DNA of 64,000 bases from Bradyrhizobium sp. CCBAU 53351. Its GTDB lineage: Bacteria; Pseudomonadota; Alphaproteobacteria; Rhizobiales; Xanthobacteraceae. Under the pieces are notes generated by a model. The model did no database searches. It was not told where the DNA came from and saw nothing but the letters and a program-made list of their open reading frames with translations. Made by a program: the position numbers and the translations under genes. Shown in pieces: positions 1 to 64,000 of the stretch. The stretch spans positions 4,677,501 to 4,741,500 of the forward strand of contig NZ_CP030059.1 of assembly GCF_015291745.1 (NCBI RefSeq). The letters run 5' to 3'. Position 1 is the first letter of the stretch; each line of letters begins with the position of its first letter.

Positions 1-709
1 CCGGCCACGGACTGTCCTTGACCGAATAGGGAACCGACGGCTGGCCCGTGACGGTTTCGTACATCATCGCCTGCGCCATCAGGAATACATTGTTCTCGTA
101 GAGTGCGCTCTGGATGTGGCGGCCACGGCCGGTGCGTTGTCGTTCGGCAAGTGCGGCCTGAATGGCGATCACGCCGAACATGCCGCCCATGATGTCGTTG
201 ACCGATGCGCCGGCGCGCATCGGTCGATCGGGCAAACCGGTCATATAGGCAAGCCCGCCCATCATCTGCACGACTTCGTCCAGTGCCAGACGGTTCTCAT
301 AGGGACCCGGCAGGTAGCCCTTCAGCGAGCAATAGATGATGTGAGGCGCAAAGCCTGCGACCGACTCGTAGTCGAACCCGGTACGCTTGAGCAGGCCGGG
401 CCGAAAATTTTCGATCAGCACGTCGCACTTCTCAATCAGGCGGCGTGCGACCGCCTGGCCTTCCGATGAAGCGGTGTCGATCGCCACGCTGCGCTTGTTG
501 CGGCAATAGGTACCGAAAAAGCCCGCCGCCGGTCCCTTGAAATAGCGGGTGCGATCGCCCTTGGGCGGCTCCACCTTGACGACGTCGGCGCCGAGGTCGG
601 CGAGGATGAGCCCACAGGTCGGCCCCATCACCATCTGGCTGAACTCCACGACGCGCAGGCCCGCGAGCGGCCGGATGTCGTCGCGCGCGATCGTGCTCTG
701 GTCCGTCAT
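1..709 (-). CDS. Family III (CaiB/BaiF) CoA-transferase, 3' part cut by window edge
   Basis: Cytoplasmic CoA-transferase of the CaiB/BaiF family, which moves CoA between carboxylic acids through an aspartyl-CoA anhydride. About 236 N-terminal residues are visible. The N-terminus reads PLAGLRVVEFSQMVMGPTCG and continues with LADLGADVVKVEPPKGDRTR and NKRSVAIDT, the usual Rossmann-like start of the family. RAGASVNDIMGGMFG carries the Asp that is normally the nucleophile. The ATG lies 2 bp after the TGA of the lyase gene, so the two are probably co-transcribed and translationally coupled. With an HMG-CoA-lyase-type partner, a succinyl-CoA:hydroxymethylglutarate (or glutarate/itaconate) CoA-transferase is a reasonable guess. 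The substrate is not readable from sequence. Confidence 0.9.
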   Translation of the reverse strand, partial: MTDQSTIARDDIRPLAGLRVVEFSQMVMGPTCGLILADLGADVVKVEPPKGDRTRYFKGPAAGFFGTYCRNKRSVAIDTASSEGQAVARRLIEKCDVLIENFRPGLLKRTGFDYESVAGFAPHIIYCSLKGYLPGPYENRLALDEVVQMMGGLAYMTGLPDRPMRAGASVNDIMGGMFGVIAIQAALAERQRTGRGRHIQSALYENNVFLMAQAMMYETVTGQPSVPYSVKDSPWP

Positions 710-711
710 GC

Positions 712-1647
712 TCACGCAGCCCTCCGCAGCGCCTTTGGAATTCCCGCCTCGTGCAGGTGGCCGGTCAAGTGCTTGGCCGGAATGTGCGGGCTGAGAATGG
801 CGCGGGTCGCCATCAGCCGGTCGAGGTCGATGCCGGTGGAGAGGCCCATTTCCTCCAGCATGAAAACGAGATCCTCGGTCACGATATTGCCCCGCGCGCC
901 GGGCGCGAAAGGGCATCCGCCAAGACCCGACACCGCCGCATCGAAGCGGCGGATGCCGGCTTCCAGACCGGCGAAAGCATTGGCGAGGCCCATCCCGAGG
1001 GTATCGTGCAGGTGCAGCCGCAAGCTCATTGTCGGGCCGAGATCGCGGCGCACACCCTCAACAATCTGTTTAATCAAGGGCGGGGTCGCGTATCCTACGG
1101 TGTCGGCCAGTCCGATCTCGTCGGCGCCCGCCTCGGCATAGGCCATAGCCAATCGGCGGACCGCACCCTCGCCGATGCGGCCTTCCATCGAGCAGCCGAA
1201 GGCGGTCGAGATGCCGCCCGAAAGGTGCGGGCGATCGCCGGCCGGCCTGGCGTCGATCGCGGCCCGCACCGCGCGAAAGCCCTCCAGTTGCTGGTCGATG
1301 GTGCGGCGAACATTGGCCTGGTTGTGAGTTTCGCTCGCCGAGATGACGAAATAGATGGCGTCGACGCGGGCGGCGATGGCGCGCTCGGCGCCTTTGAAAT
1401 TCGGCACCAGCGCGCCGATGGTGATGGCTTTGTACGCGAGCGCGTGCGCCATGACCGCGTCGACATCTGAAAATTGCGGAACGACCTTGGGTGGCACGAA
1501 CGAGCCCGCATCGATCTCGCGCACGCCCGCCGCGGCGATGGCGTCGATCAACGCGCATTTTGCCTCGGTCGGCACGAACAGATCGAGGTTCTGCAGTCCG
1601 TCGCGCGGACCGACCTCGCAAATGTGGACGTCGGGCGCATTCGCCAT
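712..1647 (-). CDS. HMG-CoA lyase family protein (first copy)
   Basis: A 311-residue member of the HMGL-like TIM-barrel family, which cleaves 3-hydroxy-3-methylglutaryl-CoA or a related acyl-CoA to acetyl-CoA plus a keto acid. Visible motifs are GPRDGLQN near the N-terminus, the metal-binding HLHDTLGMGLANA, and the signature GLGGCPFAPGARGNIVTED with the catalytic-loop Cys. The start chosen (MANAPDVHICEVG) has a GGGGAGG ribosome-binding site just upstream. Reading further upstream would run into the divergent regulator promoter. It pairs with the downstream family III CoA-transferase, suggesting CoA activation followed by cleavage of a C6 dicarboxylate. It is only moderately like the second lyase at 5.4-6.2 kb, so the substrate may differ. 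Confidence 0.88.
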   Translation of the reverse strand: MANAPDVHICEVGPRDGLQNLDLFVPTEAKCALIDAIAAAGVREIDAGSFVPPKVVPQFSDVDAVMAHALAYKAITIGALVPNFKGAERAIAARVDAIYFVISASETHNQANVRRTIDQQLEGFRAVRAAIDARPAGDRPHLSGGISTAFGCSMEGRIGEGAVRRLAMAYAEAGADEIGLADTVGYATPPLIKQIVEGVRRDLGPTMSLRLHLHDTLGMGLANAFAGLEAGIRRFDAAVSGLGGCPFAPGARGNIVTEDLVFMLEEMGLSTGIDLDRLMATRAILSPHIPAKHLTGHLHEAGIPKALRRAA

Positions 1648-1670
1648 GGCCTTCGACCCTCCCCGGGTCA

Positions 1671-1700
1671 GATTGTTATTTATTGCAACAACGAACAATC
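1671..1700. promoter_or_regulatory. Inverted repeat between lyase gene and GntR gene
   Basis: GATTGTT (1671-1677) and its reverse complement AACAATC (1694-1700) flank an AT-rich 16-bp spacer that holds a further AACAA at 1687-1691. The site ends one base before the GntR start codon and lies 24 bp before the lyase start. That is where an autoregulatory operator of a divergently transcribed GntR repressor is expected. Operator function is inferred from position and symmetry. Confidence 0.45.
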
Positions 1701-1701
1701 T

Positions 1702-2664
1702 ATGAAACGCTCTGTCAAGTCCAATCGCCACGGTGTCCTTGTGCCGACCCTCGATATTCCAAGAAAGCGCCCGGCCAGGAATGGCGGCGCCAGGGCAACA
1801 TCAAGCCGTGCCGAGCTCACGGCACACCGAATTCTGGCGGTGGCGCGACGGGACGGGATGCAGCCGGGCGACCGGCTGATCGAGCAGCGCCTGGCGGACG
1901 AACTCGATCTGTCGCGCGGGCCAATCCGGCTGGGTCTGAAAGCACTTGCGGTCGCAGGGCTGGCGAAGAGTGAGCCCAATTGTGGCTACGTCCTCGCCAA
2001 GGACACGCGCAGCGTCGCAGCCCAGTCGGCGCTAGCGACGTTCAGGCACGGCGACGAAGCGTATGCCGCGATGGCTGCCGATCGCCTCGGCGACCGCTTA
2101 CCGTCGAACGTCACCGAATCCGAGCTTATGCGTCGCTATGGGCTGAGCCGGCCGGAGCTGCAGCGCCTGCTCGACCGCACGGCCGCGGAAGGCTGGATGG
2201 AGCGGATGCCGGGCTATGGCTGGCGTTTCACCGAGACGCTGTCGAGCCCCGAGGCTTATGAACAGAGTCTGGCTTTTCGTGCCGTCATCGAGCCGGCTGC
2301 GATAGCGCAGCCGGGCTATCGCCTCTCCCCTAAAATCATGGAGCGTTTGCGCCAGCGCCAGCTCCGAATCCTCGGAGGCGAATTCGAGCGAATGTCGCTC
2401 AGCGAGGTCTTTCAATCAGGTTGCGAATTTCACGAAGAGATCATGCGCGGCACCGACAATTCGTTCTTCCTGGAAGCACTGAAACGGGTGAACTCAATTC
2501 GCCGCCTGTTCGCCTACCGTACGTTTGCCGATCGACCGGGAATGCGGCGCCACATCAAGGATCATCTGCGCCTGCTCGACCTGCTCGAAGCCGGACGCAA
2601 CGCCGATGCCGCAAAGCTCATGGTGCGCCACCTGCAACGTTCACCACTCACAAGCGGCGGCTGA
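1702..2664 (+). CDS. GntR-type transcriptional regulator with two winged-helix segments
   Basis: A 320-residue regulator transcribed divergently from the lyase/CoA-transferase pair, which it probably controls. Residues about 35-95 form a GntR winged helix (GDRLIEQRLADELDLSRGPI). About 130-185 look like a second winged-helix segment (LPSNVTESELMRRYGLSRPE, then GWMERMPGYGWRF). The C-terminal half (SLAFRAVIEPAAIAQPGYRL onward) is helical and resembles an FCD effector-binding domain, including the FHEEIMRG-type histidine region. ATG 1702 was chosen because the operator-like inverted repeat ends just before it and earlier in-frame codons overlap the opposite gene. Family assignment is firm; the effector (probably an acyl-CoA or organic acid) is unknown. 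Confidence 0.85.
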   Translation: MKRSVKSNRHGVLVPTLDIPRKRPARNGGARATSSRAELTAHRILAVARRDGMQPGDRLIEQRLADELDLSRGPIRLGLKALAVAGLAKSEPNCGYVLAKDTRSVAAQSALATFRHGDEAYAAMAADRLGDRLPSNVTESELMRRYGLSRPELQRLLDRTAAEGWMERMPGYGWRFTETLSSPEAYEQSLAFRAVIEPAAIAQPGYRLSPKIMERLRQRQLRILGGEFERMSLSEVFQSGCEFHEEIMRGTDNSFFLEALKRVNSIRRLFAYRTFADRPGMRRHIKDHLRLLDLLEAGRNADAAKLMVRHLQRSPLTSGG

Positions 2665-2704
2665 GCAAAGCAATCAACAACGTTGGCTCGAAAACAAGTT
2701 ACCC

Positions 2705-4015
2705 CTAAGGATTGGTGAGGCGGCCTCCAATCGAAAACGCCTCGACGGCGCGATCACGCCCCGCCACGCTGAGAGCGCCGATCGATTGCGCATCCGCGGC
2801 GCTTAATCGTGCAGACTCGAACGTCTTTCCACATATCATGCAGTCTGTGTTGAAGTCCTTGTTCATCCGCTCGAGTCGCTGGGCCACATTCACCGTGTCA
2901 CCATAAAGCGTGTAGGACTGGCGCTCTGCAGAACCAACGGTGCCGGCAGCCACCGACCCTGTCGCGACACCGATGCGTAGCCGCAGTCGATGGCCCTCGA
3001 ATTCGCGCGATGACACTAACGATAACAGGTCGCGAGCAGTGCTCACCGCGCGTGCCGAATAGTTCTCGACGGGAAGCGGAGAATTGAACGCTGCGATCAA
3101 GGCATCGCCGATATAATTCACAACCACGCCGCCGTGCTTATCGACGATGGCCGCCGCCTCACTGAAGAAACTGTTTAGCAGCCCGATGATCTGCGAAGGC
3201 GTCAAGGATTCAGAAAGACGGGTGAACCCTTCGAGATCGGCAAAGATCAGGCTTGCCTCCCGGGTCTGCGGCGCTAGTTGCTCGGAGTTGACAAGCTGCT
3301 CGGCGACCTGCGCTGGCACATAGCGTCCAAAGAGCTGCTGGATACGACTCCGCTTCAGTTCGACGACGGCGTGCGCCCAGACCACGGCGCGCGCTCGGTG
3401 GACGGCAAGAGCGACGATACCGGTAACGAGGACAAGCTTTACCCCTTCGCTAATACGACTCGAAATCGCGATGAAGTCAGCGTCGAGTACAACAGACAAA
3501 AAGGCTTCGCGCGAGGGCGAGGCCGGCAAATCACGAAAGCTGACAATGCGGTCCATCCCGGCCATGATCCAGGCTGTCGCCCCGGCAAGGCCGACCACCG
3601 AGCAAAGGCCCGTCCAAAGCACGAGGGCCGGTGATAACGCAAGAGCTGATACCGCAACCACGACAAAGTAATACTCCCCACGACTAGAGATGAAGACCAT
3701 GTTCTGGGGAATGTCTCCACCGCTGCTGAGTGGCGCAAGTGCAAGCAAAGCGCTGAGAACTGCTACATCGAATGCAAACAAAGCATAGCGCGCAATGCGC
3801 TCATAGCGGCTGCTGACAAGTGCGAGCGGTGCAAGACCGACTAACGCGGCTGCCATAATCAGCGCCGCTATGTAGATGTTGATGGGATAGCGGTTGGATA
3901 CCAAATAGAACAAGGCGATAGGAACGAGAACGAAGGTCCGGCCTACCATGCCAAGCCGGAAGCCCTTGCGCTCTGCCTCGGCCAAGGAGGCATCAACCCC
4001 AAAAGCTTCCGTCAT
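2705..4015 (-). CDS. Membrane-bound class III adenylate/guanylate cyclase
   Basis: A 436-residue protein. The N-terminal ~210 residues contain about five or six hydrophobic segments (for example FVLVPIALFYLVSN, IYIAALIMAAALVGLAPLAL, YYFVVVAVSALALSPALVLW). A class III nucleotidyl cyclase domain follows at about 255-425. Both metal-binding aspartates are present (FADLEGFT and NYIGDALIAAFN). So is the transition-state Asn/Arg pair in DTVNVAQRLE, so the enzyme is probably active and makes cAMP. A GGAGG site precedes the ATG. It lies 11 bp downstream of bioB on the same strand and is convergent with the GntR gene. Nothing ties it functionally to leucine degradation beyond this position. Confidence 0.88.
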   Translation of the reverse strand: MTEAFGVDASLAEAERKGFRLGMVGRTFVLVPIALFYLVSNRYPINIYIAALIMAAALVGLAPLALVSSRYERIARYALFAFDVAVLSALLALAPLSSGGDIPQNMVFISSRGEYYFVVVAVSALALSPALVLWTGLCSVVGLAGATAWIMAGMDRIVSFRDLPASPSREAFLSVVLDADFIAISSRISEGVKLVLVTGIVALAVHRARAVVWAHAVVELKRSRIQQLFGRYVPAQVAEQLVNSEQLAPQTREASLIFADLEGFTRLSESLTPSQIIGLLNSFFSEAAAIVDKHGGVVVNYIGDALIAAFNSPLPVENYSARAVSTARDLLSLVSSREFEGHRLRLRIGVATGSVAAGTVGSAERQSYTLYGDTVNVAQRLERMNKDFNTDCMICGKTFESARLSAADAQSIGALSVAGRDRAVEAFSIGGRLTNP

Positions 4016-4026
4016 GATTTAGCCTC

Positions 4027-5103
4027 CTAAGCCGACTCCAATGTAGGCACTGTCACGATCGTCCTTGATTCGGTTCGTTCCATGCCGAGTCGCTGGAGCA
4101 ACTGATGGTCCTTGTCTTCGCTGGGATTCGTCGCGGTCAAAAGCGTATCGCCGATGAATATCGAATTAGCGCCGGCTAGAAAACAGAGCGCCTGCATCTC
4201 ATCGGTCATCGCTGTGCGACCAGCAGACAAGCGGACGTCGGACATCGGCATCAGAATTCTTGCCAATGCGACGGTACGAACAAAAGAAATCGAATCGATA
4301 GGTTCTGCCTGAGCGAGCGGCGTTCCCATAATCGGGATCAGCATGTTGATCGGCACGCTCTCCGGGTGCTCTGGCAGATTGGCCAGCGTACGCAACATCT
4401 CTGCACGATCGCTCGGCTGCTCGCCCATACCGAGAATGCCGCCGCAACAGACTTTCATCCCAGCGTCGTGAACATGCCGCAGGGTTTCCAGCCGGTCGCC
4501 GAAAGTGCGGGTTTGAACGACAGAATCGTAGTACCGTTCGGACGTGTCGATGTTGTGATTGTAATAGTCCAGTCCGGCAGCGGCCAACTGCTTCGCTTGA
4601 TCCGGCGTGAGCATGCCGAGCGTCATGCAAGTTTCCATGCCAAGCGCCTTGACGCCTTTGACCATTTCAATCACCGGACCCATGTCACGGCCCTTCGGCG
4701 ACCGCCAGGCCGCGCCCATGCAGTACCGCGTCGCGCCGGCCGCTGCGGCCACTTTGGCTTCCTCAATGACCCGCGCCGGATCCATCAGCCTTGACGCCTG
4801 CAATCCGACATCGTGGTGAGCGGACTGACTACAATAGCCACAATCCTCGGGGCAGCCGCCTGTCTTGATATTCAGGAGCCGGCTGAATTGCACCTTGTTG
4901 GGATCGAACACCATGCGATGGACGGCCTGCGCTCTAAACACCAGATCCATAAAAGGAGAATCATAGATCGCAGCGACTTCTTCGCTCGACCAATCGTGGC
5001 GAAACACGAACGATTTCACTGCTCCCGAATCGTCCCTCTGCTCAGAACAACCATCGCCGTTCAGGATAGATAGTGACTGCATCGCATTCACTCGCTGTGT
5101 CAT
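4027..5103 (-). CDS. bioB: Biotin synthase
   Basis: A 358-residue radical-SAM enzyme that inserts sulfur into dethiobiotin. The cluster motif is [19 protein letters not shown] (CxxxCxxC) near residue 80. Family blocks [23 protein letters not shown] and [12 protein letters not shown] follow. The first ~40 residues are a variable extension, and a later start is possible. No other bio genes are nearby. The gene instead follows the liu-type carboxylase cluster, and a biotin carboxylase is the obvious consumer of its product. I infer that it was recruited to supply cofactor to the methylcrotonyl-CoA carboxylase. Confidence 0.95.
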
Positions 5104-5136
5104 CGCAAATCCCCATCCGATAGCAACAAAATCCAG

Positions 5137-5339
5137 TTACCGCAGTGCATTGAGTTTGGCGATGCCAATACCGGGCCGCGCCGTGTCATTCGCGATAGCG
5201 GTGAGCCCGCGCACTCGACGCTCGACGAGGCCCGCAGCACGCGACGCCGCGAGTCGACGCCCATGAAGCCGCCGATCATCGCGGTAGCACCATCGGCCAC
5301 TAGCGCTTCTACCGCGCTTGGATCGAGAGCGGACCTCAT
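5137..5339 (-). pseudogene. Remnant of AtoD-type acetoacetate CoA-transferase subunit A
   Basis: The ATG-initiated frame begins MRSALDPSAVEALVADGATA and continues IGGFMGVDS, matching the start of acetoacetate CoA-transferase alpha subunits (DGxTxMIGGFMG). About 30 codons in, the homology moves to another frame (GLVERRVRGLTAIANDTARP, then GIGIAKLNAL) and stops at a TAA. That second part matches the family's VRxLTLIANDTA block, so the gene carries a frameshift and lacks its last ~150 residues. No subunit B lies here. It is probably the relic of the cluster's original CoA-transferase, replaced by the intact pair at 18.7-20 kb. Confidence 0.7.
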
Positions 5340-5389
5340 GTCGTCAACCCCTGTTATTGCCTGCAACTCGTGGCGCCCAACCGTTATCC

Positions 5390-6244
5390 CTAGGGGCGCC
5401 CTACGGCCGCTTTGATCCAAGCCGCGATCTCCCGAATCGCAGCAAGATCGACGCCCGTTTCGCAACCAAGCCCCTCCAGAAGATAAACAACATCCTCTGT
5501 CGCGACGTTGCCTGTCGCGCCCTTCGCGTAGGGACAACCGCCGAGCCCACCGACGGCGCTGTCGAAGGTACGAAGTCCGAACTGGTACGATGCATATATG
5601 TTGGCGATCGCCATGCCATGCGTGTCATGGTAGTGGCCGGCTAGATACTCGACCGGCACATCATTGGCTACCGCGTCGAGCATGCGCAAGACGGACGCCG
5701 GCGTGCCGACTCCGATCGTGTCGCCGAGTGATATTTCGTAACAACCGATTTCCCTCAGCCTAGCCGCCACGTTCGCGACGTCCTTCGGCTCGATCGTACC
5801 GTCATAAGGACAGCCTACGACGCAGGAGACGTAGCCACGGACCTTCACGCCAACAGAACCCGCAACCTCCAAAATCGGAATGAAGCGATCAATCGATTCG
5901 GCGATCGAGCAATTGATATTCTTGCGCGAGAAGCCCTCCGAAGCCGCCGCGAAGACCGCCACTTCGCTGGCACCGGCCGCAAGCGCGGCCTCGAACCCTT
6001 TCAGATTGGGCGTCAAAACCGGATAAGTGACGCCGGCATGCTTGTGCAGGCTCTTCACGATGTCCGCATGATCGGCCATCTGCGGAACCCATTTTGGCGA
6101 CACGAAGGACGTAGCCTCGATGTCCCTCAAGCCTGCAGCGGCAAGGCGCCCGATCAGTGCGAGCTTCGTCGCGGTCGGGACGATCTGCTTTTCGTTCTGC
6201 AGTCCGTCGCGCGGGCCCACCTCGACGATGCGAACATCGGTCAT
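5390..6244 (-). CDS. liuE: Hydroxymethylglutaryl-CoA lyase
   Basis: A 284-residue HMG-CoA lyase that splits HMG-CoA into acetyl-CoA and acetoacetate, the last step of leucine/isovalerate degradation. Motifs are [15 protein letters not shown] at the N-terminus, the metal ligands in [14 protein letters not shown], and the near-perfect family signature [20 protein letters not shown] with the catalytic Cys. Its ATG overlaps the stop of the carboxylase alpha gene (ATGA), so the two are translationally coupled. Length is normal for bacterial enzymes. Together with the neighbouring liuA/B/C/D-like genes it completes the isovaleryl-CoA to acetoacetate route. The role is inferred from pathway completeness. 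Confidence 0.93.
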
Positions 6245-8244
6245 GCTTCGGCCGCCACGAATTCAACAAGCTCGGCGCCGTCAGCGACCTGATCGCCCGC
6301 CGCCACATGAAAGCTGATGACTTTGCCCTTTCGTGGGGCGGTAATGGTGTGCTCCATCTTCATGGCCTCGAGAACCAGGAGCGGCGCTCCCTTCTCAACG
6401 ATCGAGCCGGGCTCGGCAATCAGCGTAACGACCTTGCCGGGCATGGGCGCCCGCAGCCCTCCCTCGACGTCTTCGCCCTCTCCGCCGACATAGAGCGTAT
6501 CGACGAGCGCGAGCGGCCATGAGTGCCCTCGATAGAAGACGTGGCGGCGCTCGCCCGTGATCACGACCGCAGCATTGACACGGGAATCGTCGAGATAGGC
6601 GTGGACGGTCCCGCCCCGGCCCAGCGTTCCGGATGCACGCACACTTCGTCCGTTGAGCACAAGCTGATAGCCTGCGGGGATGACAAGGACGACAACCTCC
6701 TGCAGCTTCTCCAGCAATCGCAGCACCAGCTTTCGTTCCGCTCTACCATTAAGCCGCCAACCGTCAAGCGCGCGCCATGGCGAACCCCGATCGGCCGCGG
6801 TCCCAAATTTCGAATTTGCCTCGCGCTGCTCGTGCAGAAGCTCGGCAAGGGCAGCCACGAGCCACACGTCGTCGGGGACCGCTTCCTGAGGTGGGAACAG
6901 GAGCCCCTGTTCGCGTTCGATCAATCCGGTATCGAGTTCCGCATTGACGAATGATGGAAGGGCCACGAGGCGGGAAAGGAAATTGATGTTGTTCGAGACG
7001 CCGACCACTCTGTACTGAGCTAAGGCTCGCCGCATGCGGGCCAGCGCCTGCTTGCGATCGGCTCCCCAGACGATCAGCTTGGAGATCATAGGATCGTAGT
7101 ACGGCGTGATCTCGTCGCCCTGCTCTACCCCGGTGTCAACCCGAACCGAGTCGCTCTCGGAAGGCGGAACAAGATGAACGAGGCGACCGGTCGAAGGCAG
7201 GAAGCCCTTATCGGGATCCTCGGCATAGATTCTTGCTTCGATTGCATGGCCGTCGATCTCGAGTTGCTCTTGGGTCAAGGGCAAAGACTGGCCGCTGGCG
7301 ACACGTAGCTGCCATTCGACGAGATCGAGCCCGGTAATCATCTCCGTAACCGGATGCTCGACCTGGAGACGTGTATTCATCTCCATGAAATAGAAGCTGC
7401 CATCCTGGTTCGCGATGAACTCGACGGTCCCCGCGCCGACATAGCCGACCGCCTTCGCGGCGTTCACGGCCGCCTCACCCATTGCTGCGCGTCGCTCCAA
7501 GGTCATGCCGGGTGCCGGCGCTTCCTCGAGTAGCTTTTGATGGCGACGTTGAAGGGAGCAGTCGCGCTCGAACAGGTAGACGCAGTTGCCGTGTTTATCG
7601 CCGAACACCTGGATCTCGATGTGACGAGGCTTCAATACGTATTTCTCGACCAGAACCTGTTCGTCCCCGAAGGCGTTGGCCGCCTCACGTTTGCATGAAC
7701 CGAGTGCGGTCTCGAAATCGGCAGCGGCATCAACGCGACGCATGCCTTTGCCTCCGCCTCCGGCGCTGGCCTTGATCAGCACCGGATAGCCGATTTGGTC
7801 CGCTTGCCGGGCCAGGAAAGCCGAATCCTGATTGTCGCCGTGGTATCCAGGCGTCAACGGTACGCCCGCCGCTCCCATGAGTGCCTTTGCAGCCGATTTC
7901 GAGCCCATCGCTCGAATTGCGGACGCTGGCGGCCCGATGAAAACCACACCGGCCTTCTCGCAGGCTTCGGCGAATTCCTCATTCTCAGACAGGAATCCGT
8001 AACCCGGATGGATCGCCTCCGCCCCGGTTCGCTTGGCGACGTCCAAGATCCGCTCGCCGACAAGATAGGATTCACGCGCTGCGGCTGGTCCGATGAGGAC
8101 TGCCTCGTCCGCCAGTCGAACGTGGCGCGCATTGGCATCGGCCTCCGAATACACAGCAACAGCGGCTACCCCAAGCCGTCTAGCGGTTTTGATGACGCGG
8201 CACGCGATTTCACCGCGGTTCGCGACTAGGATCTTCTTGAACAT
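6241..8244 (-). CDS. liuD: Biotin-dependent acyl-CoA carboxylase alpha subunit (methylcrotonyl-CoA type)
   Basis: A 667-residue subunit carrying biotin carboxylase and biotin carrier domains. The N-terminal domain starts [20 protein letters not shown]. The ATP-grasp glycine loop is [14 protein letters not shown], and the active-site region reads [20 protein letters not shown]. The C-terminal carrier has the biotinylation motif EAMKMEH about 40 residues from the end, inside a standard lipoyl-like fold ([20 protein letters not shown]). It uses bicarbonate and ATP to carboxylate biotin. The beta subunit two genes upstream and the leucine-pathway neighbours point to 3-methylcrotonyl-CoA as substrate. 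Propionyl- or geranyl-CoA cannot be excluded from sequence alone. A GGGAGG site precedes the ATG. Confidence 0.92.
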
Positions 8245-8284
8245 CTCGACCTCCCAGAATTCATGCGCGGTTCCCGCACGAGCG

Positions 8285-9073
8285 TTACGTGTCCGTCCAG
8301 ACAGGGCGACGTTTTTCGAGAAAGGCGCTGAGACCTTCCCTTGCCTCGGCCGACGCGCGCAGCGTGGCGATCCGCCGCGCGGTGTCCTCGATCACCCCAT
8401 CGTCGATTGGCCTGTTGGCCACCGCGCGGATCAGGCAGGTCGCAGCAGATTGGGCACGCGGGCCTCCGGTGAGGAGAGCCGCAACGATCTCGTCGACTTT
8501 CGTGTCCAATTCCTCGGGCGGCACGGCATCGTGGACGAGACCGATTTCAAAAGCGCGGACAGCGGTGATCCGCTCGCCGGACTGGAAGTACCGGTAGGAC
8601 TGACGCTCACCGATAGCGCGCACCACATAAGGAGCGATCACCGCCGGAATGATGCCGAGCCGCACCTCCGAAGTTGCAAACTGGGCCTGGGTCGAGGCGA
8701 CGCAAATGTCACAGGCGGCAGCCAGCCCCATGCCACCGCCGAGCGCAGCGCCGTGCACGCGCGCCAGCGTCGGGGTGGCGCACAGGGCGATCGTGTCAAA
8801 CAGTTCCGCTAGACGACGTGCGTCGGCGAGGTTGTCCGCGGAATTCGCTGTTCCCTGCCGCTGCATCCAGTTGAGATCAGCGCCGGCTGAAAAGCTCTTT
8901 CCCTCGCCGGCGAGCACGATGGCCCGGACATCCCGGTCCGCATCAGTCGCCGCGAACGCAGCCGTGAGATCGGCGATGAGCGTCTCGTCGAAGGCGTTGT
9001 GCACCTCGGGACGGTTCATCCAGATCCAGGCCGCAGGTCCGCGGCGCTCCAGTCTCAGTGTTGGATAGGTCAT
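8285..9073 (-). CDS. liuC: Enoyl-CoA hydratase/isomerase family, probable methylglutaconyl-CoA hydratase
   Basis: A 262-residue crotonase. Family blocks are AIVLAGEGKSFSAGADLNWM (oxyanion hole/CoA site) and RVHGAALGGGMGLAAACDIC (second oxyanion-hole glycine). The expected acidic residue region appears in ATSEVRLGIIPAVIAPYVVR. Length is typical. It lies between the two carboxylase subunit genes, the arrangement of liu clusters, where the enzyme hydrates 3-methylglutaconyl-CoA to HMG-CoA. It ends 40 bp before the alpha-subunit start and begins 9 bp after the beta-subunit stop. The crotonase fold is certain; the substrate is inferred from context. Confidence 0.9.
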   Translation of the reverse strand: MTYPTLRLERRGPAAWIWMNRPEVHNAFDETLIADLTAAFAATDADRDVRAIVLAGEGKSFSAGADLNWMQRQGTANSADNLADARRLAELFDTIALCATPTLARVHGAALGGGMGLAAACDICVASTQAQFATSEVRLGIIPAVIAPYVVRAIGERQSYRYFQSGERITAVRAFEIGLVHDAVPPEELDTKVDEIVAALLTGGPRAQSAATCLIRAVANRPIDDGVIEDTARRIATLRASAEAREGLSAFLEKRRPVWTDT

Positions 9074-9082
9074 CGCTATGCC

Positions 9083-10690
9083 TCACATCCGGAAGACGCC
9101 GAACTTTGTCGGCGGGATCGGCGCGTTTAAAGTCGCCGCGAAGGAGAGGCCAAGCACTCTGCGCGCCTGGGCCGGATCAACGATGCCGTCATCCCACATC
9201 CGCGCAGTCGCATAATAAGGGTGGCCCTGCGTCTCGTACTGCGAGCGGATCGGGGCCTTGAACTTCTCTTCTTGCTCCGCGCTCCATTCGTCGCCCTTCA
9301 GGGCCATGCCGTCGCGGCGGACGGTCGCCAGCACGCCGGCGGCCTGCTCTCCTCCCATGACGCTGATGCGCGCATTGGGCCACATCCACAGAAAGCGCGG
9401 CGAGTAGGCCCGGCCGCACATGCCGTAATTGCCGGCCCCGAAACTGCCGCCGATCAGCATGGTGACCTTCGGGACCTGCGCGGTCGCAACCGCGGTCACC
9501 ATCTTGGCGCCATCCTTAGCGATCCCTCCGTTCTCGTACTTCCGTCCCACCATGAAGCCCGAGATGTTCTGCAGGAATAGGAGCGGCACACCGCGCTGCG
9601 CGCAAAGCTCGATGAAATGGGCGCCCTTCTGGGCCGACTCCGAAAACAAGATGCCGTTGTTGGCGACGATGCCGACCGGCATGCCGTAGAGCCGCGCGAA
9701 CCCGGTAACCAGCGTCGTGCCGTAGCGCGGCTTGAACTCGTCGAAACGCGACCCGTCGACAATGCGGGCGATGATCTCGCGCACGTCGTAAGGTTTGCGG
9801 GTGTCTTGCGGGATAATGCCGTAGAGTTCGTTGGGATCGTAGAGCGGCTCCTCGCTCGGCTCCATGGCGACCCGCACCTGCGGCATGCGGTTAAGGTTAG
9901 CGACGATCCGGCGCGCCAGGTGGATGGCGTGGGCATCGTTCTCGGCGAGTTGGTCGGCTACGCCCGAGATTCGCGTGTGAACGTCACCGCCACCGAGGTC
10001 CTCTGCGCTGACCTCCTCTCCTGTCGCCGCCTTCACCAGCGGAGGGCCGCCTAAGAAAATCGTACCCTGGTTGCGGACGATGACCGTCTCGTCACTCATG
10101 GCCGGCACATAGGCCCCGCCCGCCGTACACGAGCCCATCACCATCGCCACCTGAGGGATGCCTTTGGCCGACATGTTCGCTTGATTGAAGAAGATGCGAC
10201 CGAAATGATCGCGGTCGGGAAACACTTCGTCCTGCTTTGGGAGAAATGCTCCGCCCGAGTCGACGAGATAGATGCAGGGCAAGTGGTTCTGTTCCGCGAT
10301 TTCCTGCGCCCGAAGGTGCTTCTTGACGGTCATCGGGTAGTAGGTGCCGCCCTTCACGGTCGCGTCGTTGGCGACGACCATGCATTGCACGCCCTGAACA
10401 CAACCGATACCTGCGATGAGGCCCGCCGCGGGCGCATCGCCATCGTACATCCCCAATGCGGCCAACTGTCCGACCTCTAGGAAGGGCGTACCGGGATCGA
10501 GCAATTGAGAGACGCGGTCGCGAGGCAGGAGCTTGCCGCGCGCGGTGTGTCTGGCCCGCGCGGTCTCACCGCCGCCTTGGGCCATATCCGTCACTTTTGT
10601 CTTCAGGTCCTCGACCAGAGACCGCATCGTCTCCGCGTTGGCGCGGAACTCCGGTGACTGCGGATTTATTTGTGTCTTCAATGCCTGCAT
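9083..10690 (-). CDS. liuB: Methylcrotonyl-CoA carboxylase beta subunit (carboxyltransferase)
   Basis: A 535-residue carboxyltransferase that transfers the carboxyl group from biotin to the acyl-CoA. The start [20 protein letters not shown] was chosen because it matches the usual N-terminus and length of these subunits. Upstream in-frame sequence overlaps the carbonic anhydrase gene antisense. Family blocks are [39 protein letters not shown] and [16 protein letters not shown] (N-terminal crotonase-like fold). In the second fold, [20 protein letters not shown] and the family's [19 protein letters not shown] are seen. [16 protein letters not shown] is characteristic of MCC rather than propionyl-CoA carboxylase. 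Confidence 0.94.
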
Positions 10691-10709
10691 TTGCGCTTCC
10701 TCCCGATCG

Positions 10710-11354
10710 TCACGCGACCGTTTGCAACGATTCCTCGTAGCACTGCATCCAGCTCTGCCCGTTGTTGACGCTAGAGCCGATCCGGCGCAACAGACCATCG
10801 TCCAATCCGTAAACGAGGCCGTGTACCTCGATCCGCTGTCCGCGATACCAAGCGCGCCGCATAATGGTAGTGCGGCACACATTGGCGACTTGCTCGATGA
10901 CATTGAGCTCAACGAGACGGGCCCCACGCTGTCCTTCGCCGTTGGCGCGAGCGAGGCGCTCATCGTGCTTGAACGAGATATCTTCGATATGCCGGAGCCA
11001 ATTGTCGGCGAGGCCCGTCGAGCGTTTCTCGGCCACCGCCTGCACGCCGCCACAACCGTAGTGTCCGACGACCATGACGTGCTCGACCTTCAGCGTCTCG
11101 ACGGCGTATTGCAACACCGACAGGCAGTTCAGGTCGGAATGCACGACAAGATTTGCGATGTTGCGATGAACGAATACTTCTCCAGGATCGAGCCCCAGTA
11201 TCTCGTTGGCGGGTACACGGCTGTCCGAGCAGCCGATCCACAGATATCGAGGCGACTGCTGACGAGCGAGACGCGTGAAGAACTCCGGATCCTGCGAGCG
11301 GCGCTGAGCCGCCCAGGTGCGGTTGTTGGCGAATAGTCCGTCAAGACTGCACAT
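10710..11354 (-). CDS. Beta-class carbonic anhydrase
   Basis: A 214-residue zinc enzyme interconverting CO2 and bicarbonate. The zinc ligands and active-site dyad are visible in [20 protein letters not shown] (Cys, then Asp/Arg) and [13 protein letters not shown] (His-x-x-Cys). The rest ([20 protein letters not shown]) is typical beta-CA. It sits between the dehydrogenase (7 bp from that gene's stop) and carboxylase beta, on the same strand. I infer that it supplies bicarbonate to the ATP-dependent carboxylase encoded next to it. No signal peptide is seen, so it is cytoplasmic. Confidence 0.93.
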
Positions 11355-11361
11355 GGCACCC

Positions 11362-12537
11362 TCACGCCGTCTCGGCGAACAGTTCGCGGCCGATCAGCAT
11401 GCGACGGATCTCGCTCGTGCCAGCTCCAATCTCATAGAGCTTGGCGTCGCGCCACAGGCGACCCGTCGGATACTCATTGATGTAGCCGTTGCCGCCGAGC
11501 GTCTGGATCGCTTCCCCGGCCATCCAGGTCGCCTTTTCGGCGGCGTAGAGAATGGCTCCGGCCGCGTCCTTGCGAAGAGTACGCGCATGGTTCGAACGGT
11601 CGCAGGCCTGGCCGACCGCATAAACATAGGCCCGGCTGGCTTGCCAGGTGGTGTACATGTCGGCGATCTTGCCCTGCATCAGTTGAAACTCGCCTATGGA
11701 CTGGCCGAACTGCTTGCGGTCGTGCACGTAGGGGATGACGACGTCCATGCAGGCCGCCATGATGCCGAGCGGGCCTCCCGACAGAACGGCTCGCTCATAG
11801 TCGAGGCCGCTCATCAGGACGCGCACACCGTCACCCACCTTGCCCAGGACGTTCTCGGCCGGAACCTCGCAATCCTCGAAGAACACCGGATAGGTGTTCG
11901 AACCGCGCATGCCCAGCTTGTCCAGCTTGGTGCCGAACGTCAGTCCTTTGAATCCCTTTTCGACGATGAAGGCGGAGATGCCTTTCGGGCCCGCGTTGGA
12001 ATCCGTCTTTGCGTAGACGACAAGTGTCTCGGCTTCACCACCATTCGTGATCCACATCTTCGAGCCGTTCAGGACATAGCGGTCGCCGTTCTTATCGGCC
12101 CGCAGCTTCATGCTGACTACGTCAGACCCAGCATTAGGCTCGCTCATCGCAAGGGCGCCGACATGCTCACCTGAGACGAGTTTGGGCAGATACTTCGCCT
12201 TCTGCTCGGCGTTGCCATTTCGGTGCAATTGGTTGACGCACAGGTTCGAATGAGCACCGAAGGACAACCCGACTGCTGCTGAGGCCCGCGAAATCTCCTC
12301 CATGGCGACCATGTGGGCGAGATATCCGAGCTGGGCGCCACCGTATTCCTCGCTGACGGTCAGCCCAAGGACACCGAGGTCTCCGAGCTTGCGCCAGAGA
12401 TCGTGCGGGAAAAGGTTCTCCTCGTCGATCGCCGCTGCACGGGGAGCAATCTCATCCGTCGCAAATCTGTTGACCGTCTCGCGCAGCATGTCGATATCCT
12501 CGCCGAGCGAGAAGTTAAGCGTCTGCAGATGGCTCAT
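11362..12537 (-). CDS. liuA: Isovaleryl-CoA dehydrogenase (acyl-CoA dehydrogenase family)
   Basis: A 391-residue FAD enzyme oxidising isovaleryl-CoA to 3-methylcrotonyl-CoA. Both family signatures are present: [17 protein letters not shown], and [20 protein letters not shown] followed by [20 protein letters not shown]. The start [20 protein letters not shown] gives the normal IVD length and N-terminus. A longer in-frame reading adds 24 atypical residues. It precedes carbonic anhydrase and liuB on the same strand, as in liu operons. The isovaleryl specificity is inferred from high family resemblance and context. A related short branched-chain acyl-CoA dehydrogenase is the alternative. Confidence 0.92.
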
Positions 12538-12613
12538 CGGAATCTCTCCCAAGACTTGTGTGTCAATACCTCTGCGCCTGCGCGCTTGGGCGCAGCAGCA
12601 GCGAGTCACGGAA

Positions 12614-13981
12614 TCAGTCGCGGGCCGTAGCTCTCGCTTTCAGAGCTACCGTTTCTGATGCTGGGTCGAAGTGCAGTGATGCGAAAAGCCCGTGGTTAAT
12701 CATCGTGACGGCGAAGGCTCCGATCAGGCCTGCCACCCCGATGGCCATGAAGTTCTGTTCGAGCGGCAACTCCAATGCGACCAAGCCTCCTATCAGGATC
12801 GGTCCGAGAATCGCGCCAAGGCGCCCGACACCGCCGGCAAAGCCAACGCCGGTGGATCGTACGGCCGTCGGGTAGAATCCGCCTGCATAGGCATAGGCAA
12901 GTACTCCCGTGCCGAGCGTGGACGCACCGACAACAAAGACGACCACGAAGAGCAGTTCGGTCGACTTGGTGTAGCCCATCAGGGCCAGCGAGGCGGCGCC
13001 GAGGGCGTAAAAGGCGACCAGCACGTACTTGATGTTGAACTTGTCGCCCAGCCATGCGCCGAACACCGAACCGACGATGGCACCCAAGTTGTACAGCAGC
13101 GTAAAGGTCAGCGCGGAGCCAAGGCTGTAGCCTGCCATCGCCATCAGCTTGGTCAGCCAGGAGCTGAGTGCGTACACCATGAACAGCGCGGCGAAGAAGG
13201 CGATCCAGATCATCACTGTGCTGAACCCGCGTCCGTCCCGAAACAGGTGCCGGATGGGGGTCTCGTCGACCTTTTCGCCGGCGGGAACAACGAACTGCGC
13301 ACCCTGTTGTAAGCGGAGATTCGGCGCCAGCTTGCCTGCTATGCTACGCAGTTCGGCATCGCGCTTCTTCTTGATCAAGAAGGGCATCGACTCCGGCATC
13401 GTCTTCACGATGAACGGAATTAGCAGCAGCGGCAGACCAGCCGCAAAGAACACCGACTGCCAGCCGTACATCTCAATCAACTGTTTGCCCATCAGTGCGA
13501 CCAAGATTCCCCCAAGGGAATAACCCATGAACACAAGGACGATCAGGCGCGCCCGGATCTTGAGCGGCGAGAACTCTGCCATCTGTGCGGTCACAACAGG
13601 GAGTACGCCGCCGATACCCAGGCCGGCGAGGACGCGCATGACGCTGAAGGTTACGGGATCGCTAGTCAGGCCGGCGGCCGCGGTGAATATGCTGAACAGC
13701 GCGACGCAGATCGAGATCGTCAAGACTCGACCGATCGTGTCCGCCAGAGTGCCGAAGACGATGGCACCGAACATCATGCCGAACAAAGCCGAGCTGGCCA
13801 TGAATCCGGCGCTGCCTGCGCTCACGCCCATATCCTTCATGATCGACGGCAAGGCCGCGCCGACGACAGCGAGGTCGTAGCCATCGAAGGTCAGGATCAG
13901 CAGACCCCAGAAAAGAACGAGCCCGTGAAAGCCGTTGAACCGGGCCTCGTCGGCTAACTGGTGAACGTCGATGCGATCCAT
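12614..13981 (-). CDS. MFS permease, aromatic-acid:H+ symporter type
   Basis: A 455-residue, 12-helix major facilitator. TM1 carries the [13 protein letters not shown] motif typical of the AAHS (benzoate/4-hydroxybenzoate) family. The cytoplasmic loop 2-3 contains [12 protein letters not shown], the MFS D-x-x-G-R signature. A second half follows a long central loop near residues 190-250. It lies between the ligase and the dehydrogenase genes on the same strand. It probably imports the acid that the ligase activates, such as isovalerate, another branched carboxylate or an aromatic acid. The substrate is not determined by sequence. Confidence 0.88.
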
Positions 13982-14049
13982 CTTTCTTCCTCGCTTGGCT
14001 CGTGCTGCATTGGTGTGGTTGCGTCGCTGGGTGCGATCTGCCGCACCGG

Positions 14050-15690
14050 TTAAGCGGTTCGGGTTTCGGTCAAATTGAGTTCTTTGACCATCAATTCACG
14101 CATCACGAACTTTTGGGCCTTGCCGGTGACCGTCATCGGCATTTCTGCGACAAAGCGAATGTATCTAGGCACCTTGTAGTGCGCGATTTGATTGCGGCAG
14201 AACTCGCGGATATCGTTTTCACTGCAGTCTTGGCCTGGCTTAAGCACGATCCAGGCGCAGATCTCTTCACCGTATTTCTGATCCGGAACGCCGAACACCT
14301 GTGCAGACTGCACCTTGGGGTGCCGGAACAGAAATTCCTCGATCTCGCGCGGATACACGTTCTCGCCACCGCGGATCAGCATGTCCTTGGCCCGCCCTAC
14401 GATGTTGCAATATCCTTCGTCGTCGATGACCGCGAGGTCACCGGAGTGCATCCACCCGTCCTTGATGACTTCGCCCGTCCGCGCGGGATCGTCCCAATAG
14501 CCGCGCATTACGGAATAGCCGCGCACGCACAACTCGCCTGTCTCTCCGCGCAGAACGAGTTGGCCGTTCCGGTCGATCACCTTCGCTTCGAGCCATGGCT
14601 GAATGCGCCCGACCGTCGCCACACGTCGTTCCAGCGGGTCGGTCGTCGAGCTCTGAAATGATACCGGCGACGTCTCCGTCATGCCGTAAGCGATCGTCAC
14701 CTCGCTCATGTTCATCTCGGAGACTACCTGCCGCATGGTTTCGATGGGACATGGAGAGCCGGCCATGATTCCCGTGCGCAGCGAAGACAGGTCGAAGGTC
14801 TTGAAATCCGGATGCGCAAGTTCGGCGATGAACATCGTCGGCACCCCGTGCAGCGCCGTACAGCGCTCCTCCGAAACCGCCGCCAGAACCGCGGCAGGAT
14901 CGAACGCTTCGCCTGGGAATACCATGGTCGCGCCCGTGCTCACGCAGGCGAGAACGGCAAGGACCATTCCAAAGCAATGATAGAGCGGCACCGGGATGCA
15001 AAGCCGATCCGTCTCACTGAAATTCAATGCTTGAGCGATAAAGCGCGCATTGTTCACCACATTATGATGCGTGAGCGTGGCGCCCTTCGGGCTGCCGGTT
15101 GTTCCGCTTGTGAACTGGATATTGATCGGGTCGTGGCAGTCGAGGGGTTCTTCGCAAGTTTTAACGCGGCGCCCGGTCGCCAGAATATCCACATAGTTCA
15201 GCATGTTCGGCGTGCGACTCTCGCCCATCCGAATGATCCATTCGAGCCCTGGCAATTGGGGACGAACCGTCTGGAGCATGTCCAGGTACTTCGATGACTT
15301 AAACTCTTGGGCGGAGACGACGGCCCGGCATCCCGATACGCCAAGAGCGTATTCCAGCTCGGAGAGACGATAGGCAGGATTGATATTGACGAGGACGAGG
15401 CCGAGCCGTGCCGTTGCGAATTGCGTCACCAGCCACTCGACGCGGTTGGGCGACCAGATCCCGACGCGATCGCCTTTTCGTAGACCAAGCTCCTGCAGCC
15501 CGGCGGCGAAGGCCTCGATCTCGTTCGCGAACTCCTCCCAATTCCAACGAACGCCCTGTTCACGGAATACGACAGCGAGACCGTTCGGGACCCGCGCGGC
15601 CGTCTCGGCGAGCAACGCCGAAATCGTAAGATCGCTGAGTGGCGAATCTACCGTGCCGCGGACATACGAGTGCGCCTCCGTATGAGCCAT
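14050..15690 (-). CDS. AMP-forming acyl-CoA ligase
   Basis: A 546-residue adenylate-forming enzyme that activates a carboxylic acid to its CoA thioester. The P-loop motif is [18 protein letters not shown]. Core motifs are [14 protein letters not shown] and [20 protein letters not shown], then [20 protein letters not shown]. The catalytic A10 lysine lies in [12 protein letters not shown], so the enzyme is complete. The start [12 protein letters not shown] has a GGAGAG site, and longer in-frame readings cross the divergent regulatory region. It is the first gene of the liu-type cluster, with an AraC-type site upstream. Substrate candidates are isovalerate or other branched/medium-chain acids. 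Confidence 0.92.
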
Positions 15691-15757
15691 CTCTCCTCTC
15701 CCTCCCTTTGGCTTATTGCCTATGAAGGAGCCGTACGACGCGACCGAGCACTTGTGT

Positions 15758-15784
15758 TGCCAACTAGGTCGCAAATCGTGCCAA
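15758..15784. promoter_or_regulatory. AraC-type tandem operator, copy A
   Basis: TGCCAA occurs at 15758-15763 and again at 15779-15784, a 21-bp step (two helical turns). The same arrangement with the same spacing is kept at 20372-20398 in the duplicated block, although neighbouring bases have drifted. Tandem half-sites 21 bp apart between a ligase gene and a divergent AraC gene fit binding by an AraC-type activator. The function is inferred. Confidence 0.5.
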
Positions 15785-15793
15785 GATGAAGGG

Positions 15794-16035
15794 ATGAAGC
15801 GGGTCGTTGCCACGCCGGTCCCTTCGCCAAGGCTACGGTCTTAAGCCTATGAGATGTATCGAAATGAGCCTGAGCCGGTGGTCCGGCAGGCACTAATCAC
15901 GTCGAAAGCGCTTTCGCGTCCGATTGGCCGGATCATGGCATCACAGGTGGAAGCGATCTCGGGCCTGGCGATGCAGTTACTCGACGACGAGGCGCGGGGT
16001 TGGTTCGGCCGGTGACCGCCCTGGGGCAGTGTCGG
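15794..16035 (+). pseudogene. 5' remnant of an araC-type regulator gene (copy A)
   Basis: Homologous to the first ~80 codons of the intact regulator at 20408-21448. The reading frame from ATG 15794 meets a TAA after 16 codons because of a small indel. Family sequence then continues in other frames (ASQVEAISGLAMQLLDDEAR) and ends near the block matching GSYGM. The effector-domain middle is missing. The DNA-binding end is found nearby on the opposite strand, fused to the ligase at 16120-17862. This is a broken, partly inverted gene. Confidence 0.8.
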
Positions 16036-16119
16036 CATCTACTTTGACCGACCGTGGGCCGATTTTGCGACGCGGCCTGTCCGGTCGTGTTCTGCTGAAC
16101 CGAGGGCTGTGATCGAGGC

Positions 16120-17862
16120 TCAACGTCTCTCGGGGCGATCGACGAGGCCGGGCGGATTCTTGGAATTCTCGTCCGACCTGTAGGACGTCGGCGCAGATCC
16201 GGTCCATGACTGGAAAGCGCGAGCGAAACTCTTTTCGCTTTGGAATCCTACTGCTTGCGCGATCTGCTTGATCGACTTCTCCGTTCGGCGCAGGAGGTCA
16301 ATGGCTTTGTCGCGACGGGCTTCATCCTTTAGTGCCTGGAGCGATGTGCCTTCCTCGCGAAGCCGCCGGTAGAGAGTGCGCATTGAAAGGTTGAGTTCTT
16401 CCGCCAGCGAAGCGGCCGAATGGTGCCCGCGCTTCAAGCATTCGCGCGCCCGCTGGGCCAGGAGCCGGTCGCGGCGGTACTCGGCCGCAAGGACATTGTC
16501 CTCCGCAAGCTCGTTCGGCGCTGCGACGACGACGCTCTCGCTAACGACAGGATGGGCCAGGATTCCCGCCTGGACTTCGAACGAGGAAATGTTCTCGTCG
16601 CGCCGGGGGATCACGTTTTTTATGCGGTCGACGAAGAAGAAGTTGCCGTTCTCATCCGTACGGAACGCATCGCCGGTGTGAAACCAGCCATTGCGCCAGG
16701 CATGTGCTGTCGCATCCGGGTTCTTGAAATAGCCAGAGTTGAGCGCCCATGGCGCGTCACTGCGGATAATCAGCTCTCCGATCTCGCCTGGCGCAACGTC
16801 GCGATCATGCTCGTCTACGATCAGAAGCTCGTTGCCTGGCCGCGCCTTTCCGCACGTCCCCGGCACGGCGGGGTTGCGATCCGAGACGATCGGCGTGTTC
16901 ACTTCGGTCATGTTGAACAGTGTCCAGACGTCGACGCCGAACCGCTGCGCGAACTCCCGCGAGTCGCCGGGCAGCGGGATCATCGTGACGTTCCTGAGCG
17001 TGTGGTTGCGGTCCGCATCCGTCGGTGGCGGCTTCGCGAGGAAGCTGGACATCGCCCCGAGCATGATAGTGTAGGTCGCCTTAGTCGCGTGGACGATCGG
17101 CCAGAATCTGTCCGTCGTGAAGTCGCCGCCCAACCCAACGGCTCCGCCACGATTGAGCATCGCTGACACCAGAAGCGTCCCGCCAATATGGAAGAACGGC
17201 AGGAAGCACAAGGCGCTGTCGTTTTCGTTTAGCATCGGGTACGACAACGGGCCGCTCATGTGCCATATATGGGCATATGAGCTGACCACACCCTTGGATC
17301 TACCTGTCGTCCCCGACGTGTGGATGATCGATTGCGGATCCCACGGCTCGATGGGTCTGGTCAGCGGCGGCACTTCCGAAGGATCGAGATCCAGCGCCGC
17401 CAGAGGAATCTGATTGATCCCTTTGATCGGCGATGCCGGTAGACCGGCGACGACGACCGTCCGGATCGAGCCGCGATCGATCTCCCGCAGCCTGTCCAGG
17501 AGAACGCTGTTCGTCAGCAGGACGGTAGCGCTCCCGTTCATCAGCACATGGGAGAGGATGCTCCCACGATACGCCGTGTTGATCGGCACATAGACCGCAC
17601 CTAGCCAGTTGATGGCGAACCAGGCTCTGACGACATCGACCGTATTCGGCATCCATACGTTGACGTTGTCGCCTTGCTTCACGCCAATAGATGCAAGCCC
17701 GGCTGCGAGCCCCTGCACCGACATGCAGAACTCGCCATACGTCGTTATCGAGCCGTCGGGAAAACGCAGAAATGGCCGCTCCGGGTGCGCCGCGGCCCGG
17801 CGTTCCAACACGCAGCGCAGGACCGCTTCGCTGCGATCGGGAACGCGCCTCGACTTGATCAC
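16120..17862 (-). CDS. Chimera: truncated acyl-CoA ligase fused to an AraC-type DNA-binding domain
   Basis: A 580-residue open frame. Residues 1 to about 460 are an adenylate-forming ligase, nearest in style to carnitine/crotonobetaine-CoA ligases: HTSGTTGRSKGVVSSYAH, GWFHTGDAFRTDENGNFFFV, RIKNVIPRRDENISSFEVQ. It breaks off at AAPNELAEDNVLA, before the C-terminal subdomain. The A10 lysine required for adenylation is therefore absent. From about 462 the frame runs into YRRDRLLAQRARECLKRG and a complete AraC HTH (LAEELNLSMRTLYRRLREEG, IKQIAQAVGFQSEKSFARAF), nearly identical to the C-terminus of the regulator at 20408-21448. The junction lies near 16480. GTG start at 17862 overlaps the previous stop (TAGTG). 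It is probably catalytically dead; whether it binds DNA is open. Confidence 0.85.
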   Translation of the reverse strand: MIKSRRVPDRSEAVLRCVLERRAAAHPERPFLRFPDGSITTYGEFCMSVQGLAAGLASIGVKQGDNVNVWMPNTVDVVRAWFAINWLGAVYVPINTAYRGSILSHVLMNGSATVLLTNSVLLDRLREIDRGSIRTVVVAGLPASPIKGINQIPLAALDLDPSEVPPLTRPIEPWDPQSIIHTSGTTGRSKGVVSSYAHIWHMSGPLSYPMLNENDSALCFLPFFHIGGTLLVSAMLNRGGAVGLGGDFTTDRFWPIVHATKATYTIMLGAMSSFLAKPPPTDADRNHTLRNVTMIPLPGDSREFAQRFGVDVWTLFNMTEVNTPIVSDRNPAVPGTCGKARPGNELLIVDEHDRDVAPGEIGELIIRSDAPWALNSGYFKNPDATAHAWRNGWFHTGDAFRTDENGNFFFVDRIKNVIPRRDENISSFEVQAGILAHPVVSESVVVAAPNELAEDNVLAAEYRRDRLLAQRARECLKRGHHSAASLAEELNLSMRTLYRRLREEGTSLQALKDEARRDKAIDLLRRTEKSIKQIAQAVGFQSEKSFARAFQSWTGSAPTSYRSDENSKNPPGLVDRPERR

Positions 17863-18635
17863 TATTTCGCCACCCAGACCGGATCACGCTTCTCGGCGAA
17901 GGCTCTGGCGCCTTCGAGAGCGTCCTTGCTCGCAACGAGGACTCGCAGAAGCCGGTCGTTTGCTTCCCAACACGCGTCTTCATGAACGGTGCTGGCGCAT
18001 CGGCTCAGTTCGAGGCTGGCTTCCAGGGACAGCGGCGCATTGCGGGCGATGGCCTGCGCCAGTTCGATAGCCGCAGCGTCGGGCGCCTCATCGACGAGCC
18101 TGTTGACTAGGCCGAGCCCATAGGCACGCTCGCCGCTGAACCAGTCGCCGGTCAGAAGAATCTCGTTGGCGATGGCGGGCGGAACGCGCTGCCCGATCCG
18201 GAATGCGCCGCCGGCGCCGGCTATGAGGCCCCTCTTGCTCTCAGGCAACCCGAACTTCGCTGTCCTGGTCGCGATTGTCATGTCGCATGCCAGCATCAGT
18301 TCGAACCCGCCAGCCAGTGCCGCCCCCTGAACTGCCGCGATGACCGGCTTTCGCCGCGAGCGACTGACAAAGCCTCCGAGCCGACCCGGTCCGAAGAGGA
18401 TGTCCTCGGCCTCGCCGGTCGAAAAGGCCTTCAGGTCCATGCCGGCGCAGAACACCGCACCGCTCCCGCGCAGCACCGCGATCCTGAATCTGTCGTTCCG
18501 CTCGAACTCTTCGGTGGCATCCCGCAGCAGAGCGCAGGTTTCCGCATCGATCGCATTTCTCTGTCCGGGGCGGTTCAGGGTGATGAGCGCCACCTCCCCC
18601 AACTCGTCGAACAGGACTTTCGCATTCTCGCCCAT
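17862..18635 (-). CDS. Enoyl-CoA hydratase/isomerase family protein
   Basis: A 257-residue crotonase, different from the liuC-like one. Family blocks are AVLRGSGAVFCAGMDLKAFS and AAVQGAALAGGFELMLACDM, with PESKRGLIAGAGGAFRIGQR. The start MGENAKVLFDELGEVALI was preferred because GGAGAG lies 8 bases before it, and the longer reading begins without such a site. Its TAG overlaps the GTG of the chimeric ligase, and it lies 23 bp after the scoB gene, so the four genes form one transcription unit. With a carnitine-CoA-ligase-like partner it may originally have acted on an unsaturated acyl-CoA. The substrate is unknown. Confidence 0.88.
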   Translation of the reverse strand: MGENAKVLFDELGEVALITLNRPGQRNAIDAETCALLRDATEEFERNDRFRIAVLRGSGAVFCAGMDLKAFSTGEAEDILFGPGRLGGFVSRSRRKPVIAAVQGAALAGGFELMLACDMTIATRTAKFGLPESKRGLIAGAGGAFRIGQRVPPAIANEILLTGDWFSGERAYGLGLVNRLVDEAPDAAAIELAQAIARNAPLSLEASLELSRCASTVHEDACWEANDRLLRVLVASKDALEGARAFAEKRDPVWVAK

Positions 18636-18658
18636 TGGCGCATCTCTCCGTTGTGACG

Positions 18659-19285
18659 TCACAGCAGCCTCGCCTCGGTCGCCGCGCGCAACTCGTCCTC
18701 GGTGACGCCATCGGCCAGCTCCACGATCTTCAATCCGCCTTCGACCACGTCCAGAACGCCGAGATTGGTGATGATGCGGTCAACGACTCCGGCGCCCGTG
18801 AGCGGCAGGGTGCAGGATCTGAGAATCTTCGATTCCCCGTGCTTATTGGCGTGGTCCATCACGACGATCACGCGGCCGACGCCGGCGACGAGATCCATCG
18901 CGCCGCCCATGCCCTTCACGAGCTTGCCGGGGATCATCCAGTTCGCAAGATCGCCCTTCTCGCTCACTTCCATCGCGCCGAGGATTGCCATGGCGATCTT
19001 GCCGCCGCGGATCATGCCGAACGACAGCGAGCTGTCGAAGTAGACTGAGTGCGGAAGCTCGGTGATCGTCTGCTTGCCGGCGTTGATCAGGTCGGGATCT
19101 TCTTCGCCCTCGAAGGGAAACGCGCCCATGCCGAGCATGCCGTTCTCCGACTGGAGCGTCACCGTGACGCCTTCGGGGATGAAGTTCGACACCAGTGTCG
19201 GGATGCCAATCCCGAGATTCACATAGGTGCCGTCCTGAAGCTCCCGCGCGGCGCGCGCGGCCATCTGCTCGCGGTTCCAAGGCAT
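18659..19285 (-). CDS. scoB: 3-oxoacid CoA-transferase subunit B
   Basis: A 208-residue beta subunit of a SCOT/AtoDA-type enzyme, which transfers CoA from succinyl-CoA to acetoacetate or a similar keto acid. The catalytic glutamate lies in [11 protein letters not shown]. Other blocks are [20 protein letters not shown] at the N-terminus and [20 protein letters not shown]. The ATG overlaps the TAA of subunit A (TAATG), so the subunits are translationally coupled. It could consume the acetoacetate made by the HMG-CoA lyases in this window and probably replaces the broken AtoD remnant at 5.1-5.3 kb. Confidence 0.93.
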
Positions 19286-19989
19286 TACGCTTCCTCCCGT
19301 TTGCGCACCGTGCGCTGCTCGATACGTTTCTCATGCTCGCCTTGAATGAGTCGGTGCACAAAGATGCCCGGCAGGTGAATTCCGTCGGGATCGAGCGATC
19401 CCACGGGCACGATCTCCTCGACCTCCATCACGCAGACCCGGCCACACATGGCCGCGGGCGGATTGAAGTTGCGCGCGGTCTTGCGAAAGATCGCGTTGCC
19501 GCTCGCGTCTGCCTTCCAAGCCTTGACGATGGACAGGTCGGCGAAGATGCCCTCTTCGAGGATGTAGGTCTCGCCTCGGAACTCCTTGTGCGCCTTCCCT
19601 TCAGCAATCACTGTGCCCACGCCGGTTTTCGTATAGAATCCCGGAATGCCGTGACCACCCGCGCGCATCCGCTCGGCGAGCGTGCCCTGCGGGTTGAATT
19701 CGATCTCGAGCTCCCCGCTCAGATACTGCCGCATGAACTCGGCATTCTCGCCCACGTAAGAACTAATCATTTTGCTGATCTGGCGCGTGTCCAGCAGCTT
19801 GCCGAGGCCGAACCCGTCAACCCCGCAGTTGTTCGATGCGATGGTCAGGCCCCTCACGCCGCTCTTAACGATAGCGTCGATCAGGAGCTCGGGGATGCCA
19901 CAAAGCCCGAAGCCGCCGGCAGCAACCAGCATTCCGTCGTGGAGCAGACCATTCAACGCCGCGGCTGCGTCCGGATATATCTTGTTCAT
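19285..19989 (-). CDS. scoA: 3-oxoacid CoA-transferase subunit A
   Basis: A 234-residue alpha subunit. The CoA-binding motif is [18 protein letters not shown]. Blocks [20 protein letters not shown] and [20 protein letters not shown] are characteristic of SCOT. The start [20 protein letters not shown] was chosen by family alignment; the longer frame upstream has no homology. It is the first gene of the leftward unit scoA-scoB-hydratase-chimeric ligase. The acyl-CoA ligase relic at 20136-20303 lies 146 bp upstream of its start. Confidence 0.93.
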
Positions 19990-20135
19990 TCCTGAGTTCC
20001 TTTCGACCGTCTGAAGACGAAGGCTTGCGACGAGCGGTCGCCGCGCGTGACTTCGTGTGACCAGGCAAGTCCGGTGCGCGGCCAACGAGTTTGGCCGTCA
20101 CTCGCTCCAAGCTTCCAGGCGTGCTTCCGTCTCCG

Positions 20136-20303
20136 CTATATTGCGAAGCTCGCGCGAATGAGCTTTCCGGTGGTCGTCATAGGCATCTTCTCGATGAAGC
20201 TGGCGACGCGCGGATATTCATGCGCGGCGAGACGCGATTGCACATGCTCGGCGATTTGCTCGGCTCTCTGCCGCGTACGCGAGTGCGCCTCGGTATGGGC
20301 TAT
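20136..20303 (-). pseudogene. Collapsed acyl-CoA ligase remnant
   Basis: The frame reads IAHTEAHSRTRQRAEQIAEH followed by VQSRLAAHEYPR and EKMPMTTTGKLIRASFAI. The first eight codons correspond to the start of the intact ligase at 15690 (MAHTEAHS), with the ATG changed to ATA. They join directly to the extreme C-terminus of a ligase. That tail (LAAHEYPR, PMTTTGK) is of the acetyl/medium-chain synthetase type, unlike the C-terminus of the intact ligase. About 480 residues are deleted. It marks the ligase half of the second ligase/araC divergon. Confidence 0.75.
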
Positions 20304-20655
20304 TTCTCCTTTCCCTCCTTTTGGTTTTTTGCCAATGAAGGAAGCCGTACGACGCGACAGAGAATTTTTGTTGCCAACGTGGTTGCAAATCGTGCCAAGG
20401 TGAAAAGATGAAGCAGGTCGCTGCAACACCGGTCGCCTTCGTCAGGGCTATGGTCTTAGCCTATGAGATGTATGGAAAAGACCCCGAGCCGGCGCTCCGG
20501 CAAGCACATATCAGCCCACAATTACTTTCGCTTCCGAACGGCCGGATCACGGCATCACAGATGGAAGCGATCTCGGGCCTGGCGATGCAGGAGCTCGACG
20601 ACGAGGCGCTGGGGTGGTTCAGCCGACGGCTGCCTTGGGGCAGTTACGGCATGCT
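20273..20655. repeat. Copy B of the ~375-bp duplicated block
   Basis: Direct-orientation homologue of 15662-16035. It contains the decayed ligase start, the divergent intergenic region and the 5' part of the intact araC gene. In addition, 21089 to about 21395 (the HTH part of this araC) is homologous in inverted orientation to about 16180-16479. The two loci therefore share both direct and inverted homology. Confidence 0.85.
20372..20398. promoter_or_regulatory. AraC-type tandem operator, copy B
   Basis: TGCCAA at 20372-20377 and 20393-20398, exactly 21 bp apart as in copy A. It lies 10-36 bp before the AraC start codon. This supports autoregulation and, originally, control of the divergent ligase gene that has since decayed. 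Confidence 0.5.
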
Positions 20656-21448
20656 ATGCCGTGCATCGCTGACCTCCCCGACGCTTGGCGTCGCGTTGAA
20701 GCGCTGGTGCCGTCATCACCGGCTCCTGACCGACGACCTCGTTCATAGATTGACCGTGACCGGTGGGGTCGCCGAACTGGTCATCCAAGAGACGCGCGAT
20801 CTGGGCCCGATGCGCGAATTTTGCCTCATCACGAGCTTGCGGTACGTTATCGGCTACGCGTGCTGGCTGATCGACTCCCAGATCGCTCTCGACGAGACAG
20901 CCTTCACGTTCGCCCCCCCGCTGCATTCGGACGTCTACCCACTCCTTTTCTCGCCGGGACCAGTTCGCTTCAGCGCAGACCGGACCGGCTTTCGCTTCGA
21001 CGCGCGCTACCTGAATCTAGCGCCACGGCGCGACGAGCAGTCGATGACTTTGATGTTAAAGCGTGCATTACCCCTGACCGTGTTGAAGTACCGCCGGGAC
21101 CGGCTGTTGGCCCAGCGTGCGCGCGAACGCTTGAAGAGCGGCGTCCATTCAACCGCTTTGCTGGCCGATGAACTCAACCTTTCAGTGCGCACTCTCTACC
21201 GGCAGCTCCAGGAGGAAGGCACATCGCTCCGGGCCCTGAAGGATGAAGCTCGGCTCGACAAAGCCATGGATCTGCTGCGCCGAACCGAGAGGCCGATCAA
21301 GCAGATCGCACAGGCCGTTGGATTCCAGAGCGAAAAGAGCTTTTCCCGAGCCTTCCGGTCCTGGACTGGATCTGCGCCCACGGCCTACAGGTTAAGTCAG
21401 CGTCCATCAGCTCCCGAAAACGCAGTCAATCGCCTCGCAAGACATTGA
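20408..21448 (+). CDS. AraC-family transcriptional regulator (OruR-like architecture)
   Basis: A 346-residue regulator. The N-terminal ~200 residues (FVRAMVLAYEMYGKDPEPAL, GLAMQELDDEALGWFSRRLP) resemble the arabinose-binding-like effector domain of OruR-type proteins. Residues about 225-335 are the double helix-turn-helix (LADELNLSVRTLYRQLQEEG, IKQIAQAVGFQSEKSFSRAF). It is the intact copy of the gene broken at 15794-16035. It probably still controls the ligase-led liu-type cluster in trans, because the same tandem TGCCAA sites lie before both. The effector is unknown. Confidence 0.9.
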   Translation: MKQVAATPVAFVRAMVLAYEMYGKDPEPALRQAHISPQLLSLPNGRITASQMEAISGLAMQELDDEALGWFSRRLPWGSYGMLCRASLTSPTLGVALKRWCRHHRLLTDDLVHRLTVTGGVAELVIQETRDLGPMREFCLITSLRYVIGYACWLIDSQIALDETAFTFAPPLHSDVYPLLFSPGPVRFSADRTGFRFDARYLNLAPRRDEQSMTLMLKRALPLTVLKYRRDRLLAQRARERLKSGVHSTALLADELNLSVRTLYRQLQEEGTSLRALKDEARLDKAMDLLRRTERPIKQIAQAVGFQSEKSFSRAFRSWTGSAPTAYRLSQRPSAPENAVNRLARH

Positions 21449-21540
21449 GCGGCGATAGCAGCCCTCGGCCCGTCAGAGCGTGGCCCGACAGAGGAAGCTG
21501 CAGAATCAAATTGTAATTCCAGAAAGTGGGTTTGTTTCGC

Positions 21541-22404
21541 CTATCTTTCCTCATTTTCTACAAATCCAGCGACTAGCTCGATCTGTTCAAAGGTGTTCAG
21601 GCCCGGCGCATGTCCACAATTCGAAACATCAATCACGTGGGTGTTCGATCCATTGCGGGACATCCACTGCGCCGTCTCGACGGACAATACATCCGAGGTT
21701 TCTCCGCGCAGTACAAGTGTGGGCACGGCAATGGATTTATAGGTGTCCCATTGCTCGAAATCGCGCGGATGATCAAACATCTGCTGGACAATTTTAGGAT
21801 CGTAGTGGGAGGTAAAACTCCCGTCCGGAAGGCGGCGCGACAACATTTCTGCCATTCGAGTCCATTGTGCGTCGCTATGCCATCCGAAAGGCTTATAAAT
21901 CGTGCGAAGGTATTCTTCGAATTCGGTCAACCTAGAAAATGACGGCGGATTCCCAACGTACTGCTTGATCCTCTCGAATGGCCCTTCCGGCAAAGTTGGG
22001 CCGATGTCGTTTAGGACAAGCCTCGTAATCCGCCCGCGCAGTGGACCGCCGGCCACGAAAATTCCAAGGGCTCCACCCATCGACGTCCCTACCCAGGCCG
22101 CCTGCTCGATCTCCAGTGCGTTGAACAGCTCAACGGCGCATTTGGCGTATGAACCGAAGTTGTAGTCCTGCCCTGGTGCCATGCTCCATCCGGAAAGGCC
22201 TCTCCCGATCGTATCCGGGCAAATAACTCGATGCTTATCTGCAAGCCGACGCGCCAGATCGTCGAAGTCCCGACAATTTCGCGCCAAGCCATGCCACATT
22301 ACAACGACGGGACTTTGGCGACCTCCCCACTCAAGATAATGAATTTGATGTCCGTCGCATTCGACATAGTTGGAGAGCGGCAACACCAGCGGTGCTAGAC
22401 TCAT
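21541..22404 (-). CDS. Alpha/beta-fold hydrolase
   Basis: A 287-residue hydrolase of the general alpha/beta family. The nucleophile elbow is WVGTSMGGALG (Ser). MWHGLARNCRDFDDLARRL holds the oxyanion-hole HG, and the C-terminal histidine is in NCGHAPGLN. An Asp in RGETSDVLSVET probably completes the triad. ATG 22404 is preferred over the ATG nine bases upstream because AAGGA is better spaced from it. It is convergent with the araC gene and divergent from iorAB across a 570-bp gap. The substrate is unknown; esterase or C-C hydrolase are both possible. Confidence 0.85.
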   Translation of the reverse strand: MSLAPLVLPLSNYVECDGHQIHYLEWGGRQSPVVVMWHGLARNCRDFDDLARRLADKHRVICPDTIGRGLSGWSMAPGQDYNFGSYAKCAVELFNALEIEQAAWVGTSMGGALGIFVAGGPLRGRITRLVLNDIGPTLPEGPFERIKQYVGNPPSFSRLTEFEEYLRTIYKPFGWHSDAQWTRMAEMLSRRLPDGSFTSHYDPKIVQQMFDHPRDFEQWDTYKSIAVPTLVLRGETSDVLSVETAQWMSRNGSNTHVIDVSNCGHAPGLNTFEQIELVAGFVENEER

Positions 22405-22978
22405 TCTGCCCATTCCTTTCCGAACCGGAGCCTGCGAGCGTAACTCGTGTCTCGTGATGAGCCGACCAGTAGTACATTTGAGAAACGGTACACGCTCAAA
22501 ACAAACCGAGGCAACAACACCGCCGATCCTCTAGGAAGAACGGAAGAAATGGAAGCCCTCAAGAGATTTCGGCGAGCGCCGGCGCAGTCCGACCTCTGTA
22601 GTGCGGCGCTCAAGTCTAAGCGGCGTCCTGCCACCCCCAATTATTGAATCCTATTCAATACTACATGCAAATCTGCGATCTAATCGCGGTACCCCAGTTG
22701 CACTAAACGTGTCGGAGACGTCGCTCGACCGTGACGCCCTCGACCATGTCCGAGCGGTCTGGGGGGTGCACGGCTGGGCTATCTGGCTGCATTAGACGCA
22801 CTTTGTTGCTTTTTCTCGGGAGGGAGACGCACCGGCAACTCGCCGCGAGCCGGATCAAGCGCCGGATGGACAGTGCGTCCTTCCAAATATCCGGAAGAGT
22901 CAGGACGTCTGAATTTCCGATGAAGCGCGACCGGTCTTATTGACGATCGCCTCAAGTTGATACCCCGCAAGGAGGAGA
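22405..22978. other. 574-bp gene-free interval between hydrolase and iorAB, with a 19-bp dyad
   Basis: No supportable gene is seen; short frames here lack family resemblance. The notable element is TATTGAATCCTATTCAATA at 22642-22660, a perfect 8-bp inverted repeat around a 3-bp centre in an AT-richer patch. It may be an operator for one of the divergent units, but no regulator gene adjoins it. A strong GGAGGAG ribosome-binding site for iorA closes the interval. Confidence 0.4.
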
Positions 22979-23452
22979 ATGATGAAGCTTACCGTCAACA
23001 GCCGAGAGGTAGCGATCGACGCCGATCCCGCCATGCCTCTGCTTTGGGCGCTGCGCGACATCGTCGGGCTGACCGGCACAAAGTTCGGCTGTGGAGCTGC
23101 ACTGTGCGGCGCCTGCACCGTGCACTTGGACGGCGAGGCCATCCGCTCCTGCATCACGCCTATCTCCGAAGCCACAGGCAAGAAGATCACCACGATCGAA
23201 ACGGCAACTGATGGCACCGACCGCATCGGCGCTGCCGTGCATGCAGCGTGGGTCAAACACGACGTGGCGCAGTGCGGATACTGCCAGAGCGGCCAGATCA
23301 TGAGCGCGATCGCTTTCCTCAAATCGCTGCCCCTCGGCAAGTCACCGACCGCAGCCGAGATCGACTCGGCGATGGACGGCAATATTTGTCGCTGCGGTAC
23401 TTATTCCCGCATCCGTGCCGCCGTGAGCGACGCCGCGCGCACACTCGCTTGA
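22979..23452 (+). CDS. iorA: Isoquinoline 1-oxidoreductase-type small [2Fe-2S] subunit
   Basis: A 157-residue iron-sulfur subunit of a molybdenum hydroxylase. The plant-type ferredoxin cluster is in FGCGAALCGACTVHLDG. The second cluster domain shows CGYCQSGQIM and NICRCGTYSRIRAAV. This is the full set of eight cysteines of the xanthine-oxidase small-subunit family. Two tandem ATGs follow GGAGGAG; the first is used here. It precedes the large subunit by 10 bp. The pair transfers electrons from the Mo site outward, as in IorAB-type periplasmic aldehyde or N-heterocycle oxidoreductases. Confidence 0.92.
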   Translation: MMKLTVNSREVAIDADPAMPLLWALRDIVGLTGTKFGCGAALCGACTVHLDGEAIRSCITPISEATGKKITTIETATDGTDRIGAAVHAAWVKHDVAQCGYCQSGQIMSAIAFLKSLPLGKSPTAAEIDSAMDGNICRCGTYSRIRAAVSDAARTLA

Positions 23453-23462
23453 AGGAGCCGCC

Positions 23463-25703
23463 ATGTTGCCCAACATAAAGTCCGGCGATCTACCGAACGT
23501 AGCAGAGCGCCTGATGGGGAACAGTCGACTCGATAAAGCTGTCACGCTGCCGCGCCGCAGCTTCCTCAAATTGGCAGGCGCTGGCGGTCTGGCTCTCGGT
23601 GCGTTTCCTCACTTGCTAATAGCGCAGGCTACCGCACAAACGGCGAGCGCACTCAAGGCGACCGAACAACCGTCGGCGTTCGTACAGATCGCCGCCAATG
23701 GCGAAGTGACCGTCACGATCAACCGGCTGGAATTCGGACAGGGCGTGCAGACCGCGTTGCCGATGATCCTGGCTGAAGAACTCGACGCCGACTGGAGCCT
23801 GGTACGCAGCCGGCATGGTTCGAATGACGGTGCCTACATCGACCCGCGCTTCGGCATTCACCTGACCGGCGGCTCCAATTCGATCAAGAACAGTTTTGCG
23901 CAGTATCGCGAGCTTGGCGCACGCGCGCGGGCCATGTTGCTCGGTGCCGCCGCTGCGCGCTGGAACGTGGATGTGGCCACCCTGCGCACGCAGTCCGGTA
24001 CGGTGCTCAATCCGGATGGCCGCAAGCTCGGCTACGGCGAACTGGCCGAGGCCGCGATGGCGCAGCCGGTGCCCGAGAAGGTCACGCTGAAGGATCCCAA
24101 GAATTTCCGTATCATCGGCCGCCCGACCCAGCGCCTCGACGCGCGCGCCAAGAGCAGCGGGCAGCAGGGTTTCGGTATCGACGTTCGCCTGCCTGGCCAA
24201 CTGACGGCGGTGGTCGCACGCCCACCTGTGTTCGGGGCGCGCCTTGCCTCGGTGGACGACGGCGCGGCGCGTGCCGTGAAAGGCGTGAGGGCTGTGCTGC
24301 GCGTGCCTCTGGACCGCGGCGCCGAAGGCGTGGCGGTCGTGGCAGATGGATATTGGCAGGCTACGCAGGGGCGTGAGGCGCTAAAGCTTCAGTGGGACAC
24401 GTCGGCAGTCGAGAAGGTCGACACCGAACGGCAACTGGTCCAGTACCGCGAGCTCGCCAGTCGCGCAGGCGCGCGCCAGTTCGACGCCGACATGACCCCG
24501 CTCGACACAGCGCCGCGGCAACTGGAAGCAGAGTTTGTGTTTCCATATCTCGCCCATGCGGCGATGGAGCCGCTCAATTGCACCGTTCAGCTCTCTGAGG
24601 GCCGCGCCGAAATCTGGACCGGCAGCCAGTGTCCCGGTCTCGACGGCGCCGCGGTCGCGCGCGTGCTGGGATTGAAACCCGAGCAGGTCGAGGTCCATGT
24701 CCAGATGGCCGGTGGCGGCTTCGGCCGGCGCTTTTCGAGTAGCAGCGACTTTGTGGTCGAGGCCTGCGAGATCGCCAAGGCGGCGCGTGCTGCCGGCCTG
24801 AACGCACCGTTGCGCACGCTGTGGAGCCGTGAAGACGATATGCGGGGTGGCTACTACCGCCCCATGCATTTGCACCACGCGCGCATTGGCTTCGACGAGC
24901 GCGGTAAGGTGCTGGCCTGGGACCACGTCATTGTCGGGCAATCCATCACTACGGGCTCGGTGTTTGAGCAGTTCCGAGTAAAGAACGGTATCGACGTCAC
25001 GGCGACCGAGGGCATGCGGGATCCCTACGGACTGCCGATGAGGCTTACCGCACATCACCCCAAGCTCAACGTGCCGGTGTTGTGGTGGCGCAGCGTAGGT
25101 TCTACCCACACCGCGTTTGTGATGGAGAGCCTGATCGACGAGATCGCCCGCACCACGAAGCAGGATCCGGTGACCTACCGAATGGATTTGTTCGGCGACA
25201 AGCACCCGCGCCATCGCGCCGCGTTGCAGACGGCGGTCGAGAAAAGCGGCTACGGCAAAAAGCTCCTGCCCGCCGACCGCGCCTTTGGCGTGGCAGTGCA
25301 CGAATCCTTCCAAACCGTCGTGGCCTATGTAGTGGAAGCATCGGTACGGGACGGCCGCCCGATACTGCACCGGGTAACTGCAGGCATTCACTGCAATCTG
25401 GCGGTGAACCCGCGCACCGTGGAAGCCCAGTTACAAGGCGCGGCCGTCATGGGCCTCTCGATGTGCCTGCCAGGCGCGGCTATCACGCTTAAGGACGGTG
25501 TCGTCGAGCAAGGCAATTTCGACGGTTTCACCGTGGCCCGCATCACGGACATACCCGAGTTCGATGTCCACATCGTGCCCAGCGCAGAGCCGCCCACGGG
25601 CATGGGTGAACCGGGTCTGCCGCCGCTGGCACCCGCCTTCGCCAATGCCATCGCGCGGCTGACCGGCAAGCCGTTGCGACAGCTTCCCTTCAACCTCGCG
25701 TGA
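23463..25703 (+). CDS. iorB: Molybdopterin-binding large subunit, IorB-type, Tat-exported
   Basis: A 746-residue molybdenum hydroxylase catalytic subunit. A Tat signal is at about residues 24-60: RRSFLKLAGAGGLALGAFPH, preceded by TLP. Mo-cofactor binding blocks include TINRLEFGQGVQTALPMILA, VQMAGGGFGRRFSSSSDFVV and the C-terminal GEPGLPPLAPAFANAIARL with the catalytic Glu of the family. It forms the enzyme with IorA and probably acts in the periplasm on an aldehyde or N-heteroaromatic. No dedicated cytochrome or XdhC-like maturation gene is adjacent, so those must come from elsewhere. Confidence 0.92.
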   Translation: MLPNIKSGDLPNVAERLMGNSRLDKAVTLPRRSFLKLAGAGGLALGAFPHLLIAQATAQTASALKATEQPSAFVQIAANGEVTVTINRLEFGQGVQTALPMILAEELDADWSLVRSRHGSNDGAYIDPRFGIHLTGGSNSIKNSFAQYRELGARARAMLLGAAAARWNVDVATLRTQSGTVLNPDGRKLGYGELAEAAMAQPVPEKVTLKDPKNFRIIGRPTQRLDARAKSSGQQGFGIDVRLPGQLTAVVARPPVFGARLASVDDGAARAVKGVRAVLRVPLDRGAEGVAVVADGYWQATQGREALKLQWDTSAVEKVDTERQLVQYRELASRAGARQFDADMTPLDTAPRQLEAEFVFPYLAHAAMEPLNCTVQLSEGRAEIWTGSQCPGLDGAAVARVLGLKPEQVEVHVQMAGGGFGRRFSSSSDFVVEACEIAKAARAAGLNAPLRTLWSREDDMRGGYYRPMHLHHARIGFDERGKVLAWDHVIVGQSITTGSVFEQFRVKNGIDVTATEGMRDPYGLPMRLTAHHPKLNVPVLWWRSVGSTHTAFVMESLIDEIARTTKQDPVTYRMDLFGDKHPRHRAALQTAVEKSGYGKKLLPADRAFGVAVHESFQTVVAYVVEASVRDGRPILHRVTAGIHCNLAVNPRTVEAQLQGAAVMGLSMCLPGAAITLKDGVVEQGNFDGFTVARITDIPEFDVHIVPSAEPPTGMGEPGLPPLAPAFANAIARLTGKPLRQLPFNLA

Positions 25704-25994
25704 GGTGGAAGGTGACAAACAGGACGGCGTGGTGCTGCGCGATGCGCCTTGCGGACAACAAGGCGACGGTGCGCGCGCTCGCGAGACTGGCGAGAACTCA
25801 TCTGCCCGGCATGTTTGCAAAATTGCCCTATGAGGGCACGCGTTCGTTCGTAATTCTTGTTCGAGGAAAGTGATGAAAAACAACGGAGGAAAACAATGAA
25901 CAACAACAGATGAACAACAGCGCCGGCAGCAGTCAATGGGGGCTCAAAGCGGAGCCGTGAAGCGTCAGTTACCAAGAATCGTTGGGGGGATACC
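25704..25994. other. 291-bp interval between iorB and the autotransporter gene
   Basis: No convincing gene. A 43-codon frame (25742-25873) begins ATGCGCCTTGCG but has no recognisable family or ribosome-binding site. The last 80 bases are A-rich (repeated AACAA), and a G-tract just before ATG 25995 may be the ribosome-binding site of the next gene. Confidence 0.4.
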
Positions 25995-27866
25995 ATGAGA
26001 GTCGCAGTGAAGGCAGGTCTACTCTGTGCGTTAATCGGTGCAGGGACAGTTTTTCCGCCGGGTCGAAACCAAGCAGCAGCACAGACGGTGTTTTCGACGA
26101 TCCAGGCATTCGGTGATAGTTTTGCGGATACCGGCAACCTGATCAAGATTGTCGGGCCTTTACCAGCCTATCCGACCGGGCGTTTCAGCGGTGGCACCAA
26201 CTTTGTCGACACCACGTCGCTCCTGCTGGGAATTCCTCAAACGAGTTACGCCATCGGCGGCGCCCAGACGGGATCACTCAATAGCGTCGGTCCGGGTGTT
26301 CCGGGGTTTGCTCAGGAGTGGCAGGGGTTCATTGCCTCAGGAAAGAGGATTGCGGCCTCCGATCTTGTGGAACTAAGCATGGGCGGTAACGACGCCCGTG
26401 CGTATTATCTGGCTGGCGGCGCACCGGCTGGCGTGCCCGCGGCTGTCACGGTGAGCGTCAATCAGACGATGGCTGGCATCAACGCACTCGTCGGGGCAGG
26501 TGCCCGCAACCTGGTTTTTGCGACCCTGGACGTCGGTCAATTCCCGGAAGCTGTCGGAAATCCCAATGCGGCGGTCGGCTCGGCGTACAACCAGGCCTAC
26601 AATGCCCAAATGCAGGCGGCGCTCGCCGGCATTGCACGTTCCGGCGTGCGCGTTGAACTGATCGACGTTCCCTTGCTCGTAAACCAGATCAGCGCGAACC
26701 CTTCACGTTACGGAGTCGCGAATCTCGGCGCGTGTCCCGTGACCTGCATCGGAAATACGGCGCTGCAAAACCAATACCTGTACTATGTCGACGGCATCCA
26801 TCTGACGTCGCTCGGAAACACGATTGTAGGCGAATACATTGTCAATCGCCTCAACGCGCCACTCACGCTGCCGGCGCAGGGAGACCTCGGCAGGTCGTCG
26901 GCAATGGGCTTCGCCTCCACGTTGTTCGGCAGGCTCGATAATTTTCGGGAGATGACGATGGTATCCTCGGCGATGAACGCTTACGCCGCGTACACCAAGG
27001 TGCCCTACCCCAAGGGACCAATAGCAGCGCCGGCCAATCCATGGTCGTTCTATATGCTGGGCAACGGTGCCTATAGCGATCGTCAGGCGACGGTTGCGTC
27101 CAACGGCTTCAATCTCGACAGCGTCGGCGGCACCGCCGGTATCGAGTATCGTATCAACAACAATGCCTTCATCGGCGGGGCGTTCGACTACTCCAATCCA
27201 AAAGCGAAGTTCTTCAACAATGCCGGCACCACCGAAGCCAACGCGTACCAATTCGGTGCCTACGGCGCATGGACCAGCGCGCACTTCTTTGCCCAAGGCC
27301 TCGCCACCTTCGGCTGGCAGAATTATCGCAACACTAGATCGGGCGTTGTCGATACCATCACCTCCAATCCCGATGGAACGAGTTTCGTTGCCGCGGGCAA
27401 GGTCGGATACCTGTTTGATGCCGGTAATTCGCAGATCGGTCCGATCGGCGGGCTGACCTACGCCCGCGCTAGGGTCAACGCATATACCGAAGCCGGGGAT
27501 CCCGTGCTGACCCTGAATGTCGGCCAGCAGACGGCGGAAACGCTGATCGGAAGCGTCGGCGCCCAGTTCCGCTTTCCGTTCATGCTCTCCGGCCGGTTGA
27601 TCAACCCTTATATCAACCTAACAGCGGACGATGACTTCATCGGCAACGGGCGGATTATCCAGTTCGGAGCGACTTCAGCACCGCTGATCATCAACAACTG
27701 GACGGTGCCGAACGCGACATCGCAACACATCTATGGTCGCGTCGCGGCTGGTGTAGTCGCCCCGGTATCGAGCAACGTTGCGCTGACCGCGAACGTATCA
27801 CAAACCTTCGCGCGTCAGGGTGGCAATGATTTCTACGGAAATGGCGGCCTCAAAATCTCATTCTAA
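25995..27866 (+). CDS. GDSL-type esterase autotransporter
   Basis: A 623-residue outer-membrane esterase. An N-terminal signal peptide (about 1-31, ending AAAQT) is followed by a GDSL/SGNH hydrolase domain. Block I is AFGDSFADTGNL with the nucleophile Ser, and block III is ELSMGGNDARAYY. Block V is VDGIHLTSLGN with the Asp/His pair. From about residue 340 the protein has beta-barrel features (alternating aromatic/polar strands) and ends NGGLKISF with a terminal Phe, as in type Va autotransporters. It is probably displayed at the cell surface to hydrolyse esters or lipids. No lipase chaperone is needed for this class. Confidence 0.9.
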   Translation: MRVAVKAGLLCALIGAGTVFPPGRNQAAAQTVFSTIQAFGDSFADTGNLIKIVGPLPAYPTGRFSGGTNFVDTTSLLLGIPQTSYAIGGAQTGSLNSVGPGVPGFAQEWQGFIASGKRIAASDLVELSMGGNDARAYYLAGGAPAGVPAAVTVSVNQTMAGINALVGAGARNLVFATLDVGQFPEAVGNPNAAVGSAYNQAYNAQMQAALAGIARSGVRVELIDVPLLVNQISANPSRYGVANLGACPVTCIGNTALQNQYLYYVDGIHLTSLGNTIVGEYIVNRLNAPLTLPAQGDLGRSSAMGFASTLFGRLDNFREMTMVSSAMNAYAAYTKVPYPKGPIAAPANPWSFYMLGNGAYSDRQATVASNGFNLDSVGGTAGIEYRINNNAFIGGAFDYSNPKAKFFNNAGTTEANAYQFGAYGAWTSAHFFAQGLATFGWQNYRNTRSGVVDTITSNPDGTSFVAAGKVGYLFDAGNSQIGPIGGLTYARARVNAYTEAGDPVLTLNVGQQTAETLIGSVGAQFRFPFMLSGRLINPYINLTADDDFIGNGRIIQFGATSAPLIINNWTVPNATSQHIYGRVAAGVVAPVSSNVALTANVSQTFARQGGNDFYGNGGLKISF

Positions 27867-27970
27867 ACGCTTGAGACGGAAGCCGTGGGTCGATCGGTAC
27901 TGGGTCGCTACACCGAATCAGCCCTCCACTTTCGTCTTTGGTGAAGAGTGACAGACGCAAGGAGATATCG

Positions 27971-28453
27971 ATGAGACTGACTACCCTCGCCGTCGCGCTG
28001 ATTCCCGCGCTCTCGATCGCGGGATCCGCCGTCGCAAGGTCGCCAGTAAACTGTCAGGCGTCTTCGACAGCCGAGATCGAGCGCCAATTTTCCGCTTTTA
28101 ACGCGGCTTGGGCGACCAAGGATCCCGACAAGGTCGCCCGACTATTTACTCGCGATGCCGTCCTGCTTCCAACCGTATCTAACAAGACGCGCACAAGTCC
28201 GGAGAGTGTGCGGGACTACTTCGTCTCTTTCCTGAAGAAGAATCCGTCAGCGCGGATCGACACAAGCACAATCAAACTCGACTGCAAGACCGCGTCTCGT
28301 GTGGGTGAGTGGACTGTCACGCTAAAGGACGATTCCGGAGCCAGCCAGGACGTTAAGGCCCGCTACAGCTTCATCTACCGTTTTGATCGCGGCAGTTGGA
28401 AGATTGATCACCTGCACTCATCAATGATGCCGGAAAAGAATGAAACAAAGTGA
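27971..28453 (+). CDS. Exported SnoaL-like/DUF4440 (SgcJ/EcaC-type) protein
   Basis: A 160-residue protein with a signal peptide (MRLTTLAVALIPALSIAGSA, cleavage near AVA-R). It is followed by a cone-shaped SnoaL/NTF2-like domain: IERQFSAFNAAWATKDPDKV, RLFTRDAVLLPTVSNKTR and a C-terminal YRFDRGSWKIDHLHSS. ATG 27971 follows AAGGAGATATCG. Members of this family include ketosteroid-isomerase-like enzymes and non-catalytic proteins, so no reaction is assigned. It is the last gene before the conjugation region. Confidence 0.82.
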   Translation: MRLTTLAVALIPALSIAGSAVARSPVNCQASSTAEIERQFSAFNAAWATKDPDKVARLFTRDAVLLPTVSNKTRTSPESVRDYFVSFLKKNPSARIDTSTIKLDCKTASRVGEWTVTLKDDSGASQDVKARYSFIYRFDRGSWKIDHLHSSMMPEKNETK

Positions 28454-28466
28454 GGCATTGGTAGGG

Positions 28467-28487
28467 CGGTGAAGTTCGCCGCCCCAC
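28467..28487 (+). terminator. Possible terminator hairpin after the SnoaL-like gene
   Basis: GGGCGG (28467-28472) pairs with CCGCCC (28482-28487) around a 9-base loop, 14 bases after the stop codon. There is no T-tract, so the assignment is weak. Confidence 0.3.
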
Positions 28488-28643
28488 CGCCTCTCGCGCG
28501 TCAGGGCGGTGTCGATTTCTGGAGCCGGCCGTTTAACGAGAACCGTCGGGCGGGGATTCGATCGGAGGCTCGGAACTGGACGAGCGTTCGAGTAGCGCGA
28601 CGCAACTCATCCGCTCGATTCGGAAGTCGTGGGAAACGAAGCA

Positions 28644-29582
28644 ATGGACCAGCCACGCACGTCCCGGGCGCGCGCTGTTGATTTGCAGCAACTCCGGTTT
28701 GCCGTCGCCGCCGCAGATTACGGGAGTATTCGGCAAGCCGCGGACTCGTTGTCCGTTCGCCATTCAATCCTGAGCCGATCTATTCGTCAGCTTGAGCATC
28801 TGATCGGCGCCGACATGTTTGAGCGTTCGGGCGGAGGCGTAAAGCCAACACCAGTGGGGCGAAGCGTTCTCTGGATGGCCAGATTAATTCTGGAGCAAGT
28901 CGACGTTCTCGTCGCAACTGCAGCATCGAATGGACGCGGGGAAGCTGGCCGCCTTTCGATCGGTTTTTGTACCTCGATTTCCGCGGGCAATCTGCGAGCG
29001 ACACTGACAGAACTCAAGAGCCGATTTCCTCGGATCGAGCTCGCAACCGTCGAGCGATCTCGAACACGGCTGGCAACTGCACTGCGAAACGGTACGGTCG
29101 ATATACTTGTCGTAACTGGAGAGGTGCCACTGCCCGACAATAACGTTCGCCCGCTCTGGAGCGAGCGCATCCTGGTTTCGCTGGCTGAAGACCATCCATT
29201 GGCCGCGCGGAGCGTAATTTATTGGACGGACCTTCGGAACGAGACCGTGCTATTGAGCCAGCACGATCCCGGACGTGAGCTTGAGGATCTCGTGATATCA
29301 AAGCTTGTTTCTCCTGAAGATCGCCCCAGGATCGAGCGCCATGATGTCAGCCGAGGAATCATCAAGAGCCTTATCAGCATGAAGCTTGGGATCAGCTTGG
29401 TTTTGGAATCGGATGTTGGCGCGAGCTTTGCGGGCTTGGTCTATCGCGAATTGCGCGACGGGACCGGGTCGACACGGTTTGACTTTTCGGCGCATTGGCG
29501 GGCCGATAACAGCAACCCTGCCCTGAAAAGCCTTCTCAAGCTCTTGGCCGAACGCTATCCTTCGGTTACGGCGCGTGATTGA
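28644..29582 (+). CDS. LysR-family transcriptional regulator
   Basis: A 312-residue LysR-type regulator. The N-terminal winged helix reads QQLRFAVAAADYGSIRQAAD then SLSVRHSILSRSIRQLEHLI, and the substrate-binding domain starts near residue 100 (GRLSIGFCTSISAGNLRATL). An in-frame GTG 15 bases earlier is an alternative start. Its 3' end overlaps that of the DUF2274 gene by 28 bp, tail to tail. It faces the trb operon end, a position where LysR genes are often found in Trb-type integrative elements. I take it as the likely left edge of the conjugation module. The target genes are unknown. Confidence 0.85.
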   Translation: MDQPRTSRARAVDLQQLRFAVAAADYGSIRQAADSLSVRHSILSRSIRQLEHLIGADMFERSGGGVKPTPVGRSVLWMARLILEQVDVLVATAASNGRGEAGRLSIGFCTSISAGNLRATLTELKSRFPRIELATVERSRTRLATALRNGTVDILVVTGEVPLPDNNVRPLWSERILVSLAEDHPLAARSVIYWTDLRNETVLLSQHDPGRELEDLVISKLVSPEDRPRIERHDVSRGIIKSLISMKLGISLVLESDVGASFAGLVYRELRDGTGSTRFDFSAHWRADNSNPALKSLLKLLAERYPSVTARD

Positions 29583-29797
29583 GTCATGCGGCGCCGTTTT
29601 GCGAATTCACGATCAGTGGCCATGAATCGCGCCAGCATCGGCGCTATCAGCTTACCCGGATCGCTGACCGCCTGACCCGTTTCTCGCGCAAGAGCTGCCG
29701 CGTAAGCGACCAGATCCCGGTGCACGGAAGCCGGCAATTCAACGCTAACCTTGACCGGTCTCTCGTCTGGAAGCGCCCCTATCTTGAGCTTGGTCAT
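29555..29797 (-). CDS. DUF2274 protein, last gene of the trb operon
   Basis: An 80-residue protein starting MTKLKIGALPDERPVKVSVE. It has a ribbon-helix-helix-like pattern (strand, then VHRDLVAYAAALARETGQAV and MLARFMATDREFAKRR). DUF2274 proteins are encoded immediately after trbI in many Trb systems, as here with one base between the genes. A longer in-frame reading would overlap trbI. The function is unknown; a small DNA-binding or accessory transfer role is plausible. Confidence 0.85.
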   Translation of the reverse strand: MTKLKIGALPDERPVKVSVELPASVHRDLVAYAAALARETGQAVSDPGKLIAPMLARFMATDREFAKRRRMTQSRAVTEG

Positions 29798-29798
29798 G

Positions 29799-31013
29799 TC
29801 ACCCTCTGTATGGCTCGAGAACGAGATCCCGATTGACGATGACACGGACTGGAAATCCCGGACGAATGGTCAGCGTCGGCTGAATATTGAGGCTACGGCG
29901 GACAACCTGTTGGCCGGTTTGATTCAGTGAATCCCCCGCTCCGCGTCGCAGGGCCTGGATAATGGCACTGTCATTGCTGTTTGTGTCCGAACCCGTACCG
30001 AGCTCGGTACCGACGGCCAGCAGCGTCGATAGAGCAGCAGCCTTGAACAGCTCGCCCCAATGATTGTCGACTTCATCTTCCAACCCTGAATACCCAGCCG
30101 CATCGGCACCTGGCTGCCGCTCCAGAACGATTGAACGACCATTCGGCATGATCAAGCGGGTCCAAACCAGCAGGACGCGAGATTGGCCGAACGCAACTTG
30201 GCTGTCGTAGACGCCGATTAAGCGCGCTCCTTGCGGGACAAGCAGAAGGCGCCCGGTCGGCGAATCGAATACGTTTTCCGTCACCTGCGCGGTGATTTGA
30301 CCCGGAAGGTCCGACCGAATCCCGGTAATCAATGCTCCCGGAATGACAGTACCGGCCTGCACAATATATGGTGAAGCCGGCCTGGTGACGCGGTCGGGGC
30401 TTACTGTACGGCGATCCACGGATGCATTGACAAAGGCGAGCTTCCTGTCCTGACCGCTTTGCGTCGATCCTTCATCGCTATTCGTGGCCGGGATCAATGG
30501 AGCAGATCGGTCGCTCCCCAGAGCCGCGACAGCAGGTGGCCGCACTTCTCTCCCATTGGAGGAAGCGAACAAGTGGCTTACGCGGGCCGCTTCGGTTTCC
30601 TGATCCCGGCGCTGCTGTTCTGCATCCGGAGCCGTGGTGCCAAAGGTTGGCGACTGCCCCTGAGCAGCAAGGATCGGCCGGCCAAGGTCGCCAGGAAGTG
30701 GCGGACCAAGCTGCGGGATGGCTTGGCGCGGAACACCCGCATAGTCCTTCGGTAGCGTCGTAACACCATCAGCAATATTGTGATGCTCAGTGCTGTAGAG
30801 TTCGTCGGCGACTTGATTTCGGGATCGATTGCTTTGGAGAGACCACAACACTGCGCCGCCGATGACGAACAAGGCAACCGCGCTCCCTCCGGCCAGGATC
30901 TTCCGTGACAGACGCGTCACGCGCGGAGGCTCCGCTCTTAGCCGGAAACTACTGGACTGCTCGTCCGGTGTTTGCGGCTGAACCGCCTGCTCGCGATCGT
31001 TCTGGGTGTTCAT
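29799..31013 (-). CDS. trbI: Conjugal transfer protein TrbI (VirB10-like)
   Basis: A 404-residue inner-membrane/periplasm-spanning component of the mating-pair formation channel. It has a cytoplasmic proline-rich start, one TM segment near 37-57 (ILAGGSAVALFVIGGAVLWS), a long disordered periplasmic linker, and the VirB10/TrbI domain. That domain reads QAGTVIPGALITGIRSDLPG, GRLLLVPQGARLIGVYDSQV and the C-terminal PTLTIRPGFPVRVIVNRDLV. Its ATG overlaps the stop of trbG. The system is the Trb type used by IncP plasmids, Ti plasmid trb and rhizobial elements. Confidence 0.95.
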   Translation of the reverse strand: MNTQNDREQAVQPQTPDEQSSSFRLRAEPPRVTRLSRKILAGGSAVALFVIGGAVLWSLQSNRSRNQVADELYSTEHHNIADGVTTLPKDYAGVPRQAIPQLGPPLPGDLGRPILAAQGQSPTFGTTAPDAEQQRRDQETEAARVSHLFASSNGREVRPPAVAALGSDRSAPLIPATNSDEGSTQSGQDRKLAFVNASVDRRTVSPDRVTRPASPYIVQAGTVIPGALITGIRSDLPGQITAQVTENVFDSPTGRLLLVPQGARLIGVYDSQVAFGQSRVLLVWTRLIMPNGRSIVLERQPGADAAGYSGLEDEVDNHWGELFKAAALSTLLAVGTELGTGSDTNSNDSAIIQALRRGAGDSLNQTGQQVVRRSLNIQPTLTIRPGFPVRVIVNRDLVLEPYRG

Positions 31014-32035
31014 GACGACGGCCTCCCGTCAGTCCTGACAATTCTGACCTTCTGCTGGTGCTCACCGCCGAGCCTCAATTCTGCGGCGGCAAACAACCGA
31101 TCTACGATCAGCACGTTGCCGTACGCGCGATAGTTGACGAGTTGGGTCTTTCCGTCGGGGCCGATGACGAAGAGCGGCGGCATCTCGCCCTGGACAATTC
31201 CTTGCGGGAATTCGACGTAGACCTTGCGGCCATCATCGTACGCTGAAAGCGGCCGCCACGGTGGGCTGCCCCCTTCGATTGCGTAACGAAAGACACGCTG
31301 GCCCGGATCGGGAAGAACAGGTCTGAGAGTGGCCGCTCGCGATCGTTCGCGAACGGTTTCCGGATAGTACCATGCAACGGATGGCATGTATGGCCGCTCG
31401 CGGGAGCGGAGCTCGATCAGGTAGGTGCGCCGGTCGGTATTGACGACAAGGTTGGTTTCGATCGAAGCCCGCGTCGGCTTGACTAGGATATGGACGCGTC
31501 GCGCGTCACCACTTCCGCTCTCGGTATCGCCCACAACCCAGCGTACTGTGTCGCCCGCCGCGATAGGCCCTGATCCGGTCAGTTGCTCTCCCTCCTCGAG
31601 CGCAATATCCGTGATCTGGCCAGGTGCAGCGTAGACCTGGTAGAGCGCGCCCGGGCTGTACGCGTAGATCTGGGCGGCGTTGAAATACCCTCGCTTGCGC
31701 GGCTCGACGCGAGACGCTCCGTTTGCCGTCTCAACCCGGCTTACAGGTTCGGCCTCCTCTTTTGCTCCTGACTTGCCGCCAAGAGCTGGTTTCCAAAGCG
31801 GAGGAACGTGAAGCGGTTTCGATCTGTCGTCGACAGGCACTGGAGGGGCTGGCAACGCCGGCACTTCAGCGTCATAGCTGATCTCCGGCGGAATATAGGT
31901 CGCGCAACCTCCAAGGGCCGACGTACAAAGCAGCAGGGCGGACAAAACCGCTCGCTTTGAGGTTACGAAACCGGCGTTGAGCCTGCGGTGAGTAATGGAA
32001 GGCTTTTCATAAGCGTTCGGCGTCGTCTTGGTCAC
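31010..32035 (-). CDS. trbG: Conjugal transfer lipoprotein TrbG (VirB9-like)
   Basis: A 341-residue VirB9-family protein of the outer-membrane core complex. A signal segment with lipobox (LLLCTSALGGC) lies near residues 30-45. The conserved domain includes GALYQVYAAPGQITDIALEE, THLV-type sites such as TRASIETNLVVNTDRRTYLI, and the C-terminal PDGKTQLVNYRAYGNVLIVD. The GTG start was chosen because it overlaps the trbF stop (GTGA); no ATG lies nearby in frame. Order trbF-trbG-trbI is standard. Confidence 0.93.
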   Translation of the reverse strand: MTKTTPNAYEKPSITHRRLNAGFVTSKRAVLSALLLCTSALGGCATYIPPEISYDAEVPALPAPPVPVDDRSKPLHVPPLWKPALGGKSGAKEEAEPVSRVETANGASRVEPRKRGYFNAAQIYAYSPGALYQVYAAPGQITDIALEEGEQLTGSGPIAAGDTVRWVVGDTESGSGDARRVHILVKPTRASIETNLVVNTDRRTYLIELRSRERPYMPSVAWYYPETVRERSRAATLRPVLPDPGQRVFRYAIEGGSPPWRPLSAYDDGRKVYVEFPQGIVQGEMPPLFVIGPDGKTQLVNYRAYGNVLIVDRLFAAAELRLGGEHQQKVRIVRTDGRPSS

Positions 32036-32715
32036 TGACCCAGCTCCTTCGACCAGTTGATGGCGCGGACGTAGACGCCAAGAGGATTTTTGCGCAGCCG
32101 TTCGGCATCGCGTGGCGTCTCGATCACGACCGTGAGTATCGCGGTCCAGCGTTCGGTCGAGCTCAACGAGCCGTTGTCGTAAATGCGTTGGGTCCACGCG
32201 ACCCGAAAGCTGTCTGGTGAGGCGCGGATGACGCTGGAGACATCCACGGAGATCTGCGCTTTACCCAGCCTGGCAAAGGGATCGTTGTTACGCGCAAAGT
32301 CGTTGAGGGCGGCCGCGCCGCGATCGGTCGCAAAGTCGTAGGCCCGAAGCCAGTTCTGGCGCAGAACGATGCCGTCGGCCGGCAGCCCCCGGACATCTTC
32401 GATAAAGCGCGCCAAATGGTAGGCGATCTGCGCGTCGGTGGGTTGATAGTCGAAATTGGCGGGCGCGACCCTCTGGGCCTGGCCGAGCCGATCGACTTCA
32501 ACCACCCAGGGCGTGATCGATCCTTGCGCCGATTGCCAGACAAGTCCACCGGCGAGGCCCGTCGATAGCATGAGGCAGCCGAACGCCATCAGGCGCCAGT
32601 TCTTGGCCTGCACGCGGGCGGATCCAATGCGTTCGTCCCAGACCTGTGCTGCCTTTTGGTATGGCGTAATCGGCCCGGGCATGCGCCCGTAGTGAACGGA
32701 AGGTCGTTTGAACAT
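32032..32715 (-). CDS. trbF: Conjugal transfer protein TrbF (VirB8-like)
   Basis: A 227-residue inner-membrane component. The start MFKRPSVHYGRMPGPITPYQ is the usual TrbF N-terminus; the longer frame upstream runs over trbL. One TM helix spans about 45-65 (LMAFGCLMLSTGLAGGLVWQ). A periplasmic VirB8-type domain follows, with ARFIEDVRGLPADGIVLRQN and ERWTAILTVVIETPRDAERL. It is expected to bridge the TrbE/TrbL inner-membrane parts and the TrbG/TrbI core. Confidence 0.94.
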   Translation of the reverse strand: MFKRPSVHYGRMPGPITPYQKAAQVWDERIGSARVQAKNWRLMAFGCLMLSTGLAGGLVWQSAQGSITPWVVEVDRLGQAQRVAPANFDYQPTDAQIAYHLARFIEDVRGLPADGIVLRQNWLRAYDFATDRGAAALNDFARNNDPFARLGKAQISVDVSSVIRASPDSFRVAWTQRIYDNGSLSSTERWTAILTVVIETPRDAERLRKNPLGVYVRAINWSKELGQ

Positions 32716-32818
32716 CGATATTGCCCCATTGGATCGAGTGATCGGTGTGATGTCGGGCAGCTTCGTAATAAGGCACGTCACTGCGTACGGTGGGTGGAAG
32801 GCGAAGCTTGGCAGCGTT

Positions 32819-34048
32819 TCAGCGCTCTCCTTCAGATAAATCGACGGAGGAGCCGCTGCCGCCATGATCGCCGGAGCGGACGGCGTGGCCGGCAGTCGAT
32901 GCGCCATGTTGAATTGTCTGGGCGCGTTTCATGCGCCGCGCCCAATCAGGCTGCCCGTCCGCGGGCGCGCTCGTGGCCGGTTCACTCGCCTGCCCAGTGT
33001 TAGTGAATGCGGCGGCCGAACGACGTAACGGGCTCATGGCCGCCGAACTGCCGGCTTCAGCGACGCCGGCCAGCCCGCCGCTTCGATAGGCTGTGGACGC
33101 ACCGCTCAAGACGGCTCCCCCGCCGCGCGCGGCACCTGCGATCGCTCCACTGGCGAGGCCAACACCACCGGCGGCGAGGCCCGCGCCCGCTGCAACGACA
33201 CCGCCAGCGGCAAGGCCTGTTCCGATCGCGGCACCGGCACCAAGTTGCGGTCCACCGGACACCAGGCCGTTTGCGATTCCCGGACCGAAGATGCCAAGGC
33301 CCAACAATGAGAGCGCGGCGAGTACCAGGGTCATCGCGTCTTCAATCGTCGGCTGTGCGCCGCCGAAGCCGGAGGTGAACTGCGAGAACAGGGTCGATCC
33401 GATGCCGACAATCACGGCCAGGACCAGGACCTTGATGCCGGACGATATGACGTTGCCCAGCACGCGCTCGGCCGCGAAGGCGGTCTTTCCAAACAGACCG
33501 AAAGGGATGAGCACGAAGCCCGCCAGCGTCGTGAGTTTGAACTCAATCAGGGTGACGAAGAGCTGGATCGCCAAGATGAAGAAGGCGAGTAATACGACAA
33601 TCCAGGCGAACAAGAGAACGACGATCTGAACGAAATTCTCGAAGAAGCTGATGTAGCCCATCAGGTTCGAAATCGAGTCGAGCAGCGGTCGACCGGCATC
33701 GAGACCGACTTGAGCGATCTTTCCTGGCCGCAAGAAGTCTGAGGTAGAGAGGCTCGCGCCAGATGCCTTAAGCCCCAAACCCGCAAAGCTCTCGAAGACG
33801 ACGCGTGCGAGGCTGTTCCAATTACCGATCAGGTAAGCAAACACACCGACGAAGAGCGTCTTCTTGACGAGGCGCGCGATGATGTCCTCGTCCGGCCCCC
33901 AACTCCAGAATAAAGCGGCAAGCGTAATGTCGATCGCCGCAAGCGTAGTTGCGAGATATCCGATGTCGCCACCCACGAGCCCGAAGCCATTGTCGATGTA
34001 GCGAGTAAACGTCTCGAGAAATTGGTCGATGATGCCGGTACCCGTCAT
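32819..34048 (-). CDS. trbL: Conjugal transfer membrane protein TrbL (VirB6-like)
   Basis: A 409-residue polytopic protein with about six membrane segments in residues 25-270 (for example IVVLLFAWIVVLLAFFILAI and VLVLAVIVGIGSTLFSQFTS). An Ala/Gly-rich stretch (AAGGVVAAGAGLAAGGVGLA) and a polar, poorly conserved C-terminus follow. VirB6/TrbL forms the inner-membrane channel of the secretion system. The ATG overlaps the trbK stop (ATGA). A gap of about 100 bp separates it from trbF. Confidence 0.93.
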   Translation of the reverse strand: MTGTGIIDQFLETFTRYIDNGFGLVGGDIGYLATTLAAIDITLAALFWSWGPDEDIIARLVKKTLFVGVFAYLIGNWNSLARVVFESFAGLGLKASGASLSTSDFLRPGKIAQVGLDAGRPLLDSISNLMGYISFFENFVQIVVLLFAWIVVLLAFFILAIQLFVTLIEFKLTTLAGFVLIPFGLFGKTAFAAERVLGNVISSGIKVLVLAVIVGIGSTLFSQFTSGFGGAQPTIEDAMTLVLAALSLLGLGIFGPGIANGLVSGGPQLGAGAAIGTGLAAGGVVAAGAGLAAGGVGLASGAIAGAARGGGAVLSGASTAYRSGGLAGVAEAGSSAAMSPLRRSAAAFTNTGQASEPATSAPADGQPDWARRMKRAQTIQHGASTAGHAVRSGDHGGSGSSVDLSEGER

Positions 34049-34416
34049 GGCTTGCTCGCGTCAGGTAGCACCACGGACGGATATCCTTGCGGCATCCGGC
34101 TCTCGTCCTTCGGCGCGGGCGTCTGGCCCGCGACTGGATCGGAACCCCGAGATGCGGCAGCACTGTCCTTCCTGCCAAAGAAGCGACGCCGGTTTTCAGC
34201 CCAAACTCTTTGGCAATGCTGATAGCCAGTGACATCGTCTGAAGTGACGGTGCGACAGCGGGCGAGATCGGAACCGCCTACGTCAGTGGTCTGCTCTGCC
34301 TTTGTCGGTGCAGACGTATCTTCTCCACCACGAAGCTGGATCGTGCAGGCTGCGACGACCAGTATCCCGACTGATGTGAGTAGCGATAACGCCTTGAATG
34401 GACCCGTGTCAGTCAT
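34045..34416 (-). CDS. trbK: Putative entry-exclusion lipoprotein, TrbK-alternative type
   Basis: A 123-residue protein with an N-terminal hydrophobic segment ending in a lipobox-like VVAAC (ALSLLTSVGILVVAACTIQL), suggesting a lipoprotein. A small conserved core follows: DLARCRTVTSDDVTGYQHCQ then RVWAENRRRFFG. The C-terminus is Pro/Ser-rich. It sits between trbJ and trbL, overlapping both by 1 and 4 bases, the place of TrbK. By family analogy it blocks entry of a second copy of the same element. Sequence similarity to IncP TrbK is slight, so the label rests on position and the RVWAENRRRFF core. Confidence 0.75.
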   Translation of the reverse strand: MTDTGPFKALSLLTSVGILVVAACTIQLRGGEDTSAPTKAEQTTDVGGSDLARCRTVTSDDVTGYQHCQRVWAENRRRFFGRKDSAAASRGSDPVAGQTPAPKDESRMPQGYPSVVLPDASKP

Positions 34417-35147
34417 CAGTGGAACATCCGCACGTCTTGGGATTGATAGCCCTGTCCTGGTGTCAGAAACCGTCGGAGTTGTTCTCGGCCCTGGTCTTGG
34501 GCTGAGGCGCGTTGAGCCGCTTCAAGGCTCTGCGCCCTGCCCTGTGCCGTCACGACAGCGGTGAGATCGGCGAGCTGCTGCGCGTTCAGCGCGAGAATCT
34601 GATTGCCAGCCTGCGTCGCCTGCAGGCCGCCGCTAGCGGCTTGGCTTGACGTTACGAGCGCGGACGTCTGGATGCGATTGGTATCGAGGTTGCCGACGAT
34701 GCCGGCCTGAACCCGGAGCGCGTCTTGCGTCGCGGCATAGGAATTTTGCCACCGCGATTGAGCATTGGCGACTAAAAGCAGATTCGACTGCCTGCCAGTC
34801 GCCGGCGCATAGCTGGTCGAAAACGCGCGATCAATCTGCTGGACGTCGTAGGCGATCCGCTGAGCCTGGGCCAGCAATTGCTGGGTCCGTTGGATCGATG
34901 CTTGCAGTTGCTGCAAGGACGAGTATGGCAGGCTTGCCAAATTCTTCGCCTGATTGATCAGCATCTGCGCCTCGTTCTGCAGCGAGGTGATCTGGTTGTT
35001 GATCTGCTGCAGTTCCCGCGCGGCGGTCAGGACGTTCTGGACGTAATTGTTGGGATCAAAGACGATCCACTGTGCCCGCGCAGGCGCTGAGACGCCAAGC
35101 GTGAGGGCGACGGCGCCGGCAGCCAGCAGAGCGCTAAGGCGACTCAT
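34416..35147 (-). CDS. trbJ: Conjugal transfer protein TrbJ (VirB5-like)
   Basis: A 243-residue secreted/periplasmic protein. The signal peptide ends near SAPARAQWIVFDPNNYVQN, the typical TrbJ mature start. It is followed by long amphipathic helices with Gln-rich segments (AARELQQINNQITSLQNEAQ, TQQLLAQAQRIAYDVQQIDR). It is thought to form the pilus-tip/adhesion component. The start overlaps the trbE stop (ATGA). Confidence 0.93.
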   Translation of the reverse strand: MSRLSALLAAGAVALTLGVSAPARAQWIVFDPNNYVQNVLTAARELQQINNQITSLQNEAQMLINQAKNLASLPYSSLQQLQASIQRTQQLLAQAQRIAYDVQQIDRAFSTSYAPATGRQSNLLLVANAQSRWQNSYAATQDALRVQAGIVGNLDTNRIQTSALVTSSQAASGGLQATQAGNQILALNAQQLADLTAVVTAQGRAQSLEAAQRASAQDQGREQLRRFLTPGQGYQSQDVRMFH

Positions 35148-37585
35148 AGCGATCTCTCCAAATTGCCGAGATTGGGGATCAGGTCCAGCGCCCAGGAGAC
35201 GCCACGGTGCTGGAGCCAGGCGGGCACGAAGCCGTCACGTCCATGTTCAGCGAACAGTTGCCCGATAGCAGCCTGATCGGTCTTGGAAGAGGCTGCCGTA
35301 AAGGCCAGCGCAACTTCGCCGAGACCCAGTTCGAACATCCGGTTGCCGCGACGGGACTGGCAATAGTAGTCGCGCTTCGGGGTGGCTCGGCTCAGAAGCT
35401 CGATCTGTCGGTCATTGAGGCCGAAGCGACGGTAGATAGCTGATATCTGCGGTTCGATCGCCCGCTCGTTCGGCAGCAACAGGCGCGTCGGGCAGCTTTC
35501 GATGATCGCCGGCGCGATCGCCGAGCCATCGATGTCCGATAGCGACTGAGTGGCGAAGATGACCGACGCGTTCTTCTTCCGAAGTGTCTTCAGCCATTCC
35601 CGGAGCTGGCCAGCAAAATCCTCGTCGTCGAGAGCAAGCCACCCCTCATCGATAATGAGAAGTGTGGGCCGACCATCGAGACGGTCTCCAATGCGATGGA
35701 AAAGGTAGGCCAGCACGGCCGGGGCCGCGCTCGTTCCGATCAACCCCTCGGTCTCAAATGCCTGGACCGAGGACTCGCCAAGGCGCTCGAATTCGGCGTC
35801 GAGCAAGCGCCCTGACGGACCGCCCAGGCAGTAGGGCTGCAAGGCACGCTTCAGGGAGTTGGATTGCAGGAGGACCGACAGGCCGGTCAGGGTGCGTTCC
35901 TCCCTCGGCGCCGAAGCGAGAGACGTCAATGCCGACCACAGGTGATCCTTGACCTCCGGGGTGATCTCGATCTTTTCCCGCGCCAGGATTGCCGCGATCC
36001 ATTCCGTCGCCCACCCTCGCTCGGAAGGATCGTCGATCCAGGCCAACGGCTGCAGGGCGACGGGGTTTTCGTCCCCGTCAGACAGCGCGCCGCCGAGATC
36101 ATGCCAGTCGCCGTCCATGGCAAGTGCGGCCGCCCTGATCGAACCACCAAAGTCGAACGCAAAGACCTGAGAGTTCGGGTAACGGCGGAACTGCAGCGCC
36201 ATTAGCGCCAGCAACACCGATTTGCCAGCCCCTGTCGGTCCCACCACGAGGGTATGGCCGACGTCGCCGACATGGAGGGAGAACCGGAATGGGGTCGATC
36301 CCTCGGTCTTGCCAAATAGAAGCGGCGGGCCCTTCAAATGCAGATCCCTCGCCTCGCCCGCCCATACCGCCGACATAGGGATCATGTGGGCGAGGTTGAG
36401 AGTCGAAACCGGCGGCTGCCGCACATTGGCATAGACATGACCTGGCAGGCTGCCGAGCCAGGCTTCGACGGCGTTCACCGTCTCGATCATGCAGGTGAAA
36501 TCGCGGCCTTGAATGACTTTCTCGACCAGCCGCAGCTTTTCGTCGGCTGCACCGGGATCCCCGTCCCAGACGGTGATGGTCGCCGTGACAAAGGCTTGTC
36601 CGATCTGATCCGAACCCAGTTCCTGCAACGCGGCGTCGGCATCGATCGCCTTGTTGTGTGCGTCGGTATCGAGCAGCGTCGACGCCTCGTTGGTCATGAC
36701 CTCCTTGAGGATCGCGCCAATTGATTTTCTCTTTGCGAACCACTGGCGGCGGATTTTGGTCAGCAGTTTGGTGGCATCGGTCTTGTCGAGCATGATCGCG
36801 CGCGTCGACCAGCGGTACGAAAACGCCAGGCGATTCAGATCATCCAGAATTCCCGGCGTCGTCGTGCCCGGGAAGCCGACGATCGTGAGAACTCGCATAT
36901 TGGCTGAGCCCAGCATCGGCTCGAGCCCGCCGGTCAGCGGCTGGTCAGCCAACAGAGCATCGATGTACATGGGAATTTCGGGCACGCGAACGCGATGACG
37001 CTTGGTCGAAATCGTCGAATGCAAATAGGTCAGCGTGTCCTGATCATCGAGCCAGCCGCATTCCGGCATGAAACCTTCAAGGAGCTGAAGCACACGGGTG
37101 GTTTGATCGGCAAACCCGCGGAGCACCTCGCGAGCGTCTGCTGCCACAGTCCGATCGCGCCCCTCGTAGAGCAGTCGCTCTGCCCGGGCAGCTCCCTCCT
37201 CCGGTGGCAGATAGAGGAAGGTCAGGAAGTAGCTGGACTCATAGTGGGCGCCTGCCTCCTCGAACTGTGCTCTGCGCTCGGCGTCGACCAGTGCAGACGC
37301 GACATCCGGAAAAGTGTTCGGCGGGTAGCTACCGGCAAAATGGCGCTGCGCCTCAACGAACACGGCCCAGCCGGATCCAAGGCGGCGCAAGGCGTTGTTC
37401 AGACGACCGGCGACGCCGGCAAGTTCCGCCGGCACAGCGCTGTCGAGGTCAGGTCCCCGGAACTTTGCCGTCCGCTGGAACGAACCGTCCTTATTGAGGA
37501 TGATTCCCTCATCAACCAGGGCTGCCCAAGGCAGGAAGTCCGCGAGACGGGCGTTGGAATGGCGATATTCGGCAAGGTTCATCAT
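35144..37585 (-). CDS. trbE: Conjugal transfer ATPase TrbE (VirB4-like)
   Basis: An 813-residue VirB4-type ATPase that energises pilus assembly and substrate transfer. Walker A is VVGPTGAGKSVLLALM and Walker B is PTLLIIDEGWLALDDEDFA. The N-terminal domain matches TrbE (MMNLAEYRHSNARLADFLPW, HFAGSYPPNTFPDVASALVD). Two adjacent ATGs are possible; the first is used. It lies 10 bp after trbD. Length is typical for the family. Confidence 0.95.
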   Translation of the reverse strand: MMNLAEYRHSNARLADFLPWAALVDEGIILNKDGSFQRTAKFRGPDLDSAVPAELAGVAGRLNNALRRLGSGWAVFVEAQRHFAGSYPPNTFPDVASALVDAERRAQFEEAGAHYESSYFLTFLYLPPEEGAARAERLLYEGRDRTVAADAREVLRGFADQTTRVLQLLEGFMPECGWLDDQDTLTYLHSTISTKRHRVRVPEIPMYIDALLADQPLTGGLEPMLGSANMRVLTIVGFPGTTTPGILDDLNRLAFSYRWSTRAIMLDKTDATKLLTKIRRQWFAKRKSIGAILKEVMTNEASTLLDTDAHNKAIDADAALQELGSDQIGQAFVTATITVWDGDPGAADEKLRLVEKVIQGRDFTCMIETVNAVEAWLGSLPGHVYANVRQPPVSTLNLAHMIPMSAVWAGEARDLHLKGPPLLFGKTEGSTPFRFSLHVGDVGHTLVVGPTGAGKSVLLALMALQFRRYPNSQVFAFDFGGSIRAAALAMDGDWHDLGGALSDGDENPVALQPLAWIDDPSERGWATEWIAAILAREKIEITPEVKDHLWSALTSLASAPREERTLTGLSVLLQSNSLKRALQPYCLGGPSGRLLDAEFERLGESSVQAFETEGLIGTSAAPAVLAYLFHRIGDRLDGRPTLLIIDEGWLALDDEDFAGQLREWLKTLRKKNASVIFATQSLSDIDGSAIAPAIIESCPTRLLLPNERAIEPQISAIYRRFGLNDRQIELLSRATPKRDYYCQSRRGNRMFELGLGEVALAFTAASSKTDQAAIGQLFAEHGRDGFVPAWLQHRGVSWALDLIPNLGNLERSL

Positions 37586-37595
37586 GACGAGAGGC

Positions 37596-37859
37596 TCAGA
37601 TGTTGAGATGACCGGGAATGCGCAGATGTCGGCGCACCACATCGACGAAGGCGGGATCGCGCTTGGCGGCCCAGACGGCAGCCATGTGGCCGATGAACCA
37701 GAGGACGAGACCCGCAATCCACAGCCGCAGTCCAAGTCCGAGGGCAGCCGCCAGCGTGCCGTTGACGATAGCAACCGATCGCGGCGCGCCGCCCATCAGG
37801 ATCGGCTCGGTGAGCGCGCGATGAACGGGCACGACAAAACCTGCGACTGGCTCATCCAT
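37596..37859 (-). CDS. trbD: Conjugal transfer protein TrbD (VirB3-like)
   Basis: An 87-residue inner-membrane protein, MDEPVAGFVVPVHRALTEPI, then LMGGAPRSVAIVNGTLAAAL. It has one or two hydrophobic helices and the C-terminal DPAFVDVVRRHLRIPGHL, which matches VirB3/TrbD. The ATG overlaps the trbC stop by one base (TGATG), indicating coupling. In frame, a longer reading upstream is just trbC antisense-free overlap without homology. Confidence 0.93.
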   Translation of the reverse strand: MDEPVAGFVVPVHRALTEPILMGGAPRSVAIVNGTLAAALGLGLRLWIAGLVLWFIGHMAAVWAAKRDPAFVDVVRRHLRIPGHLNI

Positions 37860-38185
37860 CAGATCACCACGCCGCCGCCGAAGGAGAAGAACGACAGAAA
37901 GAAGCTCGAGGCCGCGAACGCGATCGACAGGCCGAACACGATCTGGATCAGCCTGCGAAATCCACCCGATGAATCGCCGAACGCGAGCGTCAGCCCGGTG
38001 ACGACAATGATGATGACGGCGATGATTTTGGCGACGGGGCCTTCGACCGACTGCAGGATTTGATTGAGCGGCTGCTCCCACGGCATGTTCGAGCCAGCCG
38101 CCCATGCCGGCGCCGTCGTCAGAAAAACCGTGATGGAAGCCGTCAGTGAAGCGGCTTCTCGAAGAAAGCGAAATTGCGGACGCAT
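37859..38185 (-). CDS. trbC: Conjugal transfer prepilin TrbC (VirB2-like)
   Basis: A 108-residue prepilin. A signal peptide (ending near APAWAAGSNMPWEQPL) is followed by two hydrophobic helices (VAKIIAVIIIVVTGLTLAFG and the C-terminal LIQIVFGLSIAFAASSFFLS). By analogy to IncP TrbC it is matured, possibly cyclised, by the TraF peptidase encoded at 46.3 kb. It follows trbB by one base. Confidence 0.93.
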   Translation of the reverse strand: MRPQFRFLREAASLTASITVFLTTAPAWAAGSNMPWEQPLNQILQSVEGPVAKIIAVIIIVVTGLTLAFGDSSGGFRRLIQIVFGLSIAFAASSFFLSFFSFGGGVVI

Positions 38186-38186
38186 G

Positions 38187-39161
38187 TCAGTCTCCTGCTG
38201 GTGAAACGCTGTAGTCGCCGTTAGCCCCAAGCCCCGTGACGAGGGCGAGCTCGGTGAGGCGACGATCGGCGCCGCGACCGGCGAGCACGGCGACGAGGTT
38301 GATGGTCTCTGCGATGAGGGCACGCGGAACTGTGATGACGGCTTCCTGGATGAGCTGCTCGAGCCGCCGTAGCGCGCCGAGCGCGGTGCCAGCATGGATG
38401 GTGCCGATGCCGCCGGGATGGCCGGTACCCCAGGCCTTGAGCAAGTCGAGCGCTTCGGCGCCCCGGACCTCGCCGATCGGGATACGGTCAGGGCGCAGTC
38501 GAAGCGAGGAGCGGACAAGGTCAGATAGCGTCGCTACGCCGTCCTTGGTCCGCAGCGCAACGAGATTGGGCGCCTTGCATTGGAGTTCGCGTGTATCTTC
38601 AATCAGCACGACCCGATCGGAGGTCTTTGCCACCTCGGCCAAGAGCGCGTTGGTCAACGTTGTCTTGCCAGTCGACGTCCCCCCAGCGACGAGGATGTTC
38701 TTGCGCGCGGCGACCGCAGCCCTTAAGGCGCTGGCCTGATCCGACGTCATCGTTCCCGCGGCGACATAGTCGTCGAGTGTGAAGACCGCGACCGCGGGCT
38801 TACGGATAGCGAAGGCAGGAGCCGCAACGACTGGAGGTAACAGCCCTTCGAAGCGTTCGCCGGTCCCAGGTAGCTCGGCAGACACGCGTGGTGAGCCAGC
38901 ATGCACCTCCGCGCCTACATGGTGTGCTACCAGACGAACGATGCGCTCGCCGTCCGCCGCGGACAACGTTTCGCCGGTATCAGTGAGGCCACTCGACAGC
39001 CGATCAATCCACAACCGCCCATCCGGATTGAGCATGACCTCGATGATTGCGTCGTCTTCCAGGTAACCCGCAATGGCCGCACCAAGTGCGCTACGCAGCA
39101 TTCGCGCACCACGCGAATTCGCCTCCGATTGAAAGGAATGGATTGCCACCGCCGCCCCCAC
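38187..39161 (-). CDS. trbB: Conjugal transfer ATPase TrbB (VirB11-like)
   Basis: A 324-residue VirB11-type hexameric traffic ATPase. The Walker A is [20 protein letters not shown]. The Asp box reads [12 protein letters not shown], the Walker B region [20 protein letters not shown], and the His box [20 protein letters not shown]. The start is uncertain: GTG 39161, GTG 39149 (with GGGGGCG upstream) or ATG 39101 ([16 protein letters not shown]) are all possible. It is the first gene of the trb operon proper. A 217-bp gap and a foreign MFS gene separate it from the tra genes. Confidence 0.94.
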
Positions 39162-39246
39162 CGAATGAGGACGCTTAGAGGGCGTCCTCAGATGGGTTGA
39201 TTAGAAAAGCCACGGATCGATTTGGGGCAACAAGCGCTTACGTTGA

Positions 39247-39268
39247 TCGTAGGCTGGCGTAGAAAAAG
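39247..39268. repeat. 22-bp direct repeat, copy 1 (downstream of the MFS gene)
   Basis: This 22-bp segment starting TCGTAGGCTGGCG is repeated exactly, in the same orientation, at 40794-40815. The two copies bracket the MFS gene at 39379-40716, 1547 bp apart. This is compatible with a duplication made when the gene was inserted. Confidence 0.8.
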
Positions 39269-39378
39269 AAAGATCGGGAACAGATATTTGACGCCTGCTC
39301 GAACGAACAAGTTTGGTAGCGATGAATTTTGAACAGTCTTCGTCAGCAAGGTTTGAACGCAACGTTGTGGGTCGCGGC

Positions 39379-40716
39379 TCACCACTCCGCGTCGCCATCC
39401 ATCGGTATCAATACGATCGCTTGCTCGTACGGAACTACCGGTTCAACTGCCTCGGCAACGCTAACCGGCGCGAAGAAGGCAATTGAACCCATCCAGCCAG
39501 TGAAGGATCGGAGCGACGACGGTAGCGCGAACCAAACCAACGCTCCGATCTGCAGCGCTACGTTGACACCAAACGCGACCTGATACGCCAGGATGGCCCT
39601 ATGGCCATCATTCGTGGACCATTGCTCCAGAATCAAGCCTGTCCCGTATTGAGCCAAAAATGCCCATCCAAAGTGCAGTACGTTCACGGCGCCGTTGGCG
39701 CGACCGGCGAGTTCAGGCGGAAAGTAGTCAGCTGTCACCGCGAAGCTGACCACGGTCGCTGTTCCAACAATTGCGACGACGGACCACGGCAAAATGGATG
39801 GTAGAGGCGCGCGCAGGATCAAGGCAAGCTCGGCTGCGATGAAAAACATCGCGACCACTGCCAATATTGTTTCCGCACCGACCCCTCTTCGTCGGATGAA
39901 GTGGACCGTTGTGCCGAACAACCAGGCACCGCCACAAAGTACGATCGACATGATGAAGAGCTGTCCGACGAGACCCTCACGACCAAGTCGCTCGACGTCC
40001 GCCAGCCATGGTACCGCCCACAATCCCTGCAGAGACCAGGCTGATCCCACGCAAGTCGCCGACAACGGGGCAATTCGCCAGAAGCGCCGGTCGCCAAAGA
40101 CGGAACTGAGGGTGGCGGGGATTGATCCTATTGACGGGGTGATGACACGCTCAGGGACCACGATGTAGATGAGCACAGCCGTGGCACCGGTCACTGCCGC
40201 CAGGATCTCAAAGAGCTGTCGCCAGCCGATCCAGGCGAGCAGGTATTCGGTGGGGGTTGTGGCGGTCACCGCTCCGAACGAGCCCAGCATGATCATGTAG
40301 CCGTTCAGCAAGGCCACTCGTTCCCTGGGAAACCAGAGAACGATGGATTTCAACCCGGCCGTCAGTGCGGCCGCCACTCCAAGGCCGATCATTGCTCGCG
40401 AAATCAACAGCGACGGCAACCCCGTCGACATCGCGAACAGGCCGGCACCCGCAGCGGCCACCAAAAGCAACGCACTTTGGACGCGACGCGGGCCAAAGCG
40501 GTCCAGCAAAATCCCGATAGGGATCTGAGCCGCCGCGAACACCAGGAAATAGACTGACGTAAGCAACCCCAGGTCAGCAGTCCCGAGCCCGGTGTCCGAG
40601 ATGAGATGGCCGGAGATCAGAGCGTTGATCGTTCGGAACAGGTATGAAAGGTAATATCCAGCGGCGAATGGAAGAAAAACGCGCGCGATAAGACGCCATG
40701 CCGCTGAAATTTGCAT
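39379..40716 (-). CDS. MFS transporter inserted between trbB and the tra genes
   Basis: A 445-residue, 12-helix major facilitator: LISDTGLGTADLGLLTSVYF, then the loop GILLDRFGPRRVQSALL (D-R-x-G-R-R signature), with a second half from about residue 225. It has no role in conjugation and breaks a normally compact operon order (trbB next to the CopG-like gene and traG). It is bracketed by an exact 22-bp direct repeat. Its substrate cannot be named; resemblance is to general metabolite/sugar-phosphate-type MFS permeases. It is probably a passenger gene of the element. Confidence 0.85.
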   Translation of the reverse strand: MQISAAWRLIARVFLPFAAGYYLSYLFRTINALISGHLISDTGLGTADLGLLTSVYFLVFAAAQIPIGILLDRFGPRRVQSALLLVAAAGAGLFAMSTGLPSLLISRAMIGLGVAAALTAGLKSIVLWFPRERVALLNGYMIMLGSFGAVTATTPTEYLLAWIGWRQLFEILAAVTGATAVLIYIVVPERVITPSIGSIPATLSSVFGDRRFWRIAPLSATCVGSAWSLQGLWAVPWLADVERLGREGLVGQLFIMSIVLCGGAWLFGTTVHFIRRRGVGAETILAVVAMFFIAAELALILRAPLPSILPWSVVAIVGTATVVSFAVTADYFPPELAGRANGAVNVLHFGWAFLAQYGTGLILEQWSTNDGHRAILAYQVAFGVNVALQIGALVWFALPSSLRSFTGWMGSIAFFAPVSVAEAVEPVVPYEQAIVLIPMDGDAEW

Positions 40717-40793
40717 GCTGGCTCCCCTGCTCCTCAGCTCATGCGGGCCGATAGCGCGTCCAGCTCTTTTTCGGCTCGTCTAAATTGCTGCGG

Positions 40794-40815
40794 TCGTAGG
40801 CTGGCGTAGAAAAAG
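40794..40815. repeat. 22-bp direct repeat, copy 2 (upstream of the MFS gene)
   Basis: Exact copy of 39247-39268. It lies 78 bp upstream of the MFS start codon and 36 bp downstream of the CopG-like gene. The A-rich end and following purines continue slightly differently in the two copies. Confidence 0.8.
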
Positions 40816-40850
40816 GAGGGCCGGCGAAATAGCTCGCCTATGTGGTTCAA

Positions 40851-41276
40851 TCAGGTTTCGCTGCCCGGCTCCTGACGAACGATGTCTTCTGGAATCTCGC
40901 GCAGGAAACTCTGTCCCTTCTGCAACCGACGCCCGAGCGCTTCGACAAATCCTTCAAAGCGCTCCCGACCCTTGAGTTGAGCCGCCGCCTGTGCGTCGTT
41001 TGGCAACGGCGGCGTGATTGTCAGCCAGAAGCGGATGAAGAGAGCCAAGGTTTCGGCCGTCAATCCAACGTCACGCTCCAGCCTCTGCATCTGGCGCGAC
41101 AGCCGGTCCAGGCGACGGGTGAACGCTGCCTCCCGCCTGTCCGCCCCGTCCGGTGACAGAAAAGACGCAACCGCCGCTTCCACGATCGCAGACCTGGAAA
41201 GATTCTTACGATCGGCGAGATCCGCGATCTGCTTCAGAAGCTCCGGCGGAAAGTACACATTCATGCGGTCGCGCAT
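40851..41276 (-). CDS. CopG/ribbon-helix-helix-like conjugal transfer protein
   Basis: A 141-residue protein. The first ~45 residues (RMNVYFPPELLKQIADLADR, then NLSRSAIVEAAVASFLS) have the strand-helix-helix pattern of RHH DNA-binding proteins. The remainder is helical (QMQRLERDVGLTAETLALFI, RFWLTITPPLPNDAQ). Such genes lie immediately after traG in Trb-type elements. It probably binds oriT or regulates transfer genes. It follows traG by 6 bp. Confidence 0.85.
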   Translation of the reverse strand: MRDRMNVYFPPELLKQIADLADRKNLSRSAIVEAAVASFLSPDGADRREAAFTRRLDRLSRQMQRLERDVGLTAETLALFIRFWLTITPPLPNDAQAAAQLKGRERFEGFVEALGRRLQKGQSFLREIPEDIVRQEPGSET

Positions 41277-41282
41277 GTCGGC

Positions 41283-43265
41283 TCACAGCTCCATGCCGTC
41301 ATTCGGGTCCATGGCGACCTGACGGGCGACGCCACGCATCTGCTGACGGAGAAGTCGCGATTGGCGTACTGCATCCTCGTCGTCGTCAAGAACAACGGCA
41401 AATTCCTCTGCCGGCGTTGAATCGGTCGTCTCCTTGACGATCGCAACGTGATCGGGAAGCTCGGGCTCGCGACGAAGCCCGCTGTTCGCCGTGTCTTCCT
41501 CTGACTGCTCCGCCCTGCTGGTCGCTGCCGGCGTAAGGGTTCCAAGCGTCGACCAACCGTCCGCCCGCGATGACCGGCCGGAGGCCGCAGGATCTGGCGG
41601 CGGCAGGACGCGTTCGGAGAACCGCCGATCCTCGTAGTAGCGCACCTTCTTGGCGCGGATCGGCGGTGTCCCTGCCACCATGACGATTTCCTCCCGCGGC
41701 GGGAGCTGCATGACCTCACCAGGGGTCAGGAGCGGCCTCGCCGTTTCCTGCCGCGAGACCATGAGGTGCCCCAGCCAGGGATTCAACCGGTGACCCGCAT
41801 AGTTCTTCATCGCCCGCATCTCGGTCGCCGTACCCAGCGCGTCTGAGACCCGCTTTGCGGTCCGCTCGTCGTTAGTCGCGAAACTGACGCGGACGTGGCA
41901 ATTGTCGAGGATCGCGTTATTCGGCCCATAGGCCTTCTCGATCTGATTGAGCGATTGCGCGATCAAAAAGCTCTTGATGCCGTAGCCCGCCATGAAGGCT
42001 AGCGCGGACTCGAAGAAATCGAGGCGCCCGAGCGCCGGGAACTCGTCGAGCATCATCAAGACACGGTGCCGGCGGTTGCTGGCGTGCAAGTCCTCGGTCA
42101 GGCGCCGGCCGATCTGGTTCAGCACCAGGCGGATCAGCGGCTTGGTCCGCGAGATGTCGGAAGGCGGCACCACGAGGTAAAGCGACGCTGGCCGGGGATC
42201 GGAGATTAGGTCTGCAATTCGCCAGTCGCAGCGACGGGTCACCTGGGCCACGACGGGATCACGGTAAAGTCCAAGGAACGACATCGCGGTAGACAGGACC
42301 CCGGAACGTTCGTTGTCGGATTTGTTGAGAAGCTCTCTCGCGGTCGAAGCGACCACGGGGTGGGCACCCTGCTCACCAAGGTGCGGCGTCGTCATCATGG
42401 CCTTCAACGTTACCTCGATCGGCCGCTTCGGGTCGGACAGAAAGGCGGCCACGCCGGCCAAGGTCTTGTCAGCCTCGGCATAGAGGACGTGGAGGATGGC
42501 ACCGACCAAGAGCGAATGACTGGTCTTCTCCCAGTGGTTCCGCTTATCGAGTGAGCCTTCGGGGTCGACCAGGACGTCGGCGACGTTCTGGACGTCGCGA
42601 ACTTCCCACTCCCCGCGTCGGACCTCGAGCAGCGGATTGTAGGCTGAGGAATTGGTGTTGGTCGGATCGAATAACAGGACGCGGCCGTGACAGGAGCGGA
42701 AACCGGCAGTCAGTTGCCAGTTCTCGCCCTTGATGTCGTGAACGATGGCCGAGCCGGGCCAAGTCAGCAGCGAGGGAACGACGAGACCGACACCCTTGCC
42801 GGACCGGGTGGGAGCAAAACACAACACGTGTTCCGGTCCATCATGGCGAACGTAGTCATCGTCGAGCTTGCCCAGCACCACGCCATCCGGACCGAGAAGA
42901 CCGGCCGCTCTCACCTCTTCCAGACCGGCCCAACGCGCCGAGCCATAGGTCTCAACATTCTTGGCCTCGCGGGCCCGCCAGACCGACATGCCGATCGCCG
43001 CCGCGATCGAAACGACGGTTCCCGACGCTGCGATGAAGGCACCTTCGACAAAGACTTGAGGCGCATAGGCGTCGTAGACGAACCACCACCAGAAGAAGAT
43101 CGGCGGATAGTAGATCTTCCAACCCCACAACTCGAACCAGGGGCGTCCAAGCTCTGCCTGATAGGCGAGCCGCCAGGCTGTCCATTCGGTTGCTCCCCAG
43201 ATGGCCGTCAAAACGATCAGGCCGACAACGATCACCTGGCCCCAGAGGATCTTGGTTCCTGACAT
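41283..43265 (-). CDS. traG: Type IV coupling protein TraG (VirD4-like)
   Basis: A 660-residue coupling ATPase that brings the relaxase-DNA complex to the Trb channel. Two N-terminal TM segments (IVVGLIVLTAIWGATEW and the stretch around FFWWWFVYDAYAP) and another near 80-100 precede the ATPase domain. Walker A is FAPTRSGKGVGLVVPSLLTW and Walker B HRVLMMLDEFPALGRL. Length and domain order are normal. It lies between the relaxase gene (37 bp) and the CopG-like gene. Confidence 0.95.
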   Translation of the reverse strand: MSGTKILWGQVIVVGLIVLTAIWGATEWTAWRLAYQAELGRPWFELWGWKIYYPPIFFWWWFVYDAYAPQVFVEGAFIAASGTVVSIAAAIGMSVWRAREAKNVETYGSARWAGLEEVRAAGLLGPDGVVLGKLDDDYVRHDGPEHVLCFAPTRSGKGVGLVVPSLLTWPGSAIVHDIKGENWQLTAGFRSCHGRVLLFDPTNTNSSAYNPLLEVRRGEWEVRDVQNVADVLVDPEGSLDKRNHWEKTSHSLLVGAILHVLYAEADKTLAGVAAFLSDPKRPIEVTLKAMMTTPHLGEQGAHPVVASTARELLNKSDNERSGVLSTAMSFLGLYRDPVVAQVTRRCDWRIADLISDPRPASLYLVVPPSDISRTKPLIRLVLNQIGRRLTEDLHASNRRHRVLMMLDEFPALGRLDFFESALAFMAGYGIKSFLIAQSLNQIEKAYGPNNAILDNCHVRVSFATNDERTAKRVSDALGTATEMRAMKNYAGHRLNPWLGHLMVSRQETARPLLTPGEVMQLPPREEIVMVAGTPPIRAKKVRYYEDRRFSERVLPPPDPAASGRSSRADGWSTLGTLTPAATSRAEQSEEDTANSGLRREPELPDHVAIVKETTDSTPAEEFAVVLDDDEDAVRQSRLLRQQMRGVARQVAMDPNDGMEL

Positions 43266-43301
43266 CGCGACGGTCCTTCCGTAACTGAATTGGCGAGATA
43301 G

Positions 43302-45065
43302 CTAGAGGCCCAGGTCGCGCTTGCGGCCGAAGCCCAATTCGATGCCGCCACCGTCCTTGATGACGCCGGTGACGTGCTGGCCGAGCCTCTTTTCGAGGTC
43401 GCGGGACCAAGGCACGAGCTGAAAGCCGAGCCCATTGTCGATCATGGCGAAACGCCCTGAGGCGAGCATCAGCCGCTGGCGATACGTGCCTGCCACATGC
43501 TCCCCGGATGCTGACTTCACGTGAGGCAGGCCGGAGTCTGCCGAGACCTTGGCTCCCACCTCATCCAGTTCGCGTCGACGCAGCGTGTTTAGCAGGTCGC
43601 GTTGCAGGATGATGCGTTGGCCCTGCCGCCGTGCCAGACCGTCCTTAATCAGATGCTCTGTCCGGGCTTCCATGGCATCGCGAGCCTCGCGACCGAATCC
43701 TCCCATGGCGAGCGGCATCGGATCGCGTTCGATCAGCCGGTGGTCGAGCCAGGTCGCCCCTTTCGCGGTGACTTGCTCACCAAGGTCAAGATCGGAACGG
43801 GTCGCCAGCATCAGCGTGGGACGCGGATCGCTAGCTTGACCGAAGCGTCGGACTTCGACGATGCCGCCGATCGGCGGCGCATGTTCGAAGGCCTCGATCC
43901 CGTGGAAGCGGACGTGATGTACACGTCCGTCGGTTCCGTCGATCACGGCGAAGGCCTCGCCGGTCAGTTCGTCATGCAGTCCTCGATCAATCAAGCGTCC
44001 GACGATCTGGGATGCCGGCGGTCCACCTTCGATGACGTAGTCGGCAACACCACGCACTTCCCCACGTTCGGCAAAAGCGCGGTGCATCGTCTTGATGATG
44101 TCGCCGCGCATGCCGAGATCGCGCAAGCTGCGTTCGGCCTCAAGCCCTACCATCCATTCGCCAGGTGCGGCGGACGCGGCAAGGCCCATCTTGTCCAGGT
44201 GCTGGAGGCGGCCAACCATCAGGCGCCGGATCTCGGGATCAGAATTGCCCGGATTATCGGGGCGAAGATCGATATAGCCGGTTTCGTCGGCTGCCAGCCG
44301 GATCTCGCGATCGAGCCGCGTCCATCGCTCCGCCGTGACTTCCCTCCCTAGCGAATTGCGGATCTCGCGCTCTGGTTTCGGACCCAGTTCGATGGCGACC
44401 AATTCCTCAGCGCGTGAGCGCAGCCCTCGGCTGATGTAGTCGCGGGAGATCACGAGATCAGCGCCATCTTCATCGACTCCCCGAGCGAGAAGATGGACGT
44501 GAGGGTTGTCCGTATTCCAGTGATCAACAGCTACCCAATCCAGCCGCGTGCCGAGGTCGATCTCCATTTGCCGGGCGAGATCGCGGGTGAAATCCCTGAG
44601 GTCGGTCATCTCGCCGGCATCCTCGGGCGAGATGATGAACCGAAAATGATGGCGATCGTCCTGGCACCGTTCCGCGAAGGCCGCGCCATCGGCGCGGTCG
44701 CTGCCGGCGTCGAACATCTCGGCTCTCTCACCGTTCCGGGTGACGCCATCGCGCTTCAGGTACGAAAGATGGGCCGTCAGCGGCGCCGAGCGGAATGCTC
44801 GTCCTTTGTGACGAACAACGCGCGCTTTCACCACGGCGCGCCGCGTCGAGCTGAACAATCGGCCGCGGCTAAACGCGAGCCTACCGCGGCCAAACGTCGA
44901 GCGTCCGAAGGCTGCGGAACGCTTGCCAGCCGCAGGCTGACCCGAGGTATGGCCAGCTTTCTTCGCGGCACGTAGCACCTGGTTGATGAAGCTCTTCGGC
45001 TTAGGCGTGCGTGTGCTGCGAATACGCCCGGGTCGAATACGCAGATCGCTGTCGCCAACGGTCAT
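43302..45065 (-). CDS. rlxS: Relaxase, RlxS/VirD2-like (MOBP type)
   Basis: A 587-residue relaxase that nicks oriT and pilots the strand. A basic N-terminus (PGRIRSTRTPKPKSF, GRGRLAFSRGRLFSSTRR) leads into the catalytic domain. APLTAHLSYLKRDGVTRNG may hold the nucleophilic Tyr. HHFRFIISPEDAGEM and WNTDNPHVHLLARGVDEDGA carry the metal-binding histidines. The C-terminal half matches the relaxase-associated DUF3363-type region. ATG 45065 is followed by MTVGDSDLRIRPGRIRS; longer readings run into the probable oriT. The best analogue is RlxS of the Mesorhizobium symbiosis ICE. Confidence 0.92.
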   Translation of the reverse strand: MTVGDSDLRIRPGRIRSTRTPKPKSFINQVLRAAKKAGHTSGQPAAGKRSAAFGRSTFGRGRLAFSRGRLFSSTRRAVVKARVVRHKGRAFRSAPLTAHLSYLKRDGVTRNGERAEMFDAGSDRADGAAFAERCQDDRHHFRFIISPEDAGEMTDLRDFTRDLARQMEIDLGTRLDWVAVDHWNTDNPHVHLLARGVDEDGADLVISRDYISRGLRSRAEELVAIELGPKPEREIRNSLGREVTAERWTRLDREIRLAADETGYIDLRPDNPGNSDPEIRRLMVGRLQHLDKMGLAASAAPGEWMVGLEAERSLRDLGMRGDIIKTMHRAFAERGEVRGVADYVIEGGPPASQIVGRLIDRGLHDELTGEAFAVIDGTDGRVHHVRFHGIEAFEHAPPIGGIVEVRRFGQASDPRPTLMLATRSDLDLGEQVTAKGATWLDHRLIERDPMPLAMGGFGREARDAMEARTEHLIKDGLARRQGQRIILQRDLLNTLRRRELDEVGAKVSADSGLPHVKSASGEHVAGTYRQRLMLASGRFAMIDNGLGFQLVPWSRDLEKRLGQHVTGVIKDGGGIELGFGRKRDLGL

Positions 45066-45483
45066 TGCCGGGCCTCGAACAGCGCTAAGGCGCCCACAGT
45101 GCCGAAAATGTCCTTGATTGCATTGTGCAAAGTACAAGGCGCGGCACGCGCCCCGACCGACCGGCACGTCAGAACCCAAGCCATGCCAATGGCTTGCGGT
45201 TCGACCGGCGAGCCCCTTTTATCTCGCCGTCCTGCCGTTGCGGTCTCCCAGTCGCCGGTTCCCGACAGAGCCGCCGTGACTTGGCAGCCAACTCGCGAAG
45301 CCCGCACTGCTTCCGAGCGCTTGCGATAGCGATCGTTACCCGAAGGGCCGAGACACCCGTAGGGTGGCTCGGTGAGGAGCGAAGCGACGAGTAGAGCGCG
45401 GGCCGAAGGCATCGCCCATACACCATCAGCACGTGCTACTTGCTTTGTGAAGCACGCCAAGGTTTGCGAACCCGCACACTTGG
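45066..45483. other. Gene-free 418 bp between relaxase and transglycosylase genes; candidate oriT
   Basis: No supportable gene on either strand. The interval directly precedes the relaxase gene, a common oriT position. It contains a strong hairpin at 45348-45372: CCGAG-a-CACCC-gta-GGGTG-g-CTCGG, ten paired bases with one opposed mismatch. Purine-rich direct motifs follow (GAGGAGCGAAGCGACGAG). The nick site cannot be assigned from sequence alone. Confidence 0.45.
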
Positions 45484-46320
45484 TCATTGCGATACTCCCG
45501 CATCCGATCGAGGGACGAACACGCCAATAGGCCGGGGAACCATGTGCGAAACACCGAGCGCCGAGATTGCAGTCGTGACACCGCGAGACGGCATGAGCGC
45601 CAGCAACCGATCGCGCGTTTTCATGAGATCGGATCGCGTGACGAATAGCGCCGCAACTGCTGATGACTGTCCGCTGGACGTCCACCTCGGCGGCAGTTCG
45701 ATCGCAAGCTGATTTGTAAGCTTTGCGACATACGCTCGCGTCTCCTCCGGCAAAGAGCCGCCTGCGAGATGCTCTTCATAGCGAGATGGTCCCGCATTGT
45801 ACGCGGCAAACACGCCAGGCGAGCCATACCGATCGAGCAGTTCGCGCAAGTAAGCCGTGCCGGCCAGAATGTTATCGTGCGGGTCGTAGGGGTCGTTCCC
45901 GAGATTGTAGCGCTCGCGAAGTTCCGTCCAAGTCGCCGGCATGATTTGCATCAGGCCCATTGCGCCTTTTGGCGATCTGGCGTGCGCGTCACCGGCACTC
46001 TCGATGCTTTGGACTGATCGGATCCAGTTCGGCGCTATCGCAAAGCGTTGTGACGCTTCATCGATGAAGCCGGCAAATGGGTGACCGGTCTGACTGATCC
46101 CCGGCTGAGCGGCTGATCCGCTCTGGGCCAAAGCAGCACCGTCGAACGCGATCAGAAGAAGCATCAGGGGCACGACAGCCCAAACGCGCGTGCCCAAGCG
46201 ACCCAAGCACCCGGTCGGGCTTGCGCCAGCCTTGCAGACACCTATCGAGATGGAGGAATGATCCCGCAATCGATCGAACACGGGAACGGCAAGGAGAGCA
46301 CGTCGAATACACACGATCAC
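45484..46320 (-). CDS. Lytic transglycosylase
   Basis: A 278-residue peptidoglycan-cleaving enzyme that opens the wall for the transfer channel. After a membrane/signal segment (about 45-63, VVPLMLLLIAFDGAALAQSG) comes the SLT domain. The catalytic Glu is in VQSIESAGDAHARSPKGAMG, followed by LMQIMPATWTEL and FAAYNAGPSRYEEHL. GTG 46320 was chosen because it overlaps the traF stop (GTGA). Cognate of VirB1/TrbN-type enzymes. Confidence 0.9.
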   Translation of the reverse strand: MIVCIRRALLAVPVFDRLRDHSSISIGVCKAGASPTGCLGRLGTRVWAVVPLMLLLIAFDGAALAQSGSAAQPGISQTGHPFAGFIDEASQRFAIAPNWIRSVQSIESAGDAHARSPKGAMGLMQIMPATWTELRERYNLGNDPYDPHDNILAGTAYLRELLDRYGSPGVFAAYNAGPSRYEEHLAGGSLPEETRAYVAKLTNQLAIELPPRWTSSGQSSAVAALFVTRSDLMKTRDRLLALMPSRGVTTAISALGVSHMVPRPIGVFVPRSDAGVSQ

Positions 46321-46829
46321 TCCTCCCACGTCCACACCGGTATCGCACGACCGATCACGCTAGATGCCGGAAGAAATCCAAAATACCGGCCATCAAGAGA
46401 TTCGTCCGACTGCCAGTTCATCAGAAATAGGTCGTCGTCGCCGACGACGCGGCAGCCCTGCCATTTCGGCAGCGGCCGGCCGCGTCCATCGCGATCCCGC
46501 GCTTCGCCCACCGCGATGGTATCGACCAAAATCGTGAGCCCGCTCCTGCAAACCGTCTGCCCTGGTAGCGCCAAGACTCGCTTGAGCATGGGGACACCGA
46601 CGGGCAAATAGCCGTTAAGGTCGAGGAAAGTCGCAAGCGGTTCCGGCGGCTGCACCGCGACCAATTCAGTGACTTGGAATTTGTCCGCCGGTCGGAGGCG
46701 GTAGAGACCTATCGGCACGCTGGCGGTTGCGTTCCAGATGTAAAGCGGAAGCGGCTCCAGGACGATCGTCGCGATGAGCGCGGCAGCGACCCCAATCGTC
46801 ACGGCCAGCATCATGAGGCGGCCCGTCAT
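46317..46829 (-). CDS. traF: TraF-type conjugative transfer signal peptidase (S26)
   Basis: A 170-residue membrane peptidase. One N-terminal TM (MMLAVTIGVAAALIATIVLE) precedes the S26 motif TASVPIGLYRLRPAD with the nucleophile Ser. The general-base Lys follows in PMLKRVLALPGQTV, and the C-terminal box is SDESLDGRYFGFLP. In IncP the TraF enzyme matures the TrbC pilin, and the same role is expected here. Overlapping stop/start pairs on both sides place it in one unit with DUF2840 and the transglycosylase. Confidence 0.93.
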   Translation of the reverse strand: MTGRLMMLAVTIGVAAALIATIVLEPLPLYIWNATASVPIGLYRLRPADKFQVTELVAVQPPEPLATFLDLNGYLPVGVPMLKRVLALPGQTVCRSGLTILVDTIAVGEARDRDGRGRPLPKWQGCRVVGDDDLFLMNWQSDESLDGRYFGFLPASSVIGRAIPVWTWEE

Positions 46830-47290
46830 CGCATCACCTTTTGGCGATGAAGCCAGGCCTGATGGCGCGCTTTCGTATACGGCCGCGGGCTTTCGTTGAC
46901 GGACAGGCGGTTATGAACGTGATGCCAATGATCAGGAGCGACATCAGCTGGATCGATGCCGAGTGCCTCAATGGCATCGGTTATTTGCAGCACTCGCTCG
47001 ACCTTCGGCCAGCCGGACAGACGCAGCAAAATCTCTCCGCCGGGTGTCACATAAGGAACCGTCGAGCAGCGCTGTCCCGGGGCGACCGCGCGCAAGATGT
47101 CGATCCGCGAAATGATCGTGCCAAAGTCGTTGGAAGTCCATCGGACGAAGGCAAAGATGCTGCCGGGCGCGAATGACAGGACACGCCGGCGCCCATCAAG
47201 CTTCCTTTCTTTGACAATGCGACCGAACCGAATGCGGTTTTCAATACGCTTCTCGAGCCACAGAACCTCCACTTCGGTGAGATCGCTCAT
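46826..47290 (-). CDS. DUF2840 protein
   Basis: A 154-residue protein, MSDLTEVEVLWLEKRIENRI, with FGRIVKERKLDGRRRVLSFA and VRWTSNDFGTIISRIDILRA. DUF2840 genes regularly lie directly upstream of traF in this kind of element, as here with a 4-base overlap. The function is unknown. In many relatives a parA gene lies just upstream; here that space (47291-47579) holds no gene. Confidence 0.88.
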   Translation of the reverse strand: MSDLTEVEVLWLEKRIENRIRFGRIVKERKLDGRRRVLSFAPGSIFAFVRWTSNDFGTIISRIDILRAVAPGQRCSTVPYVTPGGEILLRLSGWPKVERVLQITDAIEALGIDPADVAPDHWHHVHNRLSVNESPRPYTKARHQAWLHRQKVMR

Positions 47291-47431
47291 GCGACCACTC
47301 CCGGATTCTGGAACGGAGTGCGGTGAGCGTTGGGGCCAGCGAAGAACTGGCATGGCTTCTGCCGGCGAGCAGGATTGACGGCCCCCCGCTGCAAGTCACC
47401 TCTAATGCGGCTGGTCGTCTGGTCCGTTAGA

Positions 47432-47450
47432 AGAAATCCGAAGGATTTCT
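47432..47450. repeat. Perfect short hairpin near the iterons
   Basis: AGAAATCC-gaa-GGATTTCT, 8-bp arms around 3 bases, in an AT-rich patch 60 bp from the iteron cluster. No T-tract follows on either strand, so a role in the replication origin is at least as likely as termination. Confidence 0.45.
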
Positions 47451-47509
47451 GGTTAGTAAAGTTAGAGGGGCTGGAAAGCACGGAGAAACAAGCTCTTAAG
47501 CTCGATTCC

Positions 47510-47574
47510 GGTCCCCGATAGCACGAGGATCGGGTCCCCGATAGCACGAGGGTTGCGGTCCCCGATAGCACGAG
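47510..47574. repeat. Three iterons directly downstream of repA
   Basis: GGTCCCCGATAGCACGAG occurs three times, exactly, in direct orientation at 47510-47527, 47533-47550 and 47557-47574. The step is 23 and 24 bp, about two helical turns. They lie 5-70 bp beyond the repA stop codon. Tandem phased repeats next to a replication initiator are the hallmark of an iteron origin, so this is the likely binding site of RepA. Confidence 0.8.
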
Positions 47575-47579
47575 CTGAT

Positions 47580-48461
47580 TCACAGGTTGTCCTCCGAATT
47601 TTGAACGAGACCGCGCCGGCGCAGGCGTGCCGTTAAGGGAGCAACAGGCGTCGGAGCGAAGTTCAGCCGCTCCGTGCCGTTCGGATCGCGCGTGAGCACA
47701 AGCTGATAGCCGGGCAATGTCTGACGCTGGACGATCTGGCGGACGTCGTAAGCAAAATGCTTAAGCGGCGAGAGGATGCCGGACTTGGCATGGAGGTGCA
47801 GAAGATCAAAGCTCCAGCCGCTGTCCTGGCGGCCGCCATGCTTGCGCACGAGCCGATAGAGCCACCGCTCAAGCCCGCCCGTGAGCTCGAAATAGGCACG
47901 ATCGATCGTCAGCACGAGCGCTTCATCGATGACGCCAGCGTAGAACCAATCCGGCAGGATCAGCTCGATCCCAAATGGACGACCGTTTGCATCGGCCGTC
48001 TCCTTCCATTCGTTGATCCAGGAGAAGCGGTGTCGCCGTCGTTCTGCCGGCTGACGGATCGACGTCAGCACGGTCGTTGACTGAAGTCTGTCAAGACCAG
48101 CCTTCAGGCGGTCATAGTCACGTGCGCTGGTGCCGCGGCCCACAAACGTCAAAATCTCGTAAGGCGTTGCAGCCATCAGGCGCGAGGTCTTCAAGCCTGC
48201 GTCACGGGCTTCGACAATCTGGGACGCGGCCCAAATCAGAACGTCTGCATCCCAGATGGTCGCCATGCCGTGTTCCGGCACCGCTTCAACACGAATTGCG
48301 ATCGCACCCGCACGGAAATCGATCGGCACAATTCGCTTGGTCTTTGCCAGCGAAAAGAACGGATATGCCATTAGATCCTGCGCATCGCGGGGCGCAAGAT
48401 CGCCGGGTAGCGCCCGGAAGAGCTCAAGCTGATCGCGCTCGGAATGGTGTTTGCGCCGCAT
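47580..48461 (-). CDS. repA: Replication initiator protein A (RPA family)
   Basis: A 293-residue initiator of the type found on alphaproteobacterial plasmids and integrative elements. MRRKHHSERDQLELFRALPG leads into FSLAKTKRIVPIDFRAGAIA, IWDADVLIWAASQIVEARDA and TPYEILTFVGRGTSARDYDR. The winged-helix-like middle is LERWLYRLVRKHGGRQDSGW. A GTG 15 bases upstream is an alternative start. With the iterons behind it, it suggests that the excised or free element can replicate as a circle. Confidence 0.88.
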   Translation of the reverse strand: MRRKHHSERDQLELFRALPGDLAPRDAQDLMAYPFFSLAKTKRIVPIDFRAGAIAIRVEAVPEHGMATIWDADVLIWAASQIVEARDAGLKTSRLMAATPYEILTFVGRGTSARDYDRLKAGLDRLQSTTVLTSIRQPAERRRHRFSWINEWKETADANGRPFGIELILPDWFYAGVIDEALVLTIDRAYFELTGGLERWLYRLVRKHGGRQDSGWSFDLLHLHAKSGILSPLKHFAYDVRQIVQRQTLPGYQLVLTRDPNGTERLNFAPTPVAPLTARLRRRGLVQNSEDNL

Positions 48462-48483
48462 AGTCACTGCTCTCACGCGGCTA

Positions 48484-48765
48484 TTAGCGACGTTCCTGAC
48501 CTGCGTAGGGACGCAGGGCCGGATGCTTCTTGGCGGGCAGCACGGTCCCTTTGCCGGGATCGGATGTCGACGTCTTGGTGCCGCGGTCGGCCCACGCTTT
48601 CAGGTCATCGACGGCGTAGACGACACGTCCGCCAATCTTCCGGTATGTTGGTCCAGTGCCGTACGTGCGGTGCTTCTCCAGCGTGCGGCCGGAGAGGCCA
48701 AGGTAACGCGCGGCCTCCGGGGTACGCAGGAAGCGCGGGGGTAGACCGGCCATCGGATCGGACAT
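48484..48765 (-). CDS. rdfS: Small helix-turn-helix protein, probable excisionase (RdfS-like)
   Basis: A 93-residue protein with a MerR/AlpA-type winged helix: RFLRTPEAARYLGLSGRTLE, then KHRTYGTGPTYRKIGGRVVY and AVDDLKAW. The C-terminus is basic and disordered. Proteins of this type act as recombination directionality factors. In the Mesorhizobium symbiosis ICE, RdfS has this size and this position, controlled by FseA and upstream of the traF-rlxS genes. Here it lies between the FseA-like gene and repA. The name is by analogy of family and position; a plain AlpA-like regulator is the alternative. Confidence 0.7.
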   Translation of the reverse strand: MSDPMAGLPPRFLRTPEAARYLGLSGRTLEKHRTYGTGPTYRKIGGRVVYAVDDLKAWADRGTKTSTSDPGKGTVLPAKKHPALRPYAGQERR

Positions 48766-48786
48766 TTGAGGACTCCAGGATGACAG

Positions 48787-48819
48787 CGCACAACGCGTGG
48801 CGGCGCCAGCGTGTGTGCG
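48787..48819. promoter_or_regulatory. 33-bp dyad in the rdfS-like promoter region
   Basis: CGCACA-N5-TGGCG-G-CGCCA-N5-TGTGCG, symmetric about base 48803, with 11 paired bases per arm-pair interrupted by 5 unpaired. It lies about 22-54 bp upstream of the rdfS-like ATG. It is the best candidate operator for the FseA-like activator or another regulator of excision. Confidence 0.5.
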
Positions 48820-48848
48820 GTCATCATGGAGAAGCAGGTTGTCGGAGG

Positions 48849-48886
48849 GGGATGCCGAAGTTTCAGGAGGCCATTTTCGGCATCCC
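48849..48886. repeat. 11-bp inverted repeat between fseA-like and rdfS-like genes
   Basis: GGGATGCCGAA (48849-48859) and TTCGGCATCCC (48876-48886) with a 16-base loop; partial pairing continues outside into GGAGG/CCTCC. It lies 13 bp after the FseA-like stop. Without a T-tract, either a transcript-end hairpin or an upstream activator site is possible. Confidence 0.5.
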
Positions 48887-48898
48887 TCCGGGGCGGCA

Positions 48899-49483
48899 CT
48901 ACTCGTCCTTGCGCCCGGGCCGCAGAAGTTTGCGGTAACCGCCGCGCATCAACGCGAGGCCGCCTTGCACCAGGCGGATCGTTCGATTGCGCAGATCATG
49001 CGTCTTCCAGGCGCGATCGGGGATACGCTTTTTGCCGAAGAGGGCTTCGGCGATAACGCGATAACTGCCGCCGGCGCTATGCGCATCGAGCGCGCGGATC
49101 GCAGCGCTCAGGCGTTCGCGCCGCTGTTTAGATAGTGTGTGAAATGCAGGACCTGGCGCGCGTCCATTCATCGCGCGCCATAGCCGTCGGGCTGCATACG
49201 CACGTGCGTCGAAATCGCCATTAAACGGCAGTTCGGCTGCGTATGACGCGCCGAGCACCGGCGGCTCTTTGGACCAAATGCGGTGATCCACTGAACCGAT
49301 GCGCAGCACGGCATGCCAGCCGTCGACAGCGCGGCGCACCTGGCCAGCTGTAAGGTCGAGCAGTGGCTGAGACGGCGCCCCGCCGTCTTCAGGCACTGCG
49401 ACCTTGACCGGAACGACCGCCGCTAAAACCTCTGGCGCCCAAAAGATCGTCTGCTCGTCGAAGGACCTCTGCGGGTCATGGGC
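48899..49483 (-). CDS. fseA: FseA-like excision activator, C-terminal DUF2285 part (reached by +1 frameshift)
   Basis: About 194 residues read in the frame +1 to the upstream part. They begin AHDPQRSFDEQTIFWAPEVL, continue to the DUF2285 core (LSKQRRERLSAAIRALDAHS, then GGSYRVIAEALFGKKRI) and end in TIRLVQGGLALMRGGYRKLL. This frame has no ATG, and the first GTG comes 33 codons in. Upstream the frame is closed by a TGA about 40 bases before the shift point. The part is therefore expected to be made only as the tail of a ~256-residue fusion. DUF2285 is an HTH variant found in activators (FseA) and antiactivators (QseM) of ICE transfer. Confidence 0.82.
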   Translation of the reverse strand, partial: AHDPQRSFDEQTIFWAPEVLAAVVPVKVAVPEDGGAPSQPLLDLTAGQVRRAVDGWHAVLRIGSVDHRIWSKEPPVLGASYAAELPFNGDFDARAYAARRLWRAMNGRAPGPAFHTLSKQRRERLSAAIRALDAHSAGGSYRVIAEALFGKKRIPDRAWKTHDLRNRTIRLVQGGLALMRGGYRKLLRPGRKDE

Positions 49484-49670
49484 GAAAGCAGAGGCCCCAC
49501 CTCCTCCTGAACTCTGGCGTCACTTCGCCATCCGGACTGTTGGCGATCATCGCCTCAAAGTCGCGTCGATAGTCCGCATTGCGGCGGAGGCATTCCCAGG
49601 CGATGTCGGTGATTTCGGCGTCTTGTAGGCTCTTGTAGGATTCCGGCGACCGCCAGTCGAATTCAGGCAT
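49476..49670 (-). CDS. fseA: FseA-like excision activator, N-terminal DUF6499-type part
   Basis: A 64-residue frame: MPEFDWRSPESYKSLQDAEI, then TDIAWECLRRNADYRRDFEA, ending WGLCFRP and a TGA. In single-frame relatives this domain (DUF6499 type) runs directly into sequence like AHDP-FDEQTIFW-PEVL, which here continues in the +1 frame. In the Mesorhizobium symbiosis ICE the equivalent pair msi172-msi171 is joined by low-frequency +1 frameshifting to make FseA, which activates excision. The zero-frame product is a short protein without DUF2285. Confidence 0.82.
   Translation of the reverse strand: MPEFDWRSPESYKSLQDAEITDIAWECLRRNADYRRDFEAMIANSPDGEVTPEFRRRWGLCFRP
49484..49508 (-). other. Apparent +1 programmed ribosomal frameshift site
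   Basis: In mRNA sense the zero frame reads UGC UUU CGC CCA UGA. Slipping one base forward at UUU-C (tRNA-Phe pairs equally well with UUC) gives UUU GCC CAU GAC, restoring the family sequence CF-AHDP. A Shine-Dalgarno-like purine tract AGGAGGAGGUGGGG (49495-49508) lies 7 bases before UUU. That resembles the stimulator arrangement of the prfB +1 frameshift. The slip codon is at 49485-49487 and the skipped base at 49484. Confidence 0.75.
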
Positions 49671-49752
49671 TGCTTCCGCCCCATTGCACGCAGCTAACAA
49701 CGATTGCGGCGCAATAGGTATGAACGAAGCGGTTGTAGGAAGCCCCTAGTTT

Positions 49753-49768
49753 GGCACCACGTGGTGCC
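49753..49768. promoter_or_regulatory. Perfect 16-bp palindrome upstream of fseA-like gene
   Basis: GGCACCACGTGGTGCC is fully self-complementary and lies about 83 bp upstream of the FseA-like ATG, between it and the qseM terminator. A dimeric regulator, for example LuxR/TraR-type or XRE, could bind here. Which one is unknown. Confidence 0.5.
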
Positions 49769-49791
49769 CCGGAATGACCACCCGTCAGCAA

Positions 49792-49835
49792 AAGAAAATA
49801 GTTCTGCCGGCAAGTCGGCAGCCGGCTATTTTCTT
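49792..49835 (-). terminator. Terminator of the qseM-like gene
   Basis: AAGAAAATAG (49792-49801) pairs with CTATTTTCTT (49826-49835), with an inner stem TGCCG/CGGCA. It begins at the base after the TAG of the qseM-like gene. On the minus strand the stem ends in a TTTTCTTTT-like run. This insulates the fseA-like gene from antiactivator transcription. Confidence 0.7.
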
Positions 49836-50108
49836 CTACTTGGAGCCCCTGCCACGTAATAGGCGGCCCTGTTCAGTCACCCATTTGGCGCGCGCAAGAT
49901 GACTCTGATATGCGCTTCGCGCACGGTCTGGCTCTCGCTCGGGGTCCATATGCAAGACCACTCGAGCCACTTCGCGCCAGTCCGCCCCCTCACCTTCCGC
50001 CTGCAGAAGGCGAACGTACGTGACGACATGCTGTTCGTCATAGGCAGTCAGCGCCGGCTCATTCGGCGCGACATCCGCGACGTCAGGATCTAGCGGCGGC
50101 TTCGACAT
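49836..50108 (-). CDS. qseM: QseM-like small DUF2285-type protein, putative antiactivator
   Basis: A 90-residue protein: DPDVADVAPNEPALTAYDEQ, then HVVTYVRLLQAEGEGADWRE, VARVVLHMDPEREPDRARSA and YQSHLARAKWVTEQGRLL. The arrangement (A-x-Y-R/W-R-E-x-A near the centre, a conserved W/GxRxLL end) parallels the DUF2285 fold of the FseA tail. In the Mesorhizobium ICE, QseM is a small DUF2285 protein that blocks both TraR and FseA and is divergent from the XRE regulator gene qseC. The same gene arrangement is present here. ATG 50108 is used; an upstream TTG is a weaker start. Confidence 0.72.
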   Translation of the reverse strand: MSKPPLDPDVADVAPNEPALTAYDEQHVVTYVRLLQAEGEGADWREVARVVLHMDPEREPDRARSAYQSHLARAKWVTEQGRLLRGRGSK

Positions 50109-50288
50109 CAGAGACGACAATATGCGCAAGATTCAAAATCAAATGGCGAGGCGCCAGCCTCGCCGGCTCGAAGAATTCCCTGCTGCAGCATATGGCATGC
50201 CACCTCCTCGGGCGAGCGTTCTAGAAGCGGCATTTCCAATATTTTCCTTAATTAGAGCTCCGTCAGAGACCCTAAACAGCCAGGTCCG

Positions 50289-50317
50289 CGTATTATAACA
50301 CGTAGCGCCAAAATACG
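50289..50317. promoter_or_regulatory. Candidate operator cluster between qseM-like and qseC-like genes
   Basis: CGTA occurs at 50289-50292 and 50301-50304 and its complement TACG at 50314-50317. Together they give one direct and one inverted pair just upstream of the XRE gene (ATG 50339), overlapping TATTATAAC. C-protein-like XRE regulators bind such paired sites and autoregulate. The start codon follows TATCCT by only 4 bases, so a leaderless transcript is possible. Confidence 0.4.
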
Positions 50318-50338
50318 CGATTGCTTCCTATCCTGCGG

Positions 50339-50566
50339 ATGGACATTCGCAAGGTCTTTGGAGCAAACGCGCGCCGATTTCGACTCGCCCTTGGCTTGAG
50401 CCAAGAGGCCGTAGCGGAACGCATGGGCGTTGACCGGGCCTTCGTGAGCAGCATGGAGCGAGGGCTTCAAAACGCGACACTGCTCACAATCTGGCAGATT
50501 GCCCAAGCGTTGGGGGTCAGGCCAGCAGATCTGCTTGAGGAGAAGGTGTCCAAAGCTCGGTCCTGA
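50339..50566 (+). CDS. qseC: XRE-family regulator, QseC-like
   Basis: A 75-residue single-domain Cro/C1-type repressor: MDIRKVFGANARRFRLALGL, with the HTH SQEAVAERMGVDRAFVSSME and RGLQNATLLTIWQIAQALGV. It is the size of restriction-modification controller (C) proteins. Divergent from the QseM-like gene across 230 bp, the arrangement of qseC/qseM in the Mesorhizobium ICE. There QseC sets a bistable switch by repressing or activating the two promoters. No ribosome-binding site is seen before the ATG, consistent with leaderless translation. The XRE fold is certain; the QseC role is inferred. Confidence 0.8.
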   Translation: MDIRKVFGANARRFRLALGLSQEAVAERMGVDRAFVSSMERGLQNATLLTIWQIAQALGVRPADLLEEKVSKARS

Positions 50567-50782
50567 CCTTCCCTGAGCCGGGCCCGCGACCCGGGAAGTC
50601 GCGATGTGGACACGCGTTACGACTGGCGATCCAGCTTGCTGGAGCGGCGTCGAGCAGGTCTCGAACAGGCGTGTTCCAAAGGACACGCCGAGCGCGCCAT
50701 CAAGCGAAGTTTTGCTCAGATCGGCAGCAAGTACCTAGCACAGTGGTTCAACGCTCGATCATCGGCCGAGGGAGGATTTGGA

Positions 50783-50812
50783 AAGCCCCGCCCGGCGGAC
50801 CGGACGGGGCTT
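50783..50812 (-). terminator. Terminator of the DUF736 gene
   Basis: AAGCCCCG-c-CCGG-cgga-CCGG-a-CGGGGCTT, twelve paired bases with one opposed mismatch. It lies 13 bases beyond the DUF736 stop codon; on the minus strand the stem ends GGGGCTTTCC. The T-run is short but the stem is very stable. Confidence 0.7.
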
Positions 50813-50824
50813 GGTGAGGCGCGC

Positions 50825-51145
50825 TTACTCGCCGTTCTTTCGCGGCCGCGACCAGAGGAGGGTGTAGCCCTCGCCGCCTTCGTCGTCGAACAGGTTCGCG
50901 TAGATCGGCGCGTTGAACGAGGGATCGTCGAGCTTGAGCGAGAGGTAGTCGCGGCCCTCCTCGGAGCGCTTCGACCAGGCCGCCCCGATCTCGGCCCGGC
51001 CCACGTAGATGCGGTGGCTGGGCGCGTTGTCGTTGGACCGGTTCGTCTCGGCGACGATACGGACGCCCTTGGCTTGCAGGCTCAGGGTGACGATCTCGCC
51101 CTGGAAATCGTTGCCGACCTTCTTGAAAGAACCGATGTTAGCCAT
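50825..51145 (-). CDS. DUF736 protein
   Basis: A 106-residue protein, MANIGSFKKVGNDFQGEIVT then LSLQAKGVRIVAETNRSNDN, SHRIYVGRAEIGAAWSKRSE, EGRDYLSLKLDDPSFNAPIY and ANLFDDEGGEGYTLLW. DUF736 proteins are small beta-rich proteins very common on alphaproteobacterial plasmids and integrative elements, often near the leading region. An OB-fold-like single-strand-binding role has been suspected but I cannot show it. A GGAGAA site precedes the ATG. It has its own terminator and a structured leader. Confidence 0.93.
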   Translation of the reverse strand: MANIGSFKKVGNDFQGEIVTLSLQAKGVRIVAETNRSNDNAPSHRIYVGRAEIGAAWSKRSEEGRDYLSLKLDDPSFNAPIYANLFDDEGGEGYTLLWSRPRKNGE

Positions 51146-51651
51146 GTCACTTCTCCTGTTGTGTTTCGAGCCCGCGACCACCGCGGCCTCGATGGCGATC
51201 TAGGGCCGAGGACGATCGGCGACGCACCCGTCCGGGCCGGAGCGCAGCGGAGGACGTCGTTGCGGCGACTTTCTTGTCTCGCGAGGAATGGGCGAAGCCC
51301 AGGGGAAGAAAGTCGCATCAACGGCGTTGCGGCTCAGACGATCGAGGCAAAGCCGGTCTTCGGCCAGATCAAGCCATCAACGAGGCCACGTGCGTCCGCG
51401 TGCTGAACCACAACTCTGGAGAAGCGTGGCTATCTCGGTTTTGATGAACAAGGGATCGGAACGATTCAGCGCGGAAAGAGAAACAATCTCCTGCAAAGGG
51501 CGGCATCGCCTCCAAAGAACCGATCGAGGTAAGATCGCTCTGCCGCGGCTGCGTGGGCCGGACCGAATGCCGGCAGCTTGATCGAGGAGTTCCGAGCAGG
51601 ACTGCCTCTCCCGCGCTCAGGTCTCGATCATCTCCCATTCAGCGCGCCGAA
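51146..51651. promoter_or_regulatory. Structured leader of DUF736 and gene-free DNA upstream
   Basis: Moving away from the DUF736 start: a hairpin CCGCG-accac-CGCGG (51172-51186), a 23-bp motif containing CGCAGCGGAGGA (51234-51256), then an 11-bp inverted repeat. The repeat is GCGACTTTCTT (51265-51275) with AAGAAAGTCGC (51306-51316), and its loop contains two further mini-hairpins (CTCGCGAG, GGGC-gaa-GCCC). The same order of elements precedes the DUF2493 gene. The rest of the interval shows only the DUF736 fragment at its end. Confidence 0.6.
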
Positions 51652-51682
51652 CTATGCGAACCTGTTCGACGATGAAGGCGGT
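51638..51682 (+). pseudogene. 15-codon remnant of a second DUF736 gene
   Basis: On the plus strand the frame reads FSAPNYANLFDDEGG, matching FNAPIYANLFDDEGG of the intact DUF736 protein with high nucleotide identity, but in inverted orientation. Homology ends sharply on both sides. It overlaps the 3' end of the membrane-protein gene antisense. It shows that a DUF736 copy was once duplicated and deleted here. Confidence 0.65.
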
Positions 51683-52305
51683 AGACGGTCAGCTTTCGGC
51701 CGTAAGAACTGGTTAGGACGGCTCTCCACCACACCACCCGGCTCGAAGGGGCGGGTCTCCGCCAAAACGAATGAGCGCATCCACGACGTGAGGCCAATGC
51801 AAACCGCGCCTAGGCAAGCGAAGACCTCTCGCCAAACCAGCGAAGGCACCCCGATCGGGGACAGGGCGAAGACCACATGATAGCCGGCGACCGCGGCGGG
51901 AACAGCAAATGTTGTCGCGATCGCGATGCGCAAGGCCAAGGACCGAGTAACAGCGACGGCGATCTGGCCGAGGACGAGCGTCAGCGCGCCGCCGGCCGTC
52001 CCGACAAGAAGCGCGGCGACGACACCAGTGCCGGTCTGCAACGCAGTCATCCCGATACTCAGCGCGACGAAAAACGGCAGGGCATACACTGCGAGCGCGA
52101 AAATCGCCCAGCAGAACAGGCCGATGCCGAGTGTGTTGAGAACAAGCCAAATAGCGAGCATGGTGGTGGCTCCATGTGCATAGATGTACCAGTTGCGCCT
52201 TCCACCACCACCACGGCGCAACTTTGGATATGAGACCGAAACGAGGCGGAGTTGCGGCGTTAGCAATTTCGCCTCAAAGACTTCAGTCGAGAAGACGGCG
52301 CTCAC
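51652..52305 (-). CDS. Hypothetical four- or five-helix membrane protein
   Basis: A 217-residue protein with hydrophobic segments ATTMLAIWLVLNTLGIGLFC, AIFALAVYALPFFVALSIGM, VVAALLVGTAGGALTLVLGQ, LALRIAIATTFAVPAAVAGY and VFACLGAVCIGLTSWM. The N-terminus is polar and Gly/Arg-rich. No family is recognised. GTG 52305 overlaps the DUF2493 stop, so it is probably co-transcribed with that gene. The last ~15 residues are encoded by DNA antisense to the DUF736 remnant, suggesting the original C-terminus was replaced. Confidence 0.65.
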   Translation of the reverse strand: MSAVFSTEVFEAKLLTPQLRLVSVSYPKLRRGGGGRRNWYIYAHGATTMLAIWLVLNTLGIGLFCWAIFALAVYALPFFVALSIGMTALQTGTGVVAALLVGTAGGALTLVLGQIAVAVTRSLALRIAIATTFAVPAAVAGYHVVFALSPIGVPSLVWREVFACLGAVCIGLTSWMRSFVLAETRPFEPGGVVESRPNQFLRPKADRLPPSSSNRFA

Positions 52306-53225
52306 GCGCCGCCGAACCTCCAGACGGGGATGCCGAGCCGCTTCGCCTTGTCGGCGAGGTTGTCCTGGATGCCCGTGCCCGGGAAGTGCATAACGCCGAT
52401 CGGCAGCAGTTCGAGCATGGCATCGTTGCGCTTGAACGGTGCTGCCTTGGCATGTTTCGTCCAGTCGGGCTTGAAGGCGATCTGAGCCACCTTACGAGTG
52501 GTCGCCCATTTGGAGGCGATAAATTCGGCCCCCTTCGGTGAGCCGCCGTGGAGCAGGACCATGTCGGGATGCTTGGCGTGAACCTTGTCGAGGCGATCCC
52601 AGATCAGATGATGGTCGTTGAAGTCGAGCCCTCCGGTGAGTGCGATCTTCGGCCCAGCGGGCAGCATGACCTCGGTCTCGGCGCGGCGCTTGGCCGCGAT
52701 GAAGTCGCGGGAGTCGATCATCGCTGCGGTCAGCGTACGATGGTTCACCAGCGATCCCGATCGGGGGCGCCAGAATGAGCCGGTGTGAGTCTCGAAGCGC
52801 TCTATGGCGTGATCACGGAAGAGCTCCAGACAGTTGCGGCGCTCAATCAGCGTGATGCCTTCCGCCGTGATGCGCTCGAGTTCGACGGATCGAACTTCGG
52901 AACCGTTCTGCTCGCGCTGACTCTTCTGTTGCGCCTGTTCGTTGTCGTCGAGTTGGCGACCGATGCGGTCGACGGCACGATGGAACAGGTTGACAGTCGA
53001 CCAGAGCAGATCGTCAAGGTCCGGCTCGAGCCGCGTGTCGCTCAATGTGGCGACCAGGGCATCGAAGATGTCAGCGACGGCACCGGTAATGATCCTGCCC
53101 TCGGGGAGCGGCCGTGGATCGGGCTGGTCGTCGAAGGGGCGGTAACCGAAGAGCTGCAATTCGGTAAGAACGTGTTCGGTCGCAGATGCGGCGTGCGGCG
53201 GTTCGATGTCATCGTGGTCGGTCAT
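52302..53225 (-). CDS. DUF2493 (YspA-type SLOG-fold) protein
   Basis: A 307-residue protein. The N-terminal ~170 residues are helical and element-specific (LYGYRPFD-type start, RAVDRIGRQLDDNEQAQQKS). The C-terminal ~125 residues are a Rossmann-like SLOG domain: GPKIALTGGLDFNDHHLIWD, MVLLHGGSPKGAEFIASKWA and GIQDNLADKAKRLGIPVW. SLOG domains bind nucleotides or nucleic acids and include DprA and LOG. DUF2493 proteins are frequent in the toprim/helicase/ArdC block of alphaproteobacterial elements, but their role is not established. It has its own structured leader. Confidence 0.88.
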   Translation of the reverse strand: MTDHDDIEPPHAASATEHVLTELQLFGYRPFDDQPDPRPLPEGRIITGAVADIFDALVATLSDTRLEPDLDDLLWSTVNLFHRAVDRIGRQLDDNEQAQQKSQREQNGSEVRSVELERITAEGITLIERRNCLELFRDHAIERFETHTGSFWRPRSGSLVNHRTLTAAMIDSRDFIAAKRRAETEVMLPAGPKIALTGGLDFNDHHLIWDRLDKVHAKHPDMVLLHGGSPKGAEFIASKWATTRKVAQIAFKPDWTKHAKAAPFKRNDAMLELLPIGVMHFPGTGIQDNLADKAKRLGIPVWRFGGA

Positions 53226-53563
53226 GGAGGCGATCCTTTGCCGGATCGGCCGCGACCATCGCGGCCTTCGTGGCGATCACTCAGACAGCAGGCGGAACGG
53301 GCCAGAAGCCGGAGCAGAGCGGAGGGCCGAAGCGCAGCGGAGGATGGCGGAGGCCGGCTATTTTGCTTCGCGATGCAAAGCGCGCTCGCCAGATGGCTAA
53401 TGTGTTTTCTCGTCGCCGGCGCGCGGCGGAAAATAGCCGGACGCAGCCATTGCCGGCCCGAGCCGCTTGCCGTCCGATCGCCCTCTAGAAGGCCGTGGTC
53501 GCGTCCTCTTCCGGCAGTGGCCGCACCGCGACCGACCTGTCGACGCCCATCGAATTGCCGGGG
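53226..53563. promoter_or_regulatory. Structured leader of the DUF2493 gene
   Basis: Gene-free 338 bp. Elements in the same order as before DUF736: hairpin GGCCGCG-accat-CGCGGCC (53248-53266), the 23-bp motif with CGCAGCGGAGGA (53324-53346; two mismatches to the DUF736 copy), and an 11-bp inverted repeat. That repeat is CCGGCTATTTT (53354-53364) with AAAATAGCCGG (53430-53440). The loop also contains small inverted repeats such as CGCCG-gcgcg-CGGCG. Confidence 0.6.
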
Positions 53564-54625
53564 CTATTCCGCGGTTGCCATCGACGAATGCAGGAAACGG
53601 ACGACGTCCTCCGGTACGAGTTGAAGTCGCAACGCTGCTCGGAGGGCCTCGAGGCCGAAAATGTGCAGATCTTCGTTGAAGTCGCCCAGCCGGGGCGACA
53701 ATGCAATCGCTTCAATGCCGGCGGCTTCTGCGCGCTGGGTGAGAATAGCTTGTACGGCATCTCCGGCGGCATCTGCGTCACGGGCGATATAGAGTCGGCG
53801 TAGGCCAGACGGCAGCAACATGGCTGAGAGGTGATTGGCCGAGAGAGCAGCGGTCATAGGCAAGGTCGGCAGTACATAACGCAGCGACAGCATGGTCTCG
53901 ATCCCCTCGCCCGCAGCGAGCACGTCGTCCACCACGCCGAAGCGAACGGCGTTACCAAGCAGGTCGCCCATGGCCCGTCGTGGCGTGTCGATCGGGGCCT
54001 TGCCGAGCCGCACGCGATCAAAGCCGTGTGGATCTAGCCAGGTGCGATGCACGCCCGTGATCCGTCCCTCAAGGTCCGTGACAGAGCCTATCATCGCCGG
54101 CCAGGTTTCAGTCGGCAAATGCTCGTCCGGTCGGTAGTAGCAACGTGGGTGGAAGCGCAGGCTACCACCATGGTGGATTTGGCTTATTCCACGACGTTGC
54201 AAATACGTTTCCACCAACGTCCCTTCGATCGGACCGGATATCGCAAAAAGTCGACGGGCGGCTTCTTGCGATCCGGCCGGCACGACTGGACGAACGGGTC
54301 TCGGGAGTGATTGCTCCTCAGAACGAGGCAGCTTCAGAAAGCGCCTCGCCTCCTCGGCGACCTCGCGGAAGTCTCGCAAGGCAAGGCTTTCGCGGATGAT
54401 GTCGAGGAGATCGCCATGCCCCCCGGTCGCGGCATCGGTCCATTTGCCGGCTGGGCCCTTCGGCGATTCCTGGAGCCGCACAAATAACGAGCGGCCCGGG
54501 GTGTTGTGGACGTCGCCAACCACCCAGTAGCGCCCCGCCCGCTTACCATTGGGGAGATAGTGTCGGCACACCGCCTCGGCCTCGCGCGCGAGGCGGCGTG
54601 CCAGCTCGGAGACATCGCCGGACAT
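53564..54625 (-). CDS. Toprim-domain protein (DUF7146 type), primase-like
   Basis: A 353-residue protein of the plasmid/ICE primase-helicase type. The N-terminal region RYWVVGDVHNTPGRSLFVRL and GKWTDAATGGHGDLLDIIRE resembles the degenerate zinc-finger/primase domain of DUF7146 proteins. The toprim domain at about 215-320 has AAGEGIETMLSLRYVLPTLP (catalytic Glu) and YIARDADAAGDAVQAI (DxD). It probably primes or processes the transferred single strand. ATG 54625 overlaps the stop of the helicase gene (TGATG), so the two are translationally coupled. Confidence 0.9.
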   Translation of the reverse strand: MSGDVSELARRLAREAEAVCRHYLPNGKRAGRYWVVGDVHNTPGRSLFVRLQESPKGPAGKWTDAATGGHGDLLDIIRESLALRDFREVAEEARRFLKLPRSEEQSLPRPVRPVVPAGSQEAARRLFAISGPIEGTLVETYLQRRGISQIHHGGSLRFHPRCYYRPDEHLPTETWPAMIGSVTDLEGRITGVHRTWLDPHGFDRVRLGKAPIDTPRRAMGDLLGNAVRFGVVDDVLAAGEGIETMLSLRYVLPTLPMTAALSANHLSAMLLPSGLRRLYIARDADAAGDAVQAILTQRAEAAGIEAIALSPRLGDFNEDLHIFGLEALRAALRLQLVPEDVVRFLHSSMATAE

Positions 54626-57600
54626 CACGCGGCCTCCCGCTCACTGACGCCCGTAACCGGATAGGTGTCGAGCACCCTCGACAGGACCTCAATGCCGCTC
54701 GCATCCGTGGGTACGAACATGCGCAGCTTCCAGGAGATGATCTCCCCAAAGAGGCCGTAAGCACGGAGGCGATCGCGCATCGTGTCGTTGAATCCCGACA
54801 GCTCGATGCGATATGCACCCATCACCCGGACTCGACGAAGCTGGAGCCCCTCCGTTAGATCGAGGACGGTCCGTCCTTCCACCAGCGCGGCAAATGCAGC
54901 ATCCGGCGTCAGCGAAGGCGCGTCCGCCGCAAGGACGCTTGCGACCCAGACAGCAGAGACCTTGCGTCCGATGATGCGTTCGCCCGCATCGGTTTGGAGC
55001 CGATAGACGCGGGTCGACTCGTTCGGCAACCGCTTCCAGATCGGTAACAGCAAGCCCGCCACAACGTGGATCGTGCTTTCCGTGAACTCGGGCACCTCGG
55101 CAAGCTCCGCCAGCCAGGTCGAGGCAAAGCGTTTACGATCCGCTTCGTCCCAATGACTTTCGGCCATGGTGGTCAAGGGGACCGTGTGCTGGTCCATCGG
55201 CCGGATCAGACGGACGCGCCGCTCGATCTCGCCGTCATCGAGCATGACGCTCGCCGCGGGGACCTGCACGGCGGCTCGTCCCGAGCGCTCATTGACGAGC
55301 AGGACGGCCTGACGATCGGAAAGACGAGCAAGAGCATCATCCAGACTCACCGGATGATTGCGCTGGCGCTGGGCGACCGTGAGCAGCCGGGTCTCGGCGC
55401 CGGTCCCCGGATGGTCATAGATCGTCCGCCGGTCGGTGACGACAAAGCTCTCGGCACGGAGGGTTTCCAACCCCACGTCGTAGGTGCCGGATGCAACCGC
55501 GCCTTCGATCCGAGCGGTCAAGAGCTGCTCGAAGGCGGTGAACAGCACATTCTGTAGGTCAATGGTGAGCGCCAATAACCTGTTCAGAAAGGTCGTGATC
55601 GGCGGCAGGTCATCCCTGAGCCCATTGGCATCCATGAGCTTCAGACCGGTCGCATCCTCGAACCTCCCAAGCGAGCAGCCGTCGACCTTGCCTCGCGCGA
55701 GCAGCGTGTAGAGCTGACGCAACGCATCACGTCCGTACTGGCTTTCGAGATTGTCTTCGGGCCGGAACAGGCCCTGTCCTCCGGTCTGACGTTGGCCGCG
55801 CGTAATGGCTCCCAACGTATCGAGCCGGCGGGCAATGGTGCTGAGAAAGCGCTTTTCGGCCTTCACGTCTGTCGCGACGGGACGAAACAGCGGCGGCTGT
55901 GCCTGATTGGTCCGGTTTGTGCGGCCGAGCCCCTGGATCGCGGCATCGGCCTTCCAGCCGGGCTCAAGCAGGTAATGAACCCGCAAGCGGCGATTCCGCG
56001 CCGACAACTCGGCATGGTAGCTCCTCCCCGTGCCGCCCGCGTCGGAGAACACGAGGATGCGCTTGACGTCGTCCATGAAGGCCGAGGTCTCAGCGAGATT
56101 GGCCGAACCGGCGCGGTTTTCGACCACCAACCGGTCGTCCTTGCGGATGATGCGGCGCGAGCGGCCGGTCACTTCGGCGACCATGTCGGTGCCGAAGCGC
56201 TGCACTATTTGATCCAGCGCGCCGGGTACCGGAGGCAGCGAGGCGAGTTTCTCGATGAGGCGGCCACGTCGTGTTACGGCTTCCCGGCTCTCAACCGGCT
56301 GGCCATCGCGATAGACAGGCCGAGAGCACAGGTTGCCCTCCGAGTCGGTAAAGGGCTCGTAGAGCTGGACCGGAAAGGAATGGGCGAGATAGTCGAGCAC
56401 ATACTCGCGCGGGGTGATGTCGACCTGGACGTCGCCCCAATCTTCGGTCGGGATCTCGGCGAGCCGGCGCTCCATCAGCGCTTCGCCCGTTGAGACAATC
56501 TGGATGACAGCGGCATGGCCGGCGTCGAGATCGCGGTCGATCGATCGGATGAGCGACGGCGTCTTCATCGAGGTCAGCAGATGGCCGAAGAAGCGCTGTT
56601 TGGCGCTCTCGAAGGCGGATCGGGCCGCGGATTTTGCCTGCCCGTTCAGCGTTCCAGTTTCGCCGGTGATGTTGGCGGCCCGCATCGCCGCGTCGAGATT
56701 ATTATGGATGATGCTGAACGCGTCGGCATAGGCGTCGTAGATGCGAACCTGTTCCGGCGTAAGCTGGTGTTCAGCGAGTTCGTACTCGACGCCCTCATAG
56801 GACAATGAGCGGGCAGCGTAGAGACCGAGCGCCTTGAGGTCGCGCGCCAGCACCTCCATTGCCGCAACTCCACCCTCCTCGATTGCCTCAACGAACTCGG
56901 CGCGTGTGGCGAATGGGAAATCGGCGCCGCCCCAAAGGCCGAGGCGCTGGGCATAAGCGAGGTTGTGGACCGTGGTAGCGCCCGTCGCCGACACGTAAAT
57001 CACGCGAGCGTTTGGTAAGGCATGCTGGAGCCTCAAGCCCGCCCGCCCCTGCTGAGAGGCCGCCTGGTCGCCGCGCTCGCCCTTGCCGCCGACCGCATTC
57101 TGCATGGCGTGGCTCTCGTCGAAGACGATCACTCCGTCGAAGTCAGAACCCAACCATTCAACGATCTGCCCGACACGCGAAAGCTTCTCGCCACGCTCGT
57201 CGGTGCGTAGCGTGGCATAGGTGGCAAAAAGGATACCTTCCGAAAGCCGGATCGGGGTGCCCTGGCGAAACCGGGATAGAGGCGTAACGAGCAGTCGCTC
57301 CATACCGAGCGCGGACCAGTCGCGCTGGGCATCTTCGATCAGTTTGTCGGATTTGCTGACCCAGATCGCACGGCGGCGGCCCTTGAGCCAATTGTCGAGC
57401 AGGATCCCTGCGACCTGCCGCCCCTTGCCCGCGCCGGTGCCATCGCCCAAGAACCAGCCGCGGCGAAAGCGGACGGCAGTCTTCGCGTCGTCGCGCGCGG
57501 CGGCCACAACATCAAACGTCGTATCGACCGTCCAGGAGCCAGCGAGAAATTCGGAATGCGCCTCGCCGGCATAAATGACGCTCTCGATCTGAGCGTCCGA

Positions 57601-58986
57601 CAGAACTCCATCTGCCACCAGGCCTGAAGGCAGATGCGGCCGGTAAGACGGCTTCGGCGGCGCAACGGACGCCATCGCCGCGGATTGCACGAGCTTGGTC
57701 GGATGCGCGCACGATCCGGGAATGCGGATCGACTGCAATCCGTACTCCTCATAGAGCGCGTCGGTTAGCCGGGCGCCTTCCGGCGGCGACCATTCGACCG
57801 TCTCGTACGTTAGTTCGACGCCATTTGACGCTGCACTTTCCGAAGTGGACGACAGGCGTGATGCAGAAGCGCCAGCTGATCGAGACATTGCACGCCGCCT
57901 GACGACGTCGGCCACGACCGGCGCGGCGAGGGGCAGCCTCGGAGGCACATGCAGGGTTACCCAATTGAGCAAGGTGGCGACATCGCCGGCCATGCCTTGC
58001 GAGGCAGGAAAAGCCTTCGGATCGGCAGCAGGCAGCTTGTCGATCACAAGCAGCCGCGTGTCCGTCTGAGTGCCGTGCTTGGCGTAGACGGCGCCGTCGA
58101 TCGCGGCAGAAAACACGACCCGTCCGCACTCCTGGAGGCGAACAAAGGAGTCGGTCCACGCCGGGTTATCCGGCGCAAGGCCCGCGCCAGCGATGGCGAC
58201 GAGGCGTCCACCGTCGCAAAGACGCGCGAGCGCCGAAGCGATGTGCCGAAAAGCAGCGTCCGCCATCCGTCGATCGACATTCGCCACCGCTGAGAACGGC
58301 GGGTTCATCAGAACGACGCTCGGCACTACCCTCGCGTCGAGATGATCATCGATCTGCGCGCCGTCGAACCGCGTAACCTCAATGTTGGCAAACAAATGGT
58401 CTAGCAACGCCGCTCGGCTATCGGCCAACTCGTTCAACATCAGAGAGCCGCCGGCGAGCTCGGCAAGGATGGCGAGCAAGCCGGTCCCCGCGGATGGCTC
58501 CAGAACGCGGTCGGCAGGCGTAATGCCGGCCGCGGCGCATGCGGCCAGCCCAAGCGGGATCGGCGTCGAGAATTGCTGAAGCGCCTGACTGTCCTCGGAA
58601 CGCCGTGTATGGGTCGGCAGACAGCTCGCGGTTCTCGCGAGCATTGGCAGCATGGCAGCCGTCGAGCCAGCCTTGGCGCGCATGGCCGGACCGAACTTGC
58701 GCAGGAAGAGAACGGTTGCCGCCTCGCAAACGTCATAGGCGGTCTTCCAATTCCAGGCTCCGGTTGCGTCCGAGGCACCGAATGCAGCCTCCATGGCGCC
58801 ACACAGGACGGCGGCATCGATGCGACGTCCGCGTTCGAGATCCGTCAAGATCTGTCGGGCGGCCTTGAGGACGGCAGAGGTGAGAGTGGCAGCGGCACGC
58901 ATCGAGAGCGGCGCGGCGGCAGCGCCGCCGGCGAGAGATTCGGTCATGGCAAGATTTCTCGGGAGAGCGGGAACGGGTCGAACCAT
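54625..58986 (-). CDS. Large methylase / Strawberry-notch-like helicase fusion
   Basis: A 1453-residue protein. Residues about 140-240 are an N6-adenine-type methyltransferase fold: VLEPSAGTGLLAILAELAGG (SAM motif I, ~161) and VVLMNPPFSAV (NPPF motif, ~228). From about 490 follows an SF2 helicase of the Strawberry-notch type. Its Walker A-like motif is FLGDGTGAGKGRQVAGILLD (~514), DExH is VIVFDESHAM (~623), motif III-like VIYVSATGATT, and motif VI-like IQGLGRTNRTNQAQPPLF. ATG 58986 follows AAAGGAGAG. Both catalytic halves look intact. Common on alphaproteobacterial conjugative elements; it may protect or remodel incoming DNA, but the function is unproved. Confidence 0.9.
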   Translation of the reverse strand: MVRPVPALPRNLAMTESLAGGAAAAPLSMRAAATLTSAVLKAARQILTDLERGRRIDAAVLCGAMEAAFGASDATGAWNWKTAYDVCEAATVLFLRKFGPAMRAKAGSTAAMLPMLARTASCLPTHTRRSEDSQALQQFSTPIPLGLAACAAAGITPADRVLEPSAGTGLLAILAELAGGSLMLNELADSRAALLDHLFANIEVTRFDGAQIDDHLDARVVPSVVLMNPPFSAVANVDRRMADAAFRHIASALARLCDGGRLVAIAGAGLAPDNPAWTDSFVRLQECGRVVFSAAIDGAVYAKHGTQTDTRLLVIDKLPAADPKAFPASQGMAGDVATLLNWVTLHVPPRLPLAAPVVADVVRRRAMSRSAGASASRLSSTSESAASNGVELTYETVEWSPPEGARLTDALYEEYGLQSIRIPGSCAHPTKLVQSAAMASVAPPKPSYRPHLPSGLVADGVLSDAQIESVIYAGEAHSEFLAGSWTVDTTFDVVAAARDDAKTAVRFRRGWFLGDGTGAGKGRQVAGILLDNWLKGRRRAIWVSKSDKLIEDAQRDWSALGMERLLVTPLSRFRQGTPIRLSEGILFATYATLRTDERGEKLSRVGQIVEWLGSDFDGVIVFDESHAMQNAVGGKGERGDQAASQQGRAGLRLQHALPNARVIYVSATGATTVHNLAYAQRLGLWGGADFPFATRAEFVEAIEEGGVAAMEVLARDLKALGLYAARSLSYEGVEYELAEHQLTPEQVRIYDAYADAFSIIHNNLDAAMRAANITGETGTLNGQAKSAARSAFESAKQRFFGHLLTSMKTPSLIRSIDRDLDAGHAAVIQIVSTGEALMERRLAEIPTEDWGDVQVDITPREYVLDYLAHSFPVQLYEPFTDSEGNLCSRPVYRDGQPVESREAVTRRGRLIEKLASLPPVPGALDQIVQRFGTDMVAEVTGRSRRIIRKDDRLVVENRAGSANLAETSAFMDDVKRILVFSDAGGTGRSYHAELSARNRRLRVHYLLEPGWKADAAIQGLGRTNRTNQAQPPLFRPVATDVKAEKRFLSTIARRLDTLGAITRGQRQTGGQGLFRPEDNLESQYGRDALRQLYTLLARGKVDGCSLGRFEDATGLKLMDANGLRDDLPPITTFLNRLLALTIDLQNVLFTAFEQLLTARIEGAVASGTYDVGLETLRAESFVVTDRRTIYDHPGTGAETRLLTVAQRQRNHPVSLDDALARLSDRQAVLLVNERSGRAAVQVPAASVMLDDGEIERRVRLIRPMDQHTVPLTTMAESHWDEADRKRFASTWLAELAEVPEFTESTIHVVAGLLLPIWKRLPNESTRVYRLQTDAGERIIGRKVSAVWVASVLAADAPSLTPDAAFAALVEGRTVLDLTEGLQLRRVRVMGAYRIELSGFNDTMRDRLRAYGLFGEIISWKLRMFVPTDASGIEVLSRVLDTYPVTGVSEREAA

Positions 58987-59057
58987 CAGGCGCTCTCCTT
59001 TGACCCAACGGCTCAAACCCTTCCCGGCCCGGCTCTCCCTCTCAGCGCTCACTCAAT

Positions 59058-59090
59058 AAAAATGGGGACCGGCGCTACTCACCGGTCCCC
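59058..59090 (-). terminator. Rho-independent terminator after the ParB-like gene
   Basis: On the minus strand GGGGACCGG (59090-59082) pairs with CCGGTCCCC (59072-59064) around a 9-base loop, followed by ATTTTTATT. A perfect 9-bp GC-rich stem plus a T-tract, 42 bp past the ParB-like stop. The downstream helicase gene must therefore have its own promoter in the remaining ~75 bp or rely on read-through. Confidence 0.85.
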
Positions 59091-59131
59091 AAGCAACTGC
59101 AGGACAGCCTCAGCCGTCCCGCCACATGATG

Positions 59132-61249
59132 TCACTCAGCCGCATCGAGTTGTCGCGGATCATCATCGCTGACGTTTTCCGAATCCTCCTCGTCGGCGAG
59201 GAATTCGGGCAGCGGGCCCGCTCCGCCCTCCTGCGCCACTGGCGCCGCATCGGGATCGACGAGGCGCAGCGGCTCCGGCAGCCAGCCCGAGCCATCGAGT
59301 AGACGCTCGGCCTCCTTTGCCATCTCAGCCTTCTTCAGATGGTCGATCAGTTGTGCCGACGACTCGCCCTTGGCTTCCCGCACCGCCTCCAGAATTCGCG
59401 GCTTGGTGACCCGGCCGAGATAGTTGTCGACGGTCGGTCGCCAGCCGACCTGCACCATGTCGAGTCCGACCGCGCGCGCAAGCACATCAGCTTGGTCGAG
59501 ACGCGTGCGGACACCGTGAGCGGAGACACGGCTCTGATTGTAGCGGTTGGCCGGCTCGTAGACGGCGTTGACCGCAAATGATGCACAGTGGGAGAACAAT
59601 GATGCCTGTGCACCACCGTCAAGAGCCGTGAGCGCATCCCAGAGATCGTTTTCGCTCCTCGGCAACCGTGCCTTCCAGGACTCATGCCGCGCCTCGACAG
59701 CCTTCGCAGACGCGCTTTCCCTCAGCCCGGGAGCTTGGGCAGGAAAGGTCGGTGTACGAAGGCCGATCTCCAGACAGTTCCCGGACGATGCGAACCGATA
59801 AAAGGCCGTCAGCACGAAGTTATGCAACACCGCCTGAAACGCGATCGCAGGATTTTCTGCCAGCGCATCTCGCAATGCCAGCGTACGATGCGCCGTCAGC
59901 TCGGTGATCAGCCGATCCGGCAGAGGTTTGGCCGTGTCCTCATCATCCTCTTCGGCATCAAGAGTGCCACCTGCGACTGCGATGATCGTGCGCTGAACTG
60001 AAGTGCCAGGCTCCTGCCCTTCAGTCGACGACACGTCGGCGTTCTGCCCGACATCAGGATCAGTTTCCAGCACATCGTCCTCCGGCCGGACGTAACCCCG
60101 GTCCACGGAGAGGCGTCCTTCGGAATCGATGCTGATGAAGACACCAGCTCGGGCGATCTCGGTCGGTTCGTAAAGCATCGGCCGGTCTTCAAATGCCGCC
60201 AGTGCCGACTCGATTTCGCCGAGACGCTGATCGACCTCTTCGGGCAATTCGTCGGCATCCTGGTAGTCGGTTTCCAGCTTGGCCTGCTCGGCGTTCAGCG
60301 CATCGATGGTGGCCTGCTCCTCAGGCGAGAGATCGACAGGTCTGCCTTCGATTTCTCGTAGGCCTTGTGTGTGACCGTAGGAGAAGTCTACGGCGACTGA
60401 GATCCACTTCCAGCCTTCGGCAGCAATCGTCTCAGCTTCGGCTTTGAGCTTTTCGGTTACGAGGCGGTCGAGCAACACGACGTCCTGAAGCCAGCCGCCG
60501 TCGTCGTGCTCGAACAAATCCCGCAGAACGCCGCCACCCGCGTGCTGATATTTATCGAGGCCCACAAACTGCGCCCGGCGATCGGACCCGCGCACGGTGT
60601 TCTCAGTGAGCAGCCGGCGGATCTGGTAAGGCTCGTCATAACCGGAACGGCTGACGTTCTCCCAGACTTGCTCCTGGCGGGCGTGATCGGCTGTGACCGA
60701 GAACGCCATGAGCTGCTCGAGCGTCATGCCGTCTTCGGCGTAGACCTCATGCAGTTTCGGCGACACCGACGCCAGCCGCAGCCGCTGCTTCACGATCGCA
60801 GGGTTCACGAAGTGCCGGGCGGCGATGTCTTCCTCGGTCATGCCGAGATCGCGGAGAGTCTGGAAGGCCCGAAACTGATCGAGCGGGTGCAGACCGACCC
60901 GCTCATCGTTCTCCGCCACCGAATCGTCCGCGGCAATGCCCCCTTCACGCACAACGCACGGCACCGCCTGCGTCTTTGACATGCGTTTCTGTTTCACCAG
61001 AAGCTCGAGGGCACGATAGCGCCTGCCGCCCGCCGGCACCTCGAACATGCCGGTCTCGTTGTCATCTGCATCAACGACGGCCCGGACACTTAGACTTTGC
61101 AGAAGCGTACGCTGCGCGATGCTCTCGGCTAGCTGTTCGATCGAGACACCGGCCTTGACGCGGCGAACGTTCGACTGGCTGAGCACGAGCTTGTTGAACG
61201 GAATATCCCGGGAAGGCGACAGCGTGATCTTTTGTACGGCTTTCGTCAT
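59132..61249 (-). CDS. ParB-like nuclease/partition-domain protein
   Basis: A 705-residue protein. The first ~220 residues are a ParB/KorB-like domain: IPFNKLVLSQSNVRRVKAGV, then VPAGGRRYRALELLVKQKRM (the GxRRxxA box), ERVGLHPLDQFRAFQTLRDL, and an HTH (MTEEDIAARHFVNPAIVKQR). The long remainder is acidic and helical with no recognised fold. It is far longer than partition ParB (~300) and no parA is in the window, so a regulatory or DNA-protection role is as likely as partition. A GGAGAG site precedes the ATG. It has a structured leader shared with ardC and a strong terminator behind it. Confidence 0.85.
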   Translation of the reverse strand: MTKAVQKITLSPSRDIPFNKLVLSQSNVRRVKAGVSIEQLAESIAQRTLLQSLSVRAVVDADDNETGMFEVPAGGRRYRALELLVKQKRMSKTQAVPCVVREGGIAADDSVAENDERVGLHPLDQFRAFQTLRDLGMTEEDIAARHFVNPAIVKQRLRLASVSPKLHEVYAEDGMTLEQLMAFSVTADHARQEQVWENVSRSGYDEPYQIRRLLTENTVRGSDRRAQFVGLDKYQHAGGGVLRDLFEHDDGGWLQDVVLLDRLVTEKLKAEAETIAAEGWKWISVAVDFSYGHTQGLREIEGRPVDLSPEEQATIDALNAEQAKLETDYQDADELPEEVDQRLGEIESALAAFEDRPMLYEPTEIARAGVFISIDSEGRLSVDRGYVRPEDDVLETDPDVGQNADVSSTEGQEPGTSVQRTIIAVAGGTLDAEEDDEDTAKPLPDRLITELTAHRTLALRDALAENPAIAFQAVLHNFVLTAFYRFASSGNCLEIGLRTPTFPAQAPGLRESASAKAVEARHESWKARLPRSENDLWDALTALDGGAQASLFSHCASFAVNAVYEPANRYNQSRVSAHGVRTRLDQADVLARAVGLDMVQVGWRPTVDNYLGRVTKPRILEAVREAKGESSAQLIDHLKKAEMAKEAERLLDGSGWLPEPLRLVDPDAAPVAQEGGAGPLPEFLADEEDSENVSDDDPRQLDAAE

Positions 61250-61320
61250 TTTGGCTCTCCACGACGGGCGGCCGTGAGACTCTCTCTCGGCTTCCAACCC
61301 GTCGCGAACAGCCTCCCCTC
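61250..61320 (-). promoter_or_regulatory. Structured leader of the ParB-like gene (pair of the ardC leader)
   Basis: GACGGG (61263-61268) and CCCGTC (61298-61303) form a stem whose near arm lies 14 bp from the start codon, enclosing GAGA-gagag-TCTC-like inner pairing. The Shine-Dalgarno GGAGA sits directly between stem and ATG. The ardC leader has the same stem, the same CTCTCTC-rich loop and the same 14-bp offset. Confidence 0.6.
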
Positions 61321-61346
61321 CTCTCACTCTCGCGCGAGGCCAAGCA

Positions 61347-62309
61347 TCACGCCGCCTCGTGATCGGCGACAGCCGAATCCAGCGACGCGGACTCAATGGA
61401 CCCGGGAACGAAGCCGAGCAAATAGTCCGCGGCCTTGCTCGCCTGCGAGGCGGCCCGCACGATGGCGCGATTGTCTTCGCGCAGGACTTCGAGCCAGGAG
61501 CCGATATAGTCGGCATGGCGCACGGTCGGCGCGATCCCGAGCGACGCACAGCCGAACGCGGAACTTAATTCGGCAACCAACTCCTCGAAGGCATATTTCT
61601 TCGTACCGTAGGATCCGCTCTGGTCGCGGTTGAGACGCGAGGAGTGCCCGGTCGCATGACCGAGTTCATGCAACGCGGTGCGGTGCCAGTTGATGGGTTC
61701 GAAATAGGCCTGGGGCGGTGGGACCTGAACATAGTCTTCGGCTGTGGCATAGAATGCGCGATCCCCGCCGATCCGAAATGGAATTCCGCTGGCCTTGATC
61801 AGGGCGTCGACCGTGGGTTCGATGAGGCCAGCCGGCGGTGGCGGCGCAACGGCGGCAATATTGTCGGGCAGTTCATCGCACTGATCGGTGTTGAAAACGG
61901 TAAATCGTTTGAGGAATGGAATCGCCTGCGCGTCTTCGCCGGTCTCGGCGGCGCGTCGCTTTGCGTCATTCGGCACGAAACGATCCGCATAGACCACAGT
62001 GGTGCCGCGCTCTCCCTTGCGAACGTGGCCGCCAAGCGAGAGCGCCTGACGGAAGGTGAGCCAACTTTGCCCGGTGAATCCACGTTCGATAACGGCTCCC
62101 CAGAGGATGAGGATGTTGACGCCGCTGTATTGCCTGTTCGTCGACGCATTGTTCGGCATCGCCAGCGGCGCTTTCGCCGCGGCCGTACCCCAGGGCTGAA
62201 CCCAGGGGACGCGTCCGGCCTCAAGCTCGGCAATGATCTTGTCGGAGATTTCATTATAGAGGTTCGCCCGGTCCTGGCCGGCGCGCGCGCAAGCAGTACG
62301 GTTTGACAT
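61347..62309 (-). CDS. ardC: ArdC-type antirestriction protein
   Basis: A 320-residue protein. The N-terminal ssDNA-binding domain (about 12-140) reads RANLYNEISDKIIAELEAGR, VPWVQPWG, NILILWGAVIERGFTGQSWL and GGHVRKGERGTTVVYADRFV. The C-terminal zincin-like metalloprotease-type domain has HELGHATGHSSRLNRDQSGS with the HExxH motif, then YAFEELVAELSSAFGCASLG. ArdC of conjugative plasmids shields entering single-stranded DNA from restriction. ATG 62309 follows GGAGACCCGCG. Its place with ParB-like, helicase, toprim and DUF736 genes fits a leading-region module expressed early in the recipient. Confidence 0.93.
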   Translation of the reverse strand: MSNRTACARAGQDRANLYNEISDKIIAELEAGRVPWVQPWGTAAAKAPLAMPNNASTNRQYSGVNILILWGAVIERGFTGQSWLTFRQALSLGGHVRKGERGTTVVYADRFVPNDAKRRAAETGEDAQAIPFLKRFTVFNTDQCDELPDNIAAVAPPPPAGLIEPTVDALIKASGIPFRIGGDRAFYATAEDYVQVPPPQAYFEPINWHRTALHELGHATGHSSRLNRDQSGSYGTKKYAFEELVAELSSAFGCASLGIAPTVRHADYIGSWLEVLREDNRAIVRAASQASKAADYLLGFVPGSIESASLDSAVADHEAA

Positions 62310-62385
62310 CGCGGGTCTCCGCGACGGGCGCCGCGAGCCTCTCTCGCAGCTTGTAACCCGTCACGGAAAACCCAGCCCGCACTCT
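62310..62385 (-). promoter_or_regulatory. Structured leader of ardC
   Basis: GACGGG (62323-62328) pairs with CCCGTC (62357-62362); inside, GCGAG pairs with CTCGC. The stem starts 14 bp from the ATG, as in the ParB-like leader. Flanking sequence (CTCTCAC-CTCTC tracts) is also alike. The repeated design suggests common control of the two genes. Confidence 0.6.
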
Positions 62386-62798
62386 CACTCTCGGCTCTCA
62401 GCGCCATCTACCTGGGACCGCAGGCCCGATCAGGCGTGCGCCAGGGGCGCATCGCCTCAACGGAAAATGGCACCCGGAGAGCGTGAGCATAGCGACCCGA
62501 AGGGACACGCGGGTCCGAGTGCAGCGACGAGACCGGTTCAATAGCGGCACCCGGGAACGGGGCAGTGATAGCGACGCCGGCATACTTCATGACGGCGGGC
62601 CCCTTTCCTGAGTGCCCCCGGCGAGGAGCACCAAAGCTCTAGCGCGAGGGATCGAAGCCGCACGGCCGAGACGCAGCGCGGCTCGGTTCACAAGAGCCCG
62701 GTGCGGCCATTGCCGCACGCGCCCAGCCAGTCCTTGCGTTTCTGCTCGAGCTGAGGACCACAGTTCAGCATTTTGCTTGTTGCGATGGTGCTTCGGGA
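62386..62798. other. Gene-free 413 bp with mutually exclusive hairpins
   Basis: No supportable gene. The segment 62641-62735 is densely structured. GCCGCAC (62657-62663) can pair with GTGCGGC (62701-62707), enclosing a second hairpin CCGAG/CTCGG (62666-62686). GTGCGGC can alternatively pair with a second GCCGCAC (62712-62718) in a tight CATT-loop hairpin. The three strands give two exclusive folds. Function unknown. Confidence 0.5.
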
Positions 62799-62999
62799 TC
62801 ATGCCGGATCCCCATTCATTCGCACCTTTAGCTTGAAGTGCGGCACCGTCGTGCTGCGCCACCATGCCAATGCGTCCCCACATTCCATGCAAGGCTTTCC
62901 GTCATCGTCGATTGAAAGTGATTGGGTGAGCGTCACCGCGTATGTCGCACCGCAGTGCGGACACGCGTAGTCCTCTCCCGATTCCCATGGCTGCGTCAT
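62799..62999 (-). CDS. Small zinc-ribbon-like protein
   Basis: A 66-residue protein, MTQPWESGEDYACPHCGATY, then AVTLTQSLSIDDDGKPCMEC and GDALAWWRSTTVPHFKLKVR. Two CxxC knuckles (CPHC, CMEC) make a short zinc ribbon. No ribosome-binding site of note is seen before the ATG. An in-frame longer reading adds 16 residues. The function is unknown; similar small zinc ribbons occur on conjugative elements. Confidence 0.6.
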   Translation of the reverse strand: MTQPWESGEDYACPHCGATYAVTLTQSLSIDDDGKPCMECGDALAWWRSTTVPHFKLKVRMNGDPA

Positions 63000-63236
63000 G
63001 GCCGGAAACATGCGCCGCCGCCCGTCAACATGGCAGTGGCGGAACACGCAACTATCAAATCGCCACCCCCTTTCTGAGCCTGCACATCCAATCGGTCAGA
63101 AACGACAGCCGGGAGTGGCGTCATCGGACACGCCCACCCGCTGCCTTTCTCTAGTGTTTCTCGGCAAAGCCCGCCCTGGTGATAGGAGGGGAACGAATGG
63201 CGGACACAACGATTCGTCCTATCGGGAGCCATTTCG
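63000..63236. other. Gene-free 237 bp between divergent small genes
   Basis: No gene or strong repeat recognised. It must hold the promoters of the divergent zinc-ribbon gene and the 87-residue gene. GGGAG 9 bases before ATG 63237 is a fair ribosome-binding site. Confidence 0.3.
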
Positions 63237-63500
63237 ATGCTGATGACGCGTGAACGAAGGCCGCCGATACGGACGCTGCGCGGATGGGCGATCCATGTCC
63301 TCCAGGAAGCCAGCGCCATCCGCGAGTGCGAGGAGCACGTTTGGATGCAGGACCGCGCCGATCCGCATGCAAGGGAGCGGGCCTTCGATATCGCCCGCGT
63401 AGACCCGCCCCCAGGCGTCTCCCCTGATGCAGCGGCGGCCGAGGTTCGTGACGTGCTGAACTCGATCGGCGATACCTGCCCAGAATGCCCTCCTGATTAG
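63237..63500 (+). CDS. Small hypothetical protein
   Basis: An 87-residue mostly helical, acidic protein: IRTLRGWAIHVLQEASAIRE, then HVWMQDRADPHARERAFDIA and the C-terminal DVLNSIGDTCPECPPD with a CxxC. GGGAG precedes the ATG; a second ATG two codons on is possible. Good codon use and a clear start support a real gene. No family is recognised. Confidence 0.65.
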   Translation: MLMTRERRPPIRTLRGWAIHVLQEASAIRECEEHVWMQDRADPHARERAFDIARVDPPPGVSPDAAAAEVRDVLNSIGDTCPECPPD

Positions 63501-63527
63501 AAGGACCGGCGCCCAGCGTGACGGAAG

Positions 63528-63980
63528 CTAACTCCGCGCGCGCCGCAGCGTAACTTCCAATCGCTCCTTCTCCTTGTCCCAGCGGGCTTTTTCGGCTTGC
63601 GATCTCTTCTCGAGAGCCTCGACCTCGGCCTGGACGGCGGCTACCCGTTTCGCGTGCTCTTGCTCAGCCTTGTCCAGCGCAGCCTGCGCCTTGTCGATCG
63701 CCTGCTGACGCCGTTCCCGGTCCTTCTGCCTGGCAGTCTCTTCCTTCGCCTGTTCAAGCTGGCGCCGCTTCTGCTCCGTTTCGAAGGCGAGCGCAGCCTT
63801 CCGCTCCGCCGCCTTGCCGATGGGACGCAAGGAAGGCCTTTTCGCCATTGGGCCCTTCGACTTGCGCTCGACTTTCGTCCGTCTTCCGCCGCCACCAAGA
63901 TCGGTGGGCAGTTCGGCATGCTCGCTGAAAGATCCGTCGGGTCCAACCGGGCGTCTGAGAACAACGCCAGGCTTCTTCAT
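63528..63980 (-). CDS. Coiled-coil hypothetical protein
   Basis: A 150-residue basic protein. After a low-complexity start (RRPVGPDGSFSEHAELPTDL) comes a long Lys/Glu/Ala/Gln-rich coiled coil from about residue 60 to 145 (EQKRRQLEQAKEETARQKDR, ALDKAEQEHAKRVAAVQAEV). Convergent with the previous gene, 28 bp apart. TolA-like composition gives no evidence of function. Confidence 0.65.
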   Translation of the reverse strand: MKKPGVVLRRPVGPDGSFSEHAELPTDLGGGGRRTKVERKSKGPMAKRPSLRPIGKAAERKAALAFETEQKRRQLEQAKEETARQKDRERRQQAIDKAQAALDKAEQEHAKRVAAVQAEVEALEKRSQAEKARWDKEKERLEVTLRRARS

Positions 63981-64000
63981 GGCTGCGGCGATGACGTCCG

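What the first reader, a model, noticed from the sequence alone, without database searches (positions are those of the whole stretch)
49476..49670. FseA-like excision activator appears to need a +1 ribosomal frameshift at UUU-C
A DUF6499-type frame ends in WGLCF-RP-stop. The DUF2285 part continues, in the +1 frame, with exactly the sequence expected of a single protein (CF then AHDP...). The +1 frame has no ATG and its first GTG is 33 codons late. The slip codon UUU can re-pair on UUC, and a strong Shine-Dalgarno-like tract lies 7 bases upstream, as in prfB. In the Mesorhizobium symbiosis ICE the msi172-msi171 pair is controlled this way.
Basis: partly seen in the sequence, partly recalled or inferred. 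Interest (0 to 1): 0.85.

Follow-up and report, generated by a model that had tools for sequence, protein, structure and literature searches.

The report
Known frameshift switch in gene-transfer activator
The activator that probably lets a stretch of soil-bacterium DNA move to other cells is split over two reading frames that the ribosome seems to join by slipping one base; this kind of switch is already known, but here the sequence that probably helps the slip sits in an unusual place.

Summary
A DUF6499 frame (49670-49476) ends WGLCFRP-stop; DUF2285 continues from 49483 in the +1 frame. The switch must lie in a 44-base overlap containing UUU-C (49487-49484). It is not a sequencing slip: of 240 loci with the two domains in separate ORFs, 231 are +1; in 139 non-redundant +1 sites the Phe codon is UUU in 139, against 284 of 934 other Phe codons of those genes. 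The +1 frame shows coding constraint. Neighbours fit the published FseA circuit: QseM-like and XRE genes, an FseA-box-like inverted repeat, an rdfS-like gene, relaxase and trb genes. So this is a new member of the known FseA family, whose +1 frameshift is published. Corrections: the purine tract is not placed as in prfB (it ends 7 or 10-12 bases before the slip codon, not 3), and no stop codon fills the A site. Less expected: 91 of the 139 carry UGGGGG beside the site, but one mainly Bradyrhizobium clade, window included, lacks it and keeps AGGAGG upstream with almost no synonymous change. That may be a relocated ribosome-pairing stimulator or a tandem rare-arginine signal; untested.

The parts
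49476..49670 (-). N-terminal ORF (DUF6499, PF20109), 0 frame, ATG 49670 to TGA 49478-49476
49484..49487 (-). UUU-C slip tetranucleotide (TTT 49487-49485 in the P site, re-pairing on TTC)
   Evidence: TTT in 139 of 139 non-redundant +1 sites
49476..49519 (-). overlap of the two open frames, in which the frame switch must occur
49495..49508 (-). purine tract AGGAGGAGGTGGGG; the AGGAGGTG inside it (49505-49498) ends 10 nt before UUU
   Evidence: sequence; anti-SD duplex energy -14.0 kcal/mol; synonymous diversity 0.07 at each of the two AGG codons in 55 relatives. Function inferred.
48899..49483 (-). C-terminal part (middle region + DUF2285, PF10074) in the +1 frame, stop TAG 48901-48899
48849..48886 (-). 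FseA-box-like inverted repeat: 11-nt perfect arms 48849-48859 and 48876-48886, 16 nt apart
   Evidence: architecture as published (PMC10359603, section read). Binding not tested.
48484..48765 (-). rdfS-like small HTH gene (HTH_17, PF12728), predicted first gene of the FseA-activated operon
   Evidence: domain; role inferred from position
49836..50129 (-). QseM-like antiactivator (DUF2285 only)
   Evidence: weak PF10074 match, below cut-off; matches PDB chain 7uqt_A, 'Quorum sensing master protein', E 2.2e-16
50339..50566 (+). QseC-like XRE regulator, divergent from the QseM-like gene
   Evidence: HTH_3; the QseC role is inferred from position
47580..48476 (-). RepA-type replication initiator (PF10134), downstream of the rdfS-like gene
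43302..47353 (-). DUF2840, TraF-type S26 peptidase, lytic transglycosylase and RlxS-related relaxase
   Evidence: RlxS model 574.7 bits, below its cut-off of 850
41283..43265 (-). TraG coupling protein
29799..39161 (-). trb mating-pair module (TrbI, CagX/TrbG, VirB8/TrbF, TrbL, TrbE-like, TrbB)

Best explanation
This is the fseA gene of a chromosomal conjugative module in a Bradyrhizobium-like genome. Most ribosomes read the 0 frame and release a short DUF6499 peptide. A minority, with tRNA-Phe on UUU in the P site and a sense codon (CGC) next, slip +1 onto UUC and make a 256-residue DUF6499-DUF2285 protein. A purine tract just upstream, complementary to the 16S anti-SD, probably stimulates or paces the slip. 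FseA then binds the inverted repeat right behind its own gene and switches on the rdfS-like gene and transfer operon; the QseM-like protein opposes it. Shown by sequence: frames, domains, invariant UUU, +1-frame coding constraint, tract conservation, inverted repeat. Inferred: that the shift occurs, its efficiency, the tract's role, DNA binding and target activation.
For: 231 of 240 two-ORF loci are in the +1 relation, 4 in +2, 5 in the same frame after a stop (duplicates included). UUU at 192 of 192 sites inside the overlap and 139 of 139 non-redundant ones; next base C (130) or U (9) in those 139. Of 35 single-ORF homologues, 25 carry WG and 3 of those 25 have UUU at that place. In 55 close sites the +1-frame codons 6-32 differ 11054/6103/16573 times at positions 1/2/3, and the first ATG/GTG/TTG after the slip falls anywhere from codon 19 to 59. 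A natural single-ORF homologue (P0002, 86% identical over 99%) runs through the same ...F-AHDP junction. The read-through protein matches RovC 6xz5 over residues 23-92, across the junction. QseM match 7uqt; inverted repeat.
Against: No expression, reporter or mass-spectrometry data. No RNA structure signal just after the site (mean z 0.02 and 0.12 in the two classes). The tract spacing does not match the 3 nt known to stimulate +1 shifts. Ten +1 loci lack the W..F motif and were dropped; one of 192 sites has TTTA. Three single-ORF loci have TTT at the place, two of them followed by C (L158, L259). No PF00589 or PF07508 recombinase within about 1.4 Mb on the contig, so the element may not be active.
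Confidence: 0.88

Rival explanations
1. Tandem rare arginine codons (AGG AGG AGG in frame at 49508-49500) are the real or a second +1 shift site in this clade; the ribosome shifts there and enters the DUF2285 frame before UUU.
For: The AGG codons are in frame and inside the overlap; AGG is 82 of 1336 Arg codons in 38 window genes; frameshifting at AGG_AGG is reported in E. coli (PMC5009743, passage). Tandem AGG AGG is in frame in 53 of 55 AGGAGG-class sites. Of six rows of the same 30-row clade that have neither AGGAGG nor GGG, four still have two adjacent AGA/AGG codons.
Against: UUU is kept in 55 of 55 of these sites, followed by C in 54. Of those six rows one (L275) keeps a purine tract without tandem AGA/AGG, one (L111) has neither. 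Outside the clade tandem AGG is almost absent (20 of 139 non-redundant sites in all) although the +1 relation is the same.
Confidence: 0.15
2. The two ORFs are translated separately, the second from an internal start, and the proteins act as two subunits.
For: 118 of the 120 listed homologues (of 826) are 146-210 aa, that is annotated as the C part alone from various starts. PMC9601964 says the Azorhizobium homologues have their own start and end codons (passages). In the family at large 68 of 139 non-redundant sites, and 7 of the 55 AGGAGG-class sites, do have an ATG/GTG/TTG in the open +1 frame upstream of the slip; 18 of 139 have one in +1-frame codons -7 to +9.
Against: In the window there is no such codon between the opening of the +1 frame and codon 30. 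The +1-frame constraint begins right after the slip while start positions vary; UUU and the +1 relation are kept; natural single-ORF homologues exist.
Confidence: 0.04
3. The gene is a decayed or mis-sequenced frameshifted copy.
For: Some relatives look broken (for example L057, L064, L069), and no integrase was found nearby.
Against: The same bases recur in 58 of 69 related loci and in a second copy of the same genome; both halves are under constraint.
Confidence: 0.02

Closest known systems
FseA (msi172-msi171) of ICEMlSym(R7A), Mesorhizobium
   Same: DUF6499 + DUF2285 in two overlapping frames, +1 shift at UUU after WG, QseM partner, inverted-repeat box before rdfS, RlxS/trb transfer genes (published side from PMC10359603, PMC5882170, PMC5009743)
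   Different: fseA lies directly upstream of the rdfS-like gene; no LuxR/TraR-type (PF03472) gene within about 2.3 Mb on the contig; a RepA gene follows the rdfS-like gene; AGGAGG tract instead of UGGGGG; the repeat begins 116 nt before the rdfS-like start, whereas the published logo numbers one hexamer at 62-67
prfB (release factor 2) +1 frameshift
   Same: +1 slip of a P-site tRNA at a pyrimidine-rich site downstream of an SD-like tract
   Different: UUU not CUU; sense codon not stop in the A site; tract 7-12 nt away, not 3; no sign of autoregulation by RF2
RovC (PDB 6xz5; Pfam calls the domain a T6SS transcription factor)
   Same: Sequence match over residues 23-92 (E 1.8e-6); same DUF2285/RovC domain family
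   Different: Sits here in a conjugative module, not beside a secretion system of that kind

Membership tests
FseA excision activators | DUF6499 domain with AWEFLRRN-like motif | tested here: met
   PF20109 81.4 bits; motif AWECLRRN
FseA excision activators | DUF2285 domain joined downstream | tested here: met
   PF10074 108.9 bits in the +1 frame
FseA excision activators | +1 frameshift site at UUU after WG (in about 61% of published homologues) | tested here: met
   sequence level only; 61% from PMC10359603 (passages)
FseA excision activators | FseA box: inverted hexamers 15-16 bp apart upstream of rdfS | tested here: met
   for the window: 11-nt perfect arms, 16 nt apart; same position and spacer in 42 of 154 related loci, redundant set. 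Wider control weak: in 110 non-redundant loci spacer 16 scores 46, odd spacers 15-24, but spacers 18 and 20 also 46 and 43
FseA excision activators | QseM antiactivator in the element | tested here: met
   7uqt_A, E 2.2e-16
FseA excision activators | TraR/AHL control of fseA (as on ICEMlSym R7A) | tested here: not met
   nearest PF03472 match on contig C1 is about 2.3 Mb away; whether this defines the family is doubtful, so it is not used to exclude membership
FseA excision activators | Fusion protein made; activates rdfS transcription | not testable with these tools
   needs experiment
prfB-type +1 frameshift | SD-like tract 3 nt before the slip codon | tested here: not met
   10 nt (AGGAGGUG) or 7 nt (GGGG), read from the sequence
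prfB-type +1 frameshift | stop codon in the A site | tested here: not met
   CGC here; stop in 0 of 139 non-redundant sites

The most novel reading that the evidence does not exclude
In one mainly Bradyrhizobium clade the mRNA stimulator of the FseA frameshift has moved: the family's UGGGGG beside the site is absent (Gly codon GGC or GGT, never GGG, in 55 of 55 AGGAGG sites) and an anti-SD complement AGGAGG(UG) is held 10 to 15 nt before the slip codon, a spacing so far tied to -1 shifts, or it doubles as a tandem rare-Arg signal, making a two-signal +1 site.
Probability: 0.35. Interest if true: 0.55.

Novelty: new member of a known kind. Interest (0 to 1): 0.4.

Why it matters
It adds a conserved FseA-type switch on Bradyrhizobium elements, here without a quorum-sensing gene nearby on the contig; in Mesorhizobium this switch restrains how often the element leaves the chromosome. 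The survey separates what the slip site keeps (UUU in 192 of 192 sites; GGG in the glycine codon in 91 of 139) from what the protein keeps anyway (WG, found also in 25 of 35 homologues that need no shift). That makes the role of the upstream tract directly testable and offers natural pairs of tract positions for asking how ribosome-mRNA pairing distance affects +1 shifting.

Tried and rejected
Downstream hairpin or pseudoknot as stimulator: mean folding z just after the site 0.02 (21 AGGAGG sites) and 0.12 (91 GGG sites); further off, weak negative means were seen (-0.88 at +60 to +110 in the AGGAGG class, -0.36 at +120 to +170 in the GGG class), not followed up. Immediate 0-frame stop as a stimulator: the stop is a median 18 codons away in 139 sites, so the nearby TGA here is probably a by-product of HD in the +1 frame. 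WG as a nascent-peptide signal (suggestion quoted in PMC5009743): WG is present in 25 of 35 single-ORF homologues too, so its conservation alone does not argue for that.

Anticorrelation of the two tract positions: strong in raw counts (a far tract in 10 of 91 GGG sites, 31 of 48 others) but not significant over independent pairs on the tree (median p 1). I treat it as one clade's change, not a general trade-off. The anti-SD excess has a second, weaker peak at 12-16 nt (z -10 to -14), which holds the AGGAGG class.

FseA box, wider control (110 non-redundant loci): spacer 16 in 46, odd spacers 15 to 24, but even spacers 18 and 20 in 46 and 43. Longer arms could explain the even ones (not tested), so beyond the window's own perfect repeat the broad signal is modest. 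Integrase hunt: no PF00589 or PF07508 match near the window; other recombinase families were not searched and the element's ends were not found. Structure prediction was not run, as a published model exists (PMC10359603).

Rows dropped: 28 duplicate sites and 38 N ORFs without the W..F motif, 10 of them +1 (three of these ten, L091, L262 and L263, show TTTCG one codon later); two +1 sites whose Phe codon lies outside the overlap.

Full report
What is there. The gene lies on the minus strand. Its 0 frame, from ATG 49670 to TGA 49478-49476, ends FRRRWGLCFRP-stop and is a DUF6499 domain (PF20109, 81.4 bits); the +1 frame from 49483 to 48899 is a DUF2285 domain (PF10074, 108.9 bits). The +1 frame opens 32 nt before UUU and the 0-frame stop begins 6 nt after it, so the switch is confined to 44 bases. 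The first ATG/GTG/TTG in the +1 frame is a GTG at 49396, the 30th codon.

Is it more than chance or error? Of 69 related loci in named genomes, 58 end WG[LIT]CFR[PAS]-stop with nearly the same bases; the other 11 include broken, fused and stop-less forms. The window's genome has a second copy on its 979-kb contig C2, identical at 34 of 36 site bases but at only 107 of 159 bases just upstream. PF20109 was found in 25 of 385 genomes sampled from the class, 43 of 398 from the phylum, 86 of 397 from the order and 176 of 242 from the genus. Among 283 DUF6499 frames in the 281 sequences collected, DUF2285 follows in the +1 frame in 231, in the same ORF in 35, in the same frame after a stop in 5, in the +2 frame in 4, and was not found in 8 (duplicates included). 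After removing 28 duplicates and 38 frames without the W..F motif (10 of them +1), 194 +1 sites are left, 192 with the Phe codon inside the overlap; it is TTT in all 192, followed by C (182), T (9) or A (1). In 139 sites under 85% identical, TTT is 139 of 139, against 284 of 934 other Phe codons of the same genes. Relatedness makes a formal probability too small, but the contrast is not in doubt.

Does translation enter the +1 frame here? In 55 close relatives (the AGGAGG class below), differences in +1-frame codons 6-32 fall 11054, 6103 and 16573 times on codon positions 1, 2 and 3, and the first ATG/GTG/TTG after the slip lies anywhere from codon 19 to 59. That is coding constraint ahead of any conserved start. 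In the window no such codon lies between the opening of the +1 frame and codon 30. This does not hold for the whole family: 7 of the 55 and 68 of the 139 non-redundant sites have such a codon upstream of the slip in the open +1 frame. A single-ORF homologue from B. shewense, 86% identical over 99%, runs through the same F-AHDP junction. Single-ORF homologues as a group mostly lack the site: 25 of 35 keep WG, but only 3 of those 25 have TTT at the slip position.

How it probably works. A review says that UUU-Y is especially prone to +1 shifting in bacteria even without a stop codon beside it, names UUU as the shift site in the Mesorhizobium ICE, and says only the first two bases of the glycine codon are conserved (PMC5009743, passages). 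The data here add that the third base is far from free: GGG in 91 of 139, against 257 of 2120 background Gly codons and 5 of 25 single-ORF homologues (Fisher p 3.4e-5; relatedness ignored). Pairing to the anti-SD exceeds synonymous shuffles most at 8-mers ending 2 to 6 nt before UUU (z -14 to -17.5), with a weaker second peak at 12-16 nt. The published description is UGGGGG, proposed to stall translation (PMC10359603, Discussion).

The window belongs to a clade that differs. In 55 AGGAGG sites (of 192) the Gly codon is GGC (34) or GGT (21), never GGG; AGG AGG is kept in 51 and 53 of 55, with synonymous diversity 0.07 at both codons against a mean of 0.33 over codons -50 to -8. The best duplex in the window is -14.0 kcal/mol, with its 8-mer ending 9 nt before UUU. 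On a tree of 139 C parts this state needs 3 changes: one mainly Bradyrhizobium clade, one exception inside it and one stray row outside it. Whether AGGAGG acts by rRNA pairing, as tandem rare Arg codons, or both, cannot be decided by sequence: tandem AGG AGG is in frame in 53 of 55, and of six clade rows with neither AGGAGG nor GGG, five keep a purine tract (duplex -7.3 to -9.5) but four of those five also keep two adjacent AGA/AGG codons. Conserved UUU in 55 of 55 argues that the slip itself stays at UUU. No RNA structure was seen just after the site. The trade-off between tract positions is not significant once relatedness is allowed for.

Circuit and element. Behind fseA lies a perfect 11-nt inverted repeat with a 16-nt gap (48849-48886), the architecture of the FseA box (two inverted hexamers, 16 bp apart; PMC10359603, section read). 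Same position and spacer recur in 42 of 154 related loci, but a control over 110 non-redundant loci gives 46 at spacer 16 and also 46 and 43 at spacers 18 and 20, against 15-24 at odd spacers, so the family-wide signal is modest. The repeat precedes an HTH_17 gene followed by RepA, DUF2840, TraF, a transglycosylase and an RlxS-related relaxase, much like the rdfS, traF, msi107, rlxS genes of the Mesorhizobium elements (PMC5882170 and PMC11963761, passages). Upstream, 49836-50129 matches the solved QseM chain (E 2.2e-16), with a divergent XRE gene where QseC would be expected. TraG and trb genes follow. Not found: a LuxR-type gene within about 2.3 Mb on the contig (PF03472) and a tyrosine or large serine recombinase within about 1.4 Mb (PF00589, PF07508). 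So what turns fseA on, and whether this element still excises, stays open.

Verdict. This is a new member of the published FseA family with its published +1 frameshift. Of PMC10359603 I read the outline, two sections and passages; of PMC5009743, PMC5882170, PMC12421855, PMC9601964 and PMC11963761 passages only; the 2015 PNAS paper is not held. In the listings and the passages read I saw no mention of the AGGAGG arrangement, but the key 2015 paper and all supplements were not seen. The +1 direction of AGG-AGG frameshifting is recalled; the review passage states frameshifting only. On checking, one figure of odds changed: the tandem rare-codon rival went from 0.12 to 0.15, and the best explanation from 0.90 to 0.88.

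Noticed in passing
window 48773-48831: A second inverted repeat (20-nt arms, 85% complementary, 19 nt apart) lies between the FseA-box-like repeat and the rdfS-like start codon; possibly another operator.
   Followed up: no
G000 contig C1, around the window (window = C1:4677501-4741500): A relaxase/TraG/trb/RepA module with no PF00589 or PF07508 recombinase match between about 3.27 and 7.05 Mb on the contig.
   Followed up: partly
G000 contig C2 (979,290 bp), 955960-956136: Second DUF6499/DUF2285 pair with the same site, about 21 kb from a LuxR-type gene (C2:934670); the contig has the size of the 979-kb plasmids of peanut bradyrhizobia listed.
   Followed up: partly
L282:3103-13257 (C1 just right of the window): Defence-like island: CARF-kinase-ATPase protein, Vsr endonuclease, a large protein with a weak restriction-enzyme match and a C5 methyltransferase; Ku-like and YedK-like genes beside it (these two labels are recalled from the sequence, from no call).
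   Followed up: partly
L059:3001-3777 and protein P0002: Two bradyrhizobia carry naturally single-ORF forms that reach the DUF2285 frame just upstream of the slip site (RRKGVSAFAHDP and FRRRWGSAFAHDP); if real they would escape the frameshift brake (DNA seen for L059 only).
   Followed up: partly
L158 (same genus): A single-ORF homologue that still carries a TGGGGGTTGCGATTTCCC site; either a compensated frame or an error.
   Followed up: no
L018, L022, L049, L050, L016, L020, L065: The AGGAGG form of the site also occurs in records labelled Afipia, Frankia sp. RB7 and MAGs labelled Rhizorhabdus, Sphingorhabdus and Pseudomonadota: transfer of the element, or mislabelled or mixed assemblies.
   Followed up: no
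literature, PMC9601964: The paper states that the Azorhizobium homologue has no programmed frameshift because each part has its own start codon (passage); given the family pattern this deserves rechecking.
   Followed up: no
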